Shown here: positions 1-64,000 of the stretch, one piece after another
How positions within the stretch are numbered: position 1 is the first letter of the stretch
How the letters are laid out: each line of letters begins with the position of its first letter
Source: Ruminiclostridium cellulolyticum H10
GTDB lineage: Bacteria; Bacillota; Clostridia; Acetivibrionales; DSM-1351
Direction: 5' to 3'
NCBI RefSeq assembly: GCF_000022065.1
Contig: NC_011898.1
Span: 3,227,501 to 3,291,500, forward strand
Length of the DNA: 64,000 bases
Made by a program: the position numbers and the translations under genes
The notes under the pieces: generated by a model
Databases searched by the model: none
What the model was told of the DNA's origin: nothing
Seen by the model: only the letters and a program-made list of their open reading frames with translations

Positions 1-195
1 TTCAAAGGCAGCTAAGGTCAAGCGCCTACGCCTTATATACTCAGACAGTGGCACATCAGTGATAGATGAGAACATTCTTTGAAAATGATACGTTGAGCAG
101 CAAGCAATTTGAGCAGCTTTATTATACGAAATTTTATCAGCGAGATTTGATTCAATGTAGTCAATCGCCTTATTCATCCTGTTTAGCCAATCCAT
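1..195 (-). CDS. AraC-family transcriptional regulator, N-terminal part (runs off the left edge)
   Basis: The minus strand from 195 reads 65 uninterrupted codons to the window edge. The product begins [20 protein letters not shown] and continues with [22 protein letters not shown], the first helix-turn-helix of the AraC DNA-binding domain, then [17 protein letters not shown]. In most AraC proteins this domain is C-terminal; here it starts the protein, as in the AraC group with a C-terminal effector-binding (GyrI-like) domain, which would lie outside the window. The ATG at 195 follows a good GAAAGGAGGG ribosome binding site. The target is unknown. Family assignment is firm, function is not. 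Confidence 0.85.
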
Positions 196-589
196 CAATT
201 TCCCTCCTTTCAAGATTTATATTATCATATTAAGTGTTTGAAGCCTTGCATTTGATTCACGAAGAAATCATGTTCGTTGAAAGACTTAACAAAATCGGGT
301 CTTATATCCTTGTTATCAATACCTCACATTCAACTTGCCTTGAGGCGTCGTTGATGGTCGCTGATGATAATAAAACGCGAAATGCTTTGTTTTTTGAAGA
401 AAACGACCCCCGGGGGTCGAAATTCTGATAATTTCATTATACCGTAAAATTTCTTATATTATCTGTAACTATTTGTTTTAGAGAGTTTTACGTTTTTTTA
501 TAAAACCTACACTCTCCAAAAATCGGTTTGCGCATACCCTCTCCGACTTTTTTCCACGTGTTTCCAATTAGTGCATACCCACCGTAAAA
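196..589. other. Intergenic stretch with a GC-rich palindrome, no supported gene
   Basis: No convincing coding frame on either strand. A 65-codon plus-strand frame at 234-428 lacks a ribosome binding site and recognisable motifs. The only notable object is the perfect palindrome at 404-419. Confidence 0.5.
404..419. repeat. Perfect 16-bp GC-rich palindrome
   Basis: CGACCCCCGGGGGTCG is a perfect palindrome in strongly AT-rich sequence. A closely related GACCCCCGGGGG core recurs at 21887-21900, where a truncated IS3 copy abuts a truncated recombinase gene. Function is unknown. Confidence 0.7.
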
Positions 590-838
590 TCAAGTACCCG
601 ACAATAGTAAATCCTTGAGCCATTTCGGCAAGCAGCTCACTTTTTTATACTCCTGAATTTTATTTATCACTTCTGCTGCATCCTCTTCCCGCCAGAATCT
701 ATCCCTGATATAGCACTTCTGACTACAGTACTTTCGACCATTTGCTCCTAATGATTTGAATTCTGCTCCGCAATATATACTCCTTCTGGGGTATACAGTT
801 AAAATAATAAAACTGTTTATCAAGAGGGAACATGTCAA
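590..838 (-). pseudogene. Zinc-finger-like C-terminal remnant of a mobile-element-associated protein
   Basis: The frame encodes IYCGAEFKSLGANGRKYCSQ followed by KCYIRDRFWREEDAAEV, a CxxC...CxxxC-like pattern (one cysteine of the first pair replaced) that I associate with small proteins next to large serine recombinases and plasmid or phage genes in Firmicutes. The first 15 residues do not look like part of the family, and no ribosome binding site precedes the start, so this is probably a 5'-truncated relic. The window also ends in a large serine recombinase and partner at 62-64 kb, which would fit as the original neighbourhood. Function is not established. Confidence 0.45.
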
Positions 839-958
839 CCTTCAGTCGGAGGATTAGTTTTGTCACTTTTTATCTATGTTATGTGTAATTGGTGAAATTT
901 GTTCAGTTCTAGGATGTAAAGTACAATCCAAAAGCCCCATTAGTAGTCCCAGGCAAAC

Positions 959-1621
959 CTAGGATTGTGATGCTACAAGAAAAATCAAACAACTAATTAC
1001 TTGTACCACAGTAAACACTTTTACTTTATTATTGTTATTATTTGGGTACCTTATATGCATGTTATTAAAGAATTCATTAAATATTATATTTAAATAACAA
1101 AATACAAATCGCCCTAAGAGAACCCCTATTGTATTTAGAATTATATCCGTTATATCTGCAGATCTTCCACTAAATAATTGTATAGTTTCTATTGAAAAAG
1201 ACGTTAGGAATGCAATTAGTAAAATTTTAAATTTTTCATTTTTATTTTCTTTATAATAAGCTGCTAGGAAAAAACCCCATGGGGCAAATATAAGTATATT
1301 CCCAAATAAGTTTATTATAGAGTATATATTCCCATTAACTCCTAATACATATTGCATGTAAACACCTTCAAATGGGCGTACACTTATATTTTGCCATGTT
1401 ACATTTTGAAATTTTAAAGGGGGATTATTTCCTATTGTAATACTTAAAATAAACATTAAGCTTAATATAAAACCAAGTGTAAATATTTTTTCGGTAATTC
1501 TATATTCAACATTTAGAAGCTCTCTTTTTTTCTTAATTATGTACAAATTTAATATTGTAAATGGTATTACTGCAATATAAAACGGTACCGCCTCGTAAAG
1601 AGCACTGGTAATATTATTCAT
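959..1621 (-). CDS. VanZ-family membrane protein
   Basis: A 220-residue protein with about five hydrophobic segments. The central block NILIFAPWGFFLAAYY and the following SFSIETIQLFSGRSADITDI with LNTIGVLLG are the VanZ-family signature. VanZ gives low-level teicoplanin resistance in enterococci; most family members are of unknown role and several sit near antimicrobial-peptide loci. The ATG at 1621 follows GAGGAAGGATATT. It starts 17 bases after the stop of the upstream permease-like gene, so both are probably one transcript. Its biochemical function is unknown. Confidence 0.85.
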   Translation of the reverse strand: MNNITSALYEAVPFYIAVIPFTILNLYIIKKKRELLNVEYRITEKIFTLGFILSLMFILSITIGNNPPLKFQNVTWQNISVRPFEGVYMQYVLGVNGNIYSIINLFGNILIFAPWGFFLAAYYKENKNEKFKILLIAFLTSFSIETIQLFSGRSADITDIILNTIGVLLGRFVFCYLNIIFNEFFNNMHIRYPNNNNNKVKVFTVVQVISCLIFLVASQS

Positions 1622-1638
1622 AATATCCTTCCTCGTCT

Positions 1639-2883
1639 TTATTCTGTTCTTATATTTTTCTTCAGATATAAATTAAGCATGAAAGTTACGGCTATAAATC
1701 CAAATAATACAAATATAACCATCTGCTTTTGCATGCGTATTAAAGTTAAATAAATAGCATTATTTTTTAAGCAAATTGACATTACAAAACAAGTAATTGC
1801 ATACAATAAAGATAAATGCAATGCCATAAAGATTGACTTTTTAGTTTGTAATAAGACTCTATTTTTCTTGTTTTGAGAAAAGTTTGTTCTCTTATATATT
1901 TGCTTTTCTAATTTATAAATAATTATCGTCAAAACTAATGCTATAAGCCATGATAAAATTTTTATAAATTTTGCTGTTTTTAAAGATATTTTTATTGGAT
2001 TTTCCTCAAATACATTATTATACTTTCCTATATATCCCCAATCAATATCTATTTCATTGGCTATTTTATTTATTAGCATTGTAATATGATTGTATTCGTC
2101 ATTGGTATTGTATGGTATGTATCCAGTATTTTTAATAGAGTACAAAATTTGTTCAAACTTTTTGTTTTTTAAAGATAACCGAGGGTCAATAATTAGTGCT
2201 GGCATTATAATCTTGTCATCCAAATTTTCCTTGTGGTCTATATAAAAACTACTATCTTTTTTAAAAAATCCAATAACATTGCATTTAAATTTTTTAACGC
2301 CTAAATAAAGTACTTCAAACGAATCTCCTATTTTATACATACCTGAATATAAATCACCTAAAATAACTGGGATCTCATTATTGGAATTCAAATAATAATC
2401 CTTTTCTAAAAAGTATTTTCCTTGATTTATTTTATCTTCCATATTCAAATATGTACTTGCTTTTTTACCCAGCTGCAATGATTTTAATGGAGTATAAAGG
2501 TTTCCATCTGTTTCTGTATTAATGCTCTCTTCAGATCCATTAACCAAGTTTCTGTAACCTGTATATTTCCCAATAAATTGCAAATTTTGTCTTGATATTT
2601 CATAATATGTAAAATTGTTATTACTGCTAATATTATTATATAATTTTCTCATTTTTATTACAGCATCTGGTTTTTTAAAGAAATCCATAATTGACATTCC
2701 ATTATCTTCCCCATTATAATTGTCCTTCAGCCTTATAAACCCTTTTTCAGTATCTTGTTTAATTAATTGTTCTTGTAAAGATTTCGACTGATAAATAGTA
2801 TTTGGTAGTATGATAATTGTAAAAATCATAATATATATAATACTTTCTAAAAGTTTAATATATATACTCTTATTTTCTTTCAT
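1639..2883 (-). CDS. Bacteriocin-associated/MacB-like integral membrane protein
   Basis: A 414-residue protein with an N-terminal membrane anchor (about residues 12-30), a large extracytoplasmic region and three hydrophobic segments near the C terminus (about 308-325, 355-375, 388-408). The layout is that of FtsX/MacB-type permease halves and of the bacteriocin-associated membrane proteins found with lantibiotic immunity ATPases. No ATPase is adjacent; the nearest MacB-like ATPase is at 29 kb. The start follows AAAGGGAATTAAT. Two 11-bp-spaced direct repeats lie about 95 bp upstream. Probable role: export of, or self-protection from, an antimicrobial peptide (inference). Confidence 0.6.
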   Translation of the reverse strand: MKENKSIYIKLLESIIYIMIFTIIILPNTIYQSKSLQEQLIKQDTEKGFIRLKDNYNGEDNGMSIMDFFKKPDAVIKMRKLYNNISSNNNFTYYEISRQNLQFIGKYTGYRNLVNGSEESINTETDGNLYTPLKSLQLGKKASTYLNMEDKINQGKYFLEKDYYLNSNNEIPVILGDLYSGMYKIGDSFEVLYLGVKKFKCNVIGFFKKDSSFYIDHKENLDDKIIMPALIIDPRLSLKNKKFEQILYSIKNTGYIPYNTNDEYNHITMLINKIANEIDIDWGYIGKYNNVFEENPIKISLKTAKFIKILSWLIALVLTIIIYKLEKQIYKRTNFSQNKKNRVLLQTKKSIFMALHLSLLYAITCFVMSICLKNNAIYLTLIRMQKQMVIFVLFGFIAVTFMLNLYLKKNIRTE

Positions 2884-3272
2884 ATTAATTCCCTTTTATT
2901 AATCAGTATTTAGGCATTTGCCAAATGCTTGTAACCACTAGTTTTAATGGCTTTATTCTTTTATTTATATAAAGTTTCAAAGAACCGTTAAAGAACCATT
3001 CATATTTATTAAAATGCGTCAAAAATAAATGCTTTATTTAAATTTTGTAAAGCATTTTTACAAACTGTTTTCCGCTTTTTTATTTTAAGCATTTCGCAAA
3101 TCTTAGTTAATTTTAATTCCCATATTATAACATATTATGGTTCAATTTTCAAATTAGTTAATATAATCCAAATTTTTATAAATTCTTTCTACCAACCAGA
3201 CGTTGGATAGTTCTTACACCTTTCATCTTGGATATATGGGGTTAACTTACTATGAATATTACTAAGTTCTAT
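2884..3272. other. Upstream region of the membrane-protein operon
   Basis: No gene seen. Holds the direct repeats at 2978-2997 with a TATAAA-like -10 just downstream of them on the minus strand, and otherwise AT-rich sequence. Confidence 0.4.
2978..2997 (-). promoter_or_regulatory. Two 11-bp-spaced direct repeats, possible response-regulator site
   Basis: On the plus strand CAAAGAACC (2978-2986) is followed by TAAAGAACC (2989-2997), an 11-bp period. On the minus strand the repeats lie where a -35 box would be, and TATATAAAT follows closely, the geometry of OmpR-type activator sites. The binding protein is unknown. Confidence 0.35.
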
Positions 3273-3745
3273 TTAAGACTGAATAGAAACATTAAATTTT
3301 TTCATTTCTGAACTTCTTGTACTCGTCTACTAATTCTTTCTCAAAGGTTTTGATTGTACGCAATTTCCCCACACTACCATTAAGCTGTTCAATATTTTTG
3401 GTAAGGGTCGTTCGTTCCTTTTCGCTTAAGCAAGCTTCTCCTTTAAGAATCTCCTTAGAGTATTTTTTAAATATACTTTCAAGGTCCTGTTATAACACCA
3501 ATGCCATCTATTGATGTATTGGTGTTTTGTATTAGAACAATATCCCCAATTTCCATCTCATCTTGGAAATTTAACAATATTCTTCTTGCCTTGTCAGTTA
3601 ACCCTTGAGTTTGTTCTGTTATTACTTCTTCGAATGTAGGCCAACCAATCTTTATATATGTATTACTAAAACATTTTTTTCAGGTTAGATTCACCTGTTC
3701 CATCCAATAATACACTCCATACTCTATGGCTTTTCGCCAATTTGC
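3273..3745 (-). pseudogene. Remnant of an McrB-like restriction protein, N-terminal PUA/EVE-like domain
   Basis: Minus-strand frames separated by frameshifts spell RVWSVLLDGTGESNLKKMF, then NTYIKIGWPTFEEVITEQ, GLTDKARRILLNFQDEMEIG and DIVLIQNTNTSIDGIGVITG. The MEIGDIV...IDGIGVITG block is typical of the N-terminal domain of McrB-type 5-methylcytosine restriction GTPases. One extra base after KKMF shifts the frame, and the reading stops right after VITG. A further frame (3273-3490) encodes a lysine/glutamate-rich helical tail and may come from another gene. No GTPase domain remains. A dead relic of an earlier defence gene. Confidence 0.55.
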
Positions 3746-3784
3746 ACAGATGAATCCTGAACACAGAAATTATTTTTGCACCAA

Positions 3785-3869
3785 ACAACCGTCTTGGCTA
3801 TGTACTTGGCACTATTAACCTGCACTCGGGACTTTTACCCGTTAGATTGCACCCATGCCGGGCGCACAC
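3785..3869 (-). ncRNA. 5' end of a group II intron (probably class C), truncated
   Basis: Read on the minus strand from 3869 the sequence starts GTGTGCGCCCGGCATGGGTG and continues with CAATCTAACGGGTAAAAGTC and CCGAGTGC, which is what bacterial group II intron domain I looks like. It begins directly after the T-tract of the terminator at 3870-3913. Class C introns characteristically insert just behind rho-independent terminators. The rest of the ribozyme and the reverse transcriptase are missing; the segment runs into the McrB remnant. Confidence 0.6.
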
Positions 3870-3913
3870 AAAAAAGGTACGCTTAAGAGATTAGACTCCT
3901 ATTCGTACCTTTT
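3870..3913 (-). terminator. Rho-independent terminator of the sugar ABC operon
   Basis: AAAAGGTACG (3872-3881) pairs perfectly with CGTACCTTTT (3904-3913). On the minus strand the stem ends in six T residues, 17 bases after the permease stop codon. Confidence 0.75.
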
Positions 3914-3930
3914 CGATACAAAACTATTTA

Positions 3931-5142
3931 TTAATCATTATTTGCCTTTGATTTTGTGTAAACATCAAACGCTACAGCAGCAAGTAATACGAAACCTTTA
4001 ATTGATTGCTGCAAATCTATTCCAACTCCCATGATTGACATACCGTTGTTCAATACACCCATAACAAGAGCTCCTATTATCGCTCCTATAATGGTACCAA
4101 TACCACCTGATGAGGATGCGCCACCTATAAAGCATGCAGCTATTGCATCAAGCTCAAAGTTAACACCTGCTTTAGGCGTAGCAGCATTGAGACGTCCTGC
4201 AACTATTAGTCCCGAAACCGCTGCGAGCAATCCCATATTTACATATACCCAGAACATTACTCTCTTTGTCTTAATACCTGAAAGCTTAGCTGCTTTTTCA
4301 TTTCCGCCTAATGCATAGATATGACGTCCAGCTATAGTCTTCTGTGTAATGAAGGTATATATTACAATAAGTCCAACGATAAGAATCAGAACTATAGGAA
4401 TACCCTTGTAGGAAGCTAAACTGAATGTAAGAAGATTTATAGCTATTATAATAACTGATACCTTTGCAATAGTAAGTGAAAGCGGTATAGTTTCAAAGTT
4501 ATATTTTTGCTTATTCTTTAAGCTTCTGTATTCCATGAAAATAAATACAAGCGATAGCAGCAAGCCTGTAATTACAGCTATCATGTTAATCCCATTGACC
4601 TTCATTGTATCAGAAAGGAGAAATCCATTTGCCATTGCCTGGAATGATTTATCATATGGCGATAACGTTTTTCCATTAAGCAGTGTCATTGTGAAGCCTC
4701 TGAAAATTAACATGCCTGCCAGAGTAACAATAAATGCAGGAATTCTTATGTATGCAATCCAAAAGCCCTGCCATGCTCCGACCAATGCACCAATAACAAG
4801 ACATATCAAAACCGTTGGTATAACCGGCATCTTCATTTCAATCATTAATATTGCAGATATAGCACCTATAAATGCTGCAACCGATCCTACTGAAAGGTCA
4901 ACATTTCCTGTAAGTATAACCAGCAGCATTCCAATACCAAGAATCAAAACGTAACTATTTTGTAGTACCAGGTTAGTAATATTTAGCGGCTTGAAAAGTA
5001 TACCATCTGTAAGGAACTGAAACAAGACCATTATAACAACTAACGCCACTGCCATTGCATATTGTCTTACATTGTTTTTAATAAAGGATTTAATTGCTAG
5101 AGAATTGACTTCACTTGACAGTATCTGAATAATGTTGGGCAA
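3931..5142 (-). CDS. Sugar ABC transporter permease (XylH/GguB-like), 5' end rebuilt by an IS
   Basis: A 403-residue permease with about ten membrane segments, typical of the XylH/GguB/MmsB group that imports monosaccharides with a ChvE/XylF-type lipoprotein. Markers: GNVDLSVGSVAAFIGAISA, IPAFIVTLAGMLIFRG, and the coupling loop YALGGNEKAAKLSGI. The first 16 codons lie inside the IS481 copy at 5095-6387: an SD-like AGAGGAG precedes a TTG at 5142 and the frame runs out of the IS end into the gene. Deleting the IS and one 7-bp duplication restores an ATG overlapping the ATPase stop, giving MNNIKSFIKNNV, clearly the original start. The gene is therefore intact except for its first residues; whether enough transcription crosses the IS is unknown. 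Confidence 0.85.
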   Translation of the reverse strand: MPNIIQILSSEVNSLAIKSFIKNNVRQYAMAVALVVIMVLFQFLTDGILFKPLNITNLVLQNSYVLILGIGMLLVILTGNVDLSVGSVAAFIGAISAILMIEMKMPVIPTVLICLVIGALVGAWQGFWIAYIRIPAFIVTLAGMLIFRGFTMTLLNGKTLSPYDKSFQAMANGFLLSDTMKVNGINMIAVITGLLLSLVFIFMEYRSLKNKQKYNFETIPLSLTIAKVSVIIIAINLLTFSLASYKGIPIVLILIVGLIVIYTFITQKTIAGRHIYALGGNEKAAKLSGIKTKRVMFWVYVNMGLLAAVSGLIVAGRLNAATPKAGVNFELDAIAACFIGGASSSGGIGTIIGAIIGALVMGVLNNGMSIMGVGIDLQQSIKGFVLLAAVAFDVYTKSKANND

Positions 5143-6387
5143 TATCTCCTCTGGACAATAATTAAATTGTAGGAGGAGATTTCAATTATGACAGCACAAG
5201 ATCGTATAGTTAAAAACAAAATGAGCCTGATTGAGTTGGCCGAATATCTTCAAAACGTAAGTGAAGCATGTAAAATTCATGGAGTCAGCAGACAGCACTT
5301 CTATGATATTAAGAAAGCTTACGAGGAAAATGGTCTGGAAGGATTAAAGGACAAGACCAGAAGAAAGCCTTGTATGAAAAACAGGGTTGCTCCAGAAACT
5401 GAGGAAGCCGTATTAAGAATAGCATATGAAAAGCCGGCATACGGGCAGCTCAGGGCAAGTAACGAACTGAGAAAACAAGGAGTTCTTGTATCAGCCGGAG
5501 GGGTAAGATCAATCTGGCAGAGATATAATATAGAAACCTTTGACAAGAGACTCAAAAAGCTTGAAGAAAAGGCTGCCAAGGAAGGCATACTTTACACTGA
5601 AGATCAGCTCGCTGCTCTGGAAAAGGCACAGCAGGAAAAGAATATATCCATAGACGAGATAGATACCCAGCACCCGGGATATTTGCTGGCACAGGACACT
5701 TTCTATGTGGGCTATATCAAAGGTGTTGGACGTATATATCAGCAAACTGCCATAGATACTTATTCGGCAGTGGGATTCGCAAAATTATATACAGCCAAGG
5801 TACCAGTAACAGCAGCAGATATATTAAATGACAGAGTCTTACCGTTCTTTGAGAATCATATGATACCGATAATGAGAGTACTCACAGACAGAGGAACGGA
5901 GTACTGTGGAGCACCTGAGAAACACTTGTATGAGTTATTTCTGCAGATGAACGACATTGAGCACACAATGACAAAGGCTAAAAGCCCTCAAACAAACGGT
6001 ATATGCGAGCGTTTTAACCAAACAATTCTGAATGAATTTTATAAACCCGCATTCCGAAGGACAATGTATAAATCAGTTGAACAAATGCAGGAGGATTTGG
6101 ATTTTTATATGCTGGAATACAACGAAGAGCGAACACATCAGGGGAAAAGGTGTAAAGGCAAGACGCCGATGCAGACATTTCTTGACAGCTTGCCTCTTGC
6201 CCGAGAGAAGCTCCTGAATGATCCTGCGAGTTAATTTGTAGGGTCTAGCCCGCCCGGCGATGAGGGCAAAAAAGATATCAGACCAGGCGCCGGTTTGACA
6301 TAGAAAGGCACCTCCATATTGGAAGTGCCGAATAAACAAAACTTAATATTTCCCAGAGGAGTGTCAACCCAAGTACCGTTCAGGACA
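5095..6387 (+). mobile_element. IS481-type insertion sequence, copy A
   Basis: 1293 bp, the same length as copies B-D. Imperfect terminal inverted repeats start TG and share ACTTnnnTTGACA at positions 14-26 from each end. The 7-bp target duplication ATTTAAT flanks it (5088-5094, 6388-6394). It sits at the ATPase-permease junction of the sugar operon, in opposite orientation to the operon. Confidence 0.9.
5188..6234 (+). CDS. IS481-type DDE transposase, copy A
   Basis: 348 residues. The N-terminal helix-turn-helix (HGVSRQHFYDIKKAYEENGL, about 31-50) precedes an rve integrase core with acidic residues D170 (LLAQDTFYVG), D234 (VLTDRGTEYCG) and E274 (NGICERFNQT). It catalyses cut-and-paste or copy-paste transposition at the IS ends. 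The ATG is preceded by TAGGAGGAG. The protein is identical in all four copies in this window, pointing to recent activity. IS481 family is the best fit; other rve-type families are less likely. Confidence 0.9.
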   Translation: MTAQDRIVKNKMSLIELAEYLQNVSEACKIHGVSRQHFYDIKKAYEENGLEGLKDKTRRKPCMKNRVAPETEEAVLRIAYEKPAYGQLRASNELRKQGVLVSAGGVRSIWQRYNIETFDKRLKKLEEKAAKEGILYTEDQLAALEKAQQEKNISIDEIDTQHPGYLLAQDTFYVGYIKGVGRIYQQTAIDTYSAVGFAKLYTAKVPVTAADILNDRVLPFFENHMIPIMRVLTDRGTEYCGAPEKHLYELFLQMNDIEHTMTKAKSPQTNGICERFNQTILNEFYKPAFRRTMYKSVEQMQEDLDFYMLEYNEERTHQGKRCKGKTPMQTFLDSLPLAREKLLNDPAS

Positions 6388-6389
6388 AT

Positions 6390-7940
6390 TTAATATTGTT
6401 CATCTTTATACCCCTTTGTATGATTCATAATACATTTCATAATGCTCTCCTGGCTTGCCTCTTCACGTGAAAGCTCTCCGGCAATTTCGCCTTCAGTTAC
6501 GACATAAATCCTATCGCATAACCCTAATAATTCCGGCATTTCAGAAGATATTACAACAATTGATTTACCCTCATCAGCAAGTTGGTTTATTATAGTGTAT
6601 ATTTCATATTTTGCACCAACATCTATACCTCGTGTAGGCTCATCAAGAATCAAGACTTCAGGATCGGTAAATACCCATTTACTCAGTACAACCTTCTGTT
6701 GATTTCCGCCGCTCAGATTGCCTGTCTTTTGTAATATGCTGGATGATTTGATGTTAAACTTTTTGCGAAAATCATGTGCAACCATGTTTTCGTCCTGATC
6801 GCCAACTACAGAATTTTTACTTACCTTCTGTAGATTTGCCATTGTGATATTGTTTTTAATGTTATCTATAAGAACAAGACCATAATTCTTTCTGTCTTCG
6901 GTTACATAAGCAAGACCAGCATCTATAGCCTTACTTACTGTAGTAAGTTCAACCGGCTTACCCTTGAGCTTAATAGTTCCGGTTATTTTTTTGCCGTAGC
7001 TCCTTCCGAAAATACTCATTGCAATCTCTGTTCTTCCGGCTCCCATTAGTCCGGCAAGACCTACTATCTCACCGCTTCTGATATTAATATTAACGTTATT
7101 TATTACTTTTCGATCGTCATGGAGAGGATGTGTTACATTCCAATTCTCAACTTCCATAATGACCTCGCCGATTTTCGGCTCTCTTATTGGGAAACGGTGG
7201 GACATATCGCGTCCAACCATGCCTTTGATTATCCTGTCTTCACTTATTTCATCTACACCTTTTTCAAGTGTTTCGATAGTTTTACCATCGCGGATGACGG
7301 TAATCTGGTCAGCTACCTTTGAAACTTCGTTTAGCTTATGTGATATAAGAATTGATGTAATTCCTTTTGTTCTAAGGTTATTTAGCAGTTCTAAAAGCTT
7401 ATTGCTTTCTTCATCATTAAGTGCTGCTGTCGGTTCATCAAGAATCAACAGCTTAACATCCTTTGCAAGTGCTCTTGCAATTTCAACTAACTGCTGCTTA
7501 CCAACGCCAATATTTGTTATCAGCGTACTTGGATTTTCGTGTAACCCCACTAGATCTAAAATTTCTTTCGTTTTTGTCGTTGTCTGATTCCAATCTATAA
7601 TTCCAGTTTTTGCCTGTTCATTACCCAAAAAAACATTTTCGGCAATTGATAAATAAGGAATCAAGGCGAGCTCTTGATGTATAATTACTATCCCAAGCCT
7701 TTCGCTGTCTTTTATCTCCTTAAATTGGCATACCTTCCCGCCAAAAACAATATCACCTGTATAGGTTCCATATGGGTAAATCCCACTTAATACGTTCATT
7801 AGAGTTGATTTACCCGCTCCGTTCTCTCCAACCAAAGCATGTATTTCACCATTCTTAACTTCCAAATTTACATTATCCAGTGCTTTGATGCTAGAAAACG
7901 CCTTAGTTATATTCCTCATTTCAAGTATTAAATCAGACAT
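6390..7940 (-). CDS. Sugar ABC transporter ATP-binding protein (XylG/GguA/RbsA type)
   Basis: 516 residues with two tandem ABC domains. Domain 1: Walker [10 protein letters not shown] (about 38-46), [20 protein letters not shown] with Walker B. Domain 2: degenerate P-loop GLMGAGRTE, signature [28 protein letters not shown]. This twin-domain plan is that of CUT2 monosaccharide importers. It energises uptake by the permease at 3931-5142 of a sugar bound by the lipoprotein at 8051-9130. The stop codon lies within the 7-bp target duplication of IS copy A, so the protein is not altered by the insertion. Confidence 0.93.
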
Positions 7941-7988
7941 CCTCTCAGCTCCCTATCCATTGGTTTGTACAATTGCATCTTTTTTGGC

Positions 7989-8030
7989 TATATGAAGTAT
8001 GCCAAGCTATTGCATGGCGTACTTCATATA
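7989..8030 (-). promoter_or_regulatory. Intercistronic stem-loop between binding protein and ATPase
   Basis: TATATGAAGTATGCCA (7989-8004) pairs with TGGCGTACTTCATATA (8015-8030): 16 bp with one G-T pair and a 10-base loop. No T-tract follows on the minus strand, so it is better read as an mRNA-stabilising or attenuating hairpin that raises binding-protein over ATPase levels, as in many ABC importer operons. Confidence 0.7.
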
Positions 8031-8050
8031 TATTATTTAAAGAGGTGCTA

Positions 8051-9130
8051 TTATTTAAGGTCTGTTTCATTATAGTATCCACCGTCAATTAGGATTAGCT
8101 TATAATTTGACTTGTCTATTGGAACTGGATCGCAAAGGAATGAAGGTACAACCTTTACACCGTTGTTATAAGTCTTTGTGTCGTTAACTTCTGGTTCAGT
8201 ATTTGAAATAACTGCATCAACCATCTTTACACATTTCTCAGCAAGAGTTCTTGTATCTTTGAATATTGTTGAATACTGTTCACCAGCAATGATTGATTTA
8301 ACTGATGCAACCTCTGCATCCTGACCTGTTACTACTGGCATCTTCTTGTCACCAGTTCCGTAACCAACACTCTTAAGTGAAGAAAGGATACCTATTGATA
8401 TACCGTCGTATGGAGATAACACACCGTCAACCTTAGCACTTGTATAGTTTGCACTTAATATGTTATCCATACGAGCCTGAGCTGTTGCTGCATCCCAACG
8501 GAGAGTGGAAACCTTATCCATACCCGTTTGTCCACTCTTGACTACTAATGTTCCTTTATCGATTAGTGGCTGCAGCACTGACATAGCACCATCATAAAAG
8601 AAGAATGCATTATTATCGTCTGGTGAACCACCAAATAATTCAATATTGAATGGACCTGGCTTTGTGTCAGCTCCTAATCCTTTAACTAATGACGTAGCTT
8701 GCTGAACACCAACCTTGTAGTTATCAAATGTTGCGTAATAGCTTACGTTTTCAGACCCCTTGATTAAACGGTCATAAGCAATAACTTTAACATCTGCGTC
8801 CGCTGCTTTTTTCAATACATCTGTCAATGCAGAACCATCAATTGATGCAATAACTAGTACTTTAGCACCTTTTGAAATCATATTTTCAATCTGTGCAACC
8901 TGGTTATCAATGTTGTCTTCTCCATACTGCAAGTCAACAGTGTAGCCTTTTGCTTCAAGCTGTTTCTTCATGTTGTCGCCATCCTGAATCCATCTTTGCG
9001 ATGACTTTGTAGGCATTGCAACACCAACGAGCTTGTCGTTGCTCTTTGACCCACAACCCGAGAATCCAATAGCCATTGAAGCTACCATTGCCATTGAAAG
9101 TGCCCATACGATAATCTTTCTCAAATTCAT
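8051..9130 (-). CDS. Sugar-binding lipoprotein (ChvE/XylF-like)
   Basis: 359 residues from the ATG at 9130, chosen because GAGGAGGG lies 7 bases upstream; a start at 9160 has no such site. The N terminus is a lipoprotein signal peptide with lipobox GFSGC. The mature part is a periplasmic-binding-protein fold of the ChvE type: [60 protein letters not shown]. It captures a monosaccharide (xylose, glucose, arabinose or galactose cannot be told apart by eye) outside the membrane and is first in the operon with the ATPase and permease downstream. Confidence 0.92.
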
Positions 9131-9169
9131 TTTTATACCCTCCTCAATAGTCGCAAACATTACATTTAG

Positions 9170-9187
9170 TTTCGTTTGCTTTCGTTT
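9170..9187. promoter_or_regulatory. Tandem TTTCGTTT direct repeats, probable DeoR-family operator
   Basis: TTTCGTTT occurs at 9170-9177 and again at 9180-9187, exactly 10 bp apart, in the leader just downstream of the predicted -10 of the binding-protein promoter. DeoR-family repressors commonly bind TTTCG-type direct repeats, and a DeoR gene is divergent. Binding is inferred. Confidence 0.55.
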
Positions 9188-9196
9188 TGTGATTAA

Positions 9197-9226
9197 ATGT
9201 TATCACTTGAAGTATATGGCTGTCAA
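9197..9226 (-). promoter_or_regulatory. Sigma-A promoter of the sugar ABC operon
   Basis: On the minus strand TTGACA (9226-9221) is separated by 18 bases from TAACAT (9202-9197). Transcription would start next to the TTTCGTTT repeats. Confidence 0.55.
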
Positions 9227-9344
9227 TACAATCATAAACATTCAACAAATTTATTTGCTTTTTATACATATTTTTGTGAGTATTATATAACACTTTTGAG
9301 TAATACTATTTTATCTTTTTTCATTTTTGTTCTTTTGATTATGT

Positions 9345-9373
9345 TTGATTTTAATGTACAAATCATTTATACT
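9345..9373 (+). promoter_or_regulatory. Sigma-A promoter of the DeoR regulator gene
   Basis: TTGATT (9345-9350), a 17-base spacer, TATACT (9368-9373), 36 bases before the regulator ATG. Confidence 0.55.
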
Positions 9374-9409
9374 CAAAGTAATTAATATTGTAAATAAGGA
9401 AGATCCGTA

Positions 9410-10192
9410 ATGTTTGCTATTGAGAGAATACGAATAATAAAAGCCTATTTAACAGAAAACAAACAGGTTGAAGTAAATCAGTTAAGTCAAATGCTTGGCG
9501 TTTCTGAAGTTACTATTAGACGCGACCTCGAAAAACTAGAGTCTGAGGGATTTCTTACTAGGACTCATGGAGGTGCAGTACTTGGCTCTATAAATGACAG
9601 TTCTTCAAGTAATTCTGATCCGAATGCTTTAATGGAATATTCTGAAATTGCTAATATCGCAATTCAGATGATCAATGACGGCGATATAATTATGCTTACA
9701 AACGGTGAAATTAATCTCGAAATTGCAAAACACCTAAATTCCAAGAACAGAGTAACAGTGCTTACCAATGACCTAAAGATAGCATCTCATATTATGGAAG
9801 ATCAGTCAGCAAAGGTAATTCTTTTAGGTGGGGACATTGACTATAATACGAAATCTGTATTTGGCTCACTGACAATCAGTAACCTGAATAACTTCTATGT
9901 GAATCATCTGTTTATCGAAATAGATGGTATTTCAAACACTCTTGACATATCTGTTTCAAATATTGATATGGCAACCTTTATAAAAGAAGCCGCAAAAAAT
10001 GCAAATGAACGAATTATCGTTTGTAAGTCCTCAGCATTTGAGAAAACATCTTTTTATAGAGCAGGACGATTAAAAGATTTATGTGATAAAGTGATCACAA
10101 ATAATACCTTGTCCGACCAATACAAAAACAATATTTTTAACGCTAATATACAGTTATTTACATCGATTTCTGTTATGGAAGGTAAAGTGTAA
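9410..10192 (+). CDS. DeoR/GlpR-family transcriptional regulator
   Basis: 260 residues. Residues about 1-60 form the DeoR winged helix-turn-helix with the family signature LGVSEVTIRRDLEKLESEGF and RTHGGAVL. The remainder is a DeoRC sugar-phosphate sensor domain (VTVLTNDLKIASHI, KVILLGGDID, HLFIEIDGIS). It most likely represses the divergent sugar importer and its own operon and is relieved by a phosphorylated sugar. AGGAAG lies 7 bases before the ATG. A sugar ATPase gene follows 36 bp downstream. Confidence 0.88.
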   Translation: MFAIERIRIIKAYLTENKQVEVNQLSQMLGVSEVTIRRDLEKLESEGFLTRTHGGAVLGSINDSSSSNSDPNALMEYSEIANIAIQMINDGDIIMLTNGEINLEIAKHLNSKNRVTVLTNDLKIASHIMEDQSAKVILLGGDIDYNTKSVFGSLTISNLNNFYVNHLFIEIDGISNTLDISVSNIDMATFIKEAAKNANERIIVCKSSAFEKTSFYRAGRLKDLCDKVITNNTLSDQYKNNIFNANIQLFTSISVMEGKV

Positions 10193-10228
10193 ATCAAAAA
10201 TAAGTCTTCTTATGCGGAGGTTTTTGAT

Positions 10229-11743
10229 ATGGGTGTTCCCAAGCTAGAAATCAGGAGAATAAATAAGTACTTTAGTGAATCTTTCTCTCTATGTAATGTT
10301 AGTTTAGATGTATTTCCCGGTGAAGTTCATGCTATAATTGGTGAAAATGGTTCCGGCAAATCTACGGTTACAAAAATAATAAGCGGGCTTATAAAACAAG
10401 ATAGCGGCTCGATATTTATTGACGGAAAGCCTGTCAGCTACAATAGTGTAAGCGGCGCTAGACAGAATGGCATTTACTGTGCGTGGCAGGATATAAATTT
10501 ATACCCAAACCTTACTGTCGCCGAAAACATTTATATGGACTACTCTTATTTGCTAAAGGGTCATTTTAATACTGTAAATCTTTACAAAATGTTTGATGCC
10601 TGCAGCATTGTTTTTAAGGAGTTTAATATTAATATCGATATAACGGCCAGGATCAGCCAATTAGGCTATGCTCAAAAGCAAATAGTTGAGCTGATAAAGG
10701 CTTATATTTCAAATGCCCAAATTGTAATATTTGATGAACCTTCTTCAACCTTAACGGAACCCGAAAAAGCCATTCTCTATAAAATAATAAATACTCTAAA
10801 GGCCAAAAACACCGCTATTTTCTATATAACACATCTAGTTGATGAGATAGAGTTGATATCCGATAGGTTTACTGTCATGTATCAGGGCAAAGTAGTAGGA
10901 ACCCAAACTGTCAGCGAAACAGCAAAAGAAGATGTTATAAAGCTGTTATCAGTCCCGATAGAAAAACTAAGATATCCTAAGCTTAACATTCCACTTGGAA
11001 AAGTAGTCATGTCTGTTAAAAACTTGTGCTCTGCAAATTTATTAAGTTCAATAAACTTCGATTTACATAAATCAGAAATATTAGGTATAACAGGCCTAAT
11101 GGGTTCCGGCAGATCGTTACTCGCGAAGTGTCTCTATGGCTTAACTCCTATAAAGAACGGAACCATCGAAATCGACGGACAAGTCCAAACTATTAACGAT
11201 CCCAATGATGCCTTTAGAAATGGAATAGCATTTTTACCCGAAGATAGAACAGATAGCTCGATATTTTCTTATCTCAATCTTGAAAACAATGTAACGGTAT
11301 CAGCACTTAAAAGATTTGAGCAATACAAATATTTGCACAATGAAATTATGACCAGTGTCACTGATTCGTATATAAAAAAGCTTAGCATAAGACCGGGTAA
11401 TCTTGACGACCTATTGAAGAACTATAGCGGCGGAAATCAGCAAAAAGCTGCTGTTGCACGTTGGATTATGACAAGATCAAAGATTTATATACTTGATGAA
11501 CCAACACGTGGAATTGATGTAGCATCTAAGGTTGATATTTATAACTGTATGCTGGATCTGGTTTCAAAGGGTGCATCTATTATCCTAATTTCCTCAGACA
11601 TCGAAGAAATACTGGGAATGTGCGATAGGATTCTTGTACTTGCAGAAGGTAATATAACTGGGGAATTCCAACGAAGCGAAGCAACAAAAGAAGCCATAAT
11701 GTATGAAGCTATAATAAACTGTCCTGAACGGTACTTGGGTTGA
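10229..11743 (+). CDS. Second sugar ABC ATPase (RbsA type) with IS-altered C terminus
   Basis: 504 residues, twin ABC domains: GENGSGKST and IVIFDEPSSTLTEPE in the first, GLMGSGRSL, YSGGNQQKAAVARW and [13 protein letters not shown] in the second. No permease or binding protein is encoded next to it; it may share partners with the divergent importer or be an orphan. The last seven codons and the stop come from IS481 copy B: the IS end reads CPERYLG-stop. Removing the IS gives EAIINNS-stop, so only two native residues were lost. RBS GCGGAGG precedes the ATG. Confidence 0.88.
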   Translation: MGVPKLEIRRINKYFSESFSLCNVSLDVFPGEVHAIIGENGSGKSTVTKIISGLIKQDSGSIFIDGKPVSYNSVSGARQNGIYCAWQDINLYPNLTVAENIYMDYSYLLKGHFNTVNLYKMFDACSIVFKEFNINIDITARISQLGYAQKQIVELIKAYISNAQIVIFDEPSSTLTEPEKAILYKIINTLKAKNTAIFYITHLVDEIELISDRFTVMYQGKVVGTQTVSETAKEDVIKLLSVPIEKLRYPKLNIPLGKVVMSVKNLCSANLLSSINFDLHKSEILGITGLMGSGRSLLAKCLYGLTPIKNGTIEIDGQVQTINDPNDAFRNGIAFLPEDRTDSSIFSYLNLENNVTVSALKRFEQYKYLHNEIMTSVTDSYIKKLSIRPGNLDDLLKNYSGGNQQKAAVARWIMTRSKIYILDEPTRGIDVASKVDIYNCMLDLVSKGASIILISSDIEEILGMCDRILVLAEGNITGEFQRSEATKEAIMYEAIINCPERYLG

Positions 11744-13012
11744 CACTCCTCTGGGAAATATTAAGTTTTGTTTATTCGGCACTTCCAATATGGAGGTGCC
11801 TTTCTATGTCAAACCGGCGCCTGGTCTGATATCTTTTTTGCCCTCATCGCCGGGCGGGCTAGACCCTACAAATTAACTCGCAGGATCATTCAGGAGCTTC
11901 TCTCGGGCAAGAGGCAAGCTGTCAAGAAATGTCTGCATCGGCGTCTTGCCTTTACACCTTTTCCCCTGATGTGTTCGCTCTTCGTTGTATTCCAGCATAT
12001 AAAAATCCAAATCCTCCTGCATTTGTTCAACTGATTTATACATTGTCCTTCGGAATGCGGGTTTATAAAATTCATTCAGAATTGTTTGGTTAAAACGCTC
12101 GCATATACCGTTTGTTTGAGGGCTTTTAGCCTTTGTCATTGTGTGCTCAATGTCGTTCATCTGCAGAAATAACTCATACAAGTGTTTCTCAGGTGCTCCA
12201 CAGTACTCCGTTCCTCTGTCTGTGAGTACTCTCATTATCGGTATCATATGATTCTCAAAGAACGGTAAGACTCTGTCATTTAATATATCTGCTGCTGTTA
12301 CTGGTACCTTGGCTGTATATAATTTTGCGAATCCCACTGCCGAATAAGTATCTATGGCAGTTTGCTGATATATACGTCCAACACCTTTGATATAGCCCAC
12401 ATAGAAAGTGTCCTGTGCCAGCAAATATCCCGGGTGCTGGGTATCTATCTCGTCTATGGATATATTCTTTTCCTGCTGTGCCTTTTCCAGAGCAGCGAGC
12501 TGATCTTCAGTGTAAAGTATGCCTTCCTTGGCAGCCTTTTCTTCAAGCTTTTTGAGTCTCTTGTCAAAGGTTTCTATATTATATCTCTGCCAGATTGATC
12601 TTACCCCTCCGGCTGATACAAGAACTCCTTGTTTTCTCAGTTCGTTACTTGCCCTGAGCTGCCCGTATGCCGGCTTTTCATATGCTATTCTTAATACGGC
12701 TTCCTCAGTTTCTGGAGCAACCCTGTTTTTCATACAAGGCTTTCTTCTGGTCTTGTCCTTTAATCCTTCCAGACCATTTTCCTCGTAAGCTTTCTTAATA
12801 TCATAGAAGTGCTGTCTGCTGACTCCATGAATTTTACATGCTTCACTTACGTTTTGAAGATATTCGGCCAACTCAATCAGGCTCATTTTGTTTTTAACTA
12901 TACGATCTTGTGCTGTCATAATTGAAATCTCCTCCTACAATTTAATTATTGTCCAGAGGAGATATTGCCCAACATTATTCAGATACTGTCAAGTGAAGTC
13001 AATTCTCTAGCA
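11720..13012 (-). mobile_element. IS481-type insertion sequence, copy B
   Basis: 1293 bp, same as copy A but inverted. Flanked by the 7-bp duplication AATAAAC (11713-11719 and 13013-13019). Inserted in the penultimate codons of the second sugar ATPase gene. Confidence 0.9.
11873..12919 (-). CDS. IS481-type DDE transposase, copy B
   Basis: 348 residues, identical in sequence to the copy A transposase, with D170, D234 and E274. Start follows TAGGAGGAG on the minus strand. Intact and probably functional. Confidence 0.9.
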   Translation of the reverse strand: MTAQDRIVKNKMSLIELAEYLQNVSEACKIHGVSRQHFYDIKKAYEENGLEGLKDKTRRKPCMKNRVAPETEEAVLRIAYEKPAYGQLRASNELRKQGVLVSAGGVRSIWQRYNIETFDKRLKKLEEKAAKEGILYTEDQLAALEKAQQEKNISIDEIDTQHPGYLLAQDTFYVGYIKGVGRIYQQTAIDTYSAVGFAKLYTAKVPVTAADILNDRVLPFFENHMIPIMRVLTDRGTEYCGAPEKHLYELFLQMNDIEHTMTKAKSPQTNGICERFNQTILNEFYKPAFRRTMYKSVEQMQEDLDFYMLEYNEERTHQGKRCKGKTPMQTFLDSLPLAREKLLNDPAS

Positions 13013-13286
13013 AATAAACAACTCTTAGAAGTAACAAGTAGTTTTTTAGCGACGGATGCTTACTGCGTAAAGTATTATAACGTATTTCGACGAAAAAGCG
13101 AGGGGTTTTTTCCCCTCGCTTTTTTAGCAGCAATCAATATATACTTTTTGAAGTATCTTACCCCAGTAGCTCCTCGAGCTCATAAAGCAGCTTTTCAAAT
13201 ACCTTTAACGCATCCTCGATAGGCTTTGGAGTTGACAGGTCCACACCGATTTGGAATATTCTCTCCATTTTTAAGCTTTGATTGAT
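13013..13286. other. Tail of the second sugar ATPase transcript and downstream spacer
   Basis: After the IS, the displaced native end (NNS codons and TAG at 13020-13028) is followed by the strong terminator at 13093-13125. The rest up to the IS110 relic shows a minus-strand 35-codon tail ending at about 13159 that I cannot assign. Confidence 0.4.
13093..13125 (+). terminator. Rho-independent terminator of the DeoR-ATPase operon
   Basis: AAAAAGCGAGGGG (13093-13105) pairs perfectly with CCCCTCGCTTTTT (13112-13124) around a six-T loop and runs into a T-tract. The symmetry means it could work in both directions. Confidence 0.9.
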
Positions 13287-13440
13287 TACCACGGTCTATT
13301 TTCAAAGCTGATTTCTCCCATTTTATCCATCCAACAGTCAATAATGACTGTGAAGTGCATGTCTTTATACATATCAATTCCGATAAAGCAGGTATTTCTT
13401 TTTTTGTATATTCTTATCTCCTCCTCATTTTTCGTCTCCT
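13286..13440 (-). pseudogene. N-terminal remnant of an IS110-family transposase
   Basis: The minus-strand frame contains FIGIDMYKDMHFTVIIDCW and MGEISFENRP, the start of the DEDD (RuvC-like) domain of IS110 transposases, where the first catalytic aspartate is in GID. It stops after about 50 codons and no downstream domain is present. The start codon region is damaged. It is unrelated in sequence to the full IS110 copy at 25-26 kb. Confidence 0.6.
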
Positions 13441-13640
13441 TCTCTCATAGCGGCAACCTCAATTTAAGAGCGTTAGATTAACCAGTTGACATACTTTCTG
13501 TCAGCAACTAAACCCTCTCAAGGGGACGGCAACCTATCTAATCCAAATGTGACAGATTACGTGATTTAAGGCTCACGAGCCATGATTCTGTTCTTCGTTG
13601 GGTAAACTTTTTACTATTTGTAAAAAGTGCTTTCAAAAAT
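13441..13640 (-). ncRNA. Hairpin-rich leader upstream of the IS110 remnant, possible bridge-RNA region
   Basis: No coding frame. Several local hairpins: 13487-13503 (TGACA/TGTCA), 13513-13525 (CCC TCTCAA GGGG), 13570-13581 (GGCTC/GAGCC) and 13606-13628 (ACTTTTTAC/GTAAAAAGT). IS110-group elements encode their bridge RNA in the non-coding end upstream of the transposase, which is where this lies. Assignment is by position and structure only. Confidence 0.3.
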
Positions 13641-13739
13641 ACAAATTTTAATTGTGTGTGATGTTAACTCTGGTGAGAAGTGATTGCAAGTAGATTCTGC
13701 GAAAGACACAAAACAAAAAACAGAGAAGAAAAACGATAT

Positions 13740-13890
13740 CAACGTGCCTTGAGTAGACAAAAATGATGTCGTGAAGACATACTGGTTCCTTGGCGGAGGG
13801 GTATTTTTCTCAAAAACGGGTTATAATGATCCGCTTTTTGAAATCTTAACCTCCGCTCTTTATGATCAGAAGTATATCATTTTTGTCAGG
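13740..13890. repeat. Nested palindromic element, related copy at 34674
   Basis: Outer arms GACAAAAATGAT (13756-13767) and ATCATTTTTGTC (13876-13887) are perfect complements; inside them GCGGAGG (13793-13799) pairs with CCTCCGC (13850-13856), and further in CAAAAACGG faces CCGCTTTTTG (13831-13840). The left shoulder CAACGTGCCTTGAGTAGACA resembles 34674 onward. Could be a MITE-like element or a structured RNA. Confidence 0.45.
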
Positions 13891-14074
13891 CACTTTGAAG
13901 TGCTGCTACAACTTTACCAGTAAGTAAAAATTGTGCGCAATAAAACTTTCAAACATATTGTGGTTTGAGAGCTTTATTCTGAACAATTTATAATCTAGTG
14001 ACCTTTCCCTGATAAATTAGACACAAAGAATGGCGAGATTTCTCCGTTTTTCTTTGTATCTTGTTAAATTTTAT

Positions 14075-14427
14075 TTAAGCCGCTTTGTTTTGCTTTTCGA
14101 ATTCCACAGGTGACTTATAGCCAAGCTTTGAATGTAATCGTATCCGATTATAAAAGACTTCAATATATTCAAAGATAGCCAGACGGGCCTCAGCCCTTGT
14201 TTTGAACCTTGTTAAGTAAATAAGCTCCGTTTTAAGAGTACCAAAGAATGATTCCATACAAGCATTGTCGTAACAGTTACCCTTACGGCTCATACTTGCT
14301 GTGAAACCATTGCTGTTCAGCACTTTCTGGTATTCCTTGCTGGCATACTGAACCCCTCTGTCGGAATGATGAATAACCCCTTTGGGATGTCTTTGGCGAC
14401 CTATAGCTTGCTTTAAAGCATCTATAC
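14075..14427 (-). pseudogene. IS3 orfB, 3' part cut off by IS481
   Basis: C-terminal third of the IS3 transposase: the frame holds SRKGNCYDNACMESFFGTLK with the catalytic glutamate, and RIRLHSKLGYKSPVEFEKQN at the end. It joins in frame to the N-terminal part (15721-16187) if the IS481 copy and one TCTATAC duplication are removed (…KQLCIDA-LKQAIGRQR…). Confidence 0.85.
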
Positions 14428-15720
14428 TGTCCTGAACGGTACTTGGGTTGACACTCCTCTGGGAAATATTAAGTTTTGTTTATTCGGCACTTCCAATATG
14501 GAGGTGCCTTTCTATGTCAAACCGGCGCCTGGTCTGATATCTTTTTTGCCCTCATCGCCGGGCGGGCTAGACCCTACAAATTAACTCGCAGGATCATTCA
14601 GGAGCTTCTCTCGGGCAAGAGGCAAGCTGTCAAGAAATGTCTGCATCGGCGTCTTGCCTTTACACCTTTTCCCCTGATGTGTTCGCTCTTCGTTGTATTC
14701 CAGCATATAAAAATCCAAATCCTCCTGCATTTGTTCAACTGATTTATACATTGTCCTTCGGAATGCGGGTTTATAAAATTCATTCAGAATTGTTTGGTTA
14801 AAACGCTCGCATATACCGTTTGTTTGAGGGCTTTTAGCCTTTGTCATTGTGTGCTCAATGTCGTTCATCTGCAGAAATAACTCATACAAGTGTTTCTCAG
14901 GTGCTCCACAGTACTCCGTTCCTCTGTCTGTGAGTACTCTCATTATCGGTATCATATGATTCTCAAAGAACGGTAAGACTCTGTCATTTAATATATCTGC
15001 TGCTGTTACTGGTACCTTGGCTGTATATAATTTTGCGAATCCCACTGCCGAATAAGTATCTATGGCAGTTTGCTGATATATACGTCCAACACCTTTGATA
15101 TAGCCCACATAGAAAGTGTCCTGTGCCAGCAAATATCCCGGGTGCTGGGTATCTATCTCGTCTATGGATATATTCTTTTCCTGCTGTGCCTTTTCCAGAG
15201 CAGCGAGCTGATCTTCAGTGTAAAGTATGCCTTCCTTGGCAGCCTTTTCTTCAAGCTTTTTGAGTCTCTTGTCAAAGGTTTCTATATTATATCTCTGCCA
15301 GATTGATCTTACCCCTCCGGCTGATACAAGAACTCCTTGTTTTCTCAGTTCGTTACTTGCCCTGAGCTGCCCGTATGCCGGCTTTTCATATGCTATTCTT
15401 AATACGGCTTCCTCAGTTTCTGGAGCAACCCTGTTTTTCATACAAGGCTTTCTTCTGGTCTTGTCCTTTAATCCTTCCAGACCATTTTCCTCGTAAGCTT
15501 TCTTAATATCATAGAAGTGCTGTCTGCTGACTCCATGAATTTTACATGCTTCACTTACGTTTTGAAGATATTCGGCCAACTCAATCAGGCTCATTTTGTT
15601 TTTAACTATACGATCTTGTGCTGTCATAATTGAAATCTCCTCCTACAATTTAATTATTGTCCAGAGGAGATATTGCCCAACATTATTCAGATACTGTCAA
15701 GTGAAGTCAATTCTCTAGCA
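14428..15720 (-). mobile_element. IS481-type insertion sequence, copy C
   Basis: 1293 bp, flanked by the 7-bp duplication TCTATAC (14421-14427, 15721-15727). Inserted into orfB of the IS3 element, so it is younger than that element. Confidence 0.92.
14581..15627 (-). CDS. IS481-type DDE transposase, copy C
   Basis: Identical 348-residue transposase to copies A, B and D, with intact DDE residues and ribosome binding site. Confidence 0.9.
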   Translation of the reverse strand: MTAQDRIVKNKMSLIELAEYLQNVSEACKIHGVSRQHFYDIKKAYEENGLEGLKDKTRRKPCMKNRVAPETEEAVLRIAYEKPAYGQLRASNELRKQGVLVSAGGVRSIWQRYNIETFDKRLKKLEEKAAKEGILYTEDQLAALEKAQQEKNISIDEIDTQHPGYLLAQDTFYVGYIKGVGRIYQQTAIDTYSAVGFAKLYTAKVPVTAADILNDRVLPFFENHMIPIMRVLTDRGTEYCGAPEKHLYELFLQMNDIEHTMTKAKSPQTNGICERFNQTILNEFYKPAFRRTMYKSVEQMQEDLDFYMLEYNEERTHQGKRCKGKTPMQTFLDSLPLAREKLLNDPAS

Positions 15721-16187
15721 TCTATACAAAGCTGTTTTGTCATAGTACTATCCATTGCCCATCCAACAACTTTTCTGTTATAGAGATCAATAATGGCAGC
15801 CAAGTAGAGCCAACCTTCATCTGTTGGTATATAAGTAATATCTGCAACCCAGATTTGATTAGGCTTATAAGCTGTAAAGTCCTGATTTAGGATATTATCT
15901 GCAACTGGGTAATTGTGATTTGAATTAGTTGTAGCCTTAAATTTCTTCCTGGTTTTAGCAGCAATATTATTTTCCTTCATCAGTTTGGCTATACGATTTT
16001 TGCCACATTTTATGCCTTCATTCTTTAAGGCATTGGTTACTCGGGGGCTTCCGTAAGTTTCGCGGGATACCTTGTGAATTCTTCTGATTTTCTCAAGGAG
16101 TTCTGTATTCCTTTTCTTACGTAAGCTTTCAGGTCTTTTAACCCAAGCATAATAACCGCTTCGAGATATATTTAATAGTCGGCACAT
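15721..16187 (-). pseudogene. IS3 orfB, 5' part
   Basis: Encodes LLNISRSGYYAWVKRP, the HTH_21 block RETYGSPRVTNALKNEGIKC, and the first catalytic aspartate in QIWVADITYIPTDEGWLYLA. It is normally made as an OrfAB fusion by -1 frameshifting from orfA (the open frame extends upstream of the ATG to about 16240, overlapping orfA). Interrupted by IS481 at the codons for IDA. Confidence 0.85.
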
Positions 16188-16234
16188 CTTCTCAACAGGG
16201 AATTTGAAGCGGTATTCGTGAATGATAGGATATA

Positions 16235-16534
16235 TTATTTCCGGTCTTTCGCGAAGATTGCCGTTACTTTTTTTAGTAATTCATTCTCCATCTCAAGGTC
16301 TGCAACACGCTTCTTAAGTTTCCTGAGTTCTTCATCTTCAGGTCTTAGATTGCCGCTACCTGGGAAAGCATTCTCTTTATGAGTTTTGTACTGGTCAATC
16401 CATTTGTATAGGGTGTTTTCGTGGATTCCAATGTCATTAGCCACACTTGATACACTTTTACCTTGCTCTGTAACAAGACGGACAGCTTGTTCTTTAAAAT
16501 TACTATCATAACGTTTCATGATGGGTACCTCCAA
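16235..16534 (-). CDS. IS3-family OrfA
   Basis: 99 residues: an HTH domain (YDSNFKEQAVRLVTEQGKSV, SVANDIGIHENTLYKWIDQY) and a leucine-zipper tail (LRKLKKRVADLEMENELLKK). It binds the IS ends and provides the N terminus of the frameshifted transposase. Intact itself, although its partner orfB is interrupted. Confidence 0.88.
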   Translation of the reverse strand: MEVPIMKRYDSNFKEQAVRLVTEQGKSVSSVANDIGIHENTLYKWIDQYKTHKENAFPGSGNLRPEDEELRKLKKRVADLEMENELLKKVTAIFAKDRK

Positions 16535-16619
16535 CTGGTTTTATTATACCAGCCATTCGGTGTGTCCATCAAATCGGGGTAAGGTCATAGCTATCATTCA
16601 AAGTACATCTTATTTTTCA

Positions 16620-19600
16620 CTAAACATCAGATGCGTAGATAAACTCATGCTCCTCAAATAATATATATTTTCTCTTAGTGTTGGCATTCCAAAAATCCAT
16701 TATCCTATTCTCCTGTATTTTCTCCCACGCTATCTCCAATAGTTCTGCCGCAACATGATGACTTTTGATACGCATAAGATTGTCCCAGGCGTCTTCCTTT
16801 CCAAGTAAATTCATACCACCGTGCCATACAAGTTCATCATCAATTACCGCAAAATGTTCTTCTACCTCTTCTTTTAACTTTACTATAATGTCTGCAAATT
16901 TCAGTTGTTCTACTAATTCATTGCATACATCCGGGCTACTACCATACGAGACATTTTCAGGTTCTCTTGTAATTACAACAACGCGGGCACCAGCTTCCTG
17001 TCTGCTCTTCACAAGAAATATTAATCGTTCAATCTTATCAGGGATAATTTCAGGACTTGAGATTACAATCTTCTTTTCTGCTTCAATAAGATCCTGTTCG
17101 AATACTTCAACGTAGTTACCGGAGTCATATATTGCATTTGCTATTTGCTTTGTAGCCTCCTCGCCAGTCCATAGTGTAAACCCAGTCTTTCTGTAGGTTC
17201 GTAAACGCTTTGCATACATATTATCAAAATATCTAATGTGAGAGTCTATATAATCATACACATAAACTGCCTCTTTACCTTCATAATCTCGGTTCAACCG
17301 TCCAACATATTGTTCCAGACGTCCTTCAAATGAAACCGGTGCAGCTAACATCAGTACGTCAAGTCTTGGAAAATCAAAACCTTCTCCAATTTTCTGTCCT
17401 GTCGCTACCAAAATAAGACTTTCATCCTTTGGAACTGCTTTTAGAGACACTCTGATTTCAGAATTTTCCCTATCAGTATTGTCTCCATACAAAATGAATA
17501 CGTGATCAGCACTACCTTGCAGTTCATCATATAAAAGTTTCGCATGCTCTTTATATTTTGTAAGAATAACTGGCGTATGTCCCGCTTTGATACTTTCCCC
17601 TACATCTCTAGTAATCATTTCATTTCTAACATTGCTAGCACTAATCAAACCATATGCCCGATTTATATCATCTTTACTTGTATCCGTATCGACCACTCTA
17701 GTATACCTTGGAATAAAATAATGCCCAATCCCCTGTTCTTTGGCTCTTTCAAGCGCAGTGAACTTATGACGCAGTGAACTTATGACGCAGTGGTCCAAGC
17801 ATCATGTATATGATTTTGTCCAGACTATCGCCTCTTTTAGGTGTAGCTGATAAGCCATATACATATTTTGCATCAACCTTCTGCAATATCTCCATAGATG
17901 TATTGGATGCAGCATGATGACATTCGTCCATAATCACCATTCCATAAGAATTGATTAATTCATTGAATTTGCCCTTACTATACATAGAACCAACCATAGC
18001 TACATCAACAATTCCTGTTAATGTATTCTTACTACCATGTAAAATTCCAATGACACTTTCTCGTTTCTTTTTTCGTCCAGTCTTTGTCTCATATTCTGGT
18101 GGTTCTTCTTTTATATCCAGAAATTTATTTAGTTCATCCACCCACTGATTTAGCAGATCTTTGCTCTGCAATAAAATTAATGTATTCACTTTTCTATGCG
18201 AAATCAAGTAACTACATACTACAGTCTTACCAAATGCAGTAGCCGCGCTCAACAATCATCCGTATAAGAAAGTAATTTCTGGGCAGCAAGATCTTGCTGT
18301 GTTCTTAAATCCCCGTTGAATGATACTCTAATTGGACGCCCCTTTTCTCTCTTATCTGTAATTTCTATACCAATACCAGCTTTTTCACATTCTTCAATAA
18401 TAGACTCCTTTAGTCCACGTGGAATCCTTATATACCCATCTATATCTTTACCAAGATATACAGTGCTAAAATTATAATAATTTGAATAGCCAAGACGCTT
18501 GTTTTTATAAAACTCAGGATTATCAAAGGCTGCCATACTGCGAATTTGATTCTGTAAACGGGGCATTAGATTAAGCGTATCAACATATACACCATTACTT
18601 AGAACCATATGTATTTTTCCTACAACATCTTTTTTCGTAAATCCCTTCTTCTTTTTCCACGGCTTAGGTCTGCTTCCAGTAGCTGTGCTGACAATCATCC
18701 CCCTAGCCTCGGCAAGTTCTATCTGCCATTTTGACATATACTTCTCAATATCTTCCAACGATAGCTTTTCTGTTTCTTCTAGCAAAACCTTCCATTGATC
18801 AGGATATGCATTCCAGTTTTCATCCACAAAAGCACTGTTTCCACTTTTAAGAGCTTGGCCTTGTAATGGAAGAGCAATTAAATTACCAATATAGCTAGCA
18901 ACATCCTGTGAAGGATACATTCGGTCATAATAGTGAAAAGATTTCAAATTAATAGAAGTTGATCCCTTGTCCAGTAAAAGAAAGCCAAAATTTCTTGCTA
19001 AAGATGCAGCTATTGGCCTTTTAAAGAATACCCATACATGAGCACCTCTTCCAGAACGAGATCTTTCAACCAAACACTTGATGTCGTTCTGCTCACACAT
19101 TTTTCTAAGTGCATCTACTTCATCATGCCATTCATCATCTGTATTAGCAAAATCCGTCTTCTCTGCATCCTTTTCATGGTTATCAAAATCAAATACTATA
19201 AATCGACATGTACCATCTGGTAAAAGCGGATAAACTCCAAGTACATCTGTTCCATCCTCTTTTTTGCCAACAAGATGACTTATAATTTTCTTCAAATCAA
19301 GCTTAGTCCATTTTGTGTGCTCACAATCATCACAAAACACTTTTTCACCACGCTGTTTTGGACACAAGGCATCATTCCATCTGTTATCACACTGTGGAAA
19401 ATATCTACCATTCTTACCTCTTTTGGCATAAACATCATCTCTACCCCAAAACATAGCAAAATATCGTTTTGCTAAATCCTCTGTTATATATCTTCCAAGA
19501 ATACGCTCTCCCTGATCAGGATCATACTCATTAATATTCTCTATTGTATCCTCAAATGGATTATAATCATCGAATGCAATATCAGCTTTCTTCAGCAGAG

Positions 19601-19679
19601 ATTTCAAGGCTTCATTTTCTTTTTGGAGAGTTCACACTATTTTTCTAAGTGAGTCAAGGTCATAAGCCTCTATATTCAT
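16620..19679 (-). pseudogene. TOTE-type conflict-system primase-helicase-PLD protein, broken in three places
   Basis: Order on the minus strand: archaeo-eukaryotic primase-like domain (18249-19607: LCPKQRGEKVFCDDCEHTKW zinc knuckle, DGTCRFIVFDFDNHEKD, VERSRSGRGAHVWVFF), SF2 helicase (LSAATAFGKTVVCSYLISHR Walker A, MVIMDECHHA Walker B, VYGLSATPKRGDS), helicase C domain (ATGQKIGEGFDFPRLDVLML, LEQYVGRLNRDYEGK) and a PLD-like tail (EHFAVIDDELVWHGGMNLLG). Such fusions are annotated as TOTE conflict-system primases. Lesions: in-frame TGA at 19632-19634 after RKIV, a one-base loss near 18250-18254 (TDDC/LSAAT), and a 16-bp tandem duplication at 17755-17786. Repairing each gives one frame of about 1,020 codons from the ATG at 19679. 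Originally a DNA-processing defence enzyme; now presumably dead. Confidence 0.8.
17755..17786. repeat. 16-bp tandem duplication causing a frameshift
   Basis: GCAGTGAACTTATGAC occurs twice in a row. With one copy removed the helicase frame reads GPLRHKFTALERAKEQGIG without interruption, so the duplication is a recent slippage event that inactivated the gene. Confidence 0.9.
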
Positions 19680-19996
19680 TCCTGCACCTCTATCTTGATT
19701 TCCAATCTATTCTTCCATTCATTCTGAATGAAAGATAGGATTAATGCTACTAATATCAGTATTGGTATTCTCTGTATTATTACATTGCTGTGTCGTATAA
19801 TTTCAATAATAATTTATAAATTTTTGATTATTTAAAGTCAATTTTTTTCATCGCTTCTCTTAATAACACTATCTCAATATTATGACTTTGAAGTCTACCC
19901 TTTTCTTTTTACGGTAGGTAGTAATCCGTTGTTTTATCACCAGAATCATAAAAAGTACCAAACCTATACGCCTGATACTTTCTGCTATCATACTTT
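19680..19996. other. Spacer between Fic gene and primase-helicase pseudogene
   Basis: No supported gene. A minus-strand frame just after the Fic stop reads KYDSRKYQAYRFGTFYDSGD and ends soon after, possibly a relic, but I do not recognise it. Confidence 0.35.
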
Positions 19997-20758
19997 TTAC
20001 ATTTGCTGTATTTGATGTGATTTGTTCTGTTCCGGTATTATAGAGATATATTTATCAAGCTGTGCTTCTTCCAATTCTGCAATCATATTTGCAAAATCAT
20101 CTAGAATACCTTGAGCTGCATATTTGTCTAATGCATTATAATAATCCAATCGATTTTCTTTCGCTATAGAAATAGGTAAAAAACCATAGCTCATCAATTG
20201 ATAGTTCATAATCAGTCTTGATGTTCTACCATTACCATCCTGAAACGGATGAATTCTAACAAACTCTGCATGTGTCCATGCTGCTAGTTCAATTGGATTC
20301 AAATCTTTCTTATACATTAAATCTGCAAAGAAATTCTTTATCTGAATGTACATTTCATTTCTTGCAGGTGGTGTGTGGCTAGCACCACTAATAAAAACCT
20401 CTTCATTTCGATATATGCCACCGACTATGATATTCTCCGTGACAAGTGCATGAATGTCCTTTACTATTTTTTCACTCAAAGGAAGCCCTTCTTTGATACA
20501 TTGCTTCACATAATGGAAGGCTTTTTTATGATTTACAACTTCGTATATTTCTCTAAGTGCTTTTCCGCCAACAGAAATACCGTCTTCCAATACCACTTTA
20601 GTTTCCATAAGCGTAAGGGTATTTCCTTCTATTGCAGTAGAGTTATGAGTAAATTCTACTTCAAAAGCATTATTATAAGATTCAATTGTAACTTCATGAA
20701 GTGTATCTTTTCCCTCTTCATACAATTTTTGTTTATCTAATATTCTTTTAAAATCCAA
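19997..20758 (-). CDS. Fic-domain protein
   Basis: 253 residues. The Fic motif HPFQDGNGRTSR (about 170-181) carries the catalytic histidine and the phosphate-binding loop; Fic enzymes usually transfer AMP to a hydroxyl side chain of a target protein. The inhibitory motif STAIEGN (about 40-46) is N-terminal, so this is a class II, self-inhibited Fic protein. Initiation is at a TTG preceded by GAGGTG with 7-base spacing. It is monocistronic here with the dead TOTE gene downstream. Target unknown; could be a toxin-like regulator or a stress-linked housekeeping AMPylase. Confidence 0.9.
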   Translation of the reverse strand: MDFKRILDKQKLYEEGKDTLHEVTIESYNNAFEVEFTHNSTAIEGNTLTLMETKVVLEDGISVGGKALREIYEVVNHKKAFHYVKQCIKEGLPLSEKIVKDIHALVTENIIVGGIYRNEEVFISGASHTPPARNEMYIQIKNFFADLMYKKDLNPIELAAWTHAEFVRIHPFQDGNGRTSRLIMNYQLMSYGFLPISIAKENRLDYYNALDKYAAQGILDDFANMIAELEEAQLDKYISIIPEQNKSHQIQQM

Positions 20759-21232
20759 GATTGCACCTCATTTCATAGTAAAATTCTGCACACTAACGTT
20801 ATGACAATTATATCATACTGGTCACAAATAGTAAGACAGTAATTCATATTATGGTTCAAAGGATTACATACCTTCTCTGTATCGCACTTTTCGTTTATGT
20901 GCTTACTTTTTAGAATTCTTTGTAAGTGTGAAAAAAATACCTTCTCAGTTCACATACAGCCCAATTTGAATTGATGGATTCTAAATAATCTTGCTTGGTG
21001 ATCTGATACATTTAATAGTTCACAATAATGAGACCTGCTCAATTTAATAGACAGTGTCTGTTAATTTTGATATTCAAGGTAAAACCTTCTCATATATTAA
21101 AGATTAGAAACCGAAAAAACCTTACCACGCTCTCGTGTCAATTCTTTTTATAATGACTTTAATAGTTATTTTCTCTCACTCAATCATTATACCAATAATT
21201 TCAATCAAAAAAACTATTTCTTTAAATTACAC
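20759..21232. other. Non-coding spacer
   Basis: No gene, RNA or clear repeat seen; contains the presumed Fic promoter. Confidence 0.35.
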
Positions 21233-21841
21233 TTAGTATAATATTTTAACCTGCCCACCATTTTTATAGCAAACCATGCTATAAGAATCAAATATCTTTA
21301 TTTCATCAACTTTATTCCTGATTATACCTTCATCATAAACCCCGTTCTGGCAAACATCTTTGGTCAGAGCATTCTGTACCCATCCTTCATTCAAGGTAGG
21401 GGAGTGTGTGCATGCCTCTCTGCCTTTTTCAATCCGTGTCGCACATCTCCAAACCACCTTGCCCCGTTCAGTTCTTCTTCGATAAGATGCTCCGCAATCA
21501 CCGCACACTAGCAAATTCCCCAAAAAGTATTTCCCATTATATTTGCTCTCGCTGGTTTCTATCGTGCCATCCTCTTTGCTTTTGAGCCTTGCACGCTTTG
21601 CCATTTCTTTCTGCACCTTGTCGAATACTTCAGGCGAAACAATGGCCGGATGACTGTCCTTCACATAGTATTGGTTGCGTTGCCCGATATTCTTTCTTTT
21701 CTTGCCGGTCATGAAATCTTCGGTAAATGTCTTTTGCATCAAAGTATCACCTTTATATTTTTCATTTTTAAGCATTTTTTGTATTGTTGTCGTATCCCAA
21801 TTTTCCTTTCCCGTCACTGTCTTAATACCTTGAGGCCGTAA
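21233..21841 (-). pseudogene. Large serine recombinase, C-terminal fragment
   Basis: Encodes the recombinase domain end (NWDTTTIQKMLKNEKYKGDT), PAIVSPEVFDKVQKEM and the zinc-ribbon CGDCGASYRRR...WRCATRIEKG. The frame continues upstream to LRPQGIKTVTGKENWD but the catalytic N-terminal serine domain is gone. It is cut next to a CCCCCGGGGG palindrome and a truncated IS3. Related to, but different from, the intact recombinase at 62-64 kb. Confidence 0.85.
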
Positions 21842-21878
21842 GATGATATTAATACGCAGAATTCTTTCAGTTTTATGA

Positions 21879-22736
21879 TTAAGACGGCCCCCGGGGGTCA
21901 GAAAAGGTACTGGGCTTATAACCGACGATATATTTGGAATGCCAATCGATGATAGCTGCTAAATACATATGACCTTTGGGCATCCGACAATAGGTAATAT
22001 CCACTGACCATACCTGATTAGGCCTATCAATTGTAAGCCCTCTGAGAAGATATGGATGGACATACTTCAATCGGCCCCGTTTACTTAGGTTGGGTCCTGG
22101 GCAGATTCCATAAATGTTCATTTCCCTCATATAACGGCGGGTACGCTTCTTGTTGATGTTTATGCCATGATCCCTATGAAGGATATGCGTCATACGCCGA
22201 TACCCAAGTGAAGAGTCTCTCGTATAGATTTCATCAATAAGCCATTTAATACGGTATTCTTCGCTGCGATCCGGTTCGTGCGGCTGATAGTAAAGCGTAC
22301 TCCGATTAAGCCCTAGCAACTGGCACTGCCGAGTAATGGTCAGCTTTTTATGTTTTTTATCCACCATGCTTTGGCGGCTCTGTCGGGAGGCCGAATTGTT
22401 CAGATTTTTTTTGAGCCAGTTACGCTCTACGGTTAACTGACCTATTTGCCTGTGAAGCTCGTCAATCTGAGCTTCATGTGCCTGCTTCAATTGTTCGGTT
22501 TCATCAGCATCAACACTGAAAGCACGGTTGGCATTCTTTATGAACTCAGATTTCCAACGCGTAAGCTGATTTGGTTGGATTTCGTACTTAGCAGCGATCT
22601 CTGTCATAAGCCATTTAATACGGTATTCTTCGCTGCGATCAGGTTCGTGCGGCTGATAGTAAAGCGTACTCCGATTAAGCCCTAGCAACTGGCACTGTCG
22701 AGTAATGGTCAGCTTTTTATGTTTTTTATCCACCAT
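21879..22736 (-). pseudogene. IS3 orfB with tandem-duplicated orfA/orfB segment, truncated
   Basis: The 285-codon frame starts as orfB (MVDKKHKKLTITRQCQLLGL), jumps back into orfA (TEIAAKYEIQPNQLTRWKSE), then reads straight through into a second orfB start. The read-through is possible because the poly-A tract has 8 A here rather than 9 as in the intact element, replacing the usual frameshift. The last 12 residues are not IS sequence. It lacks the second aspartate and the glutamate of the DDE triad, so it is inactive. Confidence 0.85.
21887..21900. repeat. GC-rich palindromic core at a rearrangement junction
   Basis: GGCCCCCGGGGGTC forms a near-perfect palindrome at the exact zone where a truncated IS3 meets a truncated recombinase gene; compare 404-419. 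Confidence 0.6.
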
Positions 22737-23109
22737 GCTTTGGCGGCTCTGTCGGGAGGCCGAATTGTTCAGATTTTTTTTTGAGCCAGTTACGCTCTAC
22801 GGTTAACTGACCTATTTGCCTGTGAAGCTCGTCAATCTGAGCTTCATGTACCTGCTTCAATTGTTCGGTTTCATCAGCATCATCACTGAAAGCACGGTTG
22901 GCATTCTTTATGAACTCAGATTTCCAACGCGTAAGCTGATTTGGTTGGATTTCGTACTTAGCAGCGATCTCTGTCAATGTTTGTGCCTCTTTTAAGACTT
23001 CGAGGACTATTTTGGTTTTCTGTTCAGGGGTAAAAGTTCTTCTCTTTTTCATAGCTTTATTCTAACTAATTTTTTGGATTTTGTCGTCTAGTTTCTTGGA
23101 TTCATTATA
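21917..23109 (-). mobile_element. Truncated second copy of the TATAATG-ended IS3 element, with internal duplication
   Basis: The orfA-side end matches the intact copy (27256-28657) up to its CATTATA terminus at 23103-23109. At the other side homology stops inside orfB (after YIVGY, about 21917). A roughly 370-bp segment spanning the end of orfA and the start of orfB is present twice in tandem (about 22235-22605 and 22605-22976). A dead copy. Confidence 0.85.
22726..23052 (-). CDS. IS3-family OrfA (copy 2)
   Basis: 108 residues, identical to OrfA at 27313-27639: HTH (TLTEIAAKYEIQPNQLTRWK) and coiled coil (QIDELHRQIGQLTVERNWLK). Overlaps the orfB start by 11 bases, with a nine-A slippery tract just upstream for -1 frameshifting. 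Confidence 0.85.
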   Translation of the reverse strand: MKKRRTFTPEQKTKIVLEVLKEAQTLTEIAAKYEIQPNQLTRWKSEFIKNANRAFSDDADETEQLKQVHEAQIDELHRQIGQLTVERNWLKKKSEQFGLPTEPPKHGG

Positions 23110-23332
23110 CTTTGTTCTGCTAAATTCGTATAAAGCCCTACTCAATTCATTAATATATTTTAGTTTTAATATTCTTTCTCTTCGATTACTGATGGAGTTA
23201 AAACTCTTCATATGATAAACCAGCTTTTAGGTGTTTCATAATTTTTAAATAAGCCTAGGTTGTTTTACTCTAATGCAAGCACTTAAAGCGTTATTTTTAT
23301 ACCACAGATTTTTGAATTAGAACCGCAAATCA

Positions 23333-24781
23333 TTATTTTGTACCAAAACTTATTTCTTGAGATATTTTTTTATTTGCTAGTTTAATGCTAAACGGTACAA
23401 ATATAAGTATACTAATTAATACCAATAATGAACCTATTGCTAAGATTAATTTATTATCTAATACAATTTTACTCTGATTGTCCATCACTAATACAATATT
23501 AGATACTGCTAATCCCAAAATATATCCCAATATTATTCCAAGTAGATTATATATTATAACTTGAACCATAACAGCCTTGACCAATCCAATTTTATTTAGT
23601 TCTAAAGTTCTTAGTATAGCAAATTCCTTTCTTTTAGACATTATATTATTAATCAATGAATTAAACAGTCCCAAAAACAATGTTACTAAAATTATAGCAA
23701 TTACAATAATAAAAAATGCATAATTTTGATAGAACTGTTGTCTTGAATCACTTAAAGCTTCATTTAATGTTGTCCATTTAATCTGTGGGTATTGTTTTTT
23801 CAGATTATTTAAGTCATTTAGAGTATTATCCACTTTATCGGAAGCAATCAGAGCCTTACAAAAAAACGTGAAATCATTTGTATATTTATCATTCCAATCA
23901 AATATAGCAGATACCCTCGGTTGGGGGTGGGCTGGAATCTTATCAATGATAGCACCTATCCGCATTGTATCAAAGCCCAAATTAGGATCTACATCAGAAA
24001 TCAGTTTTCTATCATTTGCATCTCTTTTTACATTAATAACATCTCCGACTACCAAATTATGTATTTTGGCGTATTCCTTAGTAATTACAATGTTTGATTT
24101 TAAATCTCCATGAATATCCGGAATTTTCCCTTCCCTAATCAAAGTATCCAGGTCTGCGAAACAAGCATACATATTTTCTACACCTTTTTCCGATTTATAG
24201 TACACATTTGTCCCCCAACTTATAATTGAAGTACCCCTGACACCACTTAATTTACCCAAATCGTTCTTGAAGGAAGCTCCCAGTTTACTACTATTAGTGC
24301 TTCTATCAGTAACTACAATATCTAAGGCAAATTGGTTTTTTAAATTTTCTTCAGTATTTGATAACACTGTATTTAAGAGGGTTCCTCCAAAAACAGCTAT
24401 TATGATGGTAGTACTTATAGATAGGATAATTACTGAACTTTTTCTTACTTGAGGAATCAAACTCTTTACTGCTACAAAAGCAACACGCCCTCCAATAAAT
24501 TCAAAAAATGGTAGTAATCCATTCAATATATGCTTCGCATAATGTTGGAATAACTTATAAGTGCCTAGGATAAGAAATACGGCCGACGCTACTGCCAATA
24601 ACATAGCATTATCTGAATTCCCAGACTTCGCCAATCCAAATACTAATGTAAAAATAGACAAGCATATACCTATCACACCTATTCTTTTGCCACTCTTACT
24701 ATTATATTCGGTTTTTTCATTTTCCTCCTTATAATATCTTTCATTTACTCGTATTATCTCGCTTAATCTTAGAATTTCATA
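23333..24781 (-). pseudogene. MacB/FtsX-type ABC permease, 3' fragment
   Basis: Last part of the permease that begins at 29083. The open frame reaches to 24781 (YEILRLSEIIRVNERYYKEE), where it meets IS110 sequence. It contains four hydrophobic segments and the second extracytoplasmic domain; the C-terminal FtsX block has FNSLINNIMSKRKEFAILRT and LGIILGYILGLAVSN. On its own the fragment (from GTG/ATA codons near 24676) has no convincing start. Confidence 0.8.
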
Positions 24782-24794
24782 TCAACCCGAGAGC

Positions 24795-25165
24795 GTTATT
24801 TGGACAAATATTCTGTATTAGTATAATACTGGATTATACTGGTTAGCCTTCGGCTAGACTGCGCTTGTTTTTTGCTATCACGCCAATGGCTTCCACATGT
24901 CTCTGGCGACAAACCTCCTATGTCTCACTGGGTCATGCCCTAAATTCCTTCGTCCTGTCTTGTCCAGAGGTGGAATGTCAGTCATGCTCCTAAACTGGGT
25001 CGTGCCCTAATGGAAAATATTCAACCTGACTATCCCGGCTCTCAATTGTCAATGCTCTTCTAAAACTAATCGATACACTTTAAACATCACTTTTTCTTAC
25101 CATATATCCGTTACTCGCAGTCATTGGTTTCAGATTCTTTATGGCATAGTCCTCAAATCAGTAGG
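24795..25165 (-). ncRNA. Long non-coding end of the IS110 element, candidate bridge-RNA region
   Basis: No coding frame. Contains the hairpin TAGCC TTC GGCTA (about 24844-24856) and a 16-base direct repeat, CTGGGTCATGCCCTAA and CTGGGTCGTGCCCTAA, about 58 bp apart. Elements of the IS1111 group carry the guide RNA downstream of the transposase, as here. No direct evidence for transcription. Confidence 0.35.
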
Positions 25166-26449
25166 CTATGCTGCCTTCATCATTGGTCTTTTAATATCGT
25201 TCATCATCTTTTCAGCATCATAGTGGCTACCTGTTTTTAGTATTGCATAAAATACTCTTATCAACTTGCCGCATAAGGCTACTATTGACTGCATTTTCTT
25301 AAGTGGCTTGTTATCTCTATTAATGTAGTATAGGTGCAACTGCCTAAATTCAGGGTTTCTAGCTACTAATGGCAATACTGCTTGAAATATGGCATATCTG
25401 CCGTCAGAGCGTCCCCTTCTGGTTATTGTTGTTTTGCCTTGATGCTTGCCAGAGCTGTTTTCTCTTAGGTTTAACCCAAATAGTTTTACTATTTGCTCTG
25501 GAGCATCAAATCTACTAATATCTCCTACAGCACCTAAGAACCCTGCCACAGCTACAATTCCTATTCCTTTTATACCTAAAAGCATACTTGCACTCGGAAT
25601 TTCTTTTACTTGTGCTTCTACTTTTTGCATTATCAGCTCAAGCCTGTGACCATGAATCATATATTCGTCTAGAAGAGTTTCAATCTCCAGAACTGCTGAT
25701 TCCAGACCATGCTTTAGTCCAATGGATTCTTCTGCTGCTTTTATGAGCTTCTGGGCATGTTTATGTCCAACCGCTCTTTTGACTTCCTCTTTCCATGTTG
25801 CTACTATTTTTTCCTCACCTGTTTTAATTACTGCCTGTGGAGTAGGAAAATGCTTCAGTGTAAGCAACGCCGCCTTTCCAGTCCATTTCTTGAAAACAGT
25901 ACTAAACTCAGGAAAGTATATTGCTAACCATCGTTTTACTCTATTTTGTATGCTAATCAACTGCACAACATTTTGCCTGCGTAATTCCATCAGATTTCTT
26001 ATTTCTCGATATACACCTTCAGGCATGTACGGTATTAGATATCTTCCGTCCTTGACTAGCATTGCAATCGTTTTTGGATCTTTACGGTCATGCTTGCTTG
26101 GGGTGTTATCATCTAGTTCCTTTGAGCGTTTTACATGGTAAGGATTAACCATACCAAACTCTACACCCATGTTCTGCAAGTGACTTCCAAACCCATACCA
26201 GTAATGCCCGGTGGGCTCCATTCCTACGAATGTTTTTGTCTTTTGATTTCTCTTCATCAGGTCTGTAACCCAAATATCAAAGGCATTGAAACCCTCTCTT
26301 GTATTCTCAAACCTAAATGCTCTTTTAGAAAATTCAAATCCTCTGAAATCAAAAGCCCTGGCGAAGTGGACCTCGCTACCGATATCTACTCCAACCACCA
26401 TTGTTTCAGGTGTGATTTGCATTAACTTATTGTTTTGTGTACAATTCAT
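25166..26449 (-). CDS. IS110-family DEDD transposase
   Basis: 427 residues. The N-terminal RuvC-like domain shows VVGVDIGSEVHFARAF, VGMEPTGHYWYGFG and KHDRKDPKTIAMLV (the D-E-D-D residues). The C-terminal Tnp20 domain has the helix-hairpin-helix SMLLGIKGIGIVAVAGFLGA and the serine-bearing LNLRENSSGKHQGKTTITRR. It recombines the IS with target DNA, in characterised members guided by a bridge RNA. GGAGGGTAACTAAT precedes the ATG. Full length, so the element is probably active. Confidence 0.93.
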   Translation of the reverse strand: MNCTQNNKLMQITPETMVVGVDIGSEVHFARAFDFRGFEFSKRAFRFENTREGFNAFDIWVTDLMKRNQKTKTFVGMEPTGHYWYGFGSHLQNMGVEFGMVNPYHVKRSKELDDNTPSKHDRKDPKTIAMLVKDGRYLIPYMPEGVYREIRNLMELRRQNVVQLISIQNRVKRWLAIYFPEFSTVFKKWTGKAALLTLKHFPTPQAVIKTGEEKIVATWKEEVKRAVGHKHAQKLIKAAEESIGLKHGLESAVLEIETLLDEYMIHGHRLELIMQKVEAQVKEIPSASMLLGIKGIGIVAVAGFLGAVGDISRFDAPEQIVKLFGLNLRENSSGKHQGKTTITRRGRSDGRYAIFQAVLPLVARNPEFRQLHLYYINRDNKPLKKMQSIVALCGKLIRVFYAILKTGSHYDAEKMMNDIKRPMMKAA

Positions 26450-26550
26450 ATTAGTTACCCTCCGTTTATTTGATTTGTGCCTTCATTTGTGGTGTTCAGC
26501 ACATTTCATATTTTACGTGAGGGTATTAATTTTTTCAAAGACCATTTTTC

Positions 26551-27252
26551 TTACTTACAGGAATGCTCCATAATTTTAAAAGGCAATATTCTAGAACTTT
26601 TTATTGCTGGAATTAGCATAAATAACTGAATACCTAAAAATGAACATAAAGATATTCCAAGAGCAATAAAAGGGGAAAATTTAATCTCAGAAACCTCGAT
26701 TATAAATATGCTATTTAATAAATTAATTAAATATTTACTACTTATATAAGAAACTAAAATTGCAGAAATAACGCCAATAATATTGATAACTGTACACTGG
26801 ATCATTACTATTTTAAGCGCCTGTTTGGAAGAACCGCCAACAGCCCTAATAAGTGCGAATTGATTTCTATAATTATATAAGAAAGTTTGAAAATTTGATA
26901 TTATAAAAAGCGAACACATAATAATAACTAAAATAGATAAAACGGATAGATAAATTTTTAAAATATTTATGCTTTCTTTTACAGACTCATTCTCTTCAGC
27001 TATATCAATTCTAAAATCGTTATCAATAGCCTTTAAACCGTTTACCAAATCAAGATTCTTATTCTTATCAATGGTTTTAAGCATTAAATATGTTGCTTCT
27101 CTACCGCCTTTTAACATGTCTTTAAATGTATTTCTATTAATAAACAGCATATCCATTACTGATGATGACTGTTTCATATCATCAATTATTTCAATGATTT
27201 TAAAGCTTCTATCATTGATAATTATCTGCTCATTTTCTTTAACATTCAGCCC
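26551..27252 (-). pseudogene. MacB/FtsX-type ABC permease, middle fragment
   Basis: Continues the frame from 28658-29083 after the IS3 element: GLNVKENEQIIINDRSFKII, then the first FtsX core (YNYRNQFALIRAVGGSSKQA, INIIGVISAILVSYISSKYL) and ends PFKIMEHSCK at IS110. It holds three membrane segments. Removal of the IS3 and one GAT duplication joins it in frame to the 5' fragment. Confidence 0.8.
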
Positions 27253-27312
27253 ATCTATAATGAATCCAAGAAACTAGACGACAAAATCCAAAAAATTAGT
27301 TAGAATAAAGCT

Positions 27313-27639
27313 ATGAAAAAGAGAAGAACTTTTACCCCTGAACAGAAAACCAAAATAGTCCTCGAAGTCTTAAAAGAGGCACAAACATTGACAGAGATCG
27401 CTGCTAAGTACGAAATCCAACCAAATCAGCTTACGCGTTGGAAATCTGAGTTCATAAAGAATGCCAACCGTGCTTTCAGTGATGATGCTGATGAAACCGA
27501 ACAATTGAAGCAGGTACATGAAGCTCAGATTGACGAGCTTCACAGGCAAATAGGTCAGTTAACCGTAGAGCGTAACTGGCTCAAAAAAAAATCTGAACAA
27601 TTCGGCCTGCCGACAGAGCCGCCAAAGCATGGTGGATAA
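27313..27639 (+). CDS. IS3-family OrfA
   Basis: 108 residues: HTH (TLTEIAAKYEIQPNQLTRWK) followed by a coiled coil. Ends with a nine-A run (about 27583-27591) that allows -1 frameshifting into the orfB frame to give the OrfAB transposase, as in other IS3 elements. The shifted frame reads LKKNLNNSASRQSRQ before the orfB start. Confidence 0.9.
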   Translation: MKKRRTFTPEQKTKIVLEVLKEAQTLTEIAAKYEIQPNQLTRWKSEFIKNANRAFSDDADETEQLKQVHEAQIDELHRQIGQLTVERNWLKKKSEQFGLPTEPPKHGG

Positions 27640-28462
27640 AAAACATAAAAAGCTGACCATTACTCGACAGTGCCAGTTGCTAGGGCTTAATCGGAGTACG
27701 CTTTACTATCAGCCGCACGAACCTGATCGCAGCGAAGAATACCGTATTAAATGGCTTATTGATGAAATCTATACGAGAGACTCTTCACTTGGGTATCGGC
27801 GTATGACGCATATCCTTCATAGGGATCATGGCATAAACATCAACAAGAAGCGTACCCGCCGTTATATGAGGGAAATGAACATTTATGGAATCTGCCCAGG
27901 ACCCAACCTAAGTAAACGGGGCCGATTGAAGTATGTCCATCCATATCTTCTCAGAGGGCTTACAATTGATAGGCCTAATCAGGTATGGTCAGTGGATATT
28001 ACCTATTGTCGGATGCCCAAAGGTCATATGTATTTAGCAGCTATCATCGATTGGCATTCCAAATATATCGTCGGTTATGAATTATCCAATACCATGGATA
28101 AAAGTCTTGTCCTCAATCTGGTGAAAAGGACTATCACAGCACATGGGAAACCCGAAATTATTAACAGTGATCAAGGATCCCAGTTTACCTGTGAAGATTA
28201 TATAAATCTTTTGAAAGAGAACAACATAAAAGTATCAATGGATGGAAAAGGTCAAGCCCTTGATAATATCTGTATTGAACGCTTCTGGCGCAGTCTGAAA
28301 TGGGAGAAGCTATATCTTGAGGAATATTCCACGCCTAAGCAATTACGTAACATTATTCAGGAGTATATAGCTTATTACAACATTTACCGTCCACATCAGA
28401 CCTTAGAGTATAGGACACCAGGAGAAGTTTATTATAGAACCCTAGCAGAAAAAACTGCCTAA
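27629..28462 (+). CDS. IS3-family OrfB transposase
   Basis: 277 residues. HTH_21 (YTRDSSLGYRRMTHILHRDH) and rve core with catalytic residues in WSVDITYCRMPKGHMYLAAI (D), INSDQGSQFTCEDY (D) and ALDNICIERFWRSLKWEKLY (E). C terminus YRPHQTLEYRTPGEVYYRT is typical. Complete, so this copy should be active. Confidence 0.92.
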   Translation: MVDKKHKKLTITRQCQLLGLNRSTLYYQPHEPDRSEEYRIKWLIDEIYTRDSSLGYRRMTHILHRDHGININKKRTRRYMREMNIYGICPGPNLSKRGRLKYVHPYLLRGLTIDRPNQVWSVDITYCRMPKGHMYLAAIIDWHSKYIVGYELSNTMDKSLVLNLVKRTITAHGKPEIINSDQGSQFTCEDYINLLKENNIKVSMDGKGQALDNICIERFWRSLKWEKLYLEEYSTPKQLRNIIQEYIAYYNIYRPHQTLEYRTPGEVYYRTLAEKTA

Positions 28463-28657
28463 GCTTAGGCAGATATCTATTCTCGCTGTAAGGCAGGAGC
28501 CTTTATAAAGCTACCAAGAATAGACGTTGGTATCCAAACTTGTCAATTAAACAACATTTTTAAGACCTTGACAAGCTCTAACAAACACTATACACCCATC
28601 GAAAGGAGACCTAACTAAAATTTAAAAATGTTTGTCTTGACATTGGGGGGCATTATA

Positions 28658-29083
28658 ATCTGCCAACCCTTTGTTTAATATAACCTCATTACTGAAAATA
28701 TCTTTTACGAAATGGTACCTGCTTTTTGATAATTTGTCATTATCAACTCCTACCGAATACACTCCAAGCTTTTGTTTTTTGCCAACCTGTAGACGTCCTA
28801 TCAGTACCTTGGATACAGTTTTAACATTTTTCAATGAACTTATTTTTTCTACCATCAGTGAATCTATTTTTTTTACTGAATCTCCATTATATCCTACTGA
28901 TAAATCCATCTCACCATAAGTTTTTATAACATCATTTCTTAGTGAGTTCTCAGCACTATTAATAAATGTAAATAAAGTAATTAGCAAAGAAACTGATATC
29001 AGTATACTAAAAATAGAGGATAAAACAATAAATTTATTAGACTTTACAAACTTTAATGCAATTCCTTTTAAAGAACTAACCAT
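28658..29083 (-). pseudogene. MacB/FtsX-type ABC permease, 5' fragment of a gene split by two ISs
   Basis: The permease starts at the ATG at 29083 (GGAGG 6-9 bases upstream, overlapping the ATPase stop by 8 bases), so it is translationally coupled to the ATPase. Residues about 15-38 form the first membrane helix (FIVLSSIFSILISVSLLITL), followed by the MacB-like extracytoplasmic domain. The native frame reaches VILNKGLAD at 28658 and then enters the IS3 element. Joined to 26551-27252 and 23333-24781 it would make a protein of about 860 residues with two FtsX cores. Likely original role: export or immunity for an antimicrobial peptide, powered by the ATPase at 29076-29843. Now non-functional. 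Confidence 0.82.
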
Positions 29084-29843
29084 TTCTAACCTCCAGTATT
29101 TTCCTAAATTTATCCAATATTTGTGATATGTCACCTTTTTCACTATTTTTAGTATATTCATCAATTATATTGCCATCACTAAGAAATATTACTCTATCTG
29201 CATAAGAAGCTACCATTGGATCATGTGTCACCAATATTATGCTTTGTTTTAACTTTTCTTTCATTTCCTTAATAATATCTAAGATTTCAATAGTAGTATT
29301 ATAATCAAGATTTCCTGTAGGTTCATCAGCTAATATTATAGGTGGCGAAGTTATCAACGCCCTTGCAATAGCCACTCTTTGCTGCTGCCCTCCCGATAGT
29401 TCCACAGGCCTGTGAGTTTTCCATTTACTAAGGCCGACTAATTCTATCATTTCTGTGGTTTTATTTTTGATTTCTTTTTTATTCACATCTTTTAAAATTA
29501 ATGGTAGTGCAATATTCTCCTCAACTGTCAAATCTTTAAGTAGATTATAAGCTTGGAATACAAAACCGATATTTTGACTTCTATATTTTGTAGCATACGG
29601 CTCTATATGATAATCTTGAATCTCTTGACCCCTTATTAAAATTTTACCGCTAGTCGGTGAATCCAGAGCGCCAATAAGATTAAGCAGCGTACTCTTCCCC
29701 GAACCACTAGAGCCCATTATTGCCAGCATTTCACACTCATGTAAAGTTAAACTTATACTCTTTAAAGCTTGAACTTTATTTTTGCCAGATTCATAAGTTT
29801 TTACCAATTCTTCTACGGATAGCACCTTACTATTTGTATTCAT
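29076..29843 (-). CDS. MacB/LolD-type ABC transporter ATPase
   Basis: 255 residues from the ATG at 29843 (GAGGT upstream; preferred over 29855). Walker [11 protein letters not shown]-loop [10 protein letters not shown], signature [15 protein letters not shown], Walker [13 protein letters not shown], switch VTHDP. This is the profile of ATPases paired with FtsX/MacB permeases, often in bacteriocin export or resistance. It lies 22 bp after the exporter pseudogene and overlaps the start of the permease, which is disrupted by two ISs, so this ATPase now lacks its partner. Confidence 0.9.
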
Positions 29844-29864
29844 AATCGACCTCATTTCATGTTT

Positions 29865-30625
29865 TTATTTATACCAATTTGCTTGTGCCAAATACATGTT
29901 TTTGTAAACCCCTCCTAATTGCATAAGCTCAATATGAGAACCAGTTTCAGCAATTTCTCCATTTTGTAATACAATAATCTTATCAGCAAATCTGGTTATC
30001 CCTAATCTATGGGAAATCATAATAGTTGTCTTACTTGAGATATTTTATTAAACAAATCAAATATCTCAAGTTCGGCTATAGGATCTAAAGCTGATGTAGG
30101 TTCATCCAACACAATTAAATCGGAATCTTTAATCATCGCTCTGGCTATTGCTAATTTCTGCCATTCACCACCAGATAAATCTTCACCCCCTTCATATTCC
30201 TTGCTTAATCTTGTATTTACACCATATTTTAATTTTTCTACTTTTTTTGAAAGTCCTACTTGGCTAATGATTTCTTCGACTATACCGTAATAATTATCCT
30301 TATTGGAAACATCACCCATTATGATATTTTCATTTAATGAATAATTATATCTTATAAAATCTTGTAGTATCGCAGACACTCTCTTATTATACGAAATTAA
30401 TCCAATTTTACCAAATTCAGTATTATCCATCAATATATTCCCGGTGTACTTCGTATATAACCCTAGTATTATATTTATTAATGTCGTTTTACCTGCACCA
30501 TTGTTACCGACAATAGCAATTTTTTCACCTTTTTTGATTGATAAATTAATATTATTTAAAACACTTCTTTCAGAACCGGGGTATTTAAATGTTAGACCTA
30601 AAATTTCAATATCTTCAATCTTATT
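29865..30625 (-). pseudogene. ABC exporter (peptide type), C-terminal ATPase half, truncated and frameshifted
   Basis: Reads ILGLTFKYPGSERSVLNNIN, then AIVGNNGAGKTTLINIILGL (Walker A), LSGGEWQKLAIARAMIKDSD and LIVLDEPTSALDP. The membrane domain is missing because IS66 sits at 30626. A one-base loss near 30040 shifts the frame; beyond it the tail reads TTIMISHRLGITRFADKIIV and ends NMYLAQANWYK at 29865. ABC exporters with a fused C-terminal ATPase occur at the head of bacteriocin or modified-peptide operons. Dead gene. Confidence 0.8.
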
Positions 30626-30759
30626 GTAAGCGCTTAATCTTGGGGTGCATAGTAGTTTATCTATCTGTATGAGATAATCCTTTCAAATTGTCTTTAGACT
30701 TTTTAAAGTTTTTCGACTTTGTCTAAAAAGTCTGAAATCACCAAGGAGGCTATCCCCAA

Positions 30760-31098
30760 ATGGATAAAATAACAGATACTAAAACTGAATTTAGACTCAA
30801 GCAGTGGACTCAGATAGTCCAGACGTGCCAAGCCAGTGGAATGACGGCTGTCAGTTGGTGTAATCAGAACAATGTAAATATCAAATCATATTACTATTGG
30901 TTACGCAGAATCCGCACTCTGACTATCGAAAATGGACCTCTTGAGCTTCAAAGTAAAGGACAGCAGATTGTACCCGTATCTTTCCGGCAGACAGCAGCAG
31001 TTACAATTCATATTAATTCCGTTTCTATAGATATCCCTGATGGAACTTCCAAAGATACAATTGCGGCAGTTCTGTCGGCATTGAAGACCATATGTTAG
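30760..31098 (+). CDS. tnpA: IS66 TnpA-like protein
   Basis: 112 residues with an N-terminal HTH (QIVQTCQASGMTAVSWCNQN, NVNIKSYYYWLRRIR), the usual first ORF of IS66 elements; required for transposition in characterised members. Overlaps tnpB by 7 bases. Confidence 0.85.
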   Translation: MDKITDTKTEFRLKQWTQIVQTCQASGMTAVSWCNQNNVNIKSYYYWLRRIRTLTIENGPLELQSKGQQIVPVSFRQTAAVTIHINSVSIDIPDGTSKDTIAAVLSALKTIC

Positions 31099-31448
31099 GC
31101 GATATTTCAAAAGCAGAAGACATTTACATTGTATGTGGTTACTCTGATATGCGCAAGTCAATCGACGGATTCGCCGCCATCATAAAGGGAACTTTTGGTA
31201 TGGATCCGTTTTCACCGAGCCTGTTTTTGTTCTGCGGTAAAAGAAGGGATCGGTTAAAAGCTCTCTATTGGGAAGGGGACGGTTTTGTCCTGCTGTACAA
31301 GCGTCTGGAGAACGGGAGCTTCAAATGGCCTCGGACACCAGAGCAGGCAAGACGTCTTACAATGCAGGAATTTCGGTGGCTTATGGATGGCTTGGCTATT
31401 GATCAACCTAAGGCAATCCGGGAAGCGAAACAGGGTGATATCTATTGA
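31092..31448 (+). CDS. tnpB: IS66 Orf2/TnpB-like protein
   Basis: 118 residues matching the IS66 Orf2 family: IYIVCGYSDMRKSIDGFAAI, LFLFCGKRRDRLKALYWEGD and a C-terminal RRLTMQEFRWLMDGL. Its biochemical role is not settled. Unrelated to the RNA-guided TnpB of IS200/IS605. Confidence 0.9.
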   Translation: MLGDISKAEDIYIVCGYSDMRKSIDGFAAIIKGTFGMDPFSPSLFLFCGKRRDRLKALYWEGDGFVLLYKRLENGSFKWPRTPEQARRLTMQEFRWLMDGLAIDQPKAIREAKQGDIY

Positions 31449-31523
31449 TAAAAAGTGCTGAAAAGTGTGGGTTCTACTGTATTTTAGTTGGAATTTTCAG
31501 TCCAATAATGGTATAATTAACTT

Positions 31524-33113
31524 ATGCAAAAGATTGATATTACAGGGCTTTCGCCCAATCAAATTGAATATGTTTCCTCTTTGGAAAAAACAGTAGAAAA
31601 CCAGCAAGTTCGTATTGAACAACTTACTGAGCTTCTTATTAAATCTCAAAAAGCTTTATATGGTCAATCCAGCGAAAAGCGGCGTTATGTTTTTGATGAA
31701 GACAGCGGTCAGCTTTCCTTATTCAATGAGGCAGAGGTCGAAGCTGGCAACAAGGCAGAAGAACCGACCGTGCAGACAATTGTGGCAGCACATACCAGAA
31801 AACCCAAGCGAACCAAGGAAGAACTGGCAGAAACGGTACCAGTGGTGGAAGTCGTTTGTGATCTGGATAAAGATAAACGCACCTGTAACATTTGCAACAC
31901 TGATCTGAGATATCTCGGAAAGGAATATGTCCGGGACGAACTGGAGATTATCCCTGCCCAGGTACGCATATTGAGATATATTCGTTTAAATTATGTATGC
32001 AAGGAATGTGAGAAGGAGACCTGCGAAGCCAATATTGTTAAAGCTCCTGTCCCAAAACCTGTTATGAAGCGCAGCCTTGCTTCTGCCTCAACCGTAGCTT
32101 ATGTAATGTATCAAAAATATGCAAATGGAATGCCTTTATACCGACAGGAAAAAGACTGGGCGAACCAAGGAGTGAAACTCTCCAGAGCTACTCTGGCCAA
32201 TTGGATTATACGTCCAAGTCATGAATGGCTTGAACCAATGTATGATGCTATTAAGAAAAATCTGGTGACCGAACCGTTGATACATGCGGACGAAACCGTC
32301 CTGCAGGTATTGAAAGAACCGGGACGGAGAGCAACCACCGAATCTCGAATGTGGGTCTACACTTCCGGTCAAAGTCTGACTCCGGCGGTTTTGTTTGAAT
32401 ACCAGCCGACACGATCCGGTCAGCATGCCAGACGGTTTCTGGAAGGGTTTTCGGGTTATCTTCAAACAGATGGCTATAGTGGTTACAATGCAGTACCTAA
32501 TGTCATACATTGTGGATGTTGGGCTCATTTACAGCGTAAATTTGAAGAAGCAATTCCTAATGGAGCAGATAACAAAAGCTCCAAGGCGGCTATTGGATAT
32601 GATTACTGTAACCGCTTATTTGCCATGGAAAAGAAATGGATAGAATTATCCTCTGAAAATCGGCACCAAGAACGGCGAAAAAATGCAAAACCTCTTCTTG
32701 ATGAGTTCTGGCAATGGGTATCGCATTTAAATCCTCTCCAAAACTCAAATCTGGGAAAAGCAGTTACCTATGCGTTGAATCAAAAGGAAACTCTGATTAA
32801 TTTTATGCTGGATGGGTGCATCGAAATTTCCAATAACCGTGCTGAAAATGCCATCAGGCCTTATGTCACAGGTCGGAAGAACTGGCTCTTTGCCGACACG
32901 ACCCGTGGAGCCAAAGCCAGTGCCATTGTATACAGTATGATCGAATCAGCTAAAGCAAATCAACTCAATCCATATATGTATTTGGTGTATCTACTGTCAA
33001 AATTACCGGACTTGAAAGAATTAACGCAGAAATCTCTGACACCTTATCTGCCATGGTCACCCGAATTGCCATGCTGGTGTCATAAAGATTCAAACAAGGC
33101 ACCCCAAGATTAA
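31524..33113 (+). CDS. tnpC: IS66 TnpC DDE transposase
   Basis: 529 residues: N-terminal coiled coil (LEKTVENQQVRIEQLTELLI), a zinc-binding CNICNTDL...CKECEKETC region, and the DDE core with IHADETVLQVL, LQTDGYSGYNAV and SNNRAENAIRPYVTGRKNWL. Full length and probably active. Start preceded by a weak site. Confidence 0.92.
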   Translation: MQKIDITGLSPNQIEYVSSLEKTVENQQVRIEQLTELLIKSQKALYGQSSEKRRYVFDEDSGQLSLFNEAEVEAGNKAEEPTVQTIVAAHTRKPKRTKEELAETVPVVEVVCDLDKDKRTCNICNTDLRYLGKEYVRDELEIIPAQVRILRYIRLNYVCKECEKETCEANIVKAPVPKPVMKRSLASASTVAYVMYQKYANGMPLYRQEKDWANQGVKLSRATLANWIIRPSHEWLEPMYDAIKKNLVTEPLIHADETVLQVLKEPGRRATTESRMWVYTSGQSLTPAVLFEYQPTRSGQHARRFLEGFSGYLQTDGYSGYNAVPNVIHCGCWAHLQRKFEEAIPNGADNKSSKAAIGYDYCNRLFAMEKKWIELSSENRHQERRKNAKPLLDEFWQWVSHLNPLQNSNLGKAVTYALNQKETLINFMLDGCIEISNNRAENAIRPYVTGRKNWLFADTTRGAKASAIVYSMIESAKANQLNPYMYLVYLLSKLPDLKELTQKSLTPYLPWSPELPCWCHKDSNKAPQD

Positions 33114-33121
33114 GCGCTTAC

Positions 33122-33274
33122 TGTTTTTTGGCTAAAGGTCATTCGATTACAGTTAGTAGTATTATACCATATATTGTAAGTGCTTTGATAATATTTTATA
33201 CCCTTTACCCAGTTACTCCATGTTGCATCTATAAACCCATCAAAAAAAGGACTCAAAACACAGGTCATTTTTAC
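33122..33274 (-). other. Orphan coding-like stretch between IS66 and IS481 copy D
   Basis: A minus-strand frame reads MTCVLSPFFDGFIDATWSNW and VKGIKYYQSTYNIWYN before meeting IS66. No start signal or family recognised; likely debris of a gene removed by the IS66-linked deletion. Confidence 0.3.
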
Positions 33275-34567
33275 TGTCCTGAACGGTACTTGGGTTGACA
33301 CTCCTCTGGGAAATATTAAGTTTTGTTTATTCGGCACTTCCAATATGGAGGTGCCTTTCTATGTCAAACCGGCGCCTGGTCTGATATCTTTTTTGCCCTC
33401 ATCGCCGGGCGGGCTAGACCCTACAAATTAACTCGCAGGATCATTCAGGAGCTTCTCTCGGGCAAGAGGCAAGCTGTCAAGAAATGTCTGCATCGGCGTC
33501 TTGCCTTTACACCTTTTCCCCTGATGTGTTCGCTCTTCGTTGTATTCCAGCATATAAAAATCCAAATCCTCCTGCATTTGTTCAACTGATTTATACATTG
33601 TCCTTCGGAATGCGGGTTTATAAAATTCATTCAGAATTGTTTGGTTAAAACGCTCGCATATACCGTTTGTTTGAGGGCTTTTAGCCTTTGTCATTGTGTG
33701 CTCAATGTCGTTCATCTGCAGAAATAACTCATACAAGTGTTTCTCAGGTGCTCCACAGTACTCCGTTCCTCTGTCTGTGAGTACTCTCATTATCGGTATC
33801 ATATGATTCTCAAAGAACGGTAAGACTCTGTCATTTAATATATCTGCTGCTGTTACTGGTACCTTGGCTGTATATAATTTTGCGAATCCCACTGCCGAAT
33901 AAGTATCTATGGCAGTTTGCTGATATATACGTCCAACACCTTTGATATAGCCCACATAGAAAGTGTCCTGTGCCAGCAAATATCCCGGGTGCTGGGTATC
34001 TATCTCGTCTATGGATATATTCTTTTCCTGCTGTGCCTTTTCCAGAGCAGCGAGCTGATCTTCAGTGTAAAGTATGCCTTCCTTGGCAGCCTTTTCTTCA
34101 AGCTTTTTGAGTCTCTTGTCAAAGGTTTCTATATTATATCTCTGCCAGATTGATCTTACCCCTCCGGCTGATACAAGAACTCCTTGTTTTCTCAGTTCGT
34201 TACTTGCCCTGAGCTGCCCGTATGCCGGCTTTTCATATGCTATTCTTAATACGGCTTCCTCAGTTTCTGGAGCAACCCTGTTTTTCATACAAGGCTTTCT
34301 TCTGGTCTTGTCCTTTAATCCTTCCAGACCATTTTCCTCGTAAGCTTTCTTAATATCATAGAAGTGCTGTCTGCTGACTCCATGAATTTTACATGCTTCA
34401 CTTACGTTTTGAAGATATTCGGCCAACTCAATCAGGCTCATTTTGTTTTTAACTATACGATCTTGTGCTGTCATAATTGAAATCTCCTCCTACAATTTAA
34501 TTATTGTCCAGAGGAGATATTGCCCAACATTATTCAGATACTGTCAAGTGAAGTCAATTCTCTAGCA
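33275..34567 (-). mobile_element. IS481-type insertion sequence, copy D
   Basis: 1293 bp, flanked by the 7-bp duplication TTTTTAC (33268-33274, 34568-34574). Confidence 0.92.
33428..34474 (-). CDS. IS481-type DDE transposase, copy D
   Basis: Identical 348-residue protein to the other three copies; DDE residues intact. Confidence 0.9.
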   Translation of the reverse strand: MTAQDRIVKNKMSLIELAEYLQNVSEACKIHGVSRQHFYDIKKAYEENGLEGLKDKTRRKPCMKNRVAPETEEAVLRIAYEKPAYGQLRASNELRKQGVLVSAGGVRSIWQRYNIETFDKRLKKLEEKAAKEGILYTEDQLAALEKAQQEKNISIDEIDTQHPGYLLAQDTFYVGYIKGVGRIYQQTAIDTYSAVGFAKLYTAKVPVTAADILNDRVLPFFENHMIPIMRVLTDRGTEYCGAPEKHLYELFLQMNDIEHTMTKAKSPQTNGICERFNQTILNEFYKPAFRRTMYKSVEQMQEDLDFYMLEYNEERTHQGKRCKGKTPMQTFLDSLPLAREKLLNDPAS

Positions 34568-34673
34568 TTTTTACCCTGTTTTAGCCCATTTTTTCATCAA
34601 AAACCACTATATATTGTGTTCCAATAATCTATTTATTGTTTTTATCCACTAGTTGCATCCATATTATGCTCTC

Positions 34674-34745
34674 AACGTGCCTCGAGTGTACAAAATAGAT
34701 GCAATTTGAAGTTGGTGTGACCTTGGCGGCAAGGTTTATTTGCAG
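34674..34745. repeat. Partial copy of the 13740 palindromic element
   Basis: Shares CAACGTGCCT, GAGT, ACAAAA and CCTTGGCGG in the same order and spacing as 13740-13800, but the right arm is absent. Lies just downstream of the Rad50-like ATPase gene. Confidence 0.4.
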
Positions 34746-34795
34746 ATAAATCACCTTTGAAAGCACTATGGAATATCATAACCATACATCTCTCA

Positions 34796-37700
34796 CTAAC
34801 CTTTTATGGTCTTTCTAATTTCTCCTACACTATTAATTTCAATGAATTTTGACAAATAATATCTATCATCCATTTTTACCTTTATCAGACTATAGAAATG
34901 CTCATTATGAGTTGATATGACAATTTGTCTTCCCATAACAGTAGTTATCGTCCTTAATAAATCAATGAAAGCTAGCAAATTGATACCATCAAGGTGTTGA
35001 ATTGGATCATCCATAAATATTGTATTTAACGTAGTACCTTTTTCTGTTAATACCTTTGCTAAGAAAATACATAATGATAAAATATTAACTTGTGCCGAAC
35101 TTAAATACAAAACTGGAGACATTTTATCTTCTTCCGACTTATCGTAAGTATAAATATGAGTTTGCAATCCCTTTCCAGAATTCTCTGTAAGAAATTTTAT
35201 ATGGTTCATCGTTGGATGAGGATCTATCTTATGATAAATCTGATTGATTGTATTTGAATTAAAATATTCATTTGTCTGCTCAACAATATAATTCTCCACA
35301 ACAGTTTTACTCTTTTCTAAATTCTCCAACTTGGACTTGATAAGATCTAATTTGCTATTTTTTCTTTCATATTCCTTTGTCTTATTTAACCAAACTTTCT
35401 GTTCCTTTAAACTTTTAGTATCAGTAATAATACTATTTAAATTAGATATACTTTCATCAACTTTATTTCTCTCTAATAAGAAAGCAACTCTTAATTTTTC
35501 TAGTTGTTCTCCAATATCTTTTTCTTCTACGTTTGAGTTCTCAAAAGCTTTTTTGCATCGCAACATATACCCGTCTAAACCCGCCCCCAATTCTTGAAGC
35601 TGAATTAGTAATGTATTATATTGAAGATTGACCTCTTCTATTGTCCCTTGAATTTTATTCTGAGAATCAGTTATTTCCATTTCAGTCTCGGCTATCTTTT
35701 TGCTAACATTATTTTTTTCTTCCTCAATTTTTTTAAACACACTTTGTAAGTCATCATTATCTTCCCTATAATTTTTGCTTGATAAATATATTAGTATTGA
35801 TTGATAAACATTGTTATTTTTAAGTTCCGATATTTTTTCTTCAAGTTCAACAATCTTAAGATCTTTATTTTTCAATTCAGTTTCTATATTTTTAACCAAA
35901 TCTAGACTAGTAGTAATTTTTGACTCTTCAACTTCTATATTTGTAGACAAATCAAGTACTTTCATATCTAATTGAGCCTTTTTAAAATTTATTGCTTCAA
36001 TATCATGTATACTAATATTTTGTGCATCATATTTTCTTTCAATAATTTCATTATCATTTTGCAAATTAGTAATTAAGTTATTCCAATCACTTATCCGCAA
36101 TTGTAAATTATGTATTCTTTCAGTTTGTTTATTATATTCTTTTTTAATCTTTTCCAAAATATCTTGTATAGAGGTTTTTAGTTTTTGGGACTCTTTGGAA
36201 ATACTTTCAATAGTATCAACATTTAATTTTCTACCTTCATCCAGCTCCTTTTTTATACCATCTAATTCTAAGCTACTTGTATATTCTGCTGATATTCTTG
36301 CAATCAGTATAGAAAAATCATCATATTTTGCATGACATAATGGGCACTCACAAGATTTTGTATCCTCTACCAATTCTTTTCCTTGCAGTACCAATTGATT
36401 AATTTTGTCATGTAGAAGCATAGCATTTTTATAACGTTCCTCTAACTGAAAAATATTTTTCTCTTGATTTACTTTTTCACCTTTCAAAGCAACAAGTTTT
36501 TCATTGGTACATAAAATTTCATCAGTAAGATAATGCTTAATTTGATCAATGTTACACTTATCTTCTATAAATACTTCAATACTACTTATGGCGTCACTCG
36601 AAATTTTTCGTTTTTCTACTCGCTTAGTTAATATATATGAAGCCTTATTATTTAATCTAGAATATTTATTGAGATTAACTTTATTATCGTTATATTTTCT
36701 CAATTCAGTTTCAAACAGATTTTTTTCTTCTAACTCCTTTTTCTTTAATTGCTCAGATTGTTCAACGTTCGCCTTAGATATATTGATATTCTCTCTGATT
36801 TGGATTATACTTTTCTGCAATTCTGACTTAGAATTAGCAATTTCCTTTTTTAAATCGTTTTTTTCTAATAATTCTAATTTAATGTTTTGAAACATTCCCC
36901 AGTTATTTACAACTCCGCAAATTTCCAGTTGTTCACTTTTCAATCTTTCATTTTGCACTATTAGCTTATCTATTTGATTTAAGATCTGGAGTTTTATTTC
37001 ACATTCTCTTTTTTCGCTTTTTTTAATCTCTAATTCTTCTTTTTTAGATAAATAATTCGGGAATTCATTAGTTAATAATTCTACTGTATTAAGGTTTGAT
37101 TCATATTGATTCCTATTTTCTTGTACTTTTTTTAAAATTTCCGTAGTTTTTTCTAATACAGTGTCAATATTTTCAATTAAGTTTTCTGCATTTATCATAT
37201 AATCAATACAGTTTAAATTAAAGTCATTAATTAAATGTCGTACATCATGTTCTTTATTAGTTTCAAATTTATACTGTTTTAACTCTTGTTTTTCCTTAAG
37301 AACTTCAGCAGACAATGCCATCTTTTTCTTTACAATTTCATCATATAAATTGCTTATTTTCTCCAGAATTCCCGAGTAGCCATTAGTATCCCAAAATACT
37401 TGTAAAGCTTTTGTTTTATCTTCAGCCGTATAGTTTTGTAAAAAACTAGTTATTTTATCATGTGCCAACATATTAGTTGTGCAAAATGTATTTTTTTCAT
37501 TTAATATTCCTTGTAAATCTTTTGATATAACTTCCAGCTCACCTGGCCTATAATCGCTTTTCATATTTCCAGTACGCTTTTTAGTCTTTATTTCAAAAAC
37601 ATCATCGGTTTCACTTATAAATCGAACAGTTCCTTGCGCAACTTCAGAGTTTTTATTTTTTAAAATATCCCCTTTTTCGTTCTTCACTTCTTGCTTAATT

Positions 37701-37906
37701 GCATCAGTGCTTTTAAGCCGTCCTATCTCATCAGTAATTGCCCATTCTATAGCGTCAAAAAATGATGTTTTGCCATATCCATTAGGTGCATAGATGACTA
37801 CTAAATCAGCAATTTTTCCACTATCGTTATGTCTAAAATCAAATGGTTGTAACTTTTCATAAGCTCTAAATGCTTCGATGCTAACCTCTTTAATCTTTTT
37901 GCCCAT
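34796..37906 (-). CDS. Rad50/SMC-like ABC ATPase of a putative ABC-three-component defence system
   Basis: 1036 residues: N-terminal ABC half with Walker A APNGYGKTS (40-48), long coiled-coil arms (about 180-500 and 560-860), a zinc-hook-like CECPLCHAKYDD near the middle, and a C-terminal half with signature YLSSAQVNILSLCIFLAKVL, Walker B TIFMDDPIQHLDG and switch ISTHN. The degenerate SSAQ signature fits the ABC ATPases of ABC-3C conflict systems rather than SbcC. AGGAGGTGA lies 6 bases before the ATG, and the gene overlaps the middle-component gene by 17 bases. It is the last gene of a four-gene operon and probably senses or remodels foreign nucleic acid (inference from family). Confidence 0.82.
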   Translation of the reverse strand: MGKKIKEVSIEAFRAYEKLQPFDFRHNDSGKIADLVVIYAPNGYGKTSFFDAIEWAITDEIGRLKSTDAIKQEVKNEKGDILKNKNSEVAQGTVRFISETDDVFEIKTKKRTGNMKSDYRPGELEVISKDLQGILNEKNTFCTTNMLAHDKITSFLQNYTAEDKTKALQVFWDTNGYSGILEKISNLYDEIVKKKMALSAEVLKEKQELKQYKFETNKEHDVRHLINDFNLNCIDYMINAENLIENIDTVLEKTTEILKKVQENRNQYESNLNTVELLTNEFPNYLSKKEELEIKKSEKRECEIKLQILNQIDKLIVQNERLKSEQLEICGVVNNWGMFQNIKLELLEKNDLKKEIANSKSELQKSIIQIRENINISKANVEQSEQLKKKELEEKNLFETELRKYNDNKVNLNKYSRLNNKASYILTKRVEKRKISSDAISSIEVFIEDKCNIDQIKHYLTDEILCTNEKLVALKGEKVNQEKNIFQLEERYKNAMLLHDKINQLVLQGKELVEDTKSCECPLCHAKYDDFSILIARISAEYTSSLELDGIKKELDEGRKLNVDTIESISKESQKLKTSIQDILEKIKKEYNKQTERIHNLQLRISDWNNLITNLQNDNEIIERKYDAQNISIHDIEAINFKKAQLDMKVLDLSTNIEVEESKITTSLDLVKNIETELKNKDLKIVELEEKISELKNNNVYQSILIYLSSKNYREDNDDLQSVFKKIEEEKNNVSKKIAETEMEITDSQNKIQGTIEEVNLQYNTLLIQLQELGAGLDGYMLRCKKAFENSNVEEKDIGEQLEKLRVAFLLERNKVDESISNLNSIITDTKSLKEQKVWLNKTKEYERKNSKLDLIKSKLENLEKSKTVVENYIVEQTNEYFNSNTINQIYHKIDPHPTMNHIKFLTENSGKGLQTHIYTYDKSEEDKMSPVLYLSSAQVNILSLCIFLAKVLTEKGTTLNTIFMDDPIQHLDGINLLAFIDLLRTITTVMGRQIVISTHNEHFYSLIKVKMDDRYYLSKFIEINSVGEIRKTIKG

Positions 37907-38435
37907 TCAAGTCACCTCCTAAATAAATAGCTATTTGGGTATTTATGTCCTTATCAGTATTTTCAATCGCTCTATATAAATTAAAATCTATGCTTTTAAC
38001 TTTTTCCAATAAAGGGATTTCTTCAACTGGACTTTTTGCATCTATATATAAATATAATAAACGATCCTTTATATAATCTTTATCTCCAAGCTCTTTTTCA
38101 TTCAAAGAATCCCAAACCATTTTTCTAGTTGAATACTTATCTTGCTCAATTTTTTGCTTTAGTTCTTCTGAAATTCTCTTTTTGCATTCGAACACCAAAT
38201 ATATGTTCCATTTTTCAATAGTTTTTTTTAAATTAATTTGAAATTCTGTTGCTATAGCTGCCGTAATTGTTTCATAATATTTTTCTAAGTCATTTTCACC
38301 TTCAACAATAACTTGAAAAATATAAATATTATAACCTGGCTCTTTATCAATCCAACAGGTAACCTTATTTATCCACTCAGTATTATCTTCACAGTTCAGA
38401 GCTAATACTCCTTGTTTGTACTCCTCAAAACTCAT
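37890..38435 (-). CDS. Putative ABC-3C middle component
   Basis: 181 residues with no motif I recognise; mixed alpha/beta with conserved-looking aromatic and acidic positions (YNIYIFQVIVEGENDLEKYY, DRLLYLYIDAKSPVEEIPLL). In ABC-three-component loci a small protein of this size lies between the effector protein and the ABC ATPase and links the two. It overlaps both neighbours (11 and 17 bases), as expected for subunits made together. Assignment is by context. Confidence 0.55.
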   Translation of the reverse strand: MSFEEYKQGVLALNCEDNTEWINKVTCWIDKEPGYNIYIFQVIVEGENDLEKYYETITAAIATEFQINLKKTIEKWNIYLVFECKKRISEELKQKIEQDKYSTRKMVWDSLNEKELGDKDYIKDRLLYLYIDAKSPVEEIPLLEKVKSIDFNLYRAIENTDKDINTQIAIYLGGDLNGQKD

Positions 38436-39741
38436 GCAACATCTCTCCTATTCGTTTACCCAATCGTCTTTCTAGTTCTATACTATCCATGCCTTCATCA
38501 ACATTTGCTTCTATTACAATCTCTAATTCATCAATTAATTTTCTAATATGCATCAGCGATATTCTTTTGACATTACTTTTGACATCATCAATACGAATTT
38601 CCCGTTCTACACAAATCACATTGCTAATATCAGTTACAATCTTATCAATTTGAGATGATGGTAATATCTTGGTTGCAGGTTGTTTATTGGTTTTAATAAT
38701 CAAAAAATCACCTTCATGTATATCTCTATATGCATTTTGTAGATAGTCCTTTAAGAAATCTGAAAGTTTTGTTTTATTAGTAACATAAATTAATTTTACT
38801 TTCCTAACCCCATTCTCATCATTAACAATGTAATAGTTTTCGCTTTTTAAGTTTTCTTGATCTTCCATGCATCTAAAAATTAAATATAGAAGCCAACCTT
38901 CCCAAATTTCCTTACATTGAAGGTTTGCATTTGAATATGGCCATACAAGTTTCTTCCCACAACGTTTCAAAATATCATTAGGCGTAACATTATCTCTTAT
39001 AATAGGTATTTGCACTGAACAAATTCTATTCATAGGTTCTTCGAATATTTCAATAACACCCTCTTTAAAAAGATTAAAACTACAGCCTTCTATATCACAT
39101 AGTAGTTCCCAGCTTTTTTCTGCTAGTTTTTGTTGAATGCAATCCCGTGAAACCCCACTTATAGCATCAAATGCACCCTCAGGTGAACTCAAGTCTGTAA
39201 TAATCCCGCATAAAAATATTTCATTTTCTACTATTTTGAAAATTCCACTGCCAGAAAAACTGGACATTATTTCCTTTGCATTCTGCGAAAATGTACTCAT
39301 TGACCGTTCACTATTAATTTCTATAATACCCTCCCCTGGCAAACTTATTATTTTCGCATCAAGTGGGTATCTTTTTATTCTACTTTGCGGATTTTCCATC
39401 GCTCTTGGAAATCCTGTAATAGACACTATGTCTCCTACAGATACTGCAATAGTCCGGTACAATGGAATATCACTTAAATAATCTAATTTTATAACAACTA
39501 AATCATTTTGACTAATAACCAGTATATCTTGTAGCGTTGCTGTTAGCAGTTGTAGGCTTCCATTAACTTGTCTATATATCGTAAGTGATCCTAAATCTAC
39601 TGTTTCTTCTTGATTCACGCAATGCCAGGCAGTAACCAAATATGAGTAATTCTTATTTTCTGTTTGTAATAATACACCAGAACCACAATTACCTTTATAT
39701 ACCGTTTTGACTACTACTTGATCATAAAATTTATCTATCAT
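38425..39741 (-). CDS. Trypsin-like serine protease effector with C-terminal linker domain
   Basis: 438 residues. The N-terminal half is a chymotrypsin-fold protease: GSGVLLQ, catalytic H40 in YLVTAWHCV, D80 in SQNDLVVIKLD, S163 in SSFSGSGIF. No signal peptide, so it acts in the cytoplasm. Residues about 230-438 are a separate domain (WEGWLLYLIFRCMEDQENL, IRKLIDELEIVIEANVDEG) plausibly the ABC-3C-specific C-terminal domain. Overlaps the metallo-hydrolase gene by 4 bases (ATGA). Likely an effector or processing enzyme unleashed on infection; target unknown. Confidence 0.72.
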   Translation of the reverse strand: MIDKFYDQVVVKTVYKGNCGSGVLLQTENKNYSYLVTAWHCVNQEETVDLGSLTIYRQVNGSLQLLTATLQDILVISQNDLVVIKLDYLSDIPLYRTIAVSVGDIVSITGFPRAMENPQSRIKRYPLDAKIISLPGEGIIEINSERSMSTFSQNAKEIMSSFSGSGIFKIVENEIFLCGIITDLSSPEGAFDAISGVSRDCIQQKLAEKSWELLCDIEGCSFNLFKEGVIEIFEEPMNRICSVQIPIIRDNVTPNDILKRCGKKLVWPYSNANLQCKEIWEGWLLYLIFRCMEDQENLKSENYYIVNDENGVRKVKLIYVTNKTKLSDFLKDYLQNAYRDIHEGDFLIIKTNKQPATKILPSSQIDKIVTDISNVICVEREIRIDDVKSNVKRISLMHIRKLIDELEIVIEANVDEGMDSIELERRLGKRIGEMLHEF

Positions 39742-40793
39742 CTATGTAAATCCTCCAGATTGAGTCCTTTCTCATCTATCGTTATAAATTTCATACCATA
39801 TTTATCTAGTTCTTTTTTTGTAAATATTTGGTTAAAGTCTATTTCGTAATTGCAATAAAAATTAATTGGTTGCTCTGAATTACATATAATTCTACTTAAA
39901 CATTCTTTGCTTGGTCTTCCTGAAGCAGTAAGATTAGTACTTATTATATAATTCTTGCATTTCAACATTTTCACTAATCCATTACTTGTATTATGTTTAC
40001 TAGCATGATGTGATGTTTTGCAAATATCAACTTCCAATGGTTTTGTTTCAGAATATCCCAATTCTGATAATGACTTCTCAATTTCAATTGCTGATGCATC
40101 ACCTAAAAACAAAGCTTTTTTTTGCTGATATTCAAAAATAAAAGCTAAGCTACTCTTATTAGCCAATGATATATTTTCATGGAATTCCAAATTGTTCAAT
40201 TCTTCAATCGGAATATCATAGTCCGAAGCTGCTGAGATTTTGGTCTCTCGCTCTTCCTCTATCATCCAATGTTCATTAAACTCTCGTAATATTTCTAAAC
40301 TCGGCGAAAGTATTGTTATGTGAGCCTCTTCAATATCAAACTCATCAAATCTTTTTATGACTTTTTCGTATTGAAATCCTGCTTGTTTCAAAACTTTTTC
40401 AAGACTCGTTCCTTGTTTCCAACTTATTTTAGTTGTCTCATCTTGAATAAAAATATCATTTTTTTCTTTATCTCTAATTACTCCTAACTCTTTATTTAAA
40501 AAATCGCCATAATTAAACCACATCTTATTTATCGTAGAAAAATCAAAATCTTTTTCAGAAAAGATTTTTAAAACACCATCTATATGATCCGAATCAATAT
40601 GTGTCAAAACTAACAGGCTAAGATTTGTATTATTTTTTTTGAGACTATCTGTAAATGCCTTCAAACTCCTATAGCATTCTTTACCAATTCCACCATCAAT
40701 TAATATGTAGTTATTTTGTTCTAATCCATAAGTTAGAATTATACAATCTCCGTAAAGCGCCTTCAATGCTCTAATATTTATTGGCATGAACAT
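39738..40793 (-). CDS. Metallo-beta-lactamase-fold hydrolase (ComEC-like), first gene of the operon
   Basis: 351 residues. The zinc-binding motif LTHIDSDHIDG (HxDxDH, about 83-93), GDAS at about 230 and KTSHHAS at about 258 give the MBL fold of the ComEC/Rec2 type, seen in nucleases and nucleotide hydrolases. Start at ATG 40793 after GAGGAATA; MPIN two codons later is an alternative. As I recall, MBL plus trypsin pairs also occur in type I AVAST loci with a STAND ATPase; here the ATPase is Rad50-like. Substrate unknown. Confidence 0.78.
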   Translation of the reverse strand: MFMPINIRALKALYGDCIILTYGLEQNNYILIDGGIGKECYRSLKAFTDSLKKNNTNLSLLVLTHIDSDHIDGVLKIFSEKDFDFSTINKMWFNYGDFLNKELGVIRDKEKNDIFIQDETTKISWKQGTSLEKVLKQAGFQYEKVIKRFDEFDIEEAHITILSPSLEILREFNEHWMIEEERETKISAASDYDIPIEELNNLEFHENISLANKSSLAFIFEYQQKKALFLGDASAIEIEKSLSELGYSETKPLEVDICKTSHHASKHNTSNGLVKMLKCKNYIISTNLTASGRPSKECLSRIICNSEQPINFYCNYEIDFNQIFTKKELDKYGMKFITIDEKGLNLEDLHR

Positions 40794-40994
40794 TATTCCT
40801 CATTTCTTCTTTAAAGCAAATTCATTCTGAAATATCAATACTATATGAGTCAATAACTTTCTATTTTGTCTTTGTATTTTTTCACCTCAATGATGTCTTT
40901 TCAATCGGAACAAGTGTATCAGCTATTTTCCATCCTTATCTCCCTGATACTTTCCATGAAGTTAATACTGAAAAAGTACAATTAACGTTATATT

Positions 40995-41477
40995 CTATCT
41001 TGCAATAAATTCTTCGACATTTAATACCTGTTCTCCTTTAATTTGCCACATATTTGCCTGAATTGATTTCTTTTTAATTTTATTATAAAGCCATCCATCA
41101 TCTTCAAGAGATAAGTTAAATATTCATTCCCAACTTTCAGTCATTGTCTTATAAAATTTAGGGTCTTTTGTTGGATGAAGCAAAAGCTCTCGGCGGATCG
41201 ATTGTTCAGAACTTAAAGATAGGCACTCATTTTCTACCTTCCTATCGTCATCTTCGTTTAAAGGTGCATACCAGTAGTTTAAAGGATAATGATACAGATC
41301 AAAGTCTGAAAGCAGCATATCTTTTTCATTTACCTCTATGGTAAGTCTTACTATATTTTCCCCGTACAATGCATGTCCACTTCTTCTCATATCTGGCTTG
41401 CTTCTCTTTCCCTCCCACTAAAACCATGCCCAGACAGGATATTTAATGTACTCTTTATCCAGTCTATCAACGAATCG
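40995..41477 (-). pseudogene. DUF3841-like protein with two in-frame stops
   Basis: One frame reads LDKEYIKYPVWAWF, TAG (41418-41420), WEGKRSKPDMRRSGHALYGE, LSDFDLYHYPLNYWYAPLNE, TMTESWE, TGA (41124-41126), IFNLSLEDDGWLYNKIKKKS and IQANMWQIKGEQVLNVEEFI to a TAG at 40995. WAW...RPDxRxxG, LLSDFDLxHYxLN and IQAxxWxI are what I know of DUF3841. The N-terminal region is also missing. Both stops are one transition away from glutamine or arginine codons. Function of the family is unknown. Confidence 0.6.
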
Positions 41478-41957
41478 TCAAGGTATCTGTAGCTCGAGAA
41501 AGAAGGCTTTTCAATTTCATTATCTTTAATCTCCTATGCTAATACTGCCAAGTCCTCTTTATAATTTTCTATACCACTCCATTTTACATTTGAGCTGTCG
41601 CAAAACTCAGCAACGGCACTTTCATAGTCTTTCCCACAATAAAATAAATCATAATATTTCAAATCAGATATGTACTTTCTTAATGTTCGATCTATACTGC
41701 TTTTATATTCTTTAAAATACCGGAGTATAAAATCTTTGCTTTTCGGATATGAGTTACAAATTTCCTGATCTATTTTCAAGAGAGTTTGCTCAACTTTGAT
41801 ATTTCATAGTCATAAGTTCAGGATTAAGGTAGTTGTTAAAATAATCCATGACATACTTTATTACCGTCGTCATGTTTTCAGCATGATTCTGAAAATCGAA
41901 TTCAGCCAACTTGTCCTTTTTCTTCATTTGTGAAATATACTGCTCAACAGTAAGCAT
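41387..41957 (-). pseudogene. Small hypothetical protein, frameshifted, paired with DUF3841
   Basis: GGGGAGGTGGGAAT precedes the ATG at 41957. The first frame reads MLTVEQYISQMKKKDKLAEF to YLNPE and stops near 41790; a shifted frame continues KVEQTLLKIDQEICNSYPKS to YKEDLAVLA, TAG (41534-41536), then EIKDNEIEKPSFSSYRYLDD. A one-base change and a CAG-to-TAG change would reunite about 185 codons. No family recognised; its overlap with the DUF3841 frame suggests they were a pair. Probably dead. Confidence 0.5.
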
Positions 41958-41998
41958 ATTCCCACCTCCCCAGACTATAAAGCAATACTTATTACATT

Positions 41999-42044
41999 GA
42001 TTGTCTTCTTCATTTAATGTTAGCATTAAATGAAAAAGACAATC
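41999..42044. repeat. Long hairpin, 21-bp stem with 4-base loop
   Basis: 41999-42019 is complementary to 42024-42044 with a single G-T pair; the loop is TTAG. It lies between the pPIWI-RE stop and the small pseudogene. No T-tract follows on either strand, so it may be a processing or stability element, or a weak terminator of the pPIWI-RE operon. Confidence 0.75.
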
Positions 42045-42111
42045 ATACTCTCTCCAACTGCTAGTAACCTTTTATTGTACGATAAAAGCTTAACACTTTA
42101 TCCCATTGTAT

Positions 42112-44835
42112 TTATCTAATATTGTTAGCCTTTGCTACCTCTTTTGCTTTTTCTTTGATTAAATGCTGCTTTAAAAAATAGTCATCATAATAAGCAACCA
42201 AATATTCTTCAGCCTTCTTAGCCATATGTACAGGTATGGGTAAATTTAAAGCGGTAGAAAACTGAATCGGTGAAGATGCAGAACGTAATTTATCCGTCAA
42301 ATCAACATAAGGAGGTACATCATCCTCATTGCAGTTGTATACTGCAATTTCAATAGCTGCCTGCCTGTTATTTGTTTCATTTGGCTTGTCTTCTTTTATA
42401 ACCAAGTTGTTCTTATGTGCATCACTTTTGCTTTGAACGCTGTAATACACCCTGTTATTCAACCTGAAAACACCTTTCTTTAAAGTATGTAAAGACAAAG
42501 AATAGTCATCCTCTAAATTAACCCAGGCTGGAACCTCATCAGCTTCAGTTAAAATTCTGATATTTACAACATCATCAAATATAGAGTCACTATTTTTCTC
42601 AATGCCTATATTAAGCTTTCCAGAACCTATCCTCGTATTCGATAAGTCCTTTAAATGTGTCCTAACATTTTGAGCGTTTGAAAAAAGAATTAATTGTCTT
42701 TCTGGATTACTTTCTTTAACACTCCTGATGGCATTTACAATAAACTGTTGTTTCAACTTCTCGCAATAATCACCATTTAGCTCATCGAATATTGAAGCCA
42801 TATTTGCAATCTTGACCAGGCCATCCTTATAAGGAAGCCACTTGACTTCAAAATTATCTCCCATCCTTCGATGGTCTTTATATACGCTTTCTGAAAAAAC
42901 TGCAATTTTAATAATATTATCTTCAATAATTGTTAATATTGGGATTAATATTTTATATGGTATTTCTTCGCAGCTACTACTGAAGTCAAATGAATGTTTG
43001 AGCTTTGACATATACCAAAGGCCTATCAAAATAGGTTCTTGATCCATTTGAGGCACTGACTTTCCCAATATCCCCAATTGTCTGAAAAGATCCTTAATAC
43101 CATTGATGTATTTGTGCATATTTGCCTTGTATTCTTTCAACTCGTTCTCAGATTTCTCTTGGCGATTTATGTACTCTCCCTCTTCCAATGATATAAACTG
43201 CGTTAAGGTATTCTTAACAGCAAAGACATTCCTTATAGTACTTTTGGGATCTATCCATTCATCATGATCAAAGTATTCTTCATCTTCAAGTTCAAATAAG
43301 GATGCCCGTATATCGGAACCCTCTGTAACATATGTGTCTAAATAGTTTAGAAAAGAAGTATAGCAATCAATAGACTCAGAGATAATAAACTCACCGTTGC
43401 TGTTTTGCATCTTCACTGGGTTTAGAATTATTTTTTTAGTAACTTCTTTCTTGTCTTCTTTATGAGTTACAAACAAGGTACTACTGGATTTATCAAAATG
43501 TGCTGCCTTTGCCTTAAATATTCCGTATTTATCATGTTTGAAGATCTTTAAATCAAACAATTCAACTAATGCATCCTTTAAATATTCAAGCCACGCATCG
43601 TTCCTGTAGAAAGCTGTAATCACTAATTCAGCCGGTATTTGTTCAAATCTGAATTCAGCCTTTTGGGTCTTTGCCTTAGTGTCAATTTCCTTTGCTATAT
43701 TATCGAGAGTTATAAATTCTGGCACCTCAATATTTGTATTATTTAGGTGGTTTCTGATAGCTTTTAAAATTCCTTCACTGATATACTCTCTATCTTTTTC
43801 TGTTGTCCCTGTCCTGATTTTATGACCTTTGCCCTTGATGTGTGAACCGTAAATAATTCCTGCCCCCAAATCATCATTAGACATAAATTTATTAGGTTCA
43901 GCCACAATAGTATCCTGCCAATCAAATATCTTTTCAATCAAATTGTCGTTTATACCATCAGCTATGTTGTATTTCCATTTCCATTTTGCCTGATCCATTT
44001 TTAGACCCAATTCATATATTTCAAATCCTTTACCAATATTTTTGTATATAAGGGCTTTTAATCTTTTATTACTTGCATAAGGCTTCTTGTACGCAAATCT
44101 GGCAGTTCTCAATTTAATAATCAAATACGGAATACTCTCACCTGGTATAGATACCACCCTTAAATCAACTGCATGTGTCCAATAAAATTCTTTTCCATCT
44201 CTATCAACATATTTTCTAAATGGAACTGCTGCTAGTTCAGCAGACTTGTCCTCATTTTGCACCTTATAAAAGCGATAGCTTACTGCTCCTTTTTTTGATG
44301 AAGGTACCTGGATATCCATTTCACCACTGATTTTATATGCAAGGTAGGCCGGAAGTAGTTTATACATAAGTTCGTTTTCATGTTTTTGTAGGTTATGTGG
44401 ATTACCGGACATCTCTATATTCTCCTGGGATATTGTTATGCCCTCTATATCGTCCTTGATATATTCATAAAAATCAGCATCCGTATTTTCTCGACACCAT
44501 TTTTTAAATTTTAGTTTGAATAGTTCAATATCTATCCGTTCATATAAATATAACCATTCCCCTGAGCACGTATAAAAGTCGTCTCTTGCATATAAAACAG
44601 GATCCGACAACAAGGCCACTGTAAGCGTAAACCACTTGGGCTTGAAGGCTCTATAGTCCTTATAGTATTTTCTACTTTTATCAAGATATTGTTTTTCCAT
44701 TAAACTTTTAATTTTACTATTCAGTGTTTCTGGTGATTTGATAACAAAAATTCCTTCAATGCGAATAACATCATTTTCTGGCTTTATCGGAGACATATAG
44801 AATTTATTTACTTTAACACTATCCGTTCTAGACAT
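42112..44835 (-). CDS. pPIWI-RE family protein
   Basis: 907 residues. The C-terminal PIWI-like module carries the family's arginine and glutamate in NIRILTEADEVPAW (R760, E764/E767), then YYSVQSKSDAHK, an EIAVYNCNEDDVP block and the closing LPIPVHMAKKAEEYLVAYY, which I recognise from pPIWI-RE proteins. The N-terminal 500 residues include DLRVVSIPGESIPYLIIKLR and MSNDDLGAGIIYG, matching the long N-terminal region of the family. pPIWI-RE proteins are Argonaute relatives predicted to bind nucleic-acid guides in anti-invader systems with a DinG helicase and a restriction endonuclease, both upstream here. It overlaps the helicase gene by 8 bases. Confidence 0.82.
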   Translation of the reverse strand: MSRTDSVKVNKFYMSPIKPENDVIRIEGIFVIKSPETLNSKIKSLMEKQYLDKSRKYYKDYRAFKPKWFTLTVALLSDPVLYARDDFYTCSGEWLYLYERIDIELFKLKFKKWCRENTDADFYEYIKDDIEGITISQENIEMSGNPHNLQKHENELMYKLLPAYLAYKISGEMDIQVPSSKKGAVSYRFYKVQNEDKSAELAAVPFRKYVDRDGKEFYWTHAVDLRVVSIPGESIPYLIIKLRTARFAYKKPYASNKRLKALIYKNIGKGFEIYELGLKMDQAKWKWKYNIADGINDNLIEKIFDWQDTIVAEPNKFMSNDDLGAGIIYGSHIKGKGHKIRTGTTEKDREYISEGILKAIRNHLNNTNIEVPEFITLDNIAKEIDTKAKTQKAEFRFEQIPAELVITAFYRNDAWLEYLKDALVELFDLKIFKHDKYGIFKAKAAHFDKSSSTLFVTHKEDKKEVTKKIILNPVKMQNSNGEFIISESIDCYTSFLNYLDTYVTEGSDIRASLFELEDEEYFDHDEWIDPKSTIRNVFAVKNTLTQFISLEEGEYINRQEKSENELKEYKANMHKYINGIKDLFRQLGILGKSVPQMDQEPILIGLWYMSKLKHSFDFSSSCEEIPYKILIPILTIIEDNIIKIAVFSESVYKDHRRMGDNFEVKWLPYKDGLVKIANMASIFDELNGDYCEKLKQQFIVNAIRSVKESNPERQLILFSNAQNVRTHLKDLSNTRIGSGKLNIGIEKNSDSIFDDVVNIRILTEADEVPAWVNLEDDYSLSLHTLKKGVFRLNNRVYYSVQSKSDAHKNNLVIKEDKPNETNNRQAAIEIAVYNCNEDDVPPYVDLTDKLRSASSPIQFSTALNLPIPVHMAKKAEEYLVAYYDDYFLKQHLIKEKAKEVAKANNIR

Positions 44836-47800
44836 TGATTACATCCCCCTCAACAAGCTTTAGTTCACTCAATCCATCAAGTAGAATACTGTACAGTTCT
44901 TTATTGATCTCTTTGTCTGCAATAGAGCTCTCGCTCTGAATCATCTTTTTTAAGAGTTCCCGCCATCCAATCAACATACTTGTCTCCGGACTATCTGATT
45001 TCTTGCCACAACTAAATGTATTTGGAGCGAAGCTTCCATCCAAAAAAATTATTTTTGCATTTACATCTCCTCTGATTAGCCGGCAGCATAACTGATACAC
45101 GTCGACCAGCGTATCTCCTAATAATCGATTCCTTTGCCAAGAATCCAAGGAAGTATATCCAAACATATTTTCATAACTTCTCTGAGTCGCATTTAATCTT
45201 TTTATAAGCTGACGAATAAATCCTTCAAAAGTATTTTTCCGACTGCCTTTAAACTGTTTTATTTCTGATACATAGACGCTATTTAACCATGAAAGCAGTG
45301 TGTTCGCGTCATCCGGCATATAATAAGGCCTTGCGATAAAGAATACTGCACCCATTGCAGCAACTGTTTTTTTTCCTTGAACTGCCAAGGATTCATCTAT
45401 CATTTCCAACGATTCTGTAATAATATTGTATCCTCTACCAATTCCAAGAGGAATAGACAGATGTTTTATATTAAGCTTTGCAACATCTTCTATGTTGCTC
45501 CTCTCCAATACATTCTTATCGTTCGCATCGGCACTACCTGGACGTACAAGACTGCGGGCACTGTATCCAAAACTGTTTAATGCCTTTGAAAACTCTTTGC
45601 AGTTTTCATAGGAGCCCAGAGTAAACAATATGCGTTTCCTTCCGGGCTCCAGCGTCTCAATAATAGAATCCAAGAAACTTGTCCCATTTGGGTTTATTTC
45701 CTTTGCTGATATATTATATGCTGCTTTTTGTAATGCATCTATCCTATTTTCTCGATAAGTTCCAGATACTTTAACTGCAATATGAGCCGGAAAACTCATC
45801 TCTAGTCTGGGTCTGTTTGCATCTTTTTTCCTTAACAAACAACTTACGGGAATATCCACATGATATTTTGGAGAGTACTCCAAATTACTTGTGCCCGAAA
45901 GCAAAATACAATTTATTCCTACACCATCCAAATCTCTGTATAGTTTATCAAAGTTTAGTAGTATCCACCGGCCAACGCCCTCGTAATAGTAATAATCGAT
46001 AGCAAAGGAATTGTTATCCTCTTTAATTCTAAAGCCGTAATTTACATCAACAGGCAATGCCGGAACTATGCCTGCAAATTCTTCCTTTAATATCCCTGGC
46101 AATTTATTGTCTTGACCTATAAAATCTGTGTCAATGTTTTTTACTGCTGTCCAACTTTGCAAAAGGCATTTCAGTTTATATTCAAGCATATATATTTGTA
46201 GAATAAATCTGACTTTTTCCTCTGCTCTGTGAACAACATCTGAAAGAGGCCTGTCTAGATTAGATTTCAACTTTTCGAGCTTATCGTATTTTTCTATATC
46301 ACTGCGTTTGTGTTTAAAAAAGTTTTTTAAAGGTAATTTTGTAAAACGCTGAATATCCGTTCTAAGTTTTGCCTCATCCACAATATTGGAAGTAATAGCT
46401 CTTGCCAGATAATTCATCTGACTCTTACTGCTATATTCCATGAGTCCCTTGATATGTTCACTCTGAAATTCCCAGTAACTTTCTCTAAATGATTCTCTTG
46501 CTTTTGTTACCTGTTGCTTTAAAGGATCTCCCGAAGGTAAATCTTTAAGGTCTTTGGTACTAACCCCAATAGCTTCGAAAAATAGTTCTTCCCACATCAT
46601 ACTCGATTTTATCACTTTGCCGAATATATCTTTTGAAAAAAGCTTACCGGGCCGGTCTGTGTTTTTAAAGAACTCAATAATACCTGTAATATAATTTTCG
46701 AGACTGATGGTATCTTTTATGAAATCTATTAATAGTGGACTATCTGGCAAAGTACCCTTCTTGAAATAATCCATTTGCCTCTCCATTATTTTTTCATAGA
46801 ACAGGTCTTCACTTCCATAAAGGTGTATTGTAGTCGAAAATAATGTATCAAGATTGGCTTGCACCCTGTCTGATTCGTCAATAAACGCCAAATCGCATGT
46901 CCGTATTAGGTATTCAAGAATAGTTATCTTTTTGTCACAGAATGGTGCAGGTAAATAAGATTGAACCGCGCTGTTAATTGTAGTAATTACTATCTGTGCA
47001 TCATTTAAATCCTTGACATTATTATATCTGGGACAAGAATATATAAAAGGGCAGTACACTTTCTTTTCACCACTCATTAGTGAAGTACACGGTTTTTCAC
47101 GATCTTGCATCACACCTTCGATAGTCATATTGCTGTTTACCAGCAAACAACTATCCGAAAGATATCTAAAAGAAGGCTTCTTATCAAATAGCTCATGCCT
47201 ACTTTTTAATGTAGTCAGATATTGGTTTGAATGGTCTTTTATCTGATTCGGGCTGAGTAGAGGAACAGCACGAATTCCAATGTCATTAAAATAATCTACC
47301 GTCTGCAATACTTCAGTTATTGTATTAATAAACAGAGTTACCCTTTTTCCCTTTTTAGCCAATAAGTAAGAGCATATTTTAATAAACGTTGACTTACCTA
47401 CAGATAATGCCCCAACCATATGCTTAATTCCATCCACAGTCAATTCATCGCTGTCTTTAATTGTTAAATTTTGTTGTGGTATAGTGAAAACCAAATCCCT
47501 AACTCTTTTTTCCCAATTATAGGATTTCCCTTTCTTTTTATCTTGCTCATCCATGTCTTTAGCAGCTCTATCCAATTCATCTTTTCGGATGACAATTTTC
47601 TCACATTTCTTTGGAGTAACATCAATATTTATGCTTCTTTCTTTACTTTTTACATATTCAATATATTGAACTTTCAAGTATATCTTTTTAATGCTCTTGT
47701 CCAAATAGTCCAAATATGAGTACTCTATGTGTTCCTTTTCAGCGATTTCTGGTAAATCCTTTTCCCGTGTTTCCTTATTACGTTTATAACCCAGTGGCTG

Positions 47801-47875
47801 TTCCAGCGCACTTAGAAGATCTTTATATCTTTTATTATTTTTGCAACTTCCTTTTAAAGCAAACTCACTAATTTC
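44828..47875 (-). CDS. DinG/XPD-like Fe-S helicase of the pPIWI-RE island (frame continues an upstream ORF by -1 shift)
   Basis: From a TTG at 47713 it would be 961 residues, but coding continues upstream to 47875 and there is no ribosome binding site at the TTG. Numbered from the TTG: Walker A GALSVGKST (101-109), four cysteines C189, C209, C221, C227 placed like the XPD/DinG iron-sulphur cluster, DEAH-like LAFIDESD (275-282), and motif V-VI-like IPLGIGRGYN and CCRLIRGDVNAKIIFLDGSF near the C terminus. It should unwind DNA or R-loops for the PIWI-RE protein. Together with the 47854-48234 frame it would form a 1135-residue protein if ribosomes slip at 47875-47881. Confidence 0.75.
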   Translation of the reverse strand, partial: EISEFALKGSCKNNKRYKDLLSALEQPLGYKRNKETREKDLPEIAEKEHIEYSYLDYLDKSIKKIYLKVQYIEYVKSKERSINIDVTPKKCEKIVIRKDELDRAAKDMDEQDKKKGKSYNWEKRVRDLVFTIPQQNLTIKDSDELTVDGIKHMVGALSVGKSTFIKICSYLLAKKGKRVTLFINTITEVLQTVDYFNDIGIRAVPLLSPNQIKDHSNQYLTTLKSRHELFDKKPSFRYLSDSCLLVNSNMTIEGVMQDREKPCTSLMSGEKKVYCPFIYSCPRYNNVKDLNDAQIVITTINSAVQSYLPAPFCDKKITILEYLIRTCDLAFIDESDRVQANLDTLFSTTIHLYGSEDLFYEKIMERQMDYFKKGTLPDSPLLIDFIKDTISLENYITGIIEFFKNTDRPGKLFSKDIFGKVIKSSMMWEELFFEAIGVSTKDLKDLPSGDPLKQQVTKARESFRESYWEFQSEHIKGLMEYSSKSQMNYLARAITSNIVDEAKLRTDIQRFTKLPLKNFFKHKRSDIEKYDKLEKLKSNLDRPLSDVVHRAEEKVRFILQIYMLEYKLKCLLQSWTAVKNIDTDFIGQDNKLPGILKEEFAGIVPALPVDVNYGFRIKEDNNSFAIDYYYYEGVGRWILLNFDKLYRDLDGVGINCILLSGTSNLEYSPKYHVDIPVSCLLRKKDANRPRLEMSFPAHIAVKVSGTYRENRIDALQKAAYNISAKEINPNGTSFLDSIIETLEPGRKRILFTLGSYENCKEFSKALNSFGYSARSLVRPGSADANDKNVLERSNIEDVAKLNIKHLSIPLGIGRGYNIITESLEMIDESLAVQGKKTVAAMGAVFFIARPYYMPDDANTLLSWLNSVYVSEIKQFKGSRKNTFEGFIRQLIKRLNATQRSYENMFGYTSLDSWQRNRLLGDTLVDVYQLCCRLIRGDVNAKIIFLDGSFAPNTFSCGKKSDSPETSMLIGWRELLKKMIQSESSIADKEINKELYSILLDGLSELKLVEGDVINV

Positions 47876-48234
47876 TTTTTTTCTGTAAAGCTAATACTTC
47901 CAATACGATAGCCCAGTGGCATGCTGCTATATTCCATGTAGGCTTTCTCTACCACGGTTTTATAAGTCCAGTGAGGTAAAAGGTTCTGCAGCTTTGACAG
48001 TTTGGCCTTATCCAGGTTGTTGAAGTTGGGCAAATCCGATGTACTAACCAGTCGAAATATCTCAATAACTTTTTGAATCGCTATTGAACTTAGTCTATAC
48101 GAATCCAATAAAAAAATTGCTACCATTTCAACAGTACATATTAATTCTGCCTCTTCTTTATTACAACGGATTTCCTTTACGATATTTTTGATTAAGTCTT
48201 TATACTGCTGATTATACTCCAGCCTCACTGTCAT
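47854..48234 (-). CDS. 126-codon frame, probable N-terminal domain of the helicase
   Basis: Mostly helical sequence (LICTVEMVAIFLLDSYRLSS, NLDKAKLSKLQNLLPHWTYK). It begins inside the end of the endonuclease gene (23-base overlap) and ends with TEKKKLVSLL. At TEKK the mRNA reads A AAA AAG; slipping back one base continues into EISEFALKGSCKNNKRYKDL and the helicase frame. The helicase lacks its own start signals, so this is most simply its N-terminal part. It may correspond to one of the accessory domains known from three-gene pPIWI-RE islands; not proven. Confidence 0.6.
   Translation of the reverse strand: MTVRLEYNQQYKDLIKNIVKEIRCNKEEAELICTVEMVAIFLLDSYRLSSIAIQKVIEIFRLVSTSDLPNFNNLDKAKLSKLQNLLPHWTYKTVVEKAYMEYSSMPLGYRIGSISFTEKKKLVSLL
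47875..47881 (-). promoter_or_regulatory. Canonical -1 ribosomal frameshift heptamer A AAA AAG
   Basis: In the zero frame the codons are GAA AAA AAG, the strongest bacterial slippery heptamer (as in dnaX and many IS elements). A -1 shift links the 126-codon frame to the 1015-codon helicase frame. The alternative is a one-base deletion in a former eight-A run. Confidence 0.55.
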
Positions 48235-49405
48235 CAGCCCTTTCTTTCACTAATTCAATGAATTCCTTAACTCTTATAATTTGGTATAGTTTTGCATCAA
48301 TCCAGTTATTTCTCAATACATTTATATACGGATTTTGGACTTCATCCGGCAGTACTAAAAAAGCTTTATTATAAGAAATTCCTTTATCTTTTGCAAATCC
48401 ACGAATGTTCAGATGGCTAGCCAGTTTAAAAGGTATATCCCAATCTTTCACATCCGCAATCCAGATCTCACCGTCCGAAAATTCTATTTTTATATCTGTT
48501 TCATCAGCATTTGGATACAGCTCAACAGTAAATGACTTATCTCTGATTAATTCAGTAAGCTTATCCCGTAGAAGGATCTCACTCCTTCCGGGTATAACAA
48601 CAGAATGCATAATTTCTGCTCTTGGCCGGTAATATTTCATTTGCCCATTAATATGAATACATTTAACCTCTGACTTCCCTTTCCGTTCAAAGCATTTTTT
48701 TGAGATACAGTAAAATTCTTCGTACTCTTTTCCCATTGTATTACACTTGATTTTCTTACTTAATGTGTATCCGCAGTATGGACAAATATATATTCTCTTA
48801 TCATATATTACATCTGGCGGGATTTCTTCATATATCTTTTTCAACAAGTGAGAAGGCTGCTCCGCGTTCAAAAATAATTTAAAGATAAGCTTATCACGAG
48901 ATGAAGCCTTTTCCTCAAGCTTTTCTTCCTCTACTAAATACTCCTTTTCGTCTAACAGAGGTTTCTCGACAGCCAGCTCTCTAAGAGTCGTATAATATGA
49001 ATCTGCAATTTCATTACTACGGACGTGTATTTGTAATTCCCTATAGAACTGAGCTCCTTCACCAGGATTATAGTCCCCTGCCAAACTTCTGGCCACATCC
49101 GTTAAATGCCACTCCCCTGAATTGTTCCATATCAGGCCTTCCAGGATACCATCAAATTTATCGAAATGTGCAATGCCCCAATCGCATATTGGTTTTGTAA
49201 TTATATCTATTTGCTCGTTGATAGTTAAAGGAAATATGACCTCAGATTTCGTTTCTATAGTGATCGCCTGAAGAAGTAGTGATGCTTTTTTCCAATTATC
49301 AAGCAATTTTTTATTTGAATCGGACTCAAATATTTCTGTCAGACTATATGCATAAAAATTAAGTCGTTTAATGCCTTCTTCGATAACATCTTTTTCGTAT
49401 TTCAA
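48212..49405 (-). CDS. Restriction endonuclease-like protein of the pPIWI-RE island
   Basis: 397 residues starting at TTG after AGTGGGGGACG. Middle: a zinc ribbon (ICPYCGYTL...CISKKC, about 208-240). C terminus: a PD-(D/E)xK nuclease core, NADETDIKIEF followed by EIWIADVKDWDIPFK, where D and the DVK dyad would bind metal. This is the layout I associate with the REase that accompanies pPIWI-RE and DinG. It should cut foreign DNA located by the other two. Next gene overlaps by 23 bases. Confidence 0.75.
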   Translation of the reverse strand: MKYEKDVIEEGIKRLNFYAYSLTEIFESDSNKKLLDNWKKASLLLQAITIETKSEVIFPLTINEQIDIITKPICDWGIAHFDKFDGILEGLIWNNSGEWHLTDVARSLAGDYNPGEGAQFYRELQIHVRSNEIADSYYTTLRELAVEKPLLDEKEYLVEEEKLEEKASSRDKLIFKLFLNAEQPSHLLKKIYEEIPPDVIYDKRIYICPYCGYTLSKKIKCNTMGKEYEEFYCISKKCFERKGKSEVKCIHINGQMKYYRPRAEIMHSVVIPGRSEILLRDKLTELIRDKSFTVELYPNADETDIKIEFSDGEIWIADVKDWDIPFKLASHLNIRGFAKDKGISYNKAFLVLPDEVQNPYINVLRNNWIDAKLYQIIRVKEFIELVKERADDSEAGV

Positions 49406-49428
49406 TCCATTCGTCCCCCACTATTGCA

Positions 49429-50415
49429 TTAATACTTTGCACAGATAGCCTTGTATAAGCACAATCTGCAGACATTTTCATCTTCTGCCTTTTTAAAATG
49501 ACCTATATCAAGAGGAATATTATCCTCTACCGATTTATTTTTTGCTTTTAATTTATCAACTTTAATCTGGAAATCCTCTTTAAACTTCTCAATATCATTA
49601 TCATTTAAAAAATATGTAAATCTTTTGTTTTCTAGCAGATATTCATTAACGTAAAAAATTCCGTTTACTTTTGAGTAATCTCCTCTATACTTAGATTCCG
49701 CCAAGTATATGGCATACAATAGTAGCTGTTCTTTGTCTTTTACAGTATCTTTCTCACCTGTTTTCCAGTCAACGAGTATCAAGTTATTGGATTGAGGAAT
49801 CTCATATAAAAAATCTACTTTTGCATAAACAATGTCCCCTTGATACCGGAAATTTGGAAACTTATTTTCTCCAACTGTTTTATCACTTAGGAGTATTTTA
49901 ACACCTACCTCCAAAATATCTTGATATGACAAGCTTTTAGGTAAATTGTTTGCAATACGTTTCAGTTTTTCTATTACTTTTTCATACTTTTTTGTTACAG
50001 TATCTCTATCTTCTTTAAAATAGATTTCCTTTAAATAGAGCTTATCCGCAGATGTCCTTGCTCCATTCAAAACAGTATATGTATTGTGTTTAGCTATTGT
50101 CAGTCTTTCATTATAGTCATTATATAAGTATTCATAAATATTGTCCGGCACACAATATGGAGTAGGGTTCGGAAGAGAAGCAATTTCAGCAATTGCATCA
50201 TGTATAACTGTTCCAAGGATTGTGTCCATTGTATTTAATCTTTTTAGGCATAGTACTTCATTCCTATCTTCTTTTTTAACACATAACCCCTCAGACCATG
50301 TTCCGTATGTCTGTAAAGCATATTTAAATTCACATTCTTCAAACAACCTAAATTTGGTGAAAGATACAGAAAACTCAATTTTGTTGTTATTATTATGCTT
50401 CCAGTATTCTGCCAA
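49429..50415 (-). CDS. Cas4/RecB-like PD-(D/E)XK nuclease with Fe-S cysteines
   Basis: 328 residues from the TTG at 50415, chosen because GAGGAGG lies 6 bases upstream; the longer frame to 50538 has no good site and an atypical N terminus. Motifs: RLFEECEFKYALQTYG, GTVIHDAIAEI, AKVDFLYEIP, LILVDWKTGE and EQLLLYAIYLAES (RecB/Cas4 catalytic motifs), with C-terminal CRLCLYKAIC completing a four-cysteine iron-sulphur site as in Cas4 and AddB. First gene of the pPIWI-RE operon; a Cas4-like member suggests end processing or guide generation (inference). Confidence 0.8.
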   Translation of the reverse strand: MAEYWKHNNNNKIEFSVSFTKFRLFEECEFKYALQTYGTWSEGLCVKKEDRNEVLCLKRLNTMDTILGTVIHDAIAEIASLPNPTPYCVPDNIYEYLYNDYNERLTIAKHNTYTVLNGARTSADKLYLKEIYFKEDRDTVTKKYEKVIEKLKRIANNLPKSLSYQDILEVGVKILLSDKTVGENKFPNFRYQGDIVYAKVDFLYEIPQSNNLILVDWKTGEKDTVKDKEQLLLYAIYLAESKYRGDYSKVNGIFYVNEYLLENKRFTYFLNDNDIEKFKEDFQIKVDKLKAKNKSVEDNIPLDIGHFKKAEDENVCRLCLYKAICAKY

Positions 50416-50538
50416 TTGCAACCTCCTCATAAAAAACGTTCTGAATGTAATTGTACATCCATAACTTTTAGCCTTGCATAAACCATCTTCACTATTAGTA
50501 GGTAAATTAATAGTTTTTTGGGAAATTAAATAAATCAT

Positions 50539-50872
50539 TCCTATAATTGTATTCCTTTAGGAGATATATTTCAACAAAAAATGTTACAAAATCTATAGTT
50601 TAAGTACTTAACAAATCACAAATTAAAGAAACCACTTTTGAAATGGAAAAAAATTTTTTAACCCTACAAAAATTTAGCTTTTGCCATATAACTATTAAAA
50701 CAAAATGCAATTAGCTTATAAATGGAACGCATATACAAGTGACATCAGACCTTTTTATATAAAAGTTGTTGCTTGAAATAAAAATTCGACAAAGATTTTA
50801 ATGTCTATGTCAAATTTCTTTATACGCATATTTTGTTAGTTCGAAAGAAGCCTTAATTTTTAAATTATTACG
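50539..50872. other. AT-rich upstream region of the pPIWI-RE operon
   Basis: No gene or RNA seen. It must contain the promoter of the minus-strand pPIWI-RE operon; I could not single out a convincing -35/-10 pair. Confidence 0.35.
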
Positions 50873-51598
50873 CTACTTTTTCGGCTTCTTTTTATTTAAA
50901 CTTTTTATTTTATTAATATATATTTTCTGCATATCATAATTTAAATTAAAATATAGGTAGTCACCTTTTGATTTAAACCCTAAATTATTAAAGAATCTAT
51001 TTAATTTCTTTTCTATAAACACTGGCTGACAATCCACAATTTCATGTTCCTTTTCGGGATTATACCGTGGAATTGGCTCTAGAACAAAATATCCTGCTTG
51101 CCGATTAAATTGGGTTTTAAGATAATCAGAAAGCAAAATTATTGCGCAACTGCCAAACTTATTATTGCGATACTCAGGTTCAATATATATATTATCTATT
51201 GAAAATATATTAAAACACAAGGAAGGCATTTCGCCTGGCTCATATGACAATTCATTTTGCAACTCGGTAACCAATTCATAAATATCAAAAGTATACTGGT
51301 CTATGTCATCAAATGCATTATCAGCAACATCAGTTAGTGTATTATCTTCTAAAGCTTGTTCAATATTGTAAAACTTTCCATTTAAATAACCTACAGTTTT
51401 ATGTTCAGCATAATCACTAGTACTTGCAATAATGTCAAATGATATTCCTACTAAATATTTTTCAAATTCTGAAACACTCAAATCAAATGTTGTTTTTCCT
51501 TTTAAAATATCTTTAATATTAATAGGAATTGGTTCACTAAACCCTGCACCATATGGCTCTAGCTTCCCCACTAAGCTTAAATGTGTTAGTTTTTTCAT
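50873..51598 (-). CDS. GNAT-like acetyltransferase-fold protein
   Basis: 241 residues. The segment IDNIYIEPEYRNNKFGSCAI (about 150-169) followed by ILLSDYLKTQF resembles the acetyl-CoA-binding motif of GNAT enzymes (R/Q-x-x-G-x-G/A, here weak), with a preceding beta strand and a C-terminal FFNNLGFKSKGDYLYFNL as in many N-acetyltransferases. GAAGGGA precedes the ATG by 7 bases. Substrate unknown. It stands alone between the pPIWI-RE and type I RM operons. Confidence 0.55.
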   Translation of the reverse strand: MKKLTHLSLVGKLEPYGAGFSEPIPINIKDILKGKTTFDLSVSEFEKYLVGISFDIIASTSDYAEHKTVGYLNGKFYNIEQALEDNTLTDVADNAFDDIDQYTFDIYELVTELQNELSYEPGEMPSLCFNIFSIDNIYIEPEYRNNKFGSCAIILLSDYLKTQFNRQAGYFVLEPIPRYNPEKEHEIVDCQPVFIEKKLNRFFNNLGFKSKGDYLYFNLNYDMQKIYINKIKSLNKKKPKK

Positions 51599-52003
51599 AG
51601 TTAATCCCTTCCGACCATTAATTTACCTTTTATTACAAATATTGTATCATACTGCATAAATTTTGATAAAAATCTTTTTGTAAAAAGGCAAAAAATAGAA
51701 TCTGCTACATGTAATAGAAAATCAGCCAGCCATTTTTTTAGTGGGCGCTGCTTCAAGTTATCTTTACTTATTGCTCATTCAAATAAGATAGATGGATTGC
51801 TTTTTACTTTTGGACGACCTACATCTTGTTTAAAAATAATATCAATATATAATTTTGAAAATTTAATTTACCAAAATACCTCAATCTGTTCAATTAATTC
51901 TTTATTTATCTCTTTTCTTTTTTAATTCCAACCCAATAGGTAGGTATTGCTTACTAGGAACAAAGACGGCAGCAAAATTAAGAACAGGTTTATATTTCAC
52001 TCA
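51599..52003. other. Spacer upstream of the silent hsdS
   Basis: No supported gene. A minus-strand stretch reads KQDVGRPKVKSNPSILFE and may be a relic. There is no promoter and hsdS 5' end here, supporting that the adjacent hsdS is silent. Confidence 0.4.
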
Positions 52004-52639
52004 CGCTTGGGAACAGCGAACGTTGGGGGAGATGGCTGAAGAAACTTACGGAGGTGGGACACCATCAACATTAAATAAAGCTTATTGGAATGGTAACATA
52101 CCATGGATACAGTCATCAGATTTAGTTGAACACCAATTGTTTGGAGTTTCTCCAAGAAAATATATTACTGAAAGTGGAGTATGTAGTTCAGCCGCAAAAT
52201 TAGTACCTGAAAATTCAATTGCAATAGTAACGCGCGTTGGTGTTGGGAAGCTTGCTACTATGCCGTTTGCATTTGCGACAAGTCAAGATTTTTTGTCGCT
52301 AAGCAATCTGAAATGCGAAATTTGGTTTTTTGCTTATTCTATATATAAAAAGTTACAAAGAGATATCGATGCGGTTCAAGGCACTTCAATAAAAGGGATT
52401 ACGAAGAACGAACTTCTCTCAAAGAGCATATGTGCTCCATCAGATATTCTGGAACAAACCTCCATTGGTAATTTCCTCCATTTACTGGACGATGCTATCA
52501 CCCTACATAAGCGTAAGCTGGATGATCTGAAGGATTTGAAGCACGGCTACTTGCAACAGATGTTTCCGCAGGCAGGCGAGAGCGTGCCGCTAGTTAGGTT
52601 TGCAGGGTTTACTGAACCATGGCAGAAGCGGACATTGGG
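52004..52639 (+). repeat. Left arm of a 636-bp inverted repeat in hsdS
   Basis: Matches the reverse complement of 54762-55397 without a difference that I could find. It covers the first target-recognition domain and central conserved region of both hsdS genes. Confidence 0.9.
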
Positions 52640-53180
52640 TGATGTTGCAGAAATTGTTGGCGGTGGAACACCGGATACCGCTAATCCTGCTTATTGGAAC
52701 GGTAATATTGAATGGTTTTCGCCTACTGAGATAGGAACTGAAACTTATGCTTCTATTAGTCATAAGAAAATTAGTGAACTTGGATTGAAAAACAGCTCTG
52801 CTAAGATGTTGACAGGCGGAAGCACCATTTTATTCACTTCACGTGCCGGAATAGGAGATATGGCAATCCTTACAAGACCCGCTGCAACAAACCAAGGGTT
52901 CCAGTCATTAGAGATAAGAAAAACATTTGACGTCTATTTTATTTACTCAATGGGTAGTAAGATAAAAGAGTATGCTCTTAAAAATGCTTCCGGATCAACG
53001 TTTTTGGAGATTTCCGGGAAAAACCTGGGGAGGATGAAATTACGCATTCCAACTTTCAAGGAACAAACTGCAATCGGCAATTTCTTCCGAAATCTCGATG
53101 ACCAAATAACCGCTCAAAAACAAAAGCTAAGCCAATTAAAACAATTGAAATTTGCATATCTGCAAAAGATGTTGATATAG
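52023..53180 (+). pseudogene. hsdS: Silent hsdS (type I RM specificity subunit), 5'-truncated donor copy
   Basis: 385 codons: target-recognition domain 1 and spacer identical to the active hsdS, then a different second domain (IVGGGTPDTANPAYWNGNIE, KNASGSTFLEISGKNLGRMK). The first ~30 residues of a normal HsdS and any translation signal are missing, so it should not be expressed where it lies. It serves as the alternative second domain for inversion between the 636-bp repeats. Confidence 0.85.
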
Positions 53181-53196
53181 TGTGTAGCAAAGTTTG

Positions 53197-53260
53197 AAGC
53201 CTCCTTTATAATAGAGATATTAACTTTATCATCTCTACTATTTTATATTTCAGGAGGCTT
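53197..53260 (+). promoter_or_regulatory. Hairpin covering the recombinase ribosome binding site
   Basis: AAGCCTCCT (53197-53205) pairs with AGGAGGCTT (53252-53260), and inside TAGAGAT (53212-53218) pairs with ATCTCTA (53231-53237). The right arm contains the whole AGGAGG site of the recombinase (ATG at 53264), so read-through transcripts from hsdS would be poorly translated. It may also act as a terminator. Confidence 0.7.
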
Positions 53261-53263
53261 TTT

Positions 53264-54205
53264 ATGATTGCAAGCAAATCCCAATATTTTTATGAATATT
53301 TTTCCGAATGGATAAAAATATACAAATATGGCGCGGTCCGCCCTGTTACATATCAAAAATACTTAATGACATTGCGAAGGCTTACCGAACTTTCTCCCAA
53401 TTTGAAAATTTGTGAGCTGGATAAACGAAGCTACCAAACCTTACTCAATGATTATGCTGAAACTCATGAGAGGCAGACAACAATGGATTTTCATCATCAC
53501 TTAAAAAGCGCAATTTTAGATGCTATTGATGAAGGTTTGTTGTCAATAGACCCCACCCGAAAGGTTGTTATAAAAGGCAAGACAGCCACGAAGAGAAAAA
53601 ACAAGTACCTAAGCCAATTTGAACTGCAATCTCTGCTGAAGAATTTATCATTGACAGATAGTCCAAATTGGGATTGGCTTATTCTTCTTATATCAAAAAC
53701 AGGACTTCGTTTTTCGGAGGCACTTGCGTTAACTCCAAATGATTTTGATTTTTCCACACACAAAATAAGCATAACAAAAACATGGAATTATAAAGGCGCT
53801 GAGGGTGGGTTTATGGAAACGAAAAATACTTCCTCTAAGCGTGTCATTCCAATAGATGCACCATTGGCTGTAAACTTTGAAACCTTAACCAAGGATTTGG
53901 CGGCTAATGAACTGATTTTTGTGCAGGGAAGAGTTTTTAACTCAACTGTCAATAGTCGGCTGAAGTATTTATGCAAAACAGCAGGGGTCCCTGTGATTTC
54001 AATACATAGTCTTCGTCATACCCATGCATCACTTTTGATTTTTGCAGGCGTTTCTATCGCCAGCATTGCCAAACGGTTGGGGCATTCCAGTGTCACCACC
54101 ACGCAAGAAACCTATCTCCATATCATTCGAGAGTTGGAGAATCAAGACAACGATAAAATCATGAATCATTTATCTGCTTTGGATGTTAATATAAGGGCAC
54201 TGTGA
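53264..54205 (+). CDS. Tyrosine recombinase between the two hsdS genes
   Basis: 313 residues: N-terminal SAM-like core-binding domain (about 5-90) and a phage-integrase catalytic domain with R in KTGLRFSEAL, the HxxR box SLRHTHASLL, GHSSVTTTQ and the tyrosine in ETYLHIIREL. Recombinases in this position invert hsdS segments in phase-variable type I systems of Firmicutes. It lies inside the invertible segment. AGGAGG is 6 bases before the ATG but sequestered in a hairpin. Confidence 0.9.
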   Translation: MIASKSQYFYEYFSEWIKIYKYGAVRPVTYQKYLMTLRRLTELSPNLKICELDKRSYQTLLNDYAETHERQTTMDFHHHLKSAILDAIDEGLLSIDPTRKVVIKGKTATKRKNKYLSQFELQSLLKNLSLTDSPNWDWLILLISKTGLRFSEALALTPNDFDFSTHKISITKTWNYKGAEGGFMETKNTSSKRVIPIDAPLAVNFETLTKDLAANELIFVQGRVFNSTVNSRLKYLCKTAGVPVISIHSLRHTHASLLIFAGVSIASIAKRLGHSSVTTTQETYLHIIRELENQDNDKIMNHLSALDVNIRAL

Positions 54206-54211
54206 GTGCCT

Positions 54212-55441
54212 TTATATTAACATCTTTTGTAGGTATGCCGATTTTAGCTGTTTTAGCCGGTTGAGTTTCTGTTCTTGGGCGATAATTTGTCTATCAAGTG
54301 TGTGGAAGAAATTGCCAATGGCAGTTTGTTCGTTACTATTAGTCGGTATTGCTAGAACGGTCTCAAAAAAATCAGATGTAGCAATATTAAGCAACCCATG
54401 ATTTCTTGCGCCTTCTGCTGCGTATTGTGCAACTTCATTATGCCAATGCGTCGTTTCGTAATATTGTGTCAAAAATTCCGAATCAATAGTAGTGGGCTTA
54501 AAAACAATGTACAGGGTAGATAGAACCCCTATTTCATAATTATCGAGACGCTTAACTGCCCCCCAAGGATAGCCATTAGAATAGCTTTTATTATATGCGA
54601 ACTCACCATTTTTCATGAGATAATAATTGCTTACATCTTTGCTCGCAACTTCTTTGTCAAAAAAATCCTTTTGAGCAATAAGACCATGCTGCGCGGATAT
54701 TGTAAGTACCAAAGTGCTTTTAAGTCCTTTGTTTTTTCTTGTTACGCACTCAACAACATCCCCCAATGTCCGCTTCTGCCATGGTTCAGTAAACCCTGCA
54801 AACCTAACTAGCGGCACGCTCTCGCCTGCCTGCGGAAACATCTGTTGCAAGTAGCCGTGCTTCAAATCCTTCAGATCATCCAGCTTACGCTTATGTAGGG
54901 TGATAGCATCGTCCAGTAAATGGAGGAAATTACCAATGGAGGTTTGTTCCAGAATATCTGATGGAGCACATATGCTCTTTGAGAGAAGTTCGTTCTTCGT
55001 AATCCCTTTTATTGAAGTGCCTTGAACCGCATCGATATCTCTTTGTAACTTTTTATATATAGAATAAGCAAAAAACCAAATTTCGCATTTCAGATTGCTT
55101 AGCGACAAAAAATCTTGACTTGTCGCAAATGCAAACGGCATAGTAGCAAGCTTCCCAACACCAACGCGCGTTACTATTGCAATTGAATTTTCAGGTACTA
55201 ATTTTGCGGCTGAACTACATACTCCACTTTCAGTAATATATTTTCTTGGAGAAACTCCAAACAATTGGTGTTCAACTAAATCTGATGACTGTATCCATGG
55301 TATGTTACCATTCCAATAAGCTTTATTTAATGTTGATGGTGTCCCACCTCCGTAAGTTTCTTCAGCCATCTCCCCCAACGTTCGCTGTTCCCAAGCGAGA
55401 GTAAAGCCCTTGAACCTAATTTCAGGTATGTTGTTACTCAA
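54212..55441 (-). CDS. hsdS: Active HsdS, type I restriction-modification specificity subunit
   Basis: 409 residues from the TTG at 55441, which has AAGGAGG 8 bases upstream; the longer frame to 55534 overlaps hsdM and lacks a site. Two target-recognition domains with the conserved helical spacers LHLLDDAITLHKRKLDDLKD and FFHTLDRQIIAQEQKLNRLK. Domain 1 (EETYGGGTPSTLNKAYWNGN) is shared with the silent copy, domain 2 (VTRKNKGLKSTLVLTISAQH) is unique. It determines the bipartite DNA sequence recognised by the HsdM2S and R2M2S complexes. Follows hsdM in the operon. Confidence 0.9.
   Translation of the reverse strand: MSNNIPEIRFKGFTLAWEQRTLGEMAEETYGGGTPSTLNKAYWNGNIPWIQSSDLVEHQLFGVSPRKYITESGVCSSAAKLVPENSIAIVTRVGVGKLATMPFAFATSQDFLSLSNLKCEIWFFAYSIYKKLQRDIDAVQGTSIKGITKNELLSKSICAPSDILEQTSIGNFLHLLDDAITLHKRKLDDLKDLKHGYLQQMFPQAGESVPLVRFAGFTEPWQKRTLGDVVECVTRKNKGLKSTLVLTISAQHGLIAQKDFFDKEVASKDVSNYYLMKNGEFAYNKSYSNGYPWGAVKRLDNYEIGVLSTLYIVFKPTTIDSEFLTQYYETTHWHNEVAQYAAEGARNHGLLNIATSDFFETVLAIPTNSNEQTAIGNFFHTLDRQIIAQEQKLNRLKQLKSAYLQKMLI
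54762..55397 (-). repeat. Right arm of the 636-bp inverted repeat in hsdS
   Basis: Partner of 52004-52639. Recombination between the arms would flip 2.1 kb including the tyrosine recombinase and exchange the second recognition domain. Confidence 0.9.
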
Positions 55442-55505
55442 CCTCTGTTCCTCCTTTAATCCTTGCGTTCTTTTTTCAAAGTTAGAATTTGTTTTATAAG
55501 CCCTC

Positions 55506-57083
55506 CTATGTAAAAATCCGTTTTGTGGCTTCAATCAGTTCTCTGGTTCCATCTGTTATGGCAAGGTCATCAAGCAAGCCTAAAAACTCCATTTCCTTTT
55601 GCTTTATTTGCAAATTCAAATCAACCATTTCGTTACTGAGAGCAACGATATCAATTTGCACTTCTTCCTCGAAAGTATCCACATAACGCGGTATATTGAG
55701 ATTATACTCGTTGCGTACAATCTCATCATAATCTGCCAAATGCGCATATTTGTGAATACTCTCTCGCTTTTTATAAGTATCTACGATTTTTTGTATATCT
55801 TCTTTGCGCAAGTTGTTTTGATTCTTTTGTTTCTCAAAATCCTTTGAGGCATCTATAAACAGAACATCTCGTTTGCCTCGATTTTTCTTCATAATCAACA
55901 CTGTAGTCGGGATGCTTGTACCGTAAAAAATATTGGCAGGAAGCCCTATAACTGCATCGATAGCACCCATTTCGAGTAAAGTTTTTCTGATTACGCCCTC
56001 TGATGCACCTCTGAATAATACGCCATGGGGTAAAACAATTCCCATTGTTCCGTTCTCATTCAAATGATAGAATCCATGAAGCAAAAATGAAAAATCGGCC
56101 TTGGATTTGGGTGCAAGCTTTCCATAGCGTTCAAAGCGTGGATCACTTAAAAATTTATCATCCGCACTCCAATTTGCCGAATATGGAGGATTCATAACAA
56201 CGGCATTAAAAAGATACGGCTCATCAGATGGCCAATCCTCATCAAGTGTATCACCGTTTCTAAGCCGCATCTGTGATTGCTCAACATTATGCAAAATTAA
56301 ATTCATTCGTGCCAGATTATACGTTGTTGTATTAAGTTCTTGTCCGTGATAATGTACTTTCCACGGGTTTTTTACAAACTGACGAATATTGAGCATCAGC
56401 GAACCTGAACCCATTGCAGGGTCATAGATGTGAAACGGTGCGACTTCTTCTTGCCCTATAGAAACAATTTCGGAGATGATTTTGCTTACAGTTTGTGGTG
56501 TGTAAAATTCTCCCGCTTTTTTGCCTGCTCCTGCGGCAAACTGGCCAATCAAGTATTCATAAGCATCTCCTATGACATCGCCATCGTGACCAAAAAGGTA
56601 GATCTCATCAAGAGCCTTTATTACTTCGGTTATGGTTATATTTCTCTGTTGGGCGTTTGCTCCCAATTTCGTAGAGGTTAAATCAATATCATCAAATAAT
56701 CCCGTAAAGTGGTTGCCCTGACGCCCCAGTTCTATAAATGCGTTTTGAAGGTCAGAAATTTGAAGTTCATATTCATCGGCCTTTTTTCTAAGTGTATAAA
56801 AAAGATAATCGGGAACAATAAAATAACCTAACTTTTTGGAGATTATATCTTTAACGTCCGCTGAGTCTTCTTTATACCACTCCAACAGTCCGGCGAGTTG
56901 GTCGTGTCTGTTCGGATACTCAGATACCTTTCCATGTTCTTCTTCGTAAACGGCACGTAATTCTTGGTCTGATAAGTATTTATAGAAAATCAGTCCGAGC
57001 AGATAATTCTTATATTCACTGGCATCCATTTTGCCGCGCAATATATCAGCGCTTGCCCATAACTGATTGTTAAGATCACTCAT
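55506..57083 (-). CDS. hsdM: HsdM, type I N6-adenine DNA methyltransferase
   Basis: 525 residues: N-terminal helical HsdM_N domain (SDLNNQLWASADILRGKMDA), SAM motif HIYDPAMGSGSLMLNI and the N6-adenine motif IV NPPYSANW. It methylates one adenine in each half of the target and is required for restriction too. It overlaps the hsdR stop by four bases (ATGA), so translation is coupled. Full length. Confidence 0.95.
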   Translation of the reverse strand: MSDLNNQLWASADILRGKMDASEYKNYLLGLIFYKYLSDQELRAVYEEEHGKVSEYPNRHDQLAGLLEWYKEDSADVKDIISKKLGYFIVPDYLFYTLRKKADEYELQISDLQNAFIELGRQGNHFTGLFDDIDLTSTKLGANAQQRNITITEVIKALDEIYLFGHDGDVIGDAYEYLIGQFAAGAGKKAGEFYTPQTVSKIISEIVSIGQEEVAPFHIYDPAMGSGSLMLNIRQFVKNPWKVHYHGQELNTTTYNLARMNLILHNVEQSQMRLRNGDTLDEDWPSDEPYLFNAVVMNPPYSANWSADDKFLSDPRFERYGKLAPKSKADFSFLLHGFYHLNENGTMGIVLPHGVLFRGASEGVIRKTLLEMGAIDAVIGLPANIFYGTSIPTTVLIMKKNRGKRDVLFIDASKDFEKQKNQNNLRKEDIQKIVDTYKKRESIHKYAHLADYDEIVRNEYNLNIPRYVDTFEEEVQIDIVALSNEMVDLNLQIKQKEMEFLGLLDDLAITDGTRELIEATKRIFT

Positions 57084-60000
57084 GATTGTGTTACCTCTGC
57101 TTTCTTTAATTCAATAGCCAAATTTGAAAGTTCTTCTCTTAGGGGTAACAATTTATCCTCAATAGTTGCTTTCCAGTAGGCCTCTATCGTTCGGCGTCGC
57201 TCTCTAAACTTTTTATGAAACTTCCTTTCAAATTCCTCTTGTGTTATGGAAGATTTGTCAATAATCACGTTGATGTATGGAACCTCCACCTTATCGTTAC
57301 GGTATTCATGAAAGCTAACCAACAAATCGTCATCCGAAACCTTGAGCACAGCTGCTGTTTCAGCAATTATCTCACCAATTAGCTTCTTAAAATGAGATGC
57401 AACTTTGTCTATGACCTCCTGTTCATCTGAAAGCGTACCTAATATCTCATCATAGGCCACTTTAACAATAGGGGGCTTTTTTTTGATTATTTCATCAAAT
57501 CTCTGTTTATTGTCCTCTTTTTGTATATCCCTAAGAAGCTGAGCTATGTAATAACTGTCAATTTTCTCTTCAAGAGTCGCGCGTTGATCTGACGAAAACT
57601 CTATTTTAAACAATTCCGCAATTTCCTCGTCACCCATATTGTGTTCAGCAAACGTTTCTTTGACTTCGGCCTTCAGATTCTCAATATTGCCTAATTCGTC
57701 CGAAATGGTTTGAGTTATATTGCGAAACTTATCAAACTCATCCTCATATTCCTCATAGCTTTTTATGGCTTCTTCAAGCTTACTCAAGGTTTGAAAAGTT
57801 TTAATGGTACTGAGTTGCTTTTTGATGTTTTCCGGGTCTTTAGCCAATTCTTTATAAGCTTCCTCAAAATTCTTGTAAGCGACCTTGAAGCTTTGCTTAA
57901 CCTCTGCATACTGCTTTGGCACAAGATTTTCCCAATCCCTCTCCTCGTTTGAAAACAGTTTTATTGCATCTCTAACATTCGCTACCATTGTTTTCGGTTT
58001 GCGAAATGTAACGATCATGCCGATGTTTTTGCCAGGATATGTGCGGTTAGTCCGAGAAAATGCTTGCAGTAATTTTTGATAGCGCAATTCTCTGTCCACA
58101 TAAAGTGTTTGAATCGTAGGTGCGTCAAAGCCTGTCAAGAGCCTATCCACAACGATTACAAAATCCAGCCACTGCCCATCTTTCTGATATTGCGCCTCTT
58201 TTCTGGCAAGGCGTTTATTAATATTTTGATTATACAGATTTATATCCGTATATTTTGTACCGAACATAGCATTGTACTGCTCCATAATTTCAGATATTTC
58301 ATTGTTCGCATCAATTATTCCATCTTGGTTTTCAGCAACCGAATAAGTAATTGCCACACGCGGGAATTCAGGATCATTTAGTCGTCTGCGCTCATCTAAT
58401 GGATTACCTATGATAAGTTCTCCTGTTTTTTTGAGTACGAGCAGTTTATGGTATATCAGTTTTGCCTGAGCTATGGAATGAGTAGTAAGAATAGCGCTCA
58501 TTGTGGGAATACCATCTATAACCCTGAATTTTTCCAGTATAGACTGATGACGGAATATTTTTTTCAACATGGCTTCGATATAGGCATCATTCTCATAGTC
58601 TGAGGTTTCTAAAAGTGCCTCCTTATCTATAGCATCAGTCATAGAAAGCAGTTTTATCTGTGGGTCATCATCAGGATATTTTTTACTGAGCTTACTTAGG
58701 TACAGTCGAGTTTCCTCATCCTCACTCATAAGTGAATGATACTCTACCTGAAAATCTAGCACAGATTTATCATCCATGGCGTTCTTGGTAGTATAAGCAT
58801 GAAGAAGCTCACCATATTGATCGAATGTCGTGCGGGCATAAGTGCCATTTTCCTGTTTTTTGTTCTCCTCGAAAATCGGAGTACCAGTAAGGCCTATCCA
58901 GGTAGATTTTGGAAAAAACTTCTTGATTGCTTTCATTTCCTTATCAGAAACAGCACGATGACACTCATCTACAATAAACACAATGTGCTCACCCTTAAGT
59001 TTCTCAAATTTATTTACCTCTGCTTCTGCACAGTCACGTATTGCATGACTCAACTTCTGGATTGTTGTAACAATAATGGTGTTGCTGTTCTTTTTGCTTA
59101 TGAAATTATGCACCAGCTCACGTCGGTTATTGATACCTACAATAAGCGTATTGTCTGTGGCATCTCCCGTGGAAAGCCCTGTGTTGTATTCAGAAGCAAA
59201 TTTAGAAAACTCATCTTTGGTTTGGCTGTCTAAGTCTCTGCGGTCAACAATCATCACTGTTCGAGAAACTGAAACTGCCGACTGAGCAAGTAGCTTGGTA
59301 GCGACAAAGCTGGTTATCGTTTTGCCTGAACCGGTGGCATGCCAGACAAAACCTCCCTTATGACTATAGGCCTGTTGCATTATTGTCTTTATCGCATGTA
59401 TCTGATACGGACGCAGCACCATCACAAACTTTTGATTCTTCTTATCATCCACCAAAATAGTAAATCGACTTATAAGCTCATGCGCCATTGGTATACTGAG
59501 AACCTTACGCGTGAAGTCGTATAAATCCTCTACTGGAGTATTATCCTGCTCGCGCCAGTTGAATAGGAATTTCTTAGCAGACTCAAAATCATTGTTTGTT
59601 CTCGGGCGAGCAAAGTATCTTGTTGAAACTTTATTGCTGATTATGAAGATCTGCACAGTAGCATATATACCATTAAAAAAACCTGATTGCGCATAACGTT
59701 CAATCTGCTTAAACGCCTGCCGATAGCCGTCTTTGGCAACCTCATTTTTCAATTCTATATGTATTATGGGCAATCCGTTTATAAGCAGAGTAACATCTCC
59801 ACGCGTAGTTCTACCTTCTGTTGTCGGCACAATTTGGCTTACAACCTCATAACTGGAGATCCCCCCAGCAATATCCTTATTGCTGAAAAGTGTAAGTGTT
59901 ATCTTACCCTTAGAAATATCTTCTCGCTCAATGGGTATTTGAGCTATCCCATTCTCCCCTCTTAACCATACAGCAGCTAAAAATGGTGTTTGGGTTAATC

Positions 60001-60205
60001 GCGTAAACTCATTTTTTATCTGCTCAAATTCACTATCAGTAAGCAATATACCTTCCAATGCCGCAAGATTAATCCTGTTGATATGCCCGCGCAAATTGCT
60101 CCAAAGGGCAATTTCTGTTTTTATATCACCACGATATGTCCATTGATTTCCCCTCATAGTTAAAATGTCAATAAACATCTTTTCAATTTGATTCTCAGGT
60201 GTCAT
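57080..60205 (-). CDS. hsdR: HsdR, type I restriction endonuclease subunit
   Basis: 1041 residues from the ATG at 60205, preceded by GGGGGG with 4-base spacing; the frame extends to 60325 without a better start. N-terminal PD-(D/E)xK nuclease (GLPIIHIELKNEVAKDGYRQ), then SF2 translocase motifs: Walker A HATGSGKTITSF, DECHRA, LTGTPIF, LTGFDAPTIQTLYVD, LLQAFSRTNR. It cuts DNA after ATP-driven translocation. First gene of hsdR-hsdM-hsdS. Confidence 0.95.
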   Translation of the reverse strand: MTPENQIEKMFIDILTMRGNQWTYRGDIKTEIALWSNLRGHINRINLAALEGILLTDSEFEQIKNEFTRLTQTPFLAAVWLRGENGIAQIPIEREDISKGKITLTLFSNKDIAGGISSYEVVSQIVPTTEGRTTRGDVTLLINGLPIIHIELKNEVAKDGYRQAFKQIERYAQSGFFNGIYATVQIFIISNKVSTRYFARPRTNNDFESAKKFLFNWREQDNTPVEDLYDFTRKVLSIPMAHELISRFTILVDDKKNQKFVMVLRPYQIHAIKTIMQQAYSHKGGFVWHATGSGKTITSFVATKLLAQSAVSVSRTVMIVDRRDLDSQTKDEFSKFASEYNTGLSTGDATDNTLIVGINNRRELVHNFISKKNSNTIIVTTIQKLSHAIRDCAEAEVNKFEKLKGEHIVFIVDECHRAVSDKEMKAIKKFFPKSTWIGLTGTPIFEENKKQENGTYARTTFDQYGELLHAYTTKNAMDDKSVLDFQVEYHSLMSEDEETRLYLSKLSKKYPDDDPQIKLLSMTDAIDKEALLETSDYENDAYIEAMLKKIFRHQSILEKFRVIDGIPTMSAILTTHSIAQAKLIYHKLLVLKKTGELIIGNPLDERRRLNDPEFPRVAITYSVAENQDGIIDANNEISEIMEQYNAMFGTKYTDINLYNQNINKRLARKEAQYQKDGQWLDFVIVVDRLLTGFDAPTIQTLYVDRELRYQKLLQAFSRTNRTYPGKNIGMIVTFRKPKTMVANVRDAIKLFSNEERDWENLVPKQYAEVKQSFKVAYKNFEEAYKELAKDPENIKKQLSTIKTFQTLSKLEEAIKSYEEYEDEFDKFRNITQTISDELGNIENLKAEVKETFAEHNMGDEEIAELFKIEFSSDQRATLEEKIDSYYIAQLLRDIQKEDNKQRFDEIIKKKPPIVKVAYDEILGTLSDEQEVIDKVASHFKKLIGEIIAETAAVLKVSDDDLLVSFHEYRNDKVEVPYINVIIDKSSITQEEFERKFHKKFRERRRTIEAYWKATIEDKLLPLREELSNLAIELKKAEVTQS

Positions 60206-61425
60206 GTTTCCCCCCAATATATGACGTACAACGACCCTGTCACTTGTTATCGCCCAATATAGCTTTTTTATTAAGTAAAATCCGTTCAAGTCTTTATTCA
60301 AGATTTTTGTATGTACAATATTCATTAAATATACTCACTCACTACTGTGCGTACCTTAACCCTTGAATTTGTCATATGTAATGGCTCTTTGGCTTTATAA
60401 AACACTACACTTACATTGTAAACTGCTATCCCTTATTTTCCGTTTGAGCTGGCTCCTGCCTTCCATCTTCATAATCCTCTCCTGTCTTGAACGGTTTAAA
60501 AATATGCCTTTTAAACCTAGTGGTATATAGGAGGAAATGTATAATTCAACTTTATCTTTATTAGATTTTATTCAAAGTAGTTTCTTTATAGAAATAAAAC
60601 GAAATAGGTTCATAAATTCTAGCTTTCTATTAGCTATACTTTGGCTAACATCATTATTAACAGAATATTATATAAGCTTTTTCCAGCGCTATAATAATAA
60701 ATGATTTTTACAATGTCGGCAAAAATTTAAGCCAGATGTTATATAAAAATTGCGTACAATGTATTTATCATTTTAGTTTTTCATCTTCTATTAATGCTTT
60801 AGTTATCTTTAAATCTTGAATGTAAACATCAATACAATTTTGTTTCACTTGACAATTAATAAAATGAACCCCCTGTCTCAGCATCTATGTTTTTAATTGT
60901 CCAATTTTATAGCTTTGCAATCGTGAGTATAAATATTATCTTCATTTAGGTGTTCTTCAAATGCCTTACTATTATTGAACGAAAAAATACGGCGAGCTAT
61001 ATCAATCACATTCTTAACTAAAACTATACATCACATCAAACTCTTCATTCTTTTAAATAAAAGTTCTTTCAATATCTATTTATCTACCCATATTAAAATT
61101 TATATTAATGCATAACGGCCTCTAAATATACTTGCCAGTAATTTATCATTAAATCATTATATATCTTTGCTGTCCTGAGTAAGTTTTTTCTATAGCATTA
61201 ATATCATTTTTTGGTAGAATATAATTTAAGGACAACGTTTCTAAAAATAGACGATCACTTCTAAGAATTCTGAACTATTCATATCTTTTAATAAAATACT
61301 TCGCCTGCTAGAAAATTGCCCCTTTTACTTTTTGCAATTTAGTTCGCTGGCATTTAGCTTTTAATCCCTCTTCCAATAATAATTTAAGCAACACCATTAT
61401 TTTAGATTGTATATCTTTTAATAAG
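60206..61425. other. Gene-poor AT-rich region
   Basis: About 1.2 kb without a supported gene. A minus-strand tail near 60430-60530 reads FKPFKTGEDYEDGRQEPAQT and stops, possibly the C terminus of a lost gene. The rest is AT-rich with stops in all frames and must include the hsd promoter. Confidence 0.4.
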
Positions 61426-61665
61426 TTATTTCAACCTAAAATAAACATTTTTCCCAATATATATATAATTATATCTATTGATTACAATTTTGGACTTAAA
61501 CTGTATTTCAACAATATCTTCTTTGATGACCTTGACGTCTTGTACGAGTATGCGCATTAAATCGTCATCAAATTCCCGAACCCCGTGGGTTACTTTTTTC
61601 AGTCATGTATTCATGTCATTGACTCTCACCGAAAATTCGCAGCCTATTTTTGTTCCATGACCCTA
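61426..61665 (-). pseudogene. C-terminal relic of a large serine recombinase
   Basis: The minus frame reads TKIGCEFSVRVNDMN, a stop, then VREFDDDLMRILVQDVKVIK and EDIVEIQFKSKIVI. This parallels the end of the intact recombinase downstream (QFDNELVRRLIQSVKVVSKE, KVIVQFKSGKVVE). Stops and loss of the rest mark it as debris of an older insertion of the same family. Confidence 0.65.
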
Positions 61666-61942
61666 TTTAGCTTCTTTTGACTTAAGCATCTTAATCTGTT
61701 CAGTTTTTATCTGATACTGCCCATTAAAATCTTCAGTGACCTCTCTCTTATGTGCGATTTGGAGTTTTTAAACTTTCTTGAACAGCTCTGTGTAGAATAT
61801 TTGCGAATAGAACCCATCACCCTAATATTTTACATATTCCAAAATTTTACTAGCTGTTCTGAGGTACCGGATGGGTTCTTCGTTGGCATACAGAAAACCA
61901 GTCTCAGCCATCCCCCTCGAAATCTCCAGAAGGAGGTTTCTA

Positions 61943-62053
61943 ATGCATAATCCTAAAATATATTATTTACTGCATTCAACTTGGAATCGTCCAGCTGAAT
62001 TTTCTTTTCCATCAGCGTGTAAAAACAAAGCCGTAAAGTTCAAGACCAAATAA
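61943..62053 (+). CDS. Possible 36-residue small protein
   Basis: An excellent AGAAGGAGG site lies 7 bases before an ATG opening MHNPKIYYLLHSTWNRPAEF and ending SACKNKAVKFKTK. No family recognised and it is convergent with the recombinase gene. Could be chance; support is the translation signal only. Confidence 0.3.
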   Translation: MHNPKIYYLLHSTWNRPAEFSFPSACKNKAVKFKTK

Positions 62054-62079
62054 TGTATTATTTTATACACTGACTTCTA

Positions 62080-63687
62080 TTACAATAACCTTTCAACCAC
62101 TTTCCCCGACTTAAACTGCACAATAACCTTTTCCTTCGACACTACCTTAACACTTTGAATCAGCCTGCGTACAAGTTCATTATCGAATTGAGTAATTCCA
62201 TTGCTGCTGTCGAAAAATTTTGTTATATCATCTATCCTTTGTTCATTATTTGCTCTTAGCTTTTCTTTCTCTACAAACTCCTTTTTCTGCTTTTGCAGGA
62301 CGGATATTTTCTTTGATATTTGCTCGAATTTAGTATCATATGCGTTACTACCAGAACCTGCTTTTGCATTGAGCTCCACATATTGGAGCAGCTGCTCTTG
62401 CAAAGTATAAAGCTGTTCATCTATTCTTTTCTGTGAAGACTGCTCAGTATTTTCTTTTATGGCAGTCAATATATTTCCCTTCAGTGTATCTGCAAAACCT
62501 CTGTGTCCATATATTACTGAGTTTATTACCTCCATGACTGCCATTTCTATGTTTTCCTCCTTAAGTGTAGGAGAATACTGACATACCTTGGTTCCATGCT
62601 CTAGCCTATTTATACATCTCCATACTATCTTTTTCTTTCCGTTTTTTGCCCAGGTTGTCCTACGGTAGTGACTCCCGCATTCCGCACAGATTAATATTTC
62701 TGTCAAAGCAAACTGCGAGCTGTATTTTGATGTTCCTGCTTTACCTTTATGAAGCTCTGCACGACGTGCTTTTTCCTCCTGCACCCGATAAAATAGAGGC
62801 TTTGGTATTATTGCTTCATGACTGTCCTCCACATAATATTGCGGAACAATTCCATTATTTTTTACTCGTTTTTTTGTGAGATAGTCTACAGTATAGGTTT
62901 TCTGGAGCAAGGCATCCCCCATATATTTTTCATTGCTCAGCATTTTGTCTATTACAGACGTTGACCATTTTTGTCTTCCAGTAACTGTCGTTATCCCTTC
63001 CTCCTCAAGTCCTTTCTTTATGTTTATAATGCTTTCTCCCTCAAGGTATTGTCTGAATATCCTTTTAACAAGTGCAGCTTCCTCTGGTACTATTACAAGA
63101 TCTCCATTTTCGTTTTTGGTATAGCCTAAGAACTTGTTATGGTTAACATATATTTTCCCCTGCTGGAAACGATGGACCACACCCCATCTGGTGTTAGTGC
63201 TTAGTGAACGACTCTCCTCCTGTGCAAGGCTTCCTAGAATAGTAATCAGAAGCTCTCCTGCTCCGTCTAAGGTATTGATATTTTCTTTTTCAAAGTATAC
63301 TGCAATGTTTTTTTCTCTTAGCTGTCTTATATATGAAATGCAGTCAAGTGTATTCCTGGCAAAGCGGCTAATGGATTTAGTTATTATCATGTCGATTCTT
63401 CCTGCCATGCAGTCCTCTATCATGCGGTTGAATTCTACACGCTTTTTGGTATTTGTTCCGCTGATACCCTCGTCTGCATATATCCCTGCAAATATCCACT
63501 TGGGATTCGTCTGTATTGCTCTTGTGTAATGGTCTACCTGTGCCTGATAGCTTGACTGCTGTTCCTCAAGCTCAGTACTGACACGGCAGTAAGCTGCAAC
63601 CCTGAGCTTGATTTCTTCTGTACGGCTATGAATATTATATGTGGGATCCGCAGGTATTACTGATACCGTTCTTCTTGCTCCCGGCAT
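62080..63687 (-). CDS. Large serine recombinase
   Basis: 535 residues. N-terminal resolvase domain with the nucleophilic serine in AAYCRVSTELEEQ (about S38), DEGISGTNTKKRVEFNRMIE and ITKSISRFARN; recombinase domain (WSTSVIDKMLSNEKYMGDAL); zinc ribbon ICAECGSHYRR...WRCINR; long C-terminal coiled coil (about 400-480). Such enzymes integrate and excise phages, ICEs and transposons. Its start overlaps the end of the upstream partner by 31 bases. Probably the integrase of the element whose edge lies near the end of the window. Confidence 0.93.
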   Translation of the reverse strand: MPGARRTVSVIPADPTYNIHSRTEEIKLRVAAYCRVSTELEEQQSSYQAQVDHYTRAIQTNPKWIFAGIYADEGISGTNTKKRVEFNRMIEDCMAGRIDMIITKSISRFARNTLDCISYIRQLREKNIAVYFEKENINTLDGAGELLITILGSLAQEESRSLSTNTRWGVVHRFQQGKIYVNHNKFLGYTKNENGDLVIVPEEAALVKRIFRQYLEGESIINIKKGLEEEGITTVTGRQKWSTSVIDKMLSNEKYMGDALLQKTYTVDYLTKKRVKNNGIVPQYYVEDSHEAIIPKPLFYRVQEEKARRAELHKGKAGTSKYSSQFALTEILICAECGSHYRRTTWAKNGKKKIVWRCINRLEHGTKVCQYSPTLKEENIEMAVMEVINSVIYGHRGFADTLKGNILTAIKENTEQSSQKRIDEQLYTLQEQLLQYVELNAKAGSGSNAYDTKFEQISKKISVLQKQKKEFVEKEKLRANNEQRIDDITKFFDSSNGITQFDNELVRRLIQSVKVVSKEKVIVQFKSGKVVERLL

Positions 63688-64000
63688 TTCAATCTCTCCT
63701 TTTTTGTTTTTCTATTCGATTCGTATGCTGTTTCCGCTGCTGTTCCGTTTATGAATTCAAATCGGAGTATGCCACTGGTATATATAGTTATGTTCCGTAT
63801 TATCTGCAAAAATAAACCCCTGTCGAAGGCTTCAACAGAGGTAATGTCATTAAGAGAATTTTTTAGTTTATTTGTCTGATATGTAAAGTCATCCGCCGAG
63901 CAGTTCATGTATTCCTCTGCTGCATTGTCAAACAGCAGCCTTACTGCTTCCCTTGGGTCTGAACAACTCTGACCTGATTTATATATGAGTTCAGGGTTAT
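63657..64000 (-). CDS. C-terminal part of a recombinase-associated protein (runs off the right edge)
   Basis: The frame is open to the window edge: NPELIYKSGQSCSDPREAVR, LLFDNAAEEYMNCSADDFTY, IIRNITIYTSGILRFEFING, ending CREQEERYQ. The last block resembles the C-terminal tail of a second large serine recombinase, often encoded in tandem pairs or trios. It overlaps the next recombinase start, consistent with a cassette. Partial. Confidence 0.6.
   Translation of the reverse strand, partial: NPELIYKSGQSCSDPREAVRLLFDNAAEEYMNCSADDFTYQTNKLKNSLNDITSVEAFDRGLFLQIIRNITIYTSGILRFEFINGTAAETAYESNRKTKKERLKCREQEERYQ

Follow-up and report, generated by a model that had tools for sequence, protein, structure and literature searches.

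Among the nearest known counterparts of the locus presented here is the pPIWI-RE three-gene system, for which a DinG and R-loop model with RNA guides was proposed (Burroughs, Iyer and Aravind, 2013; PMC3702460). PsPIWI-RE cleaves DNA under the direction of RNA guides and requires residues D525 and D610 to do so; the guides tested were synthetic (PMC10991935). Cas4-like nucleases also neighbour long pAgos (PMC10653904, PMC10573157). The pPIWI-RE set is known but little studied, and the locus analysed here is a rare member of it, not a proven new system. In the literature that our search covered, largely open-access journal articles, pPIWI-RE was nowhere described together with a Cas4- or RecB-like gene.

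The window, a 64,000-nt stretch of the Ruminiclostridium cellulolyticum H10 chromosome record NC_011898.1, carries at positions 42112-50415 a minus-strand cluster in which a nuclease gene comes first, followed by genes encoding an REase, a PprDinG helicase, and a pPIWI-RE protein. The REase with its zinc ribbon, then DinG, then pPIWI-RE is the gene order expected of the pPIWI-RE system. In ORF coordinates, a gap of 23 nt separates the nuclease and REase genes and overlaps of 23 and 8 nt follow, so the spacings across the cluster are operon-like. The module stands in a defence island, with Lamassu on one side and a type I R-M system with invertible HsdS on the other. No RNA family reached the gathering score between 40700 and 52100, no array-like repeat family was found between 41000 and 52100, and none of the main proteins of the module reached an NCBIfam cut-off. 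An earlier note on this DNA had placed four minus-strand genes here and named pPIWI-RE, DinG, and REase proteins among their products; the coordinates agree, as do the Pfam and PADLOC matches, and the domain matches are far beyond chance. The best explanation of the locus, with a probability of about 0.7, is a REase-DinG-pPIWI module of the usual kind, situated within the defence island; a solitary RecB-family nuclease has accreted in front of it, and its helicase is apparently split.

The pPIWI_RE REase (397 aa, 48212..49405, minus strand) comprises an N-terminal region, a zinc ribbon (C208, C211, C233, C238), and a PD-(D/E)XK core with the motifs TDIKIEF and ADVKDW, and matches Pfam pPIWI_RE_REase with 99.7 bits (cut-off 26.1). 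The pPIWI-RE protein (907 aa, 42112..44835, minus strand) consists of X, MID, and RNase H (PIWI) domains; the HMM search proposed for it in the earlier note gave significant matches of 94, 91, and 88 bits to pPIWI_RE_X, MID_pPIWI_RE, and RNaseH_pPIWI_RE, all above the Pfam cut-offs, and PADLOC PprPIWI matched with 416 bits. R760 and E829 are probably the signature R and E of the family, on our reading of which residues its authors intended: of 10 relatives, 9 have R opposite R760 and 8 have E opposite E829, although in another alignment (A1) R760 falls out of register. When the two aspartates of Pseudomonas PsPIWI-RE were mapped by spacing, they fell at W607 and N720. At N720 six of the ten relatives carry D and two carry E, while none carries D at W607, so that W607 is a tentative place for the first site. 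Judged from these residues, the PIWI domain seems to lack the catalytic aspartates, and the protein therefore probably binds guides without cutting. Its identity to two relatives of its class is 21 and 23%. The pPIWI-RE alignment found no relatives among viral contigs, the protein as a query found no plasmid match at 1e-5, and the comparison with solved structures returned a single chance-level match (E 0.6).

The helicase body, listed from its first start codon, a TTG, measures 961 aa (44828..47713, minus strand) and matches PADLOC PprDinG with 322 bits, the match beginning only at model position 144; eight of nine helicases scanned from another taxonomic order match from positions 11-25 and the ninth (L062) from 192. 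The four cysteines claimed for this DinG-like protein were located at 189, 209, 221, and 227, together with a Walker A motif (GALSVGKST), a DESDRVQ box, and the motif QLCCRLIRG. Seven short matches to solved structures were obtained, six of them to reverse gyrase; no helicase match was found in phages, and a scan of genome contigs with the helicase alignment gave at least one locus. Upstream of the first start codon the frame stays open for a further 59 codons (47714..47890, minus strand), overlapping a 126-aa ORF in another frame (47854..48234, minus strand); only 30 of 5000 base shuffles of a 177-nt stretch (47684-47860) were free of stops. The 126-aa frame aligns weakly (7.7 bits) with positions 14-116 of our own helicase profile, which was made from 12 relatives, a score reached by none of 2000 shuffles (1410 scored, best 7.4). 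None of the curated Z models hit this frame (Pfam searched down to E 1, PADLOC to 0.1), while PADLOC pPIWI_RE_Z matches all nine relatives scanned. The frame, which is the small extra ORF of the earlier note, probably encodes the N-terminal Z region of the helicase. The two frames are offset by one base and meet near a run of A at 47876-47882; a DinG with Z region, cysteine cluster, and motifs in a single gene was thus not found, the motor, cysteines, and motifs being present and the N-terminal part lying in the other frame. The split in the helicase gene casts doubt on the earlier description of the module as apparently complete. Among 33 relatives read, the helicase is a single ORF in 32. 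The exception is the Cupriavidus plasmid pMTS1 (L043), in which it occupies two overlapping frames; L017 and L042, which are similarly arranged and also lie on Cupriavidus plasmids, have the single ORF.

Because, as sequenced, an apparent one-base offset parts the N-terminal region from the motor, the module may be impaired in strain H10. The offset may also be an error in the sequence or may be bypassed by frameshifting. That the deposited sequence is in error and the module whole is plausible but less likely than not: the offset coincides with a stretch of seven A, such stretches are a usual place for sequence errors, and the remaining motifs looked for in the module are all present, but real mutations at such runs are also common.

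The leading gene encodes a RecB-type PD-(D/E)XK nuclease of 328 aa (49429..50415, minus strand) starting at a TTG at 50415 preceded by AGGAGG; the longest frame, of 369 aa, begins at 50538 and matches Pfam PDDEXK_1 with 55.9 bits (cut-off 22). Its motifs (GTVIHD, KVDFLY, VDWKTG, QLLLY) and cysteines (C28, C316, C319, C325) predict an Fe-S exonuclease, and both the PD-(D/E)XK core and the four Fe-S-type cysteines are conserved in five relatives. The description of this protein as Cas4-like held at the level of the superfamily and for the cysteines but not for Cas4 itself: Pfam Cas_Cas4 scored 11.9 bits, below its cut-off of 22.7 and with PDDEXK_1 matching instead, and the PADLOC Cas4 models were weak (19.4 and 12.9 bits). 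The best match in the defence libraries was PADLOC Aga_Cas4-like_Nuc (63 bits), which, to judge by its name, comes from a set associated with Argonautes. A single-sequence AlphaFold2 model had a mean pLDDT of 32.6 and was set aside, and the only match to solved structures was at chance level (E 0.2). With the nuclease as query, no relatives were found among viral contigs and no plasmid match at 1e-5, with three weak matches at E up to 10.

This nuclease might be a working fourth component, which would make or trim guides or degrade targets for the pPIWI-RE complex; we consider this reading, which rests on one genome, unlikely. The nuclease is first in the cluster. Its gene is close to the REase gene and shares its strand, and no terminator-like site was called in the gap, which stands against accretion and suggests a functional link; Aga_Cas4-like_Nuc is its best PADLOC match, and a PIWI protein without catalytic residues would pass cutting to its partners. 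According to PMC10653904, genes for Cas4-like proteins are occasionally found clustered with long pAgos, which gives such a working partnership a parallel, and RSF1010 plasmids are favoured in Synechococcus elongatus when either ago or a cas4-like gene is lost. Against these points, the earlier note's proposal to survey how often the nuclease precedes a pPIWI-RE module yielded no member of its family near any of 34 other fetched module loci, and its tie of the nuclease to the island failed, with relatives found in nine other genomes of the phylum sample, all lacking a PprPIWI match; the window nuclease is only 24-26% identical to five of the pPIWI-RE-free relatives. The triad occurs in the same gene order without a leading nuclease in L004, L005, L007, L008, 18 plasmid loci, and 11 loci from another taxonomic order (L058-L068). 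All 19 loci of one set (L008-L020, L038-L043) contain REase, helicase, and pPIWI, as judged by profiles of ours to which some of these loci contributed, and no ORF of theirs belongs to the nuclease family by its profile (A4). The same profile found no family member in genomes G160, G027, and G518 and none adjoining the module in 12 further genomes, two of which have the family on another contig. The pairing of pPIWI-RE with a leading RecB-type nuclease was seen in a single instance; a closer nuclease-bearing clade could have been missed because the comparison loci are distant, as the pPIWI identities indicate.

A functional split of the helicase, with the N-terminal region and the motor either made separately or fused by ribosomal frameshifting at an in-frame A AAA AAG heptamer, is distinctly improbable. 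This heptamer, a classic bacterial slippery site, belongs to the 126-aa frame and immediately precedes the shift, and the pMTS1 helicase is divided likewise. The single ORF of nearly all relatives, the other Cupriavidus plasmids among them, argues against it, as do the 12 A7G sites that the window has when both strands are counted and an AAGGAA some 18 nt upstream of the TTG at 47713, a distance that looks, by eye, too long for an effective ribosome site. Programmed frameshifting was rejected, the heptamer being present but the stimulatory structure absent (z = +0.55, no stable structure downstream). Very improbable is a four-part machine in which the PIWI protein would be slicing-dead, target cutting would fall to the REase, and short DNA guides would be made from breaks by the RecB-type Fe-S nuclease.

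Under the preferred reading of an ordinary module with an accreted nuclease, the nuclease is probably co-transcribed with the module but not a standard component, and its accretion is best read as a parallel to the McrBC-like or BREX genes in front of modules elsewhere. In the scheme that we infer, as we do co-transcription and any loss of function, the PIWI protein, apparently without slicing residues, would bind a short guide and recognise the DNA of invaders where it forms a hybrid with RNA. DinG would open the duplex, and the REase would then cut; the leading nuclease might digest the ends so made or act independently. The comparison suggests that a variety of defence nucleases and systems gather in the slot before the REase gene, a warning against inferring function from one neighbourhood. 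In one order, 12 of the 198 genomes have modules, a source of more pPIWI-RE modules for study, and if the nuclease were a dedicated guide maker, the question of where pPIWI-RE guides originate would become testable.

Compared with the three-gene system as PMC3702460 and the PADLOC models (PprRE/PprDinG/PprPIWI) present it, the window shares the order REase, DinG, pPIWI-RE, the zinc ribbon before the REase core, the helicase cysteine cluster, and the X-MID-RNase H layout, whereas its helicase lies in two frames, its pPIWI is divergent, and an extra RecB-type nuclease stands in front. PsPIWI-RE of Pseudomonas stutzeri belongs to the same family and has DinG and nuclease gene neighbours (PMC10991935); it needs D525 and D610, whereas the window protein, judged by spacing, appears to lack Asp there. 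Solitary PD-(D/E)XK nucleases of the same phylum (L032-L036) align with the window nuclease over the full length and share its catalytic and cysteine motifs, but they lie among unrelated-looking chromosomal genes in genomes without a pPIWI-RE match, whereas the window nuclease fronts a module. Pairs of a pAgo and a Cas4-like nuclease (Aga_Cas4-like_Nuc; SeAgo, PMC10653904) join, as the window does, a RecB/Cas4-type nuclease to an Argonaute-like protein and offer a parallel to a putative four-part pPIWI-RE machine, but the partner in the window, in the one instance seen, is pPIWI-RE.

As judged from its domain matches, the window holds at 50415-42112, on the one contig of this genome (4,068,724 bases), a real, divergent pPIWI-RE module, with minus-strand genes in the order RecB-type nuclease, REase, 126-aa frame, helicase, and pPIWI-RE protein. 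Pfam and PADLOC firmly place the 907-aa pPIWI-RE protein (pPIWI_RE_X, MID, and RNaseH matches), the 961-aa helicase (PprDinG), and the 397-aa REase (pPIWI_RE_REase), which bears out the identities proposed in the earlier note; the leading nuclease is placed as firmly, by PDDEXK_1. The end coordinate proposed there, 50415, is likely the nuclease start, a TTG codon preceded by AGGAGG. Of its description of the island as apparently complete, the presence of the REase, helicase, and pPIWI-RE genes stands, but the sequence as it stands splits the helicase gene.

The motor frame aligns with positions 190-1085 of a helicase profile built from 12 relatives, and the 126-aa frame with positions 14-116, weakly, at 7.7 bits, a score reached by none of 2000 shuffles (1410 scored) and ranking second among 121 scored window ORFs, after the helicase, with an unrelated ORF near it at 6.4 bits. 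No Z domain was found in the 126-aa frame with Pfam (to E 1) or PADLOC (to E 0.1); PADLOC pPIWI_RE_Z was found in 9/9 helicases scanned from another order, L059 and L068 being left out of that scan. Firmer evidence for a split than the weak profile match is the helicase frame itself, which stays open upstream of the first start (47713) as far as 47890; when the bases of 47684-47860 were shuffled 5000 times, 30 shuffles were stop-free. The two frames are offset by one base near a run of seven A (47876-47882). A single helicase ORF of 1002-1188 aa was found in 32 of the 33 relatives read (21 read as annotated genes or as ORFs free of inner stops, 11, L058-L068, from ORF listings; the partial locus L069 is left out). 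The exception is a Cupriavidus plasmid locus, L043, with two overlapping frames (6371-8008 and 7701-9857); the helicase is single in L017 and L042, Cupriavidus plasmid loci of similar layout. The shift site does have an in-frame A AAA AAG heptamer, but this heptamer could arise from base loss within the A run, and no stable structure follows it (z +0.55); we read the split as a lesion or sequence error in preference to programmed frameshifting.

With the window's pPIWI-RE protein and 10 relatives aligned (11 sequences), N720 shares its column with D in 6/10 relatives and E in 2/10, while W607 lies on the strand of the expected first catalytic aspartate in a column with D in 0/10, so that the first catalytic site is not fixed. 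The sites were mapped by spacing from D525 and D610 of Pseudomonas stutzeri PsPIWI-RE, which itself lies outside the alignment (residues from PMC10991935). With N720 and W607 where aspartates would be expected, and with catalytic residues retained in only a subset of pPIWI-RE proteins (PMC3702460), the window protein is probably guide-binding and non-cutting; cutting would then be left to the REase.

PprPIWI is rare around the window, being found in 1/58 genomes of its order (its own), in 3/391 of the class sample and 2/398 of the phylum sample (its own counted in each), in 1/3 genomes of the class of G518, and in 0/15 of the class of G731, yet in 12/198 genomes of the order of G754, possibly Paenibacillales. 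This distribution fits horizontal acquisition of the module. Layouts vary among plasmid loci: L017 has a transposase gene between REase and helicase, L018 has small genes between helicase and pPIWI, and L014 (Bradyrhizobium) and L016 (Microvirga) have very long post-DinG genes (about 9.3 and 10.2 kb) annotated as RNaseH domain-containing, which suggests a fused pPIWI-RE form.

One flank of the module is a Lamassu-type operon (34796-40793), comprising LmuB (SMC-like, 34796-37906), LmuC (37890-38435), a protease-type LmuA (trypsin-like CTD4 protein, 38425-39741), and a metallo-beta-lactamase-fold (MBL) protein (39738-40793). The other is a type I R-M system, with an HsdS locus of two HsdS frames (51996-55534), HsdM (55506-57083), and HsdR (57080-60325). 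The two HsdS frames hold the arms of a perfect inverted repeat of 652 nt (51996-52647 and 54754-55405), and a tyrosine recombinase gene (53264-54205) lies between those arms; the type I specificity locus is invertible and probably phase-variable. Upstream of the nuclease, the minus strand encodes a 241-aa protein (50873-51598) with no more than weak acetyltransferase matches; a large serine recombinase (62080-63687; Resolvase, Recombinase, and zinc-ribbon domains) is possibly the island's mover. The window also encodes a TOTE conflict-system primase domain protein (18249-19607; AEP-TOTE, 251 bits).

Upstream neighbours were surveyed at 14 same-phylum loci fetched with a REase gene (L004, L005, L007, L058-L068); the REase assignment rests on Pfam for L058 and L066, on comparison for L004, and on position and size for the rest. 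Same-strand neighbours upstream of the REase vary among the loci named here: McrC and an AAA protein (L058), an McrC protein and an AAA-like ORF, the latter judged by eye (L007), an AAA protein and a DUF2357-PDDEXK_7 protein (L060, L065), a related AAA protein and an ORF without a PADLOC name (L061), BREX genes (L059), and a PLD-helicase protein (L063). This slot thus gathers defence genes, in keeping with accretion of the nuclease. McrBC-like genes (AAA with McrC or DUF2357-PDDEXK_7) recur just upstream of the REase in L058, L060, L061, L065, and L007; the literature passages covered do not mention the pairing, which is worth study.

The added nuclease is associated with the module in one genome only. 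The earlier note had made it an island component, possibly making or trimming guides, a view that the survey of module loci speaks against: its family (profile A4) stands beside the module at 0/34 other loci, several of the plasmid loci being closely alike and upstream stretches being short in L064 (about 1500 nt), L066 (about 580 nt), and L069 (about 1470 nt, counted up to where the profile match begins). These comprise 19 loci (L008-L020, L038-L043) with REase, helicase, and pPIWI by profiles built for this analysis and no A4 member among their ORFs, the plasmid loci representing 18/25 matching plasmid records; three genomes with three-gene modules that lack the family (G160, G027, G518); and 12 further genomes in which it is not beside the module. 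In two of these 12, G861 and G956, a member lies on another contig than the module. The nuclease has in common with five relatives, in a full-length alignment, the motifs H, D, D-x-K, and Q-x3-Y as well as C...C-x2-C-x5-C. At E 1e-5 no relative was found in 290 other genomes of the class (1/291, itself); at 1e-3, 10/348 genomes of the phylum sample match, self included, five of the 9 others at 1.1e-14 or better. These 9 gave no PprPIWI match, a silence that is not proof of absence, with a model that found matches in the class sample, the phylum sample, and the G754 order. Five solitary nuclease neighbourhoods, read of six fetched, hold ordinary-looking chromosomal genes, judged by eye.

Against these counts, the 23-nt gap to the REase gene on the same strand, with no terminator-like site called between them, would favour a working part of the system, which we nevertheless regard as unlikely. 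The best defence-library match of the nuclease, PADLOC Aga_Cas4-like_Nuc, points the same way as the known parallel: according to PMC10653904, Cas4-like genes occasionally cluster with long pAgos, and RSF1010 plasmids are favoured in Synechococcus elongatus by the loss of either ago or a cas4-like gene.
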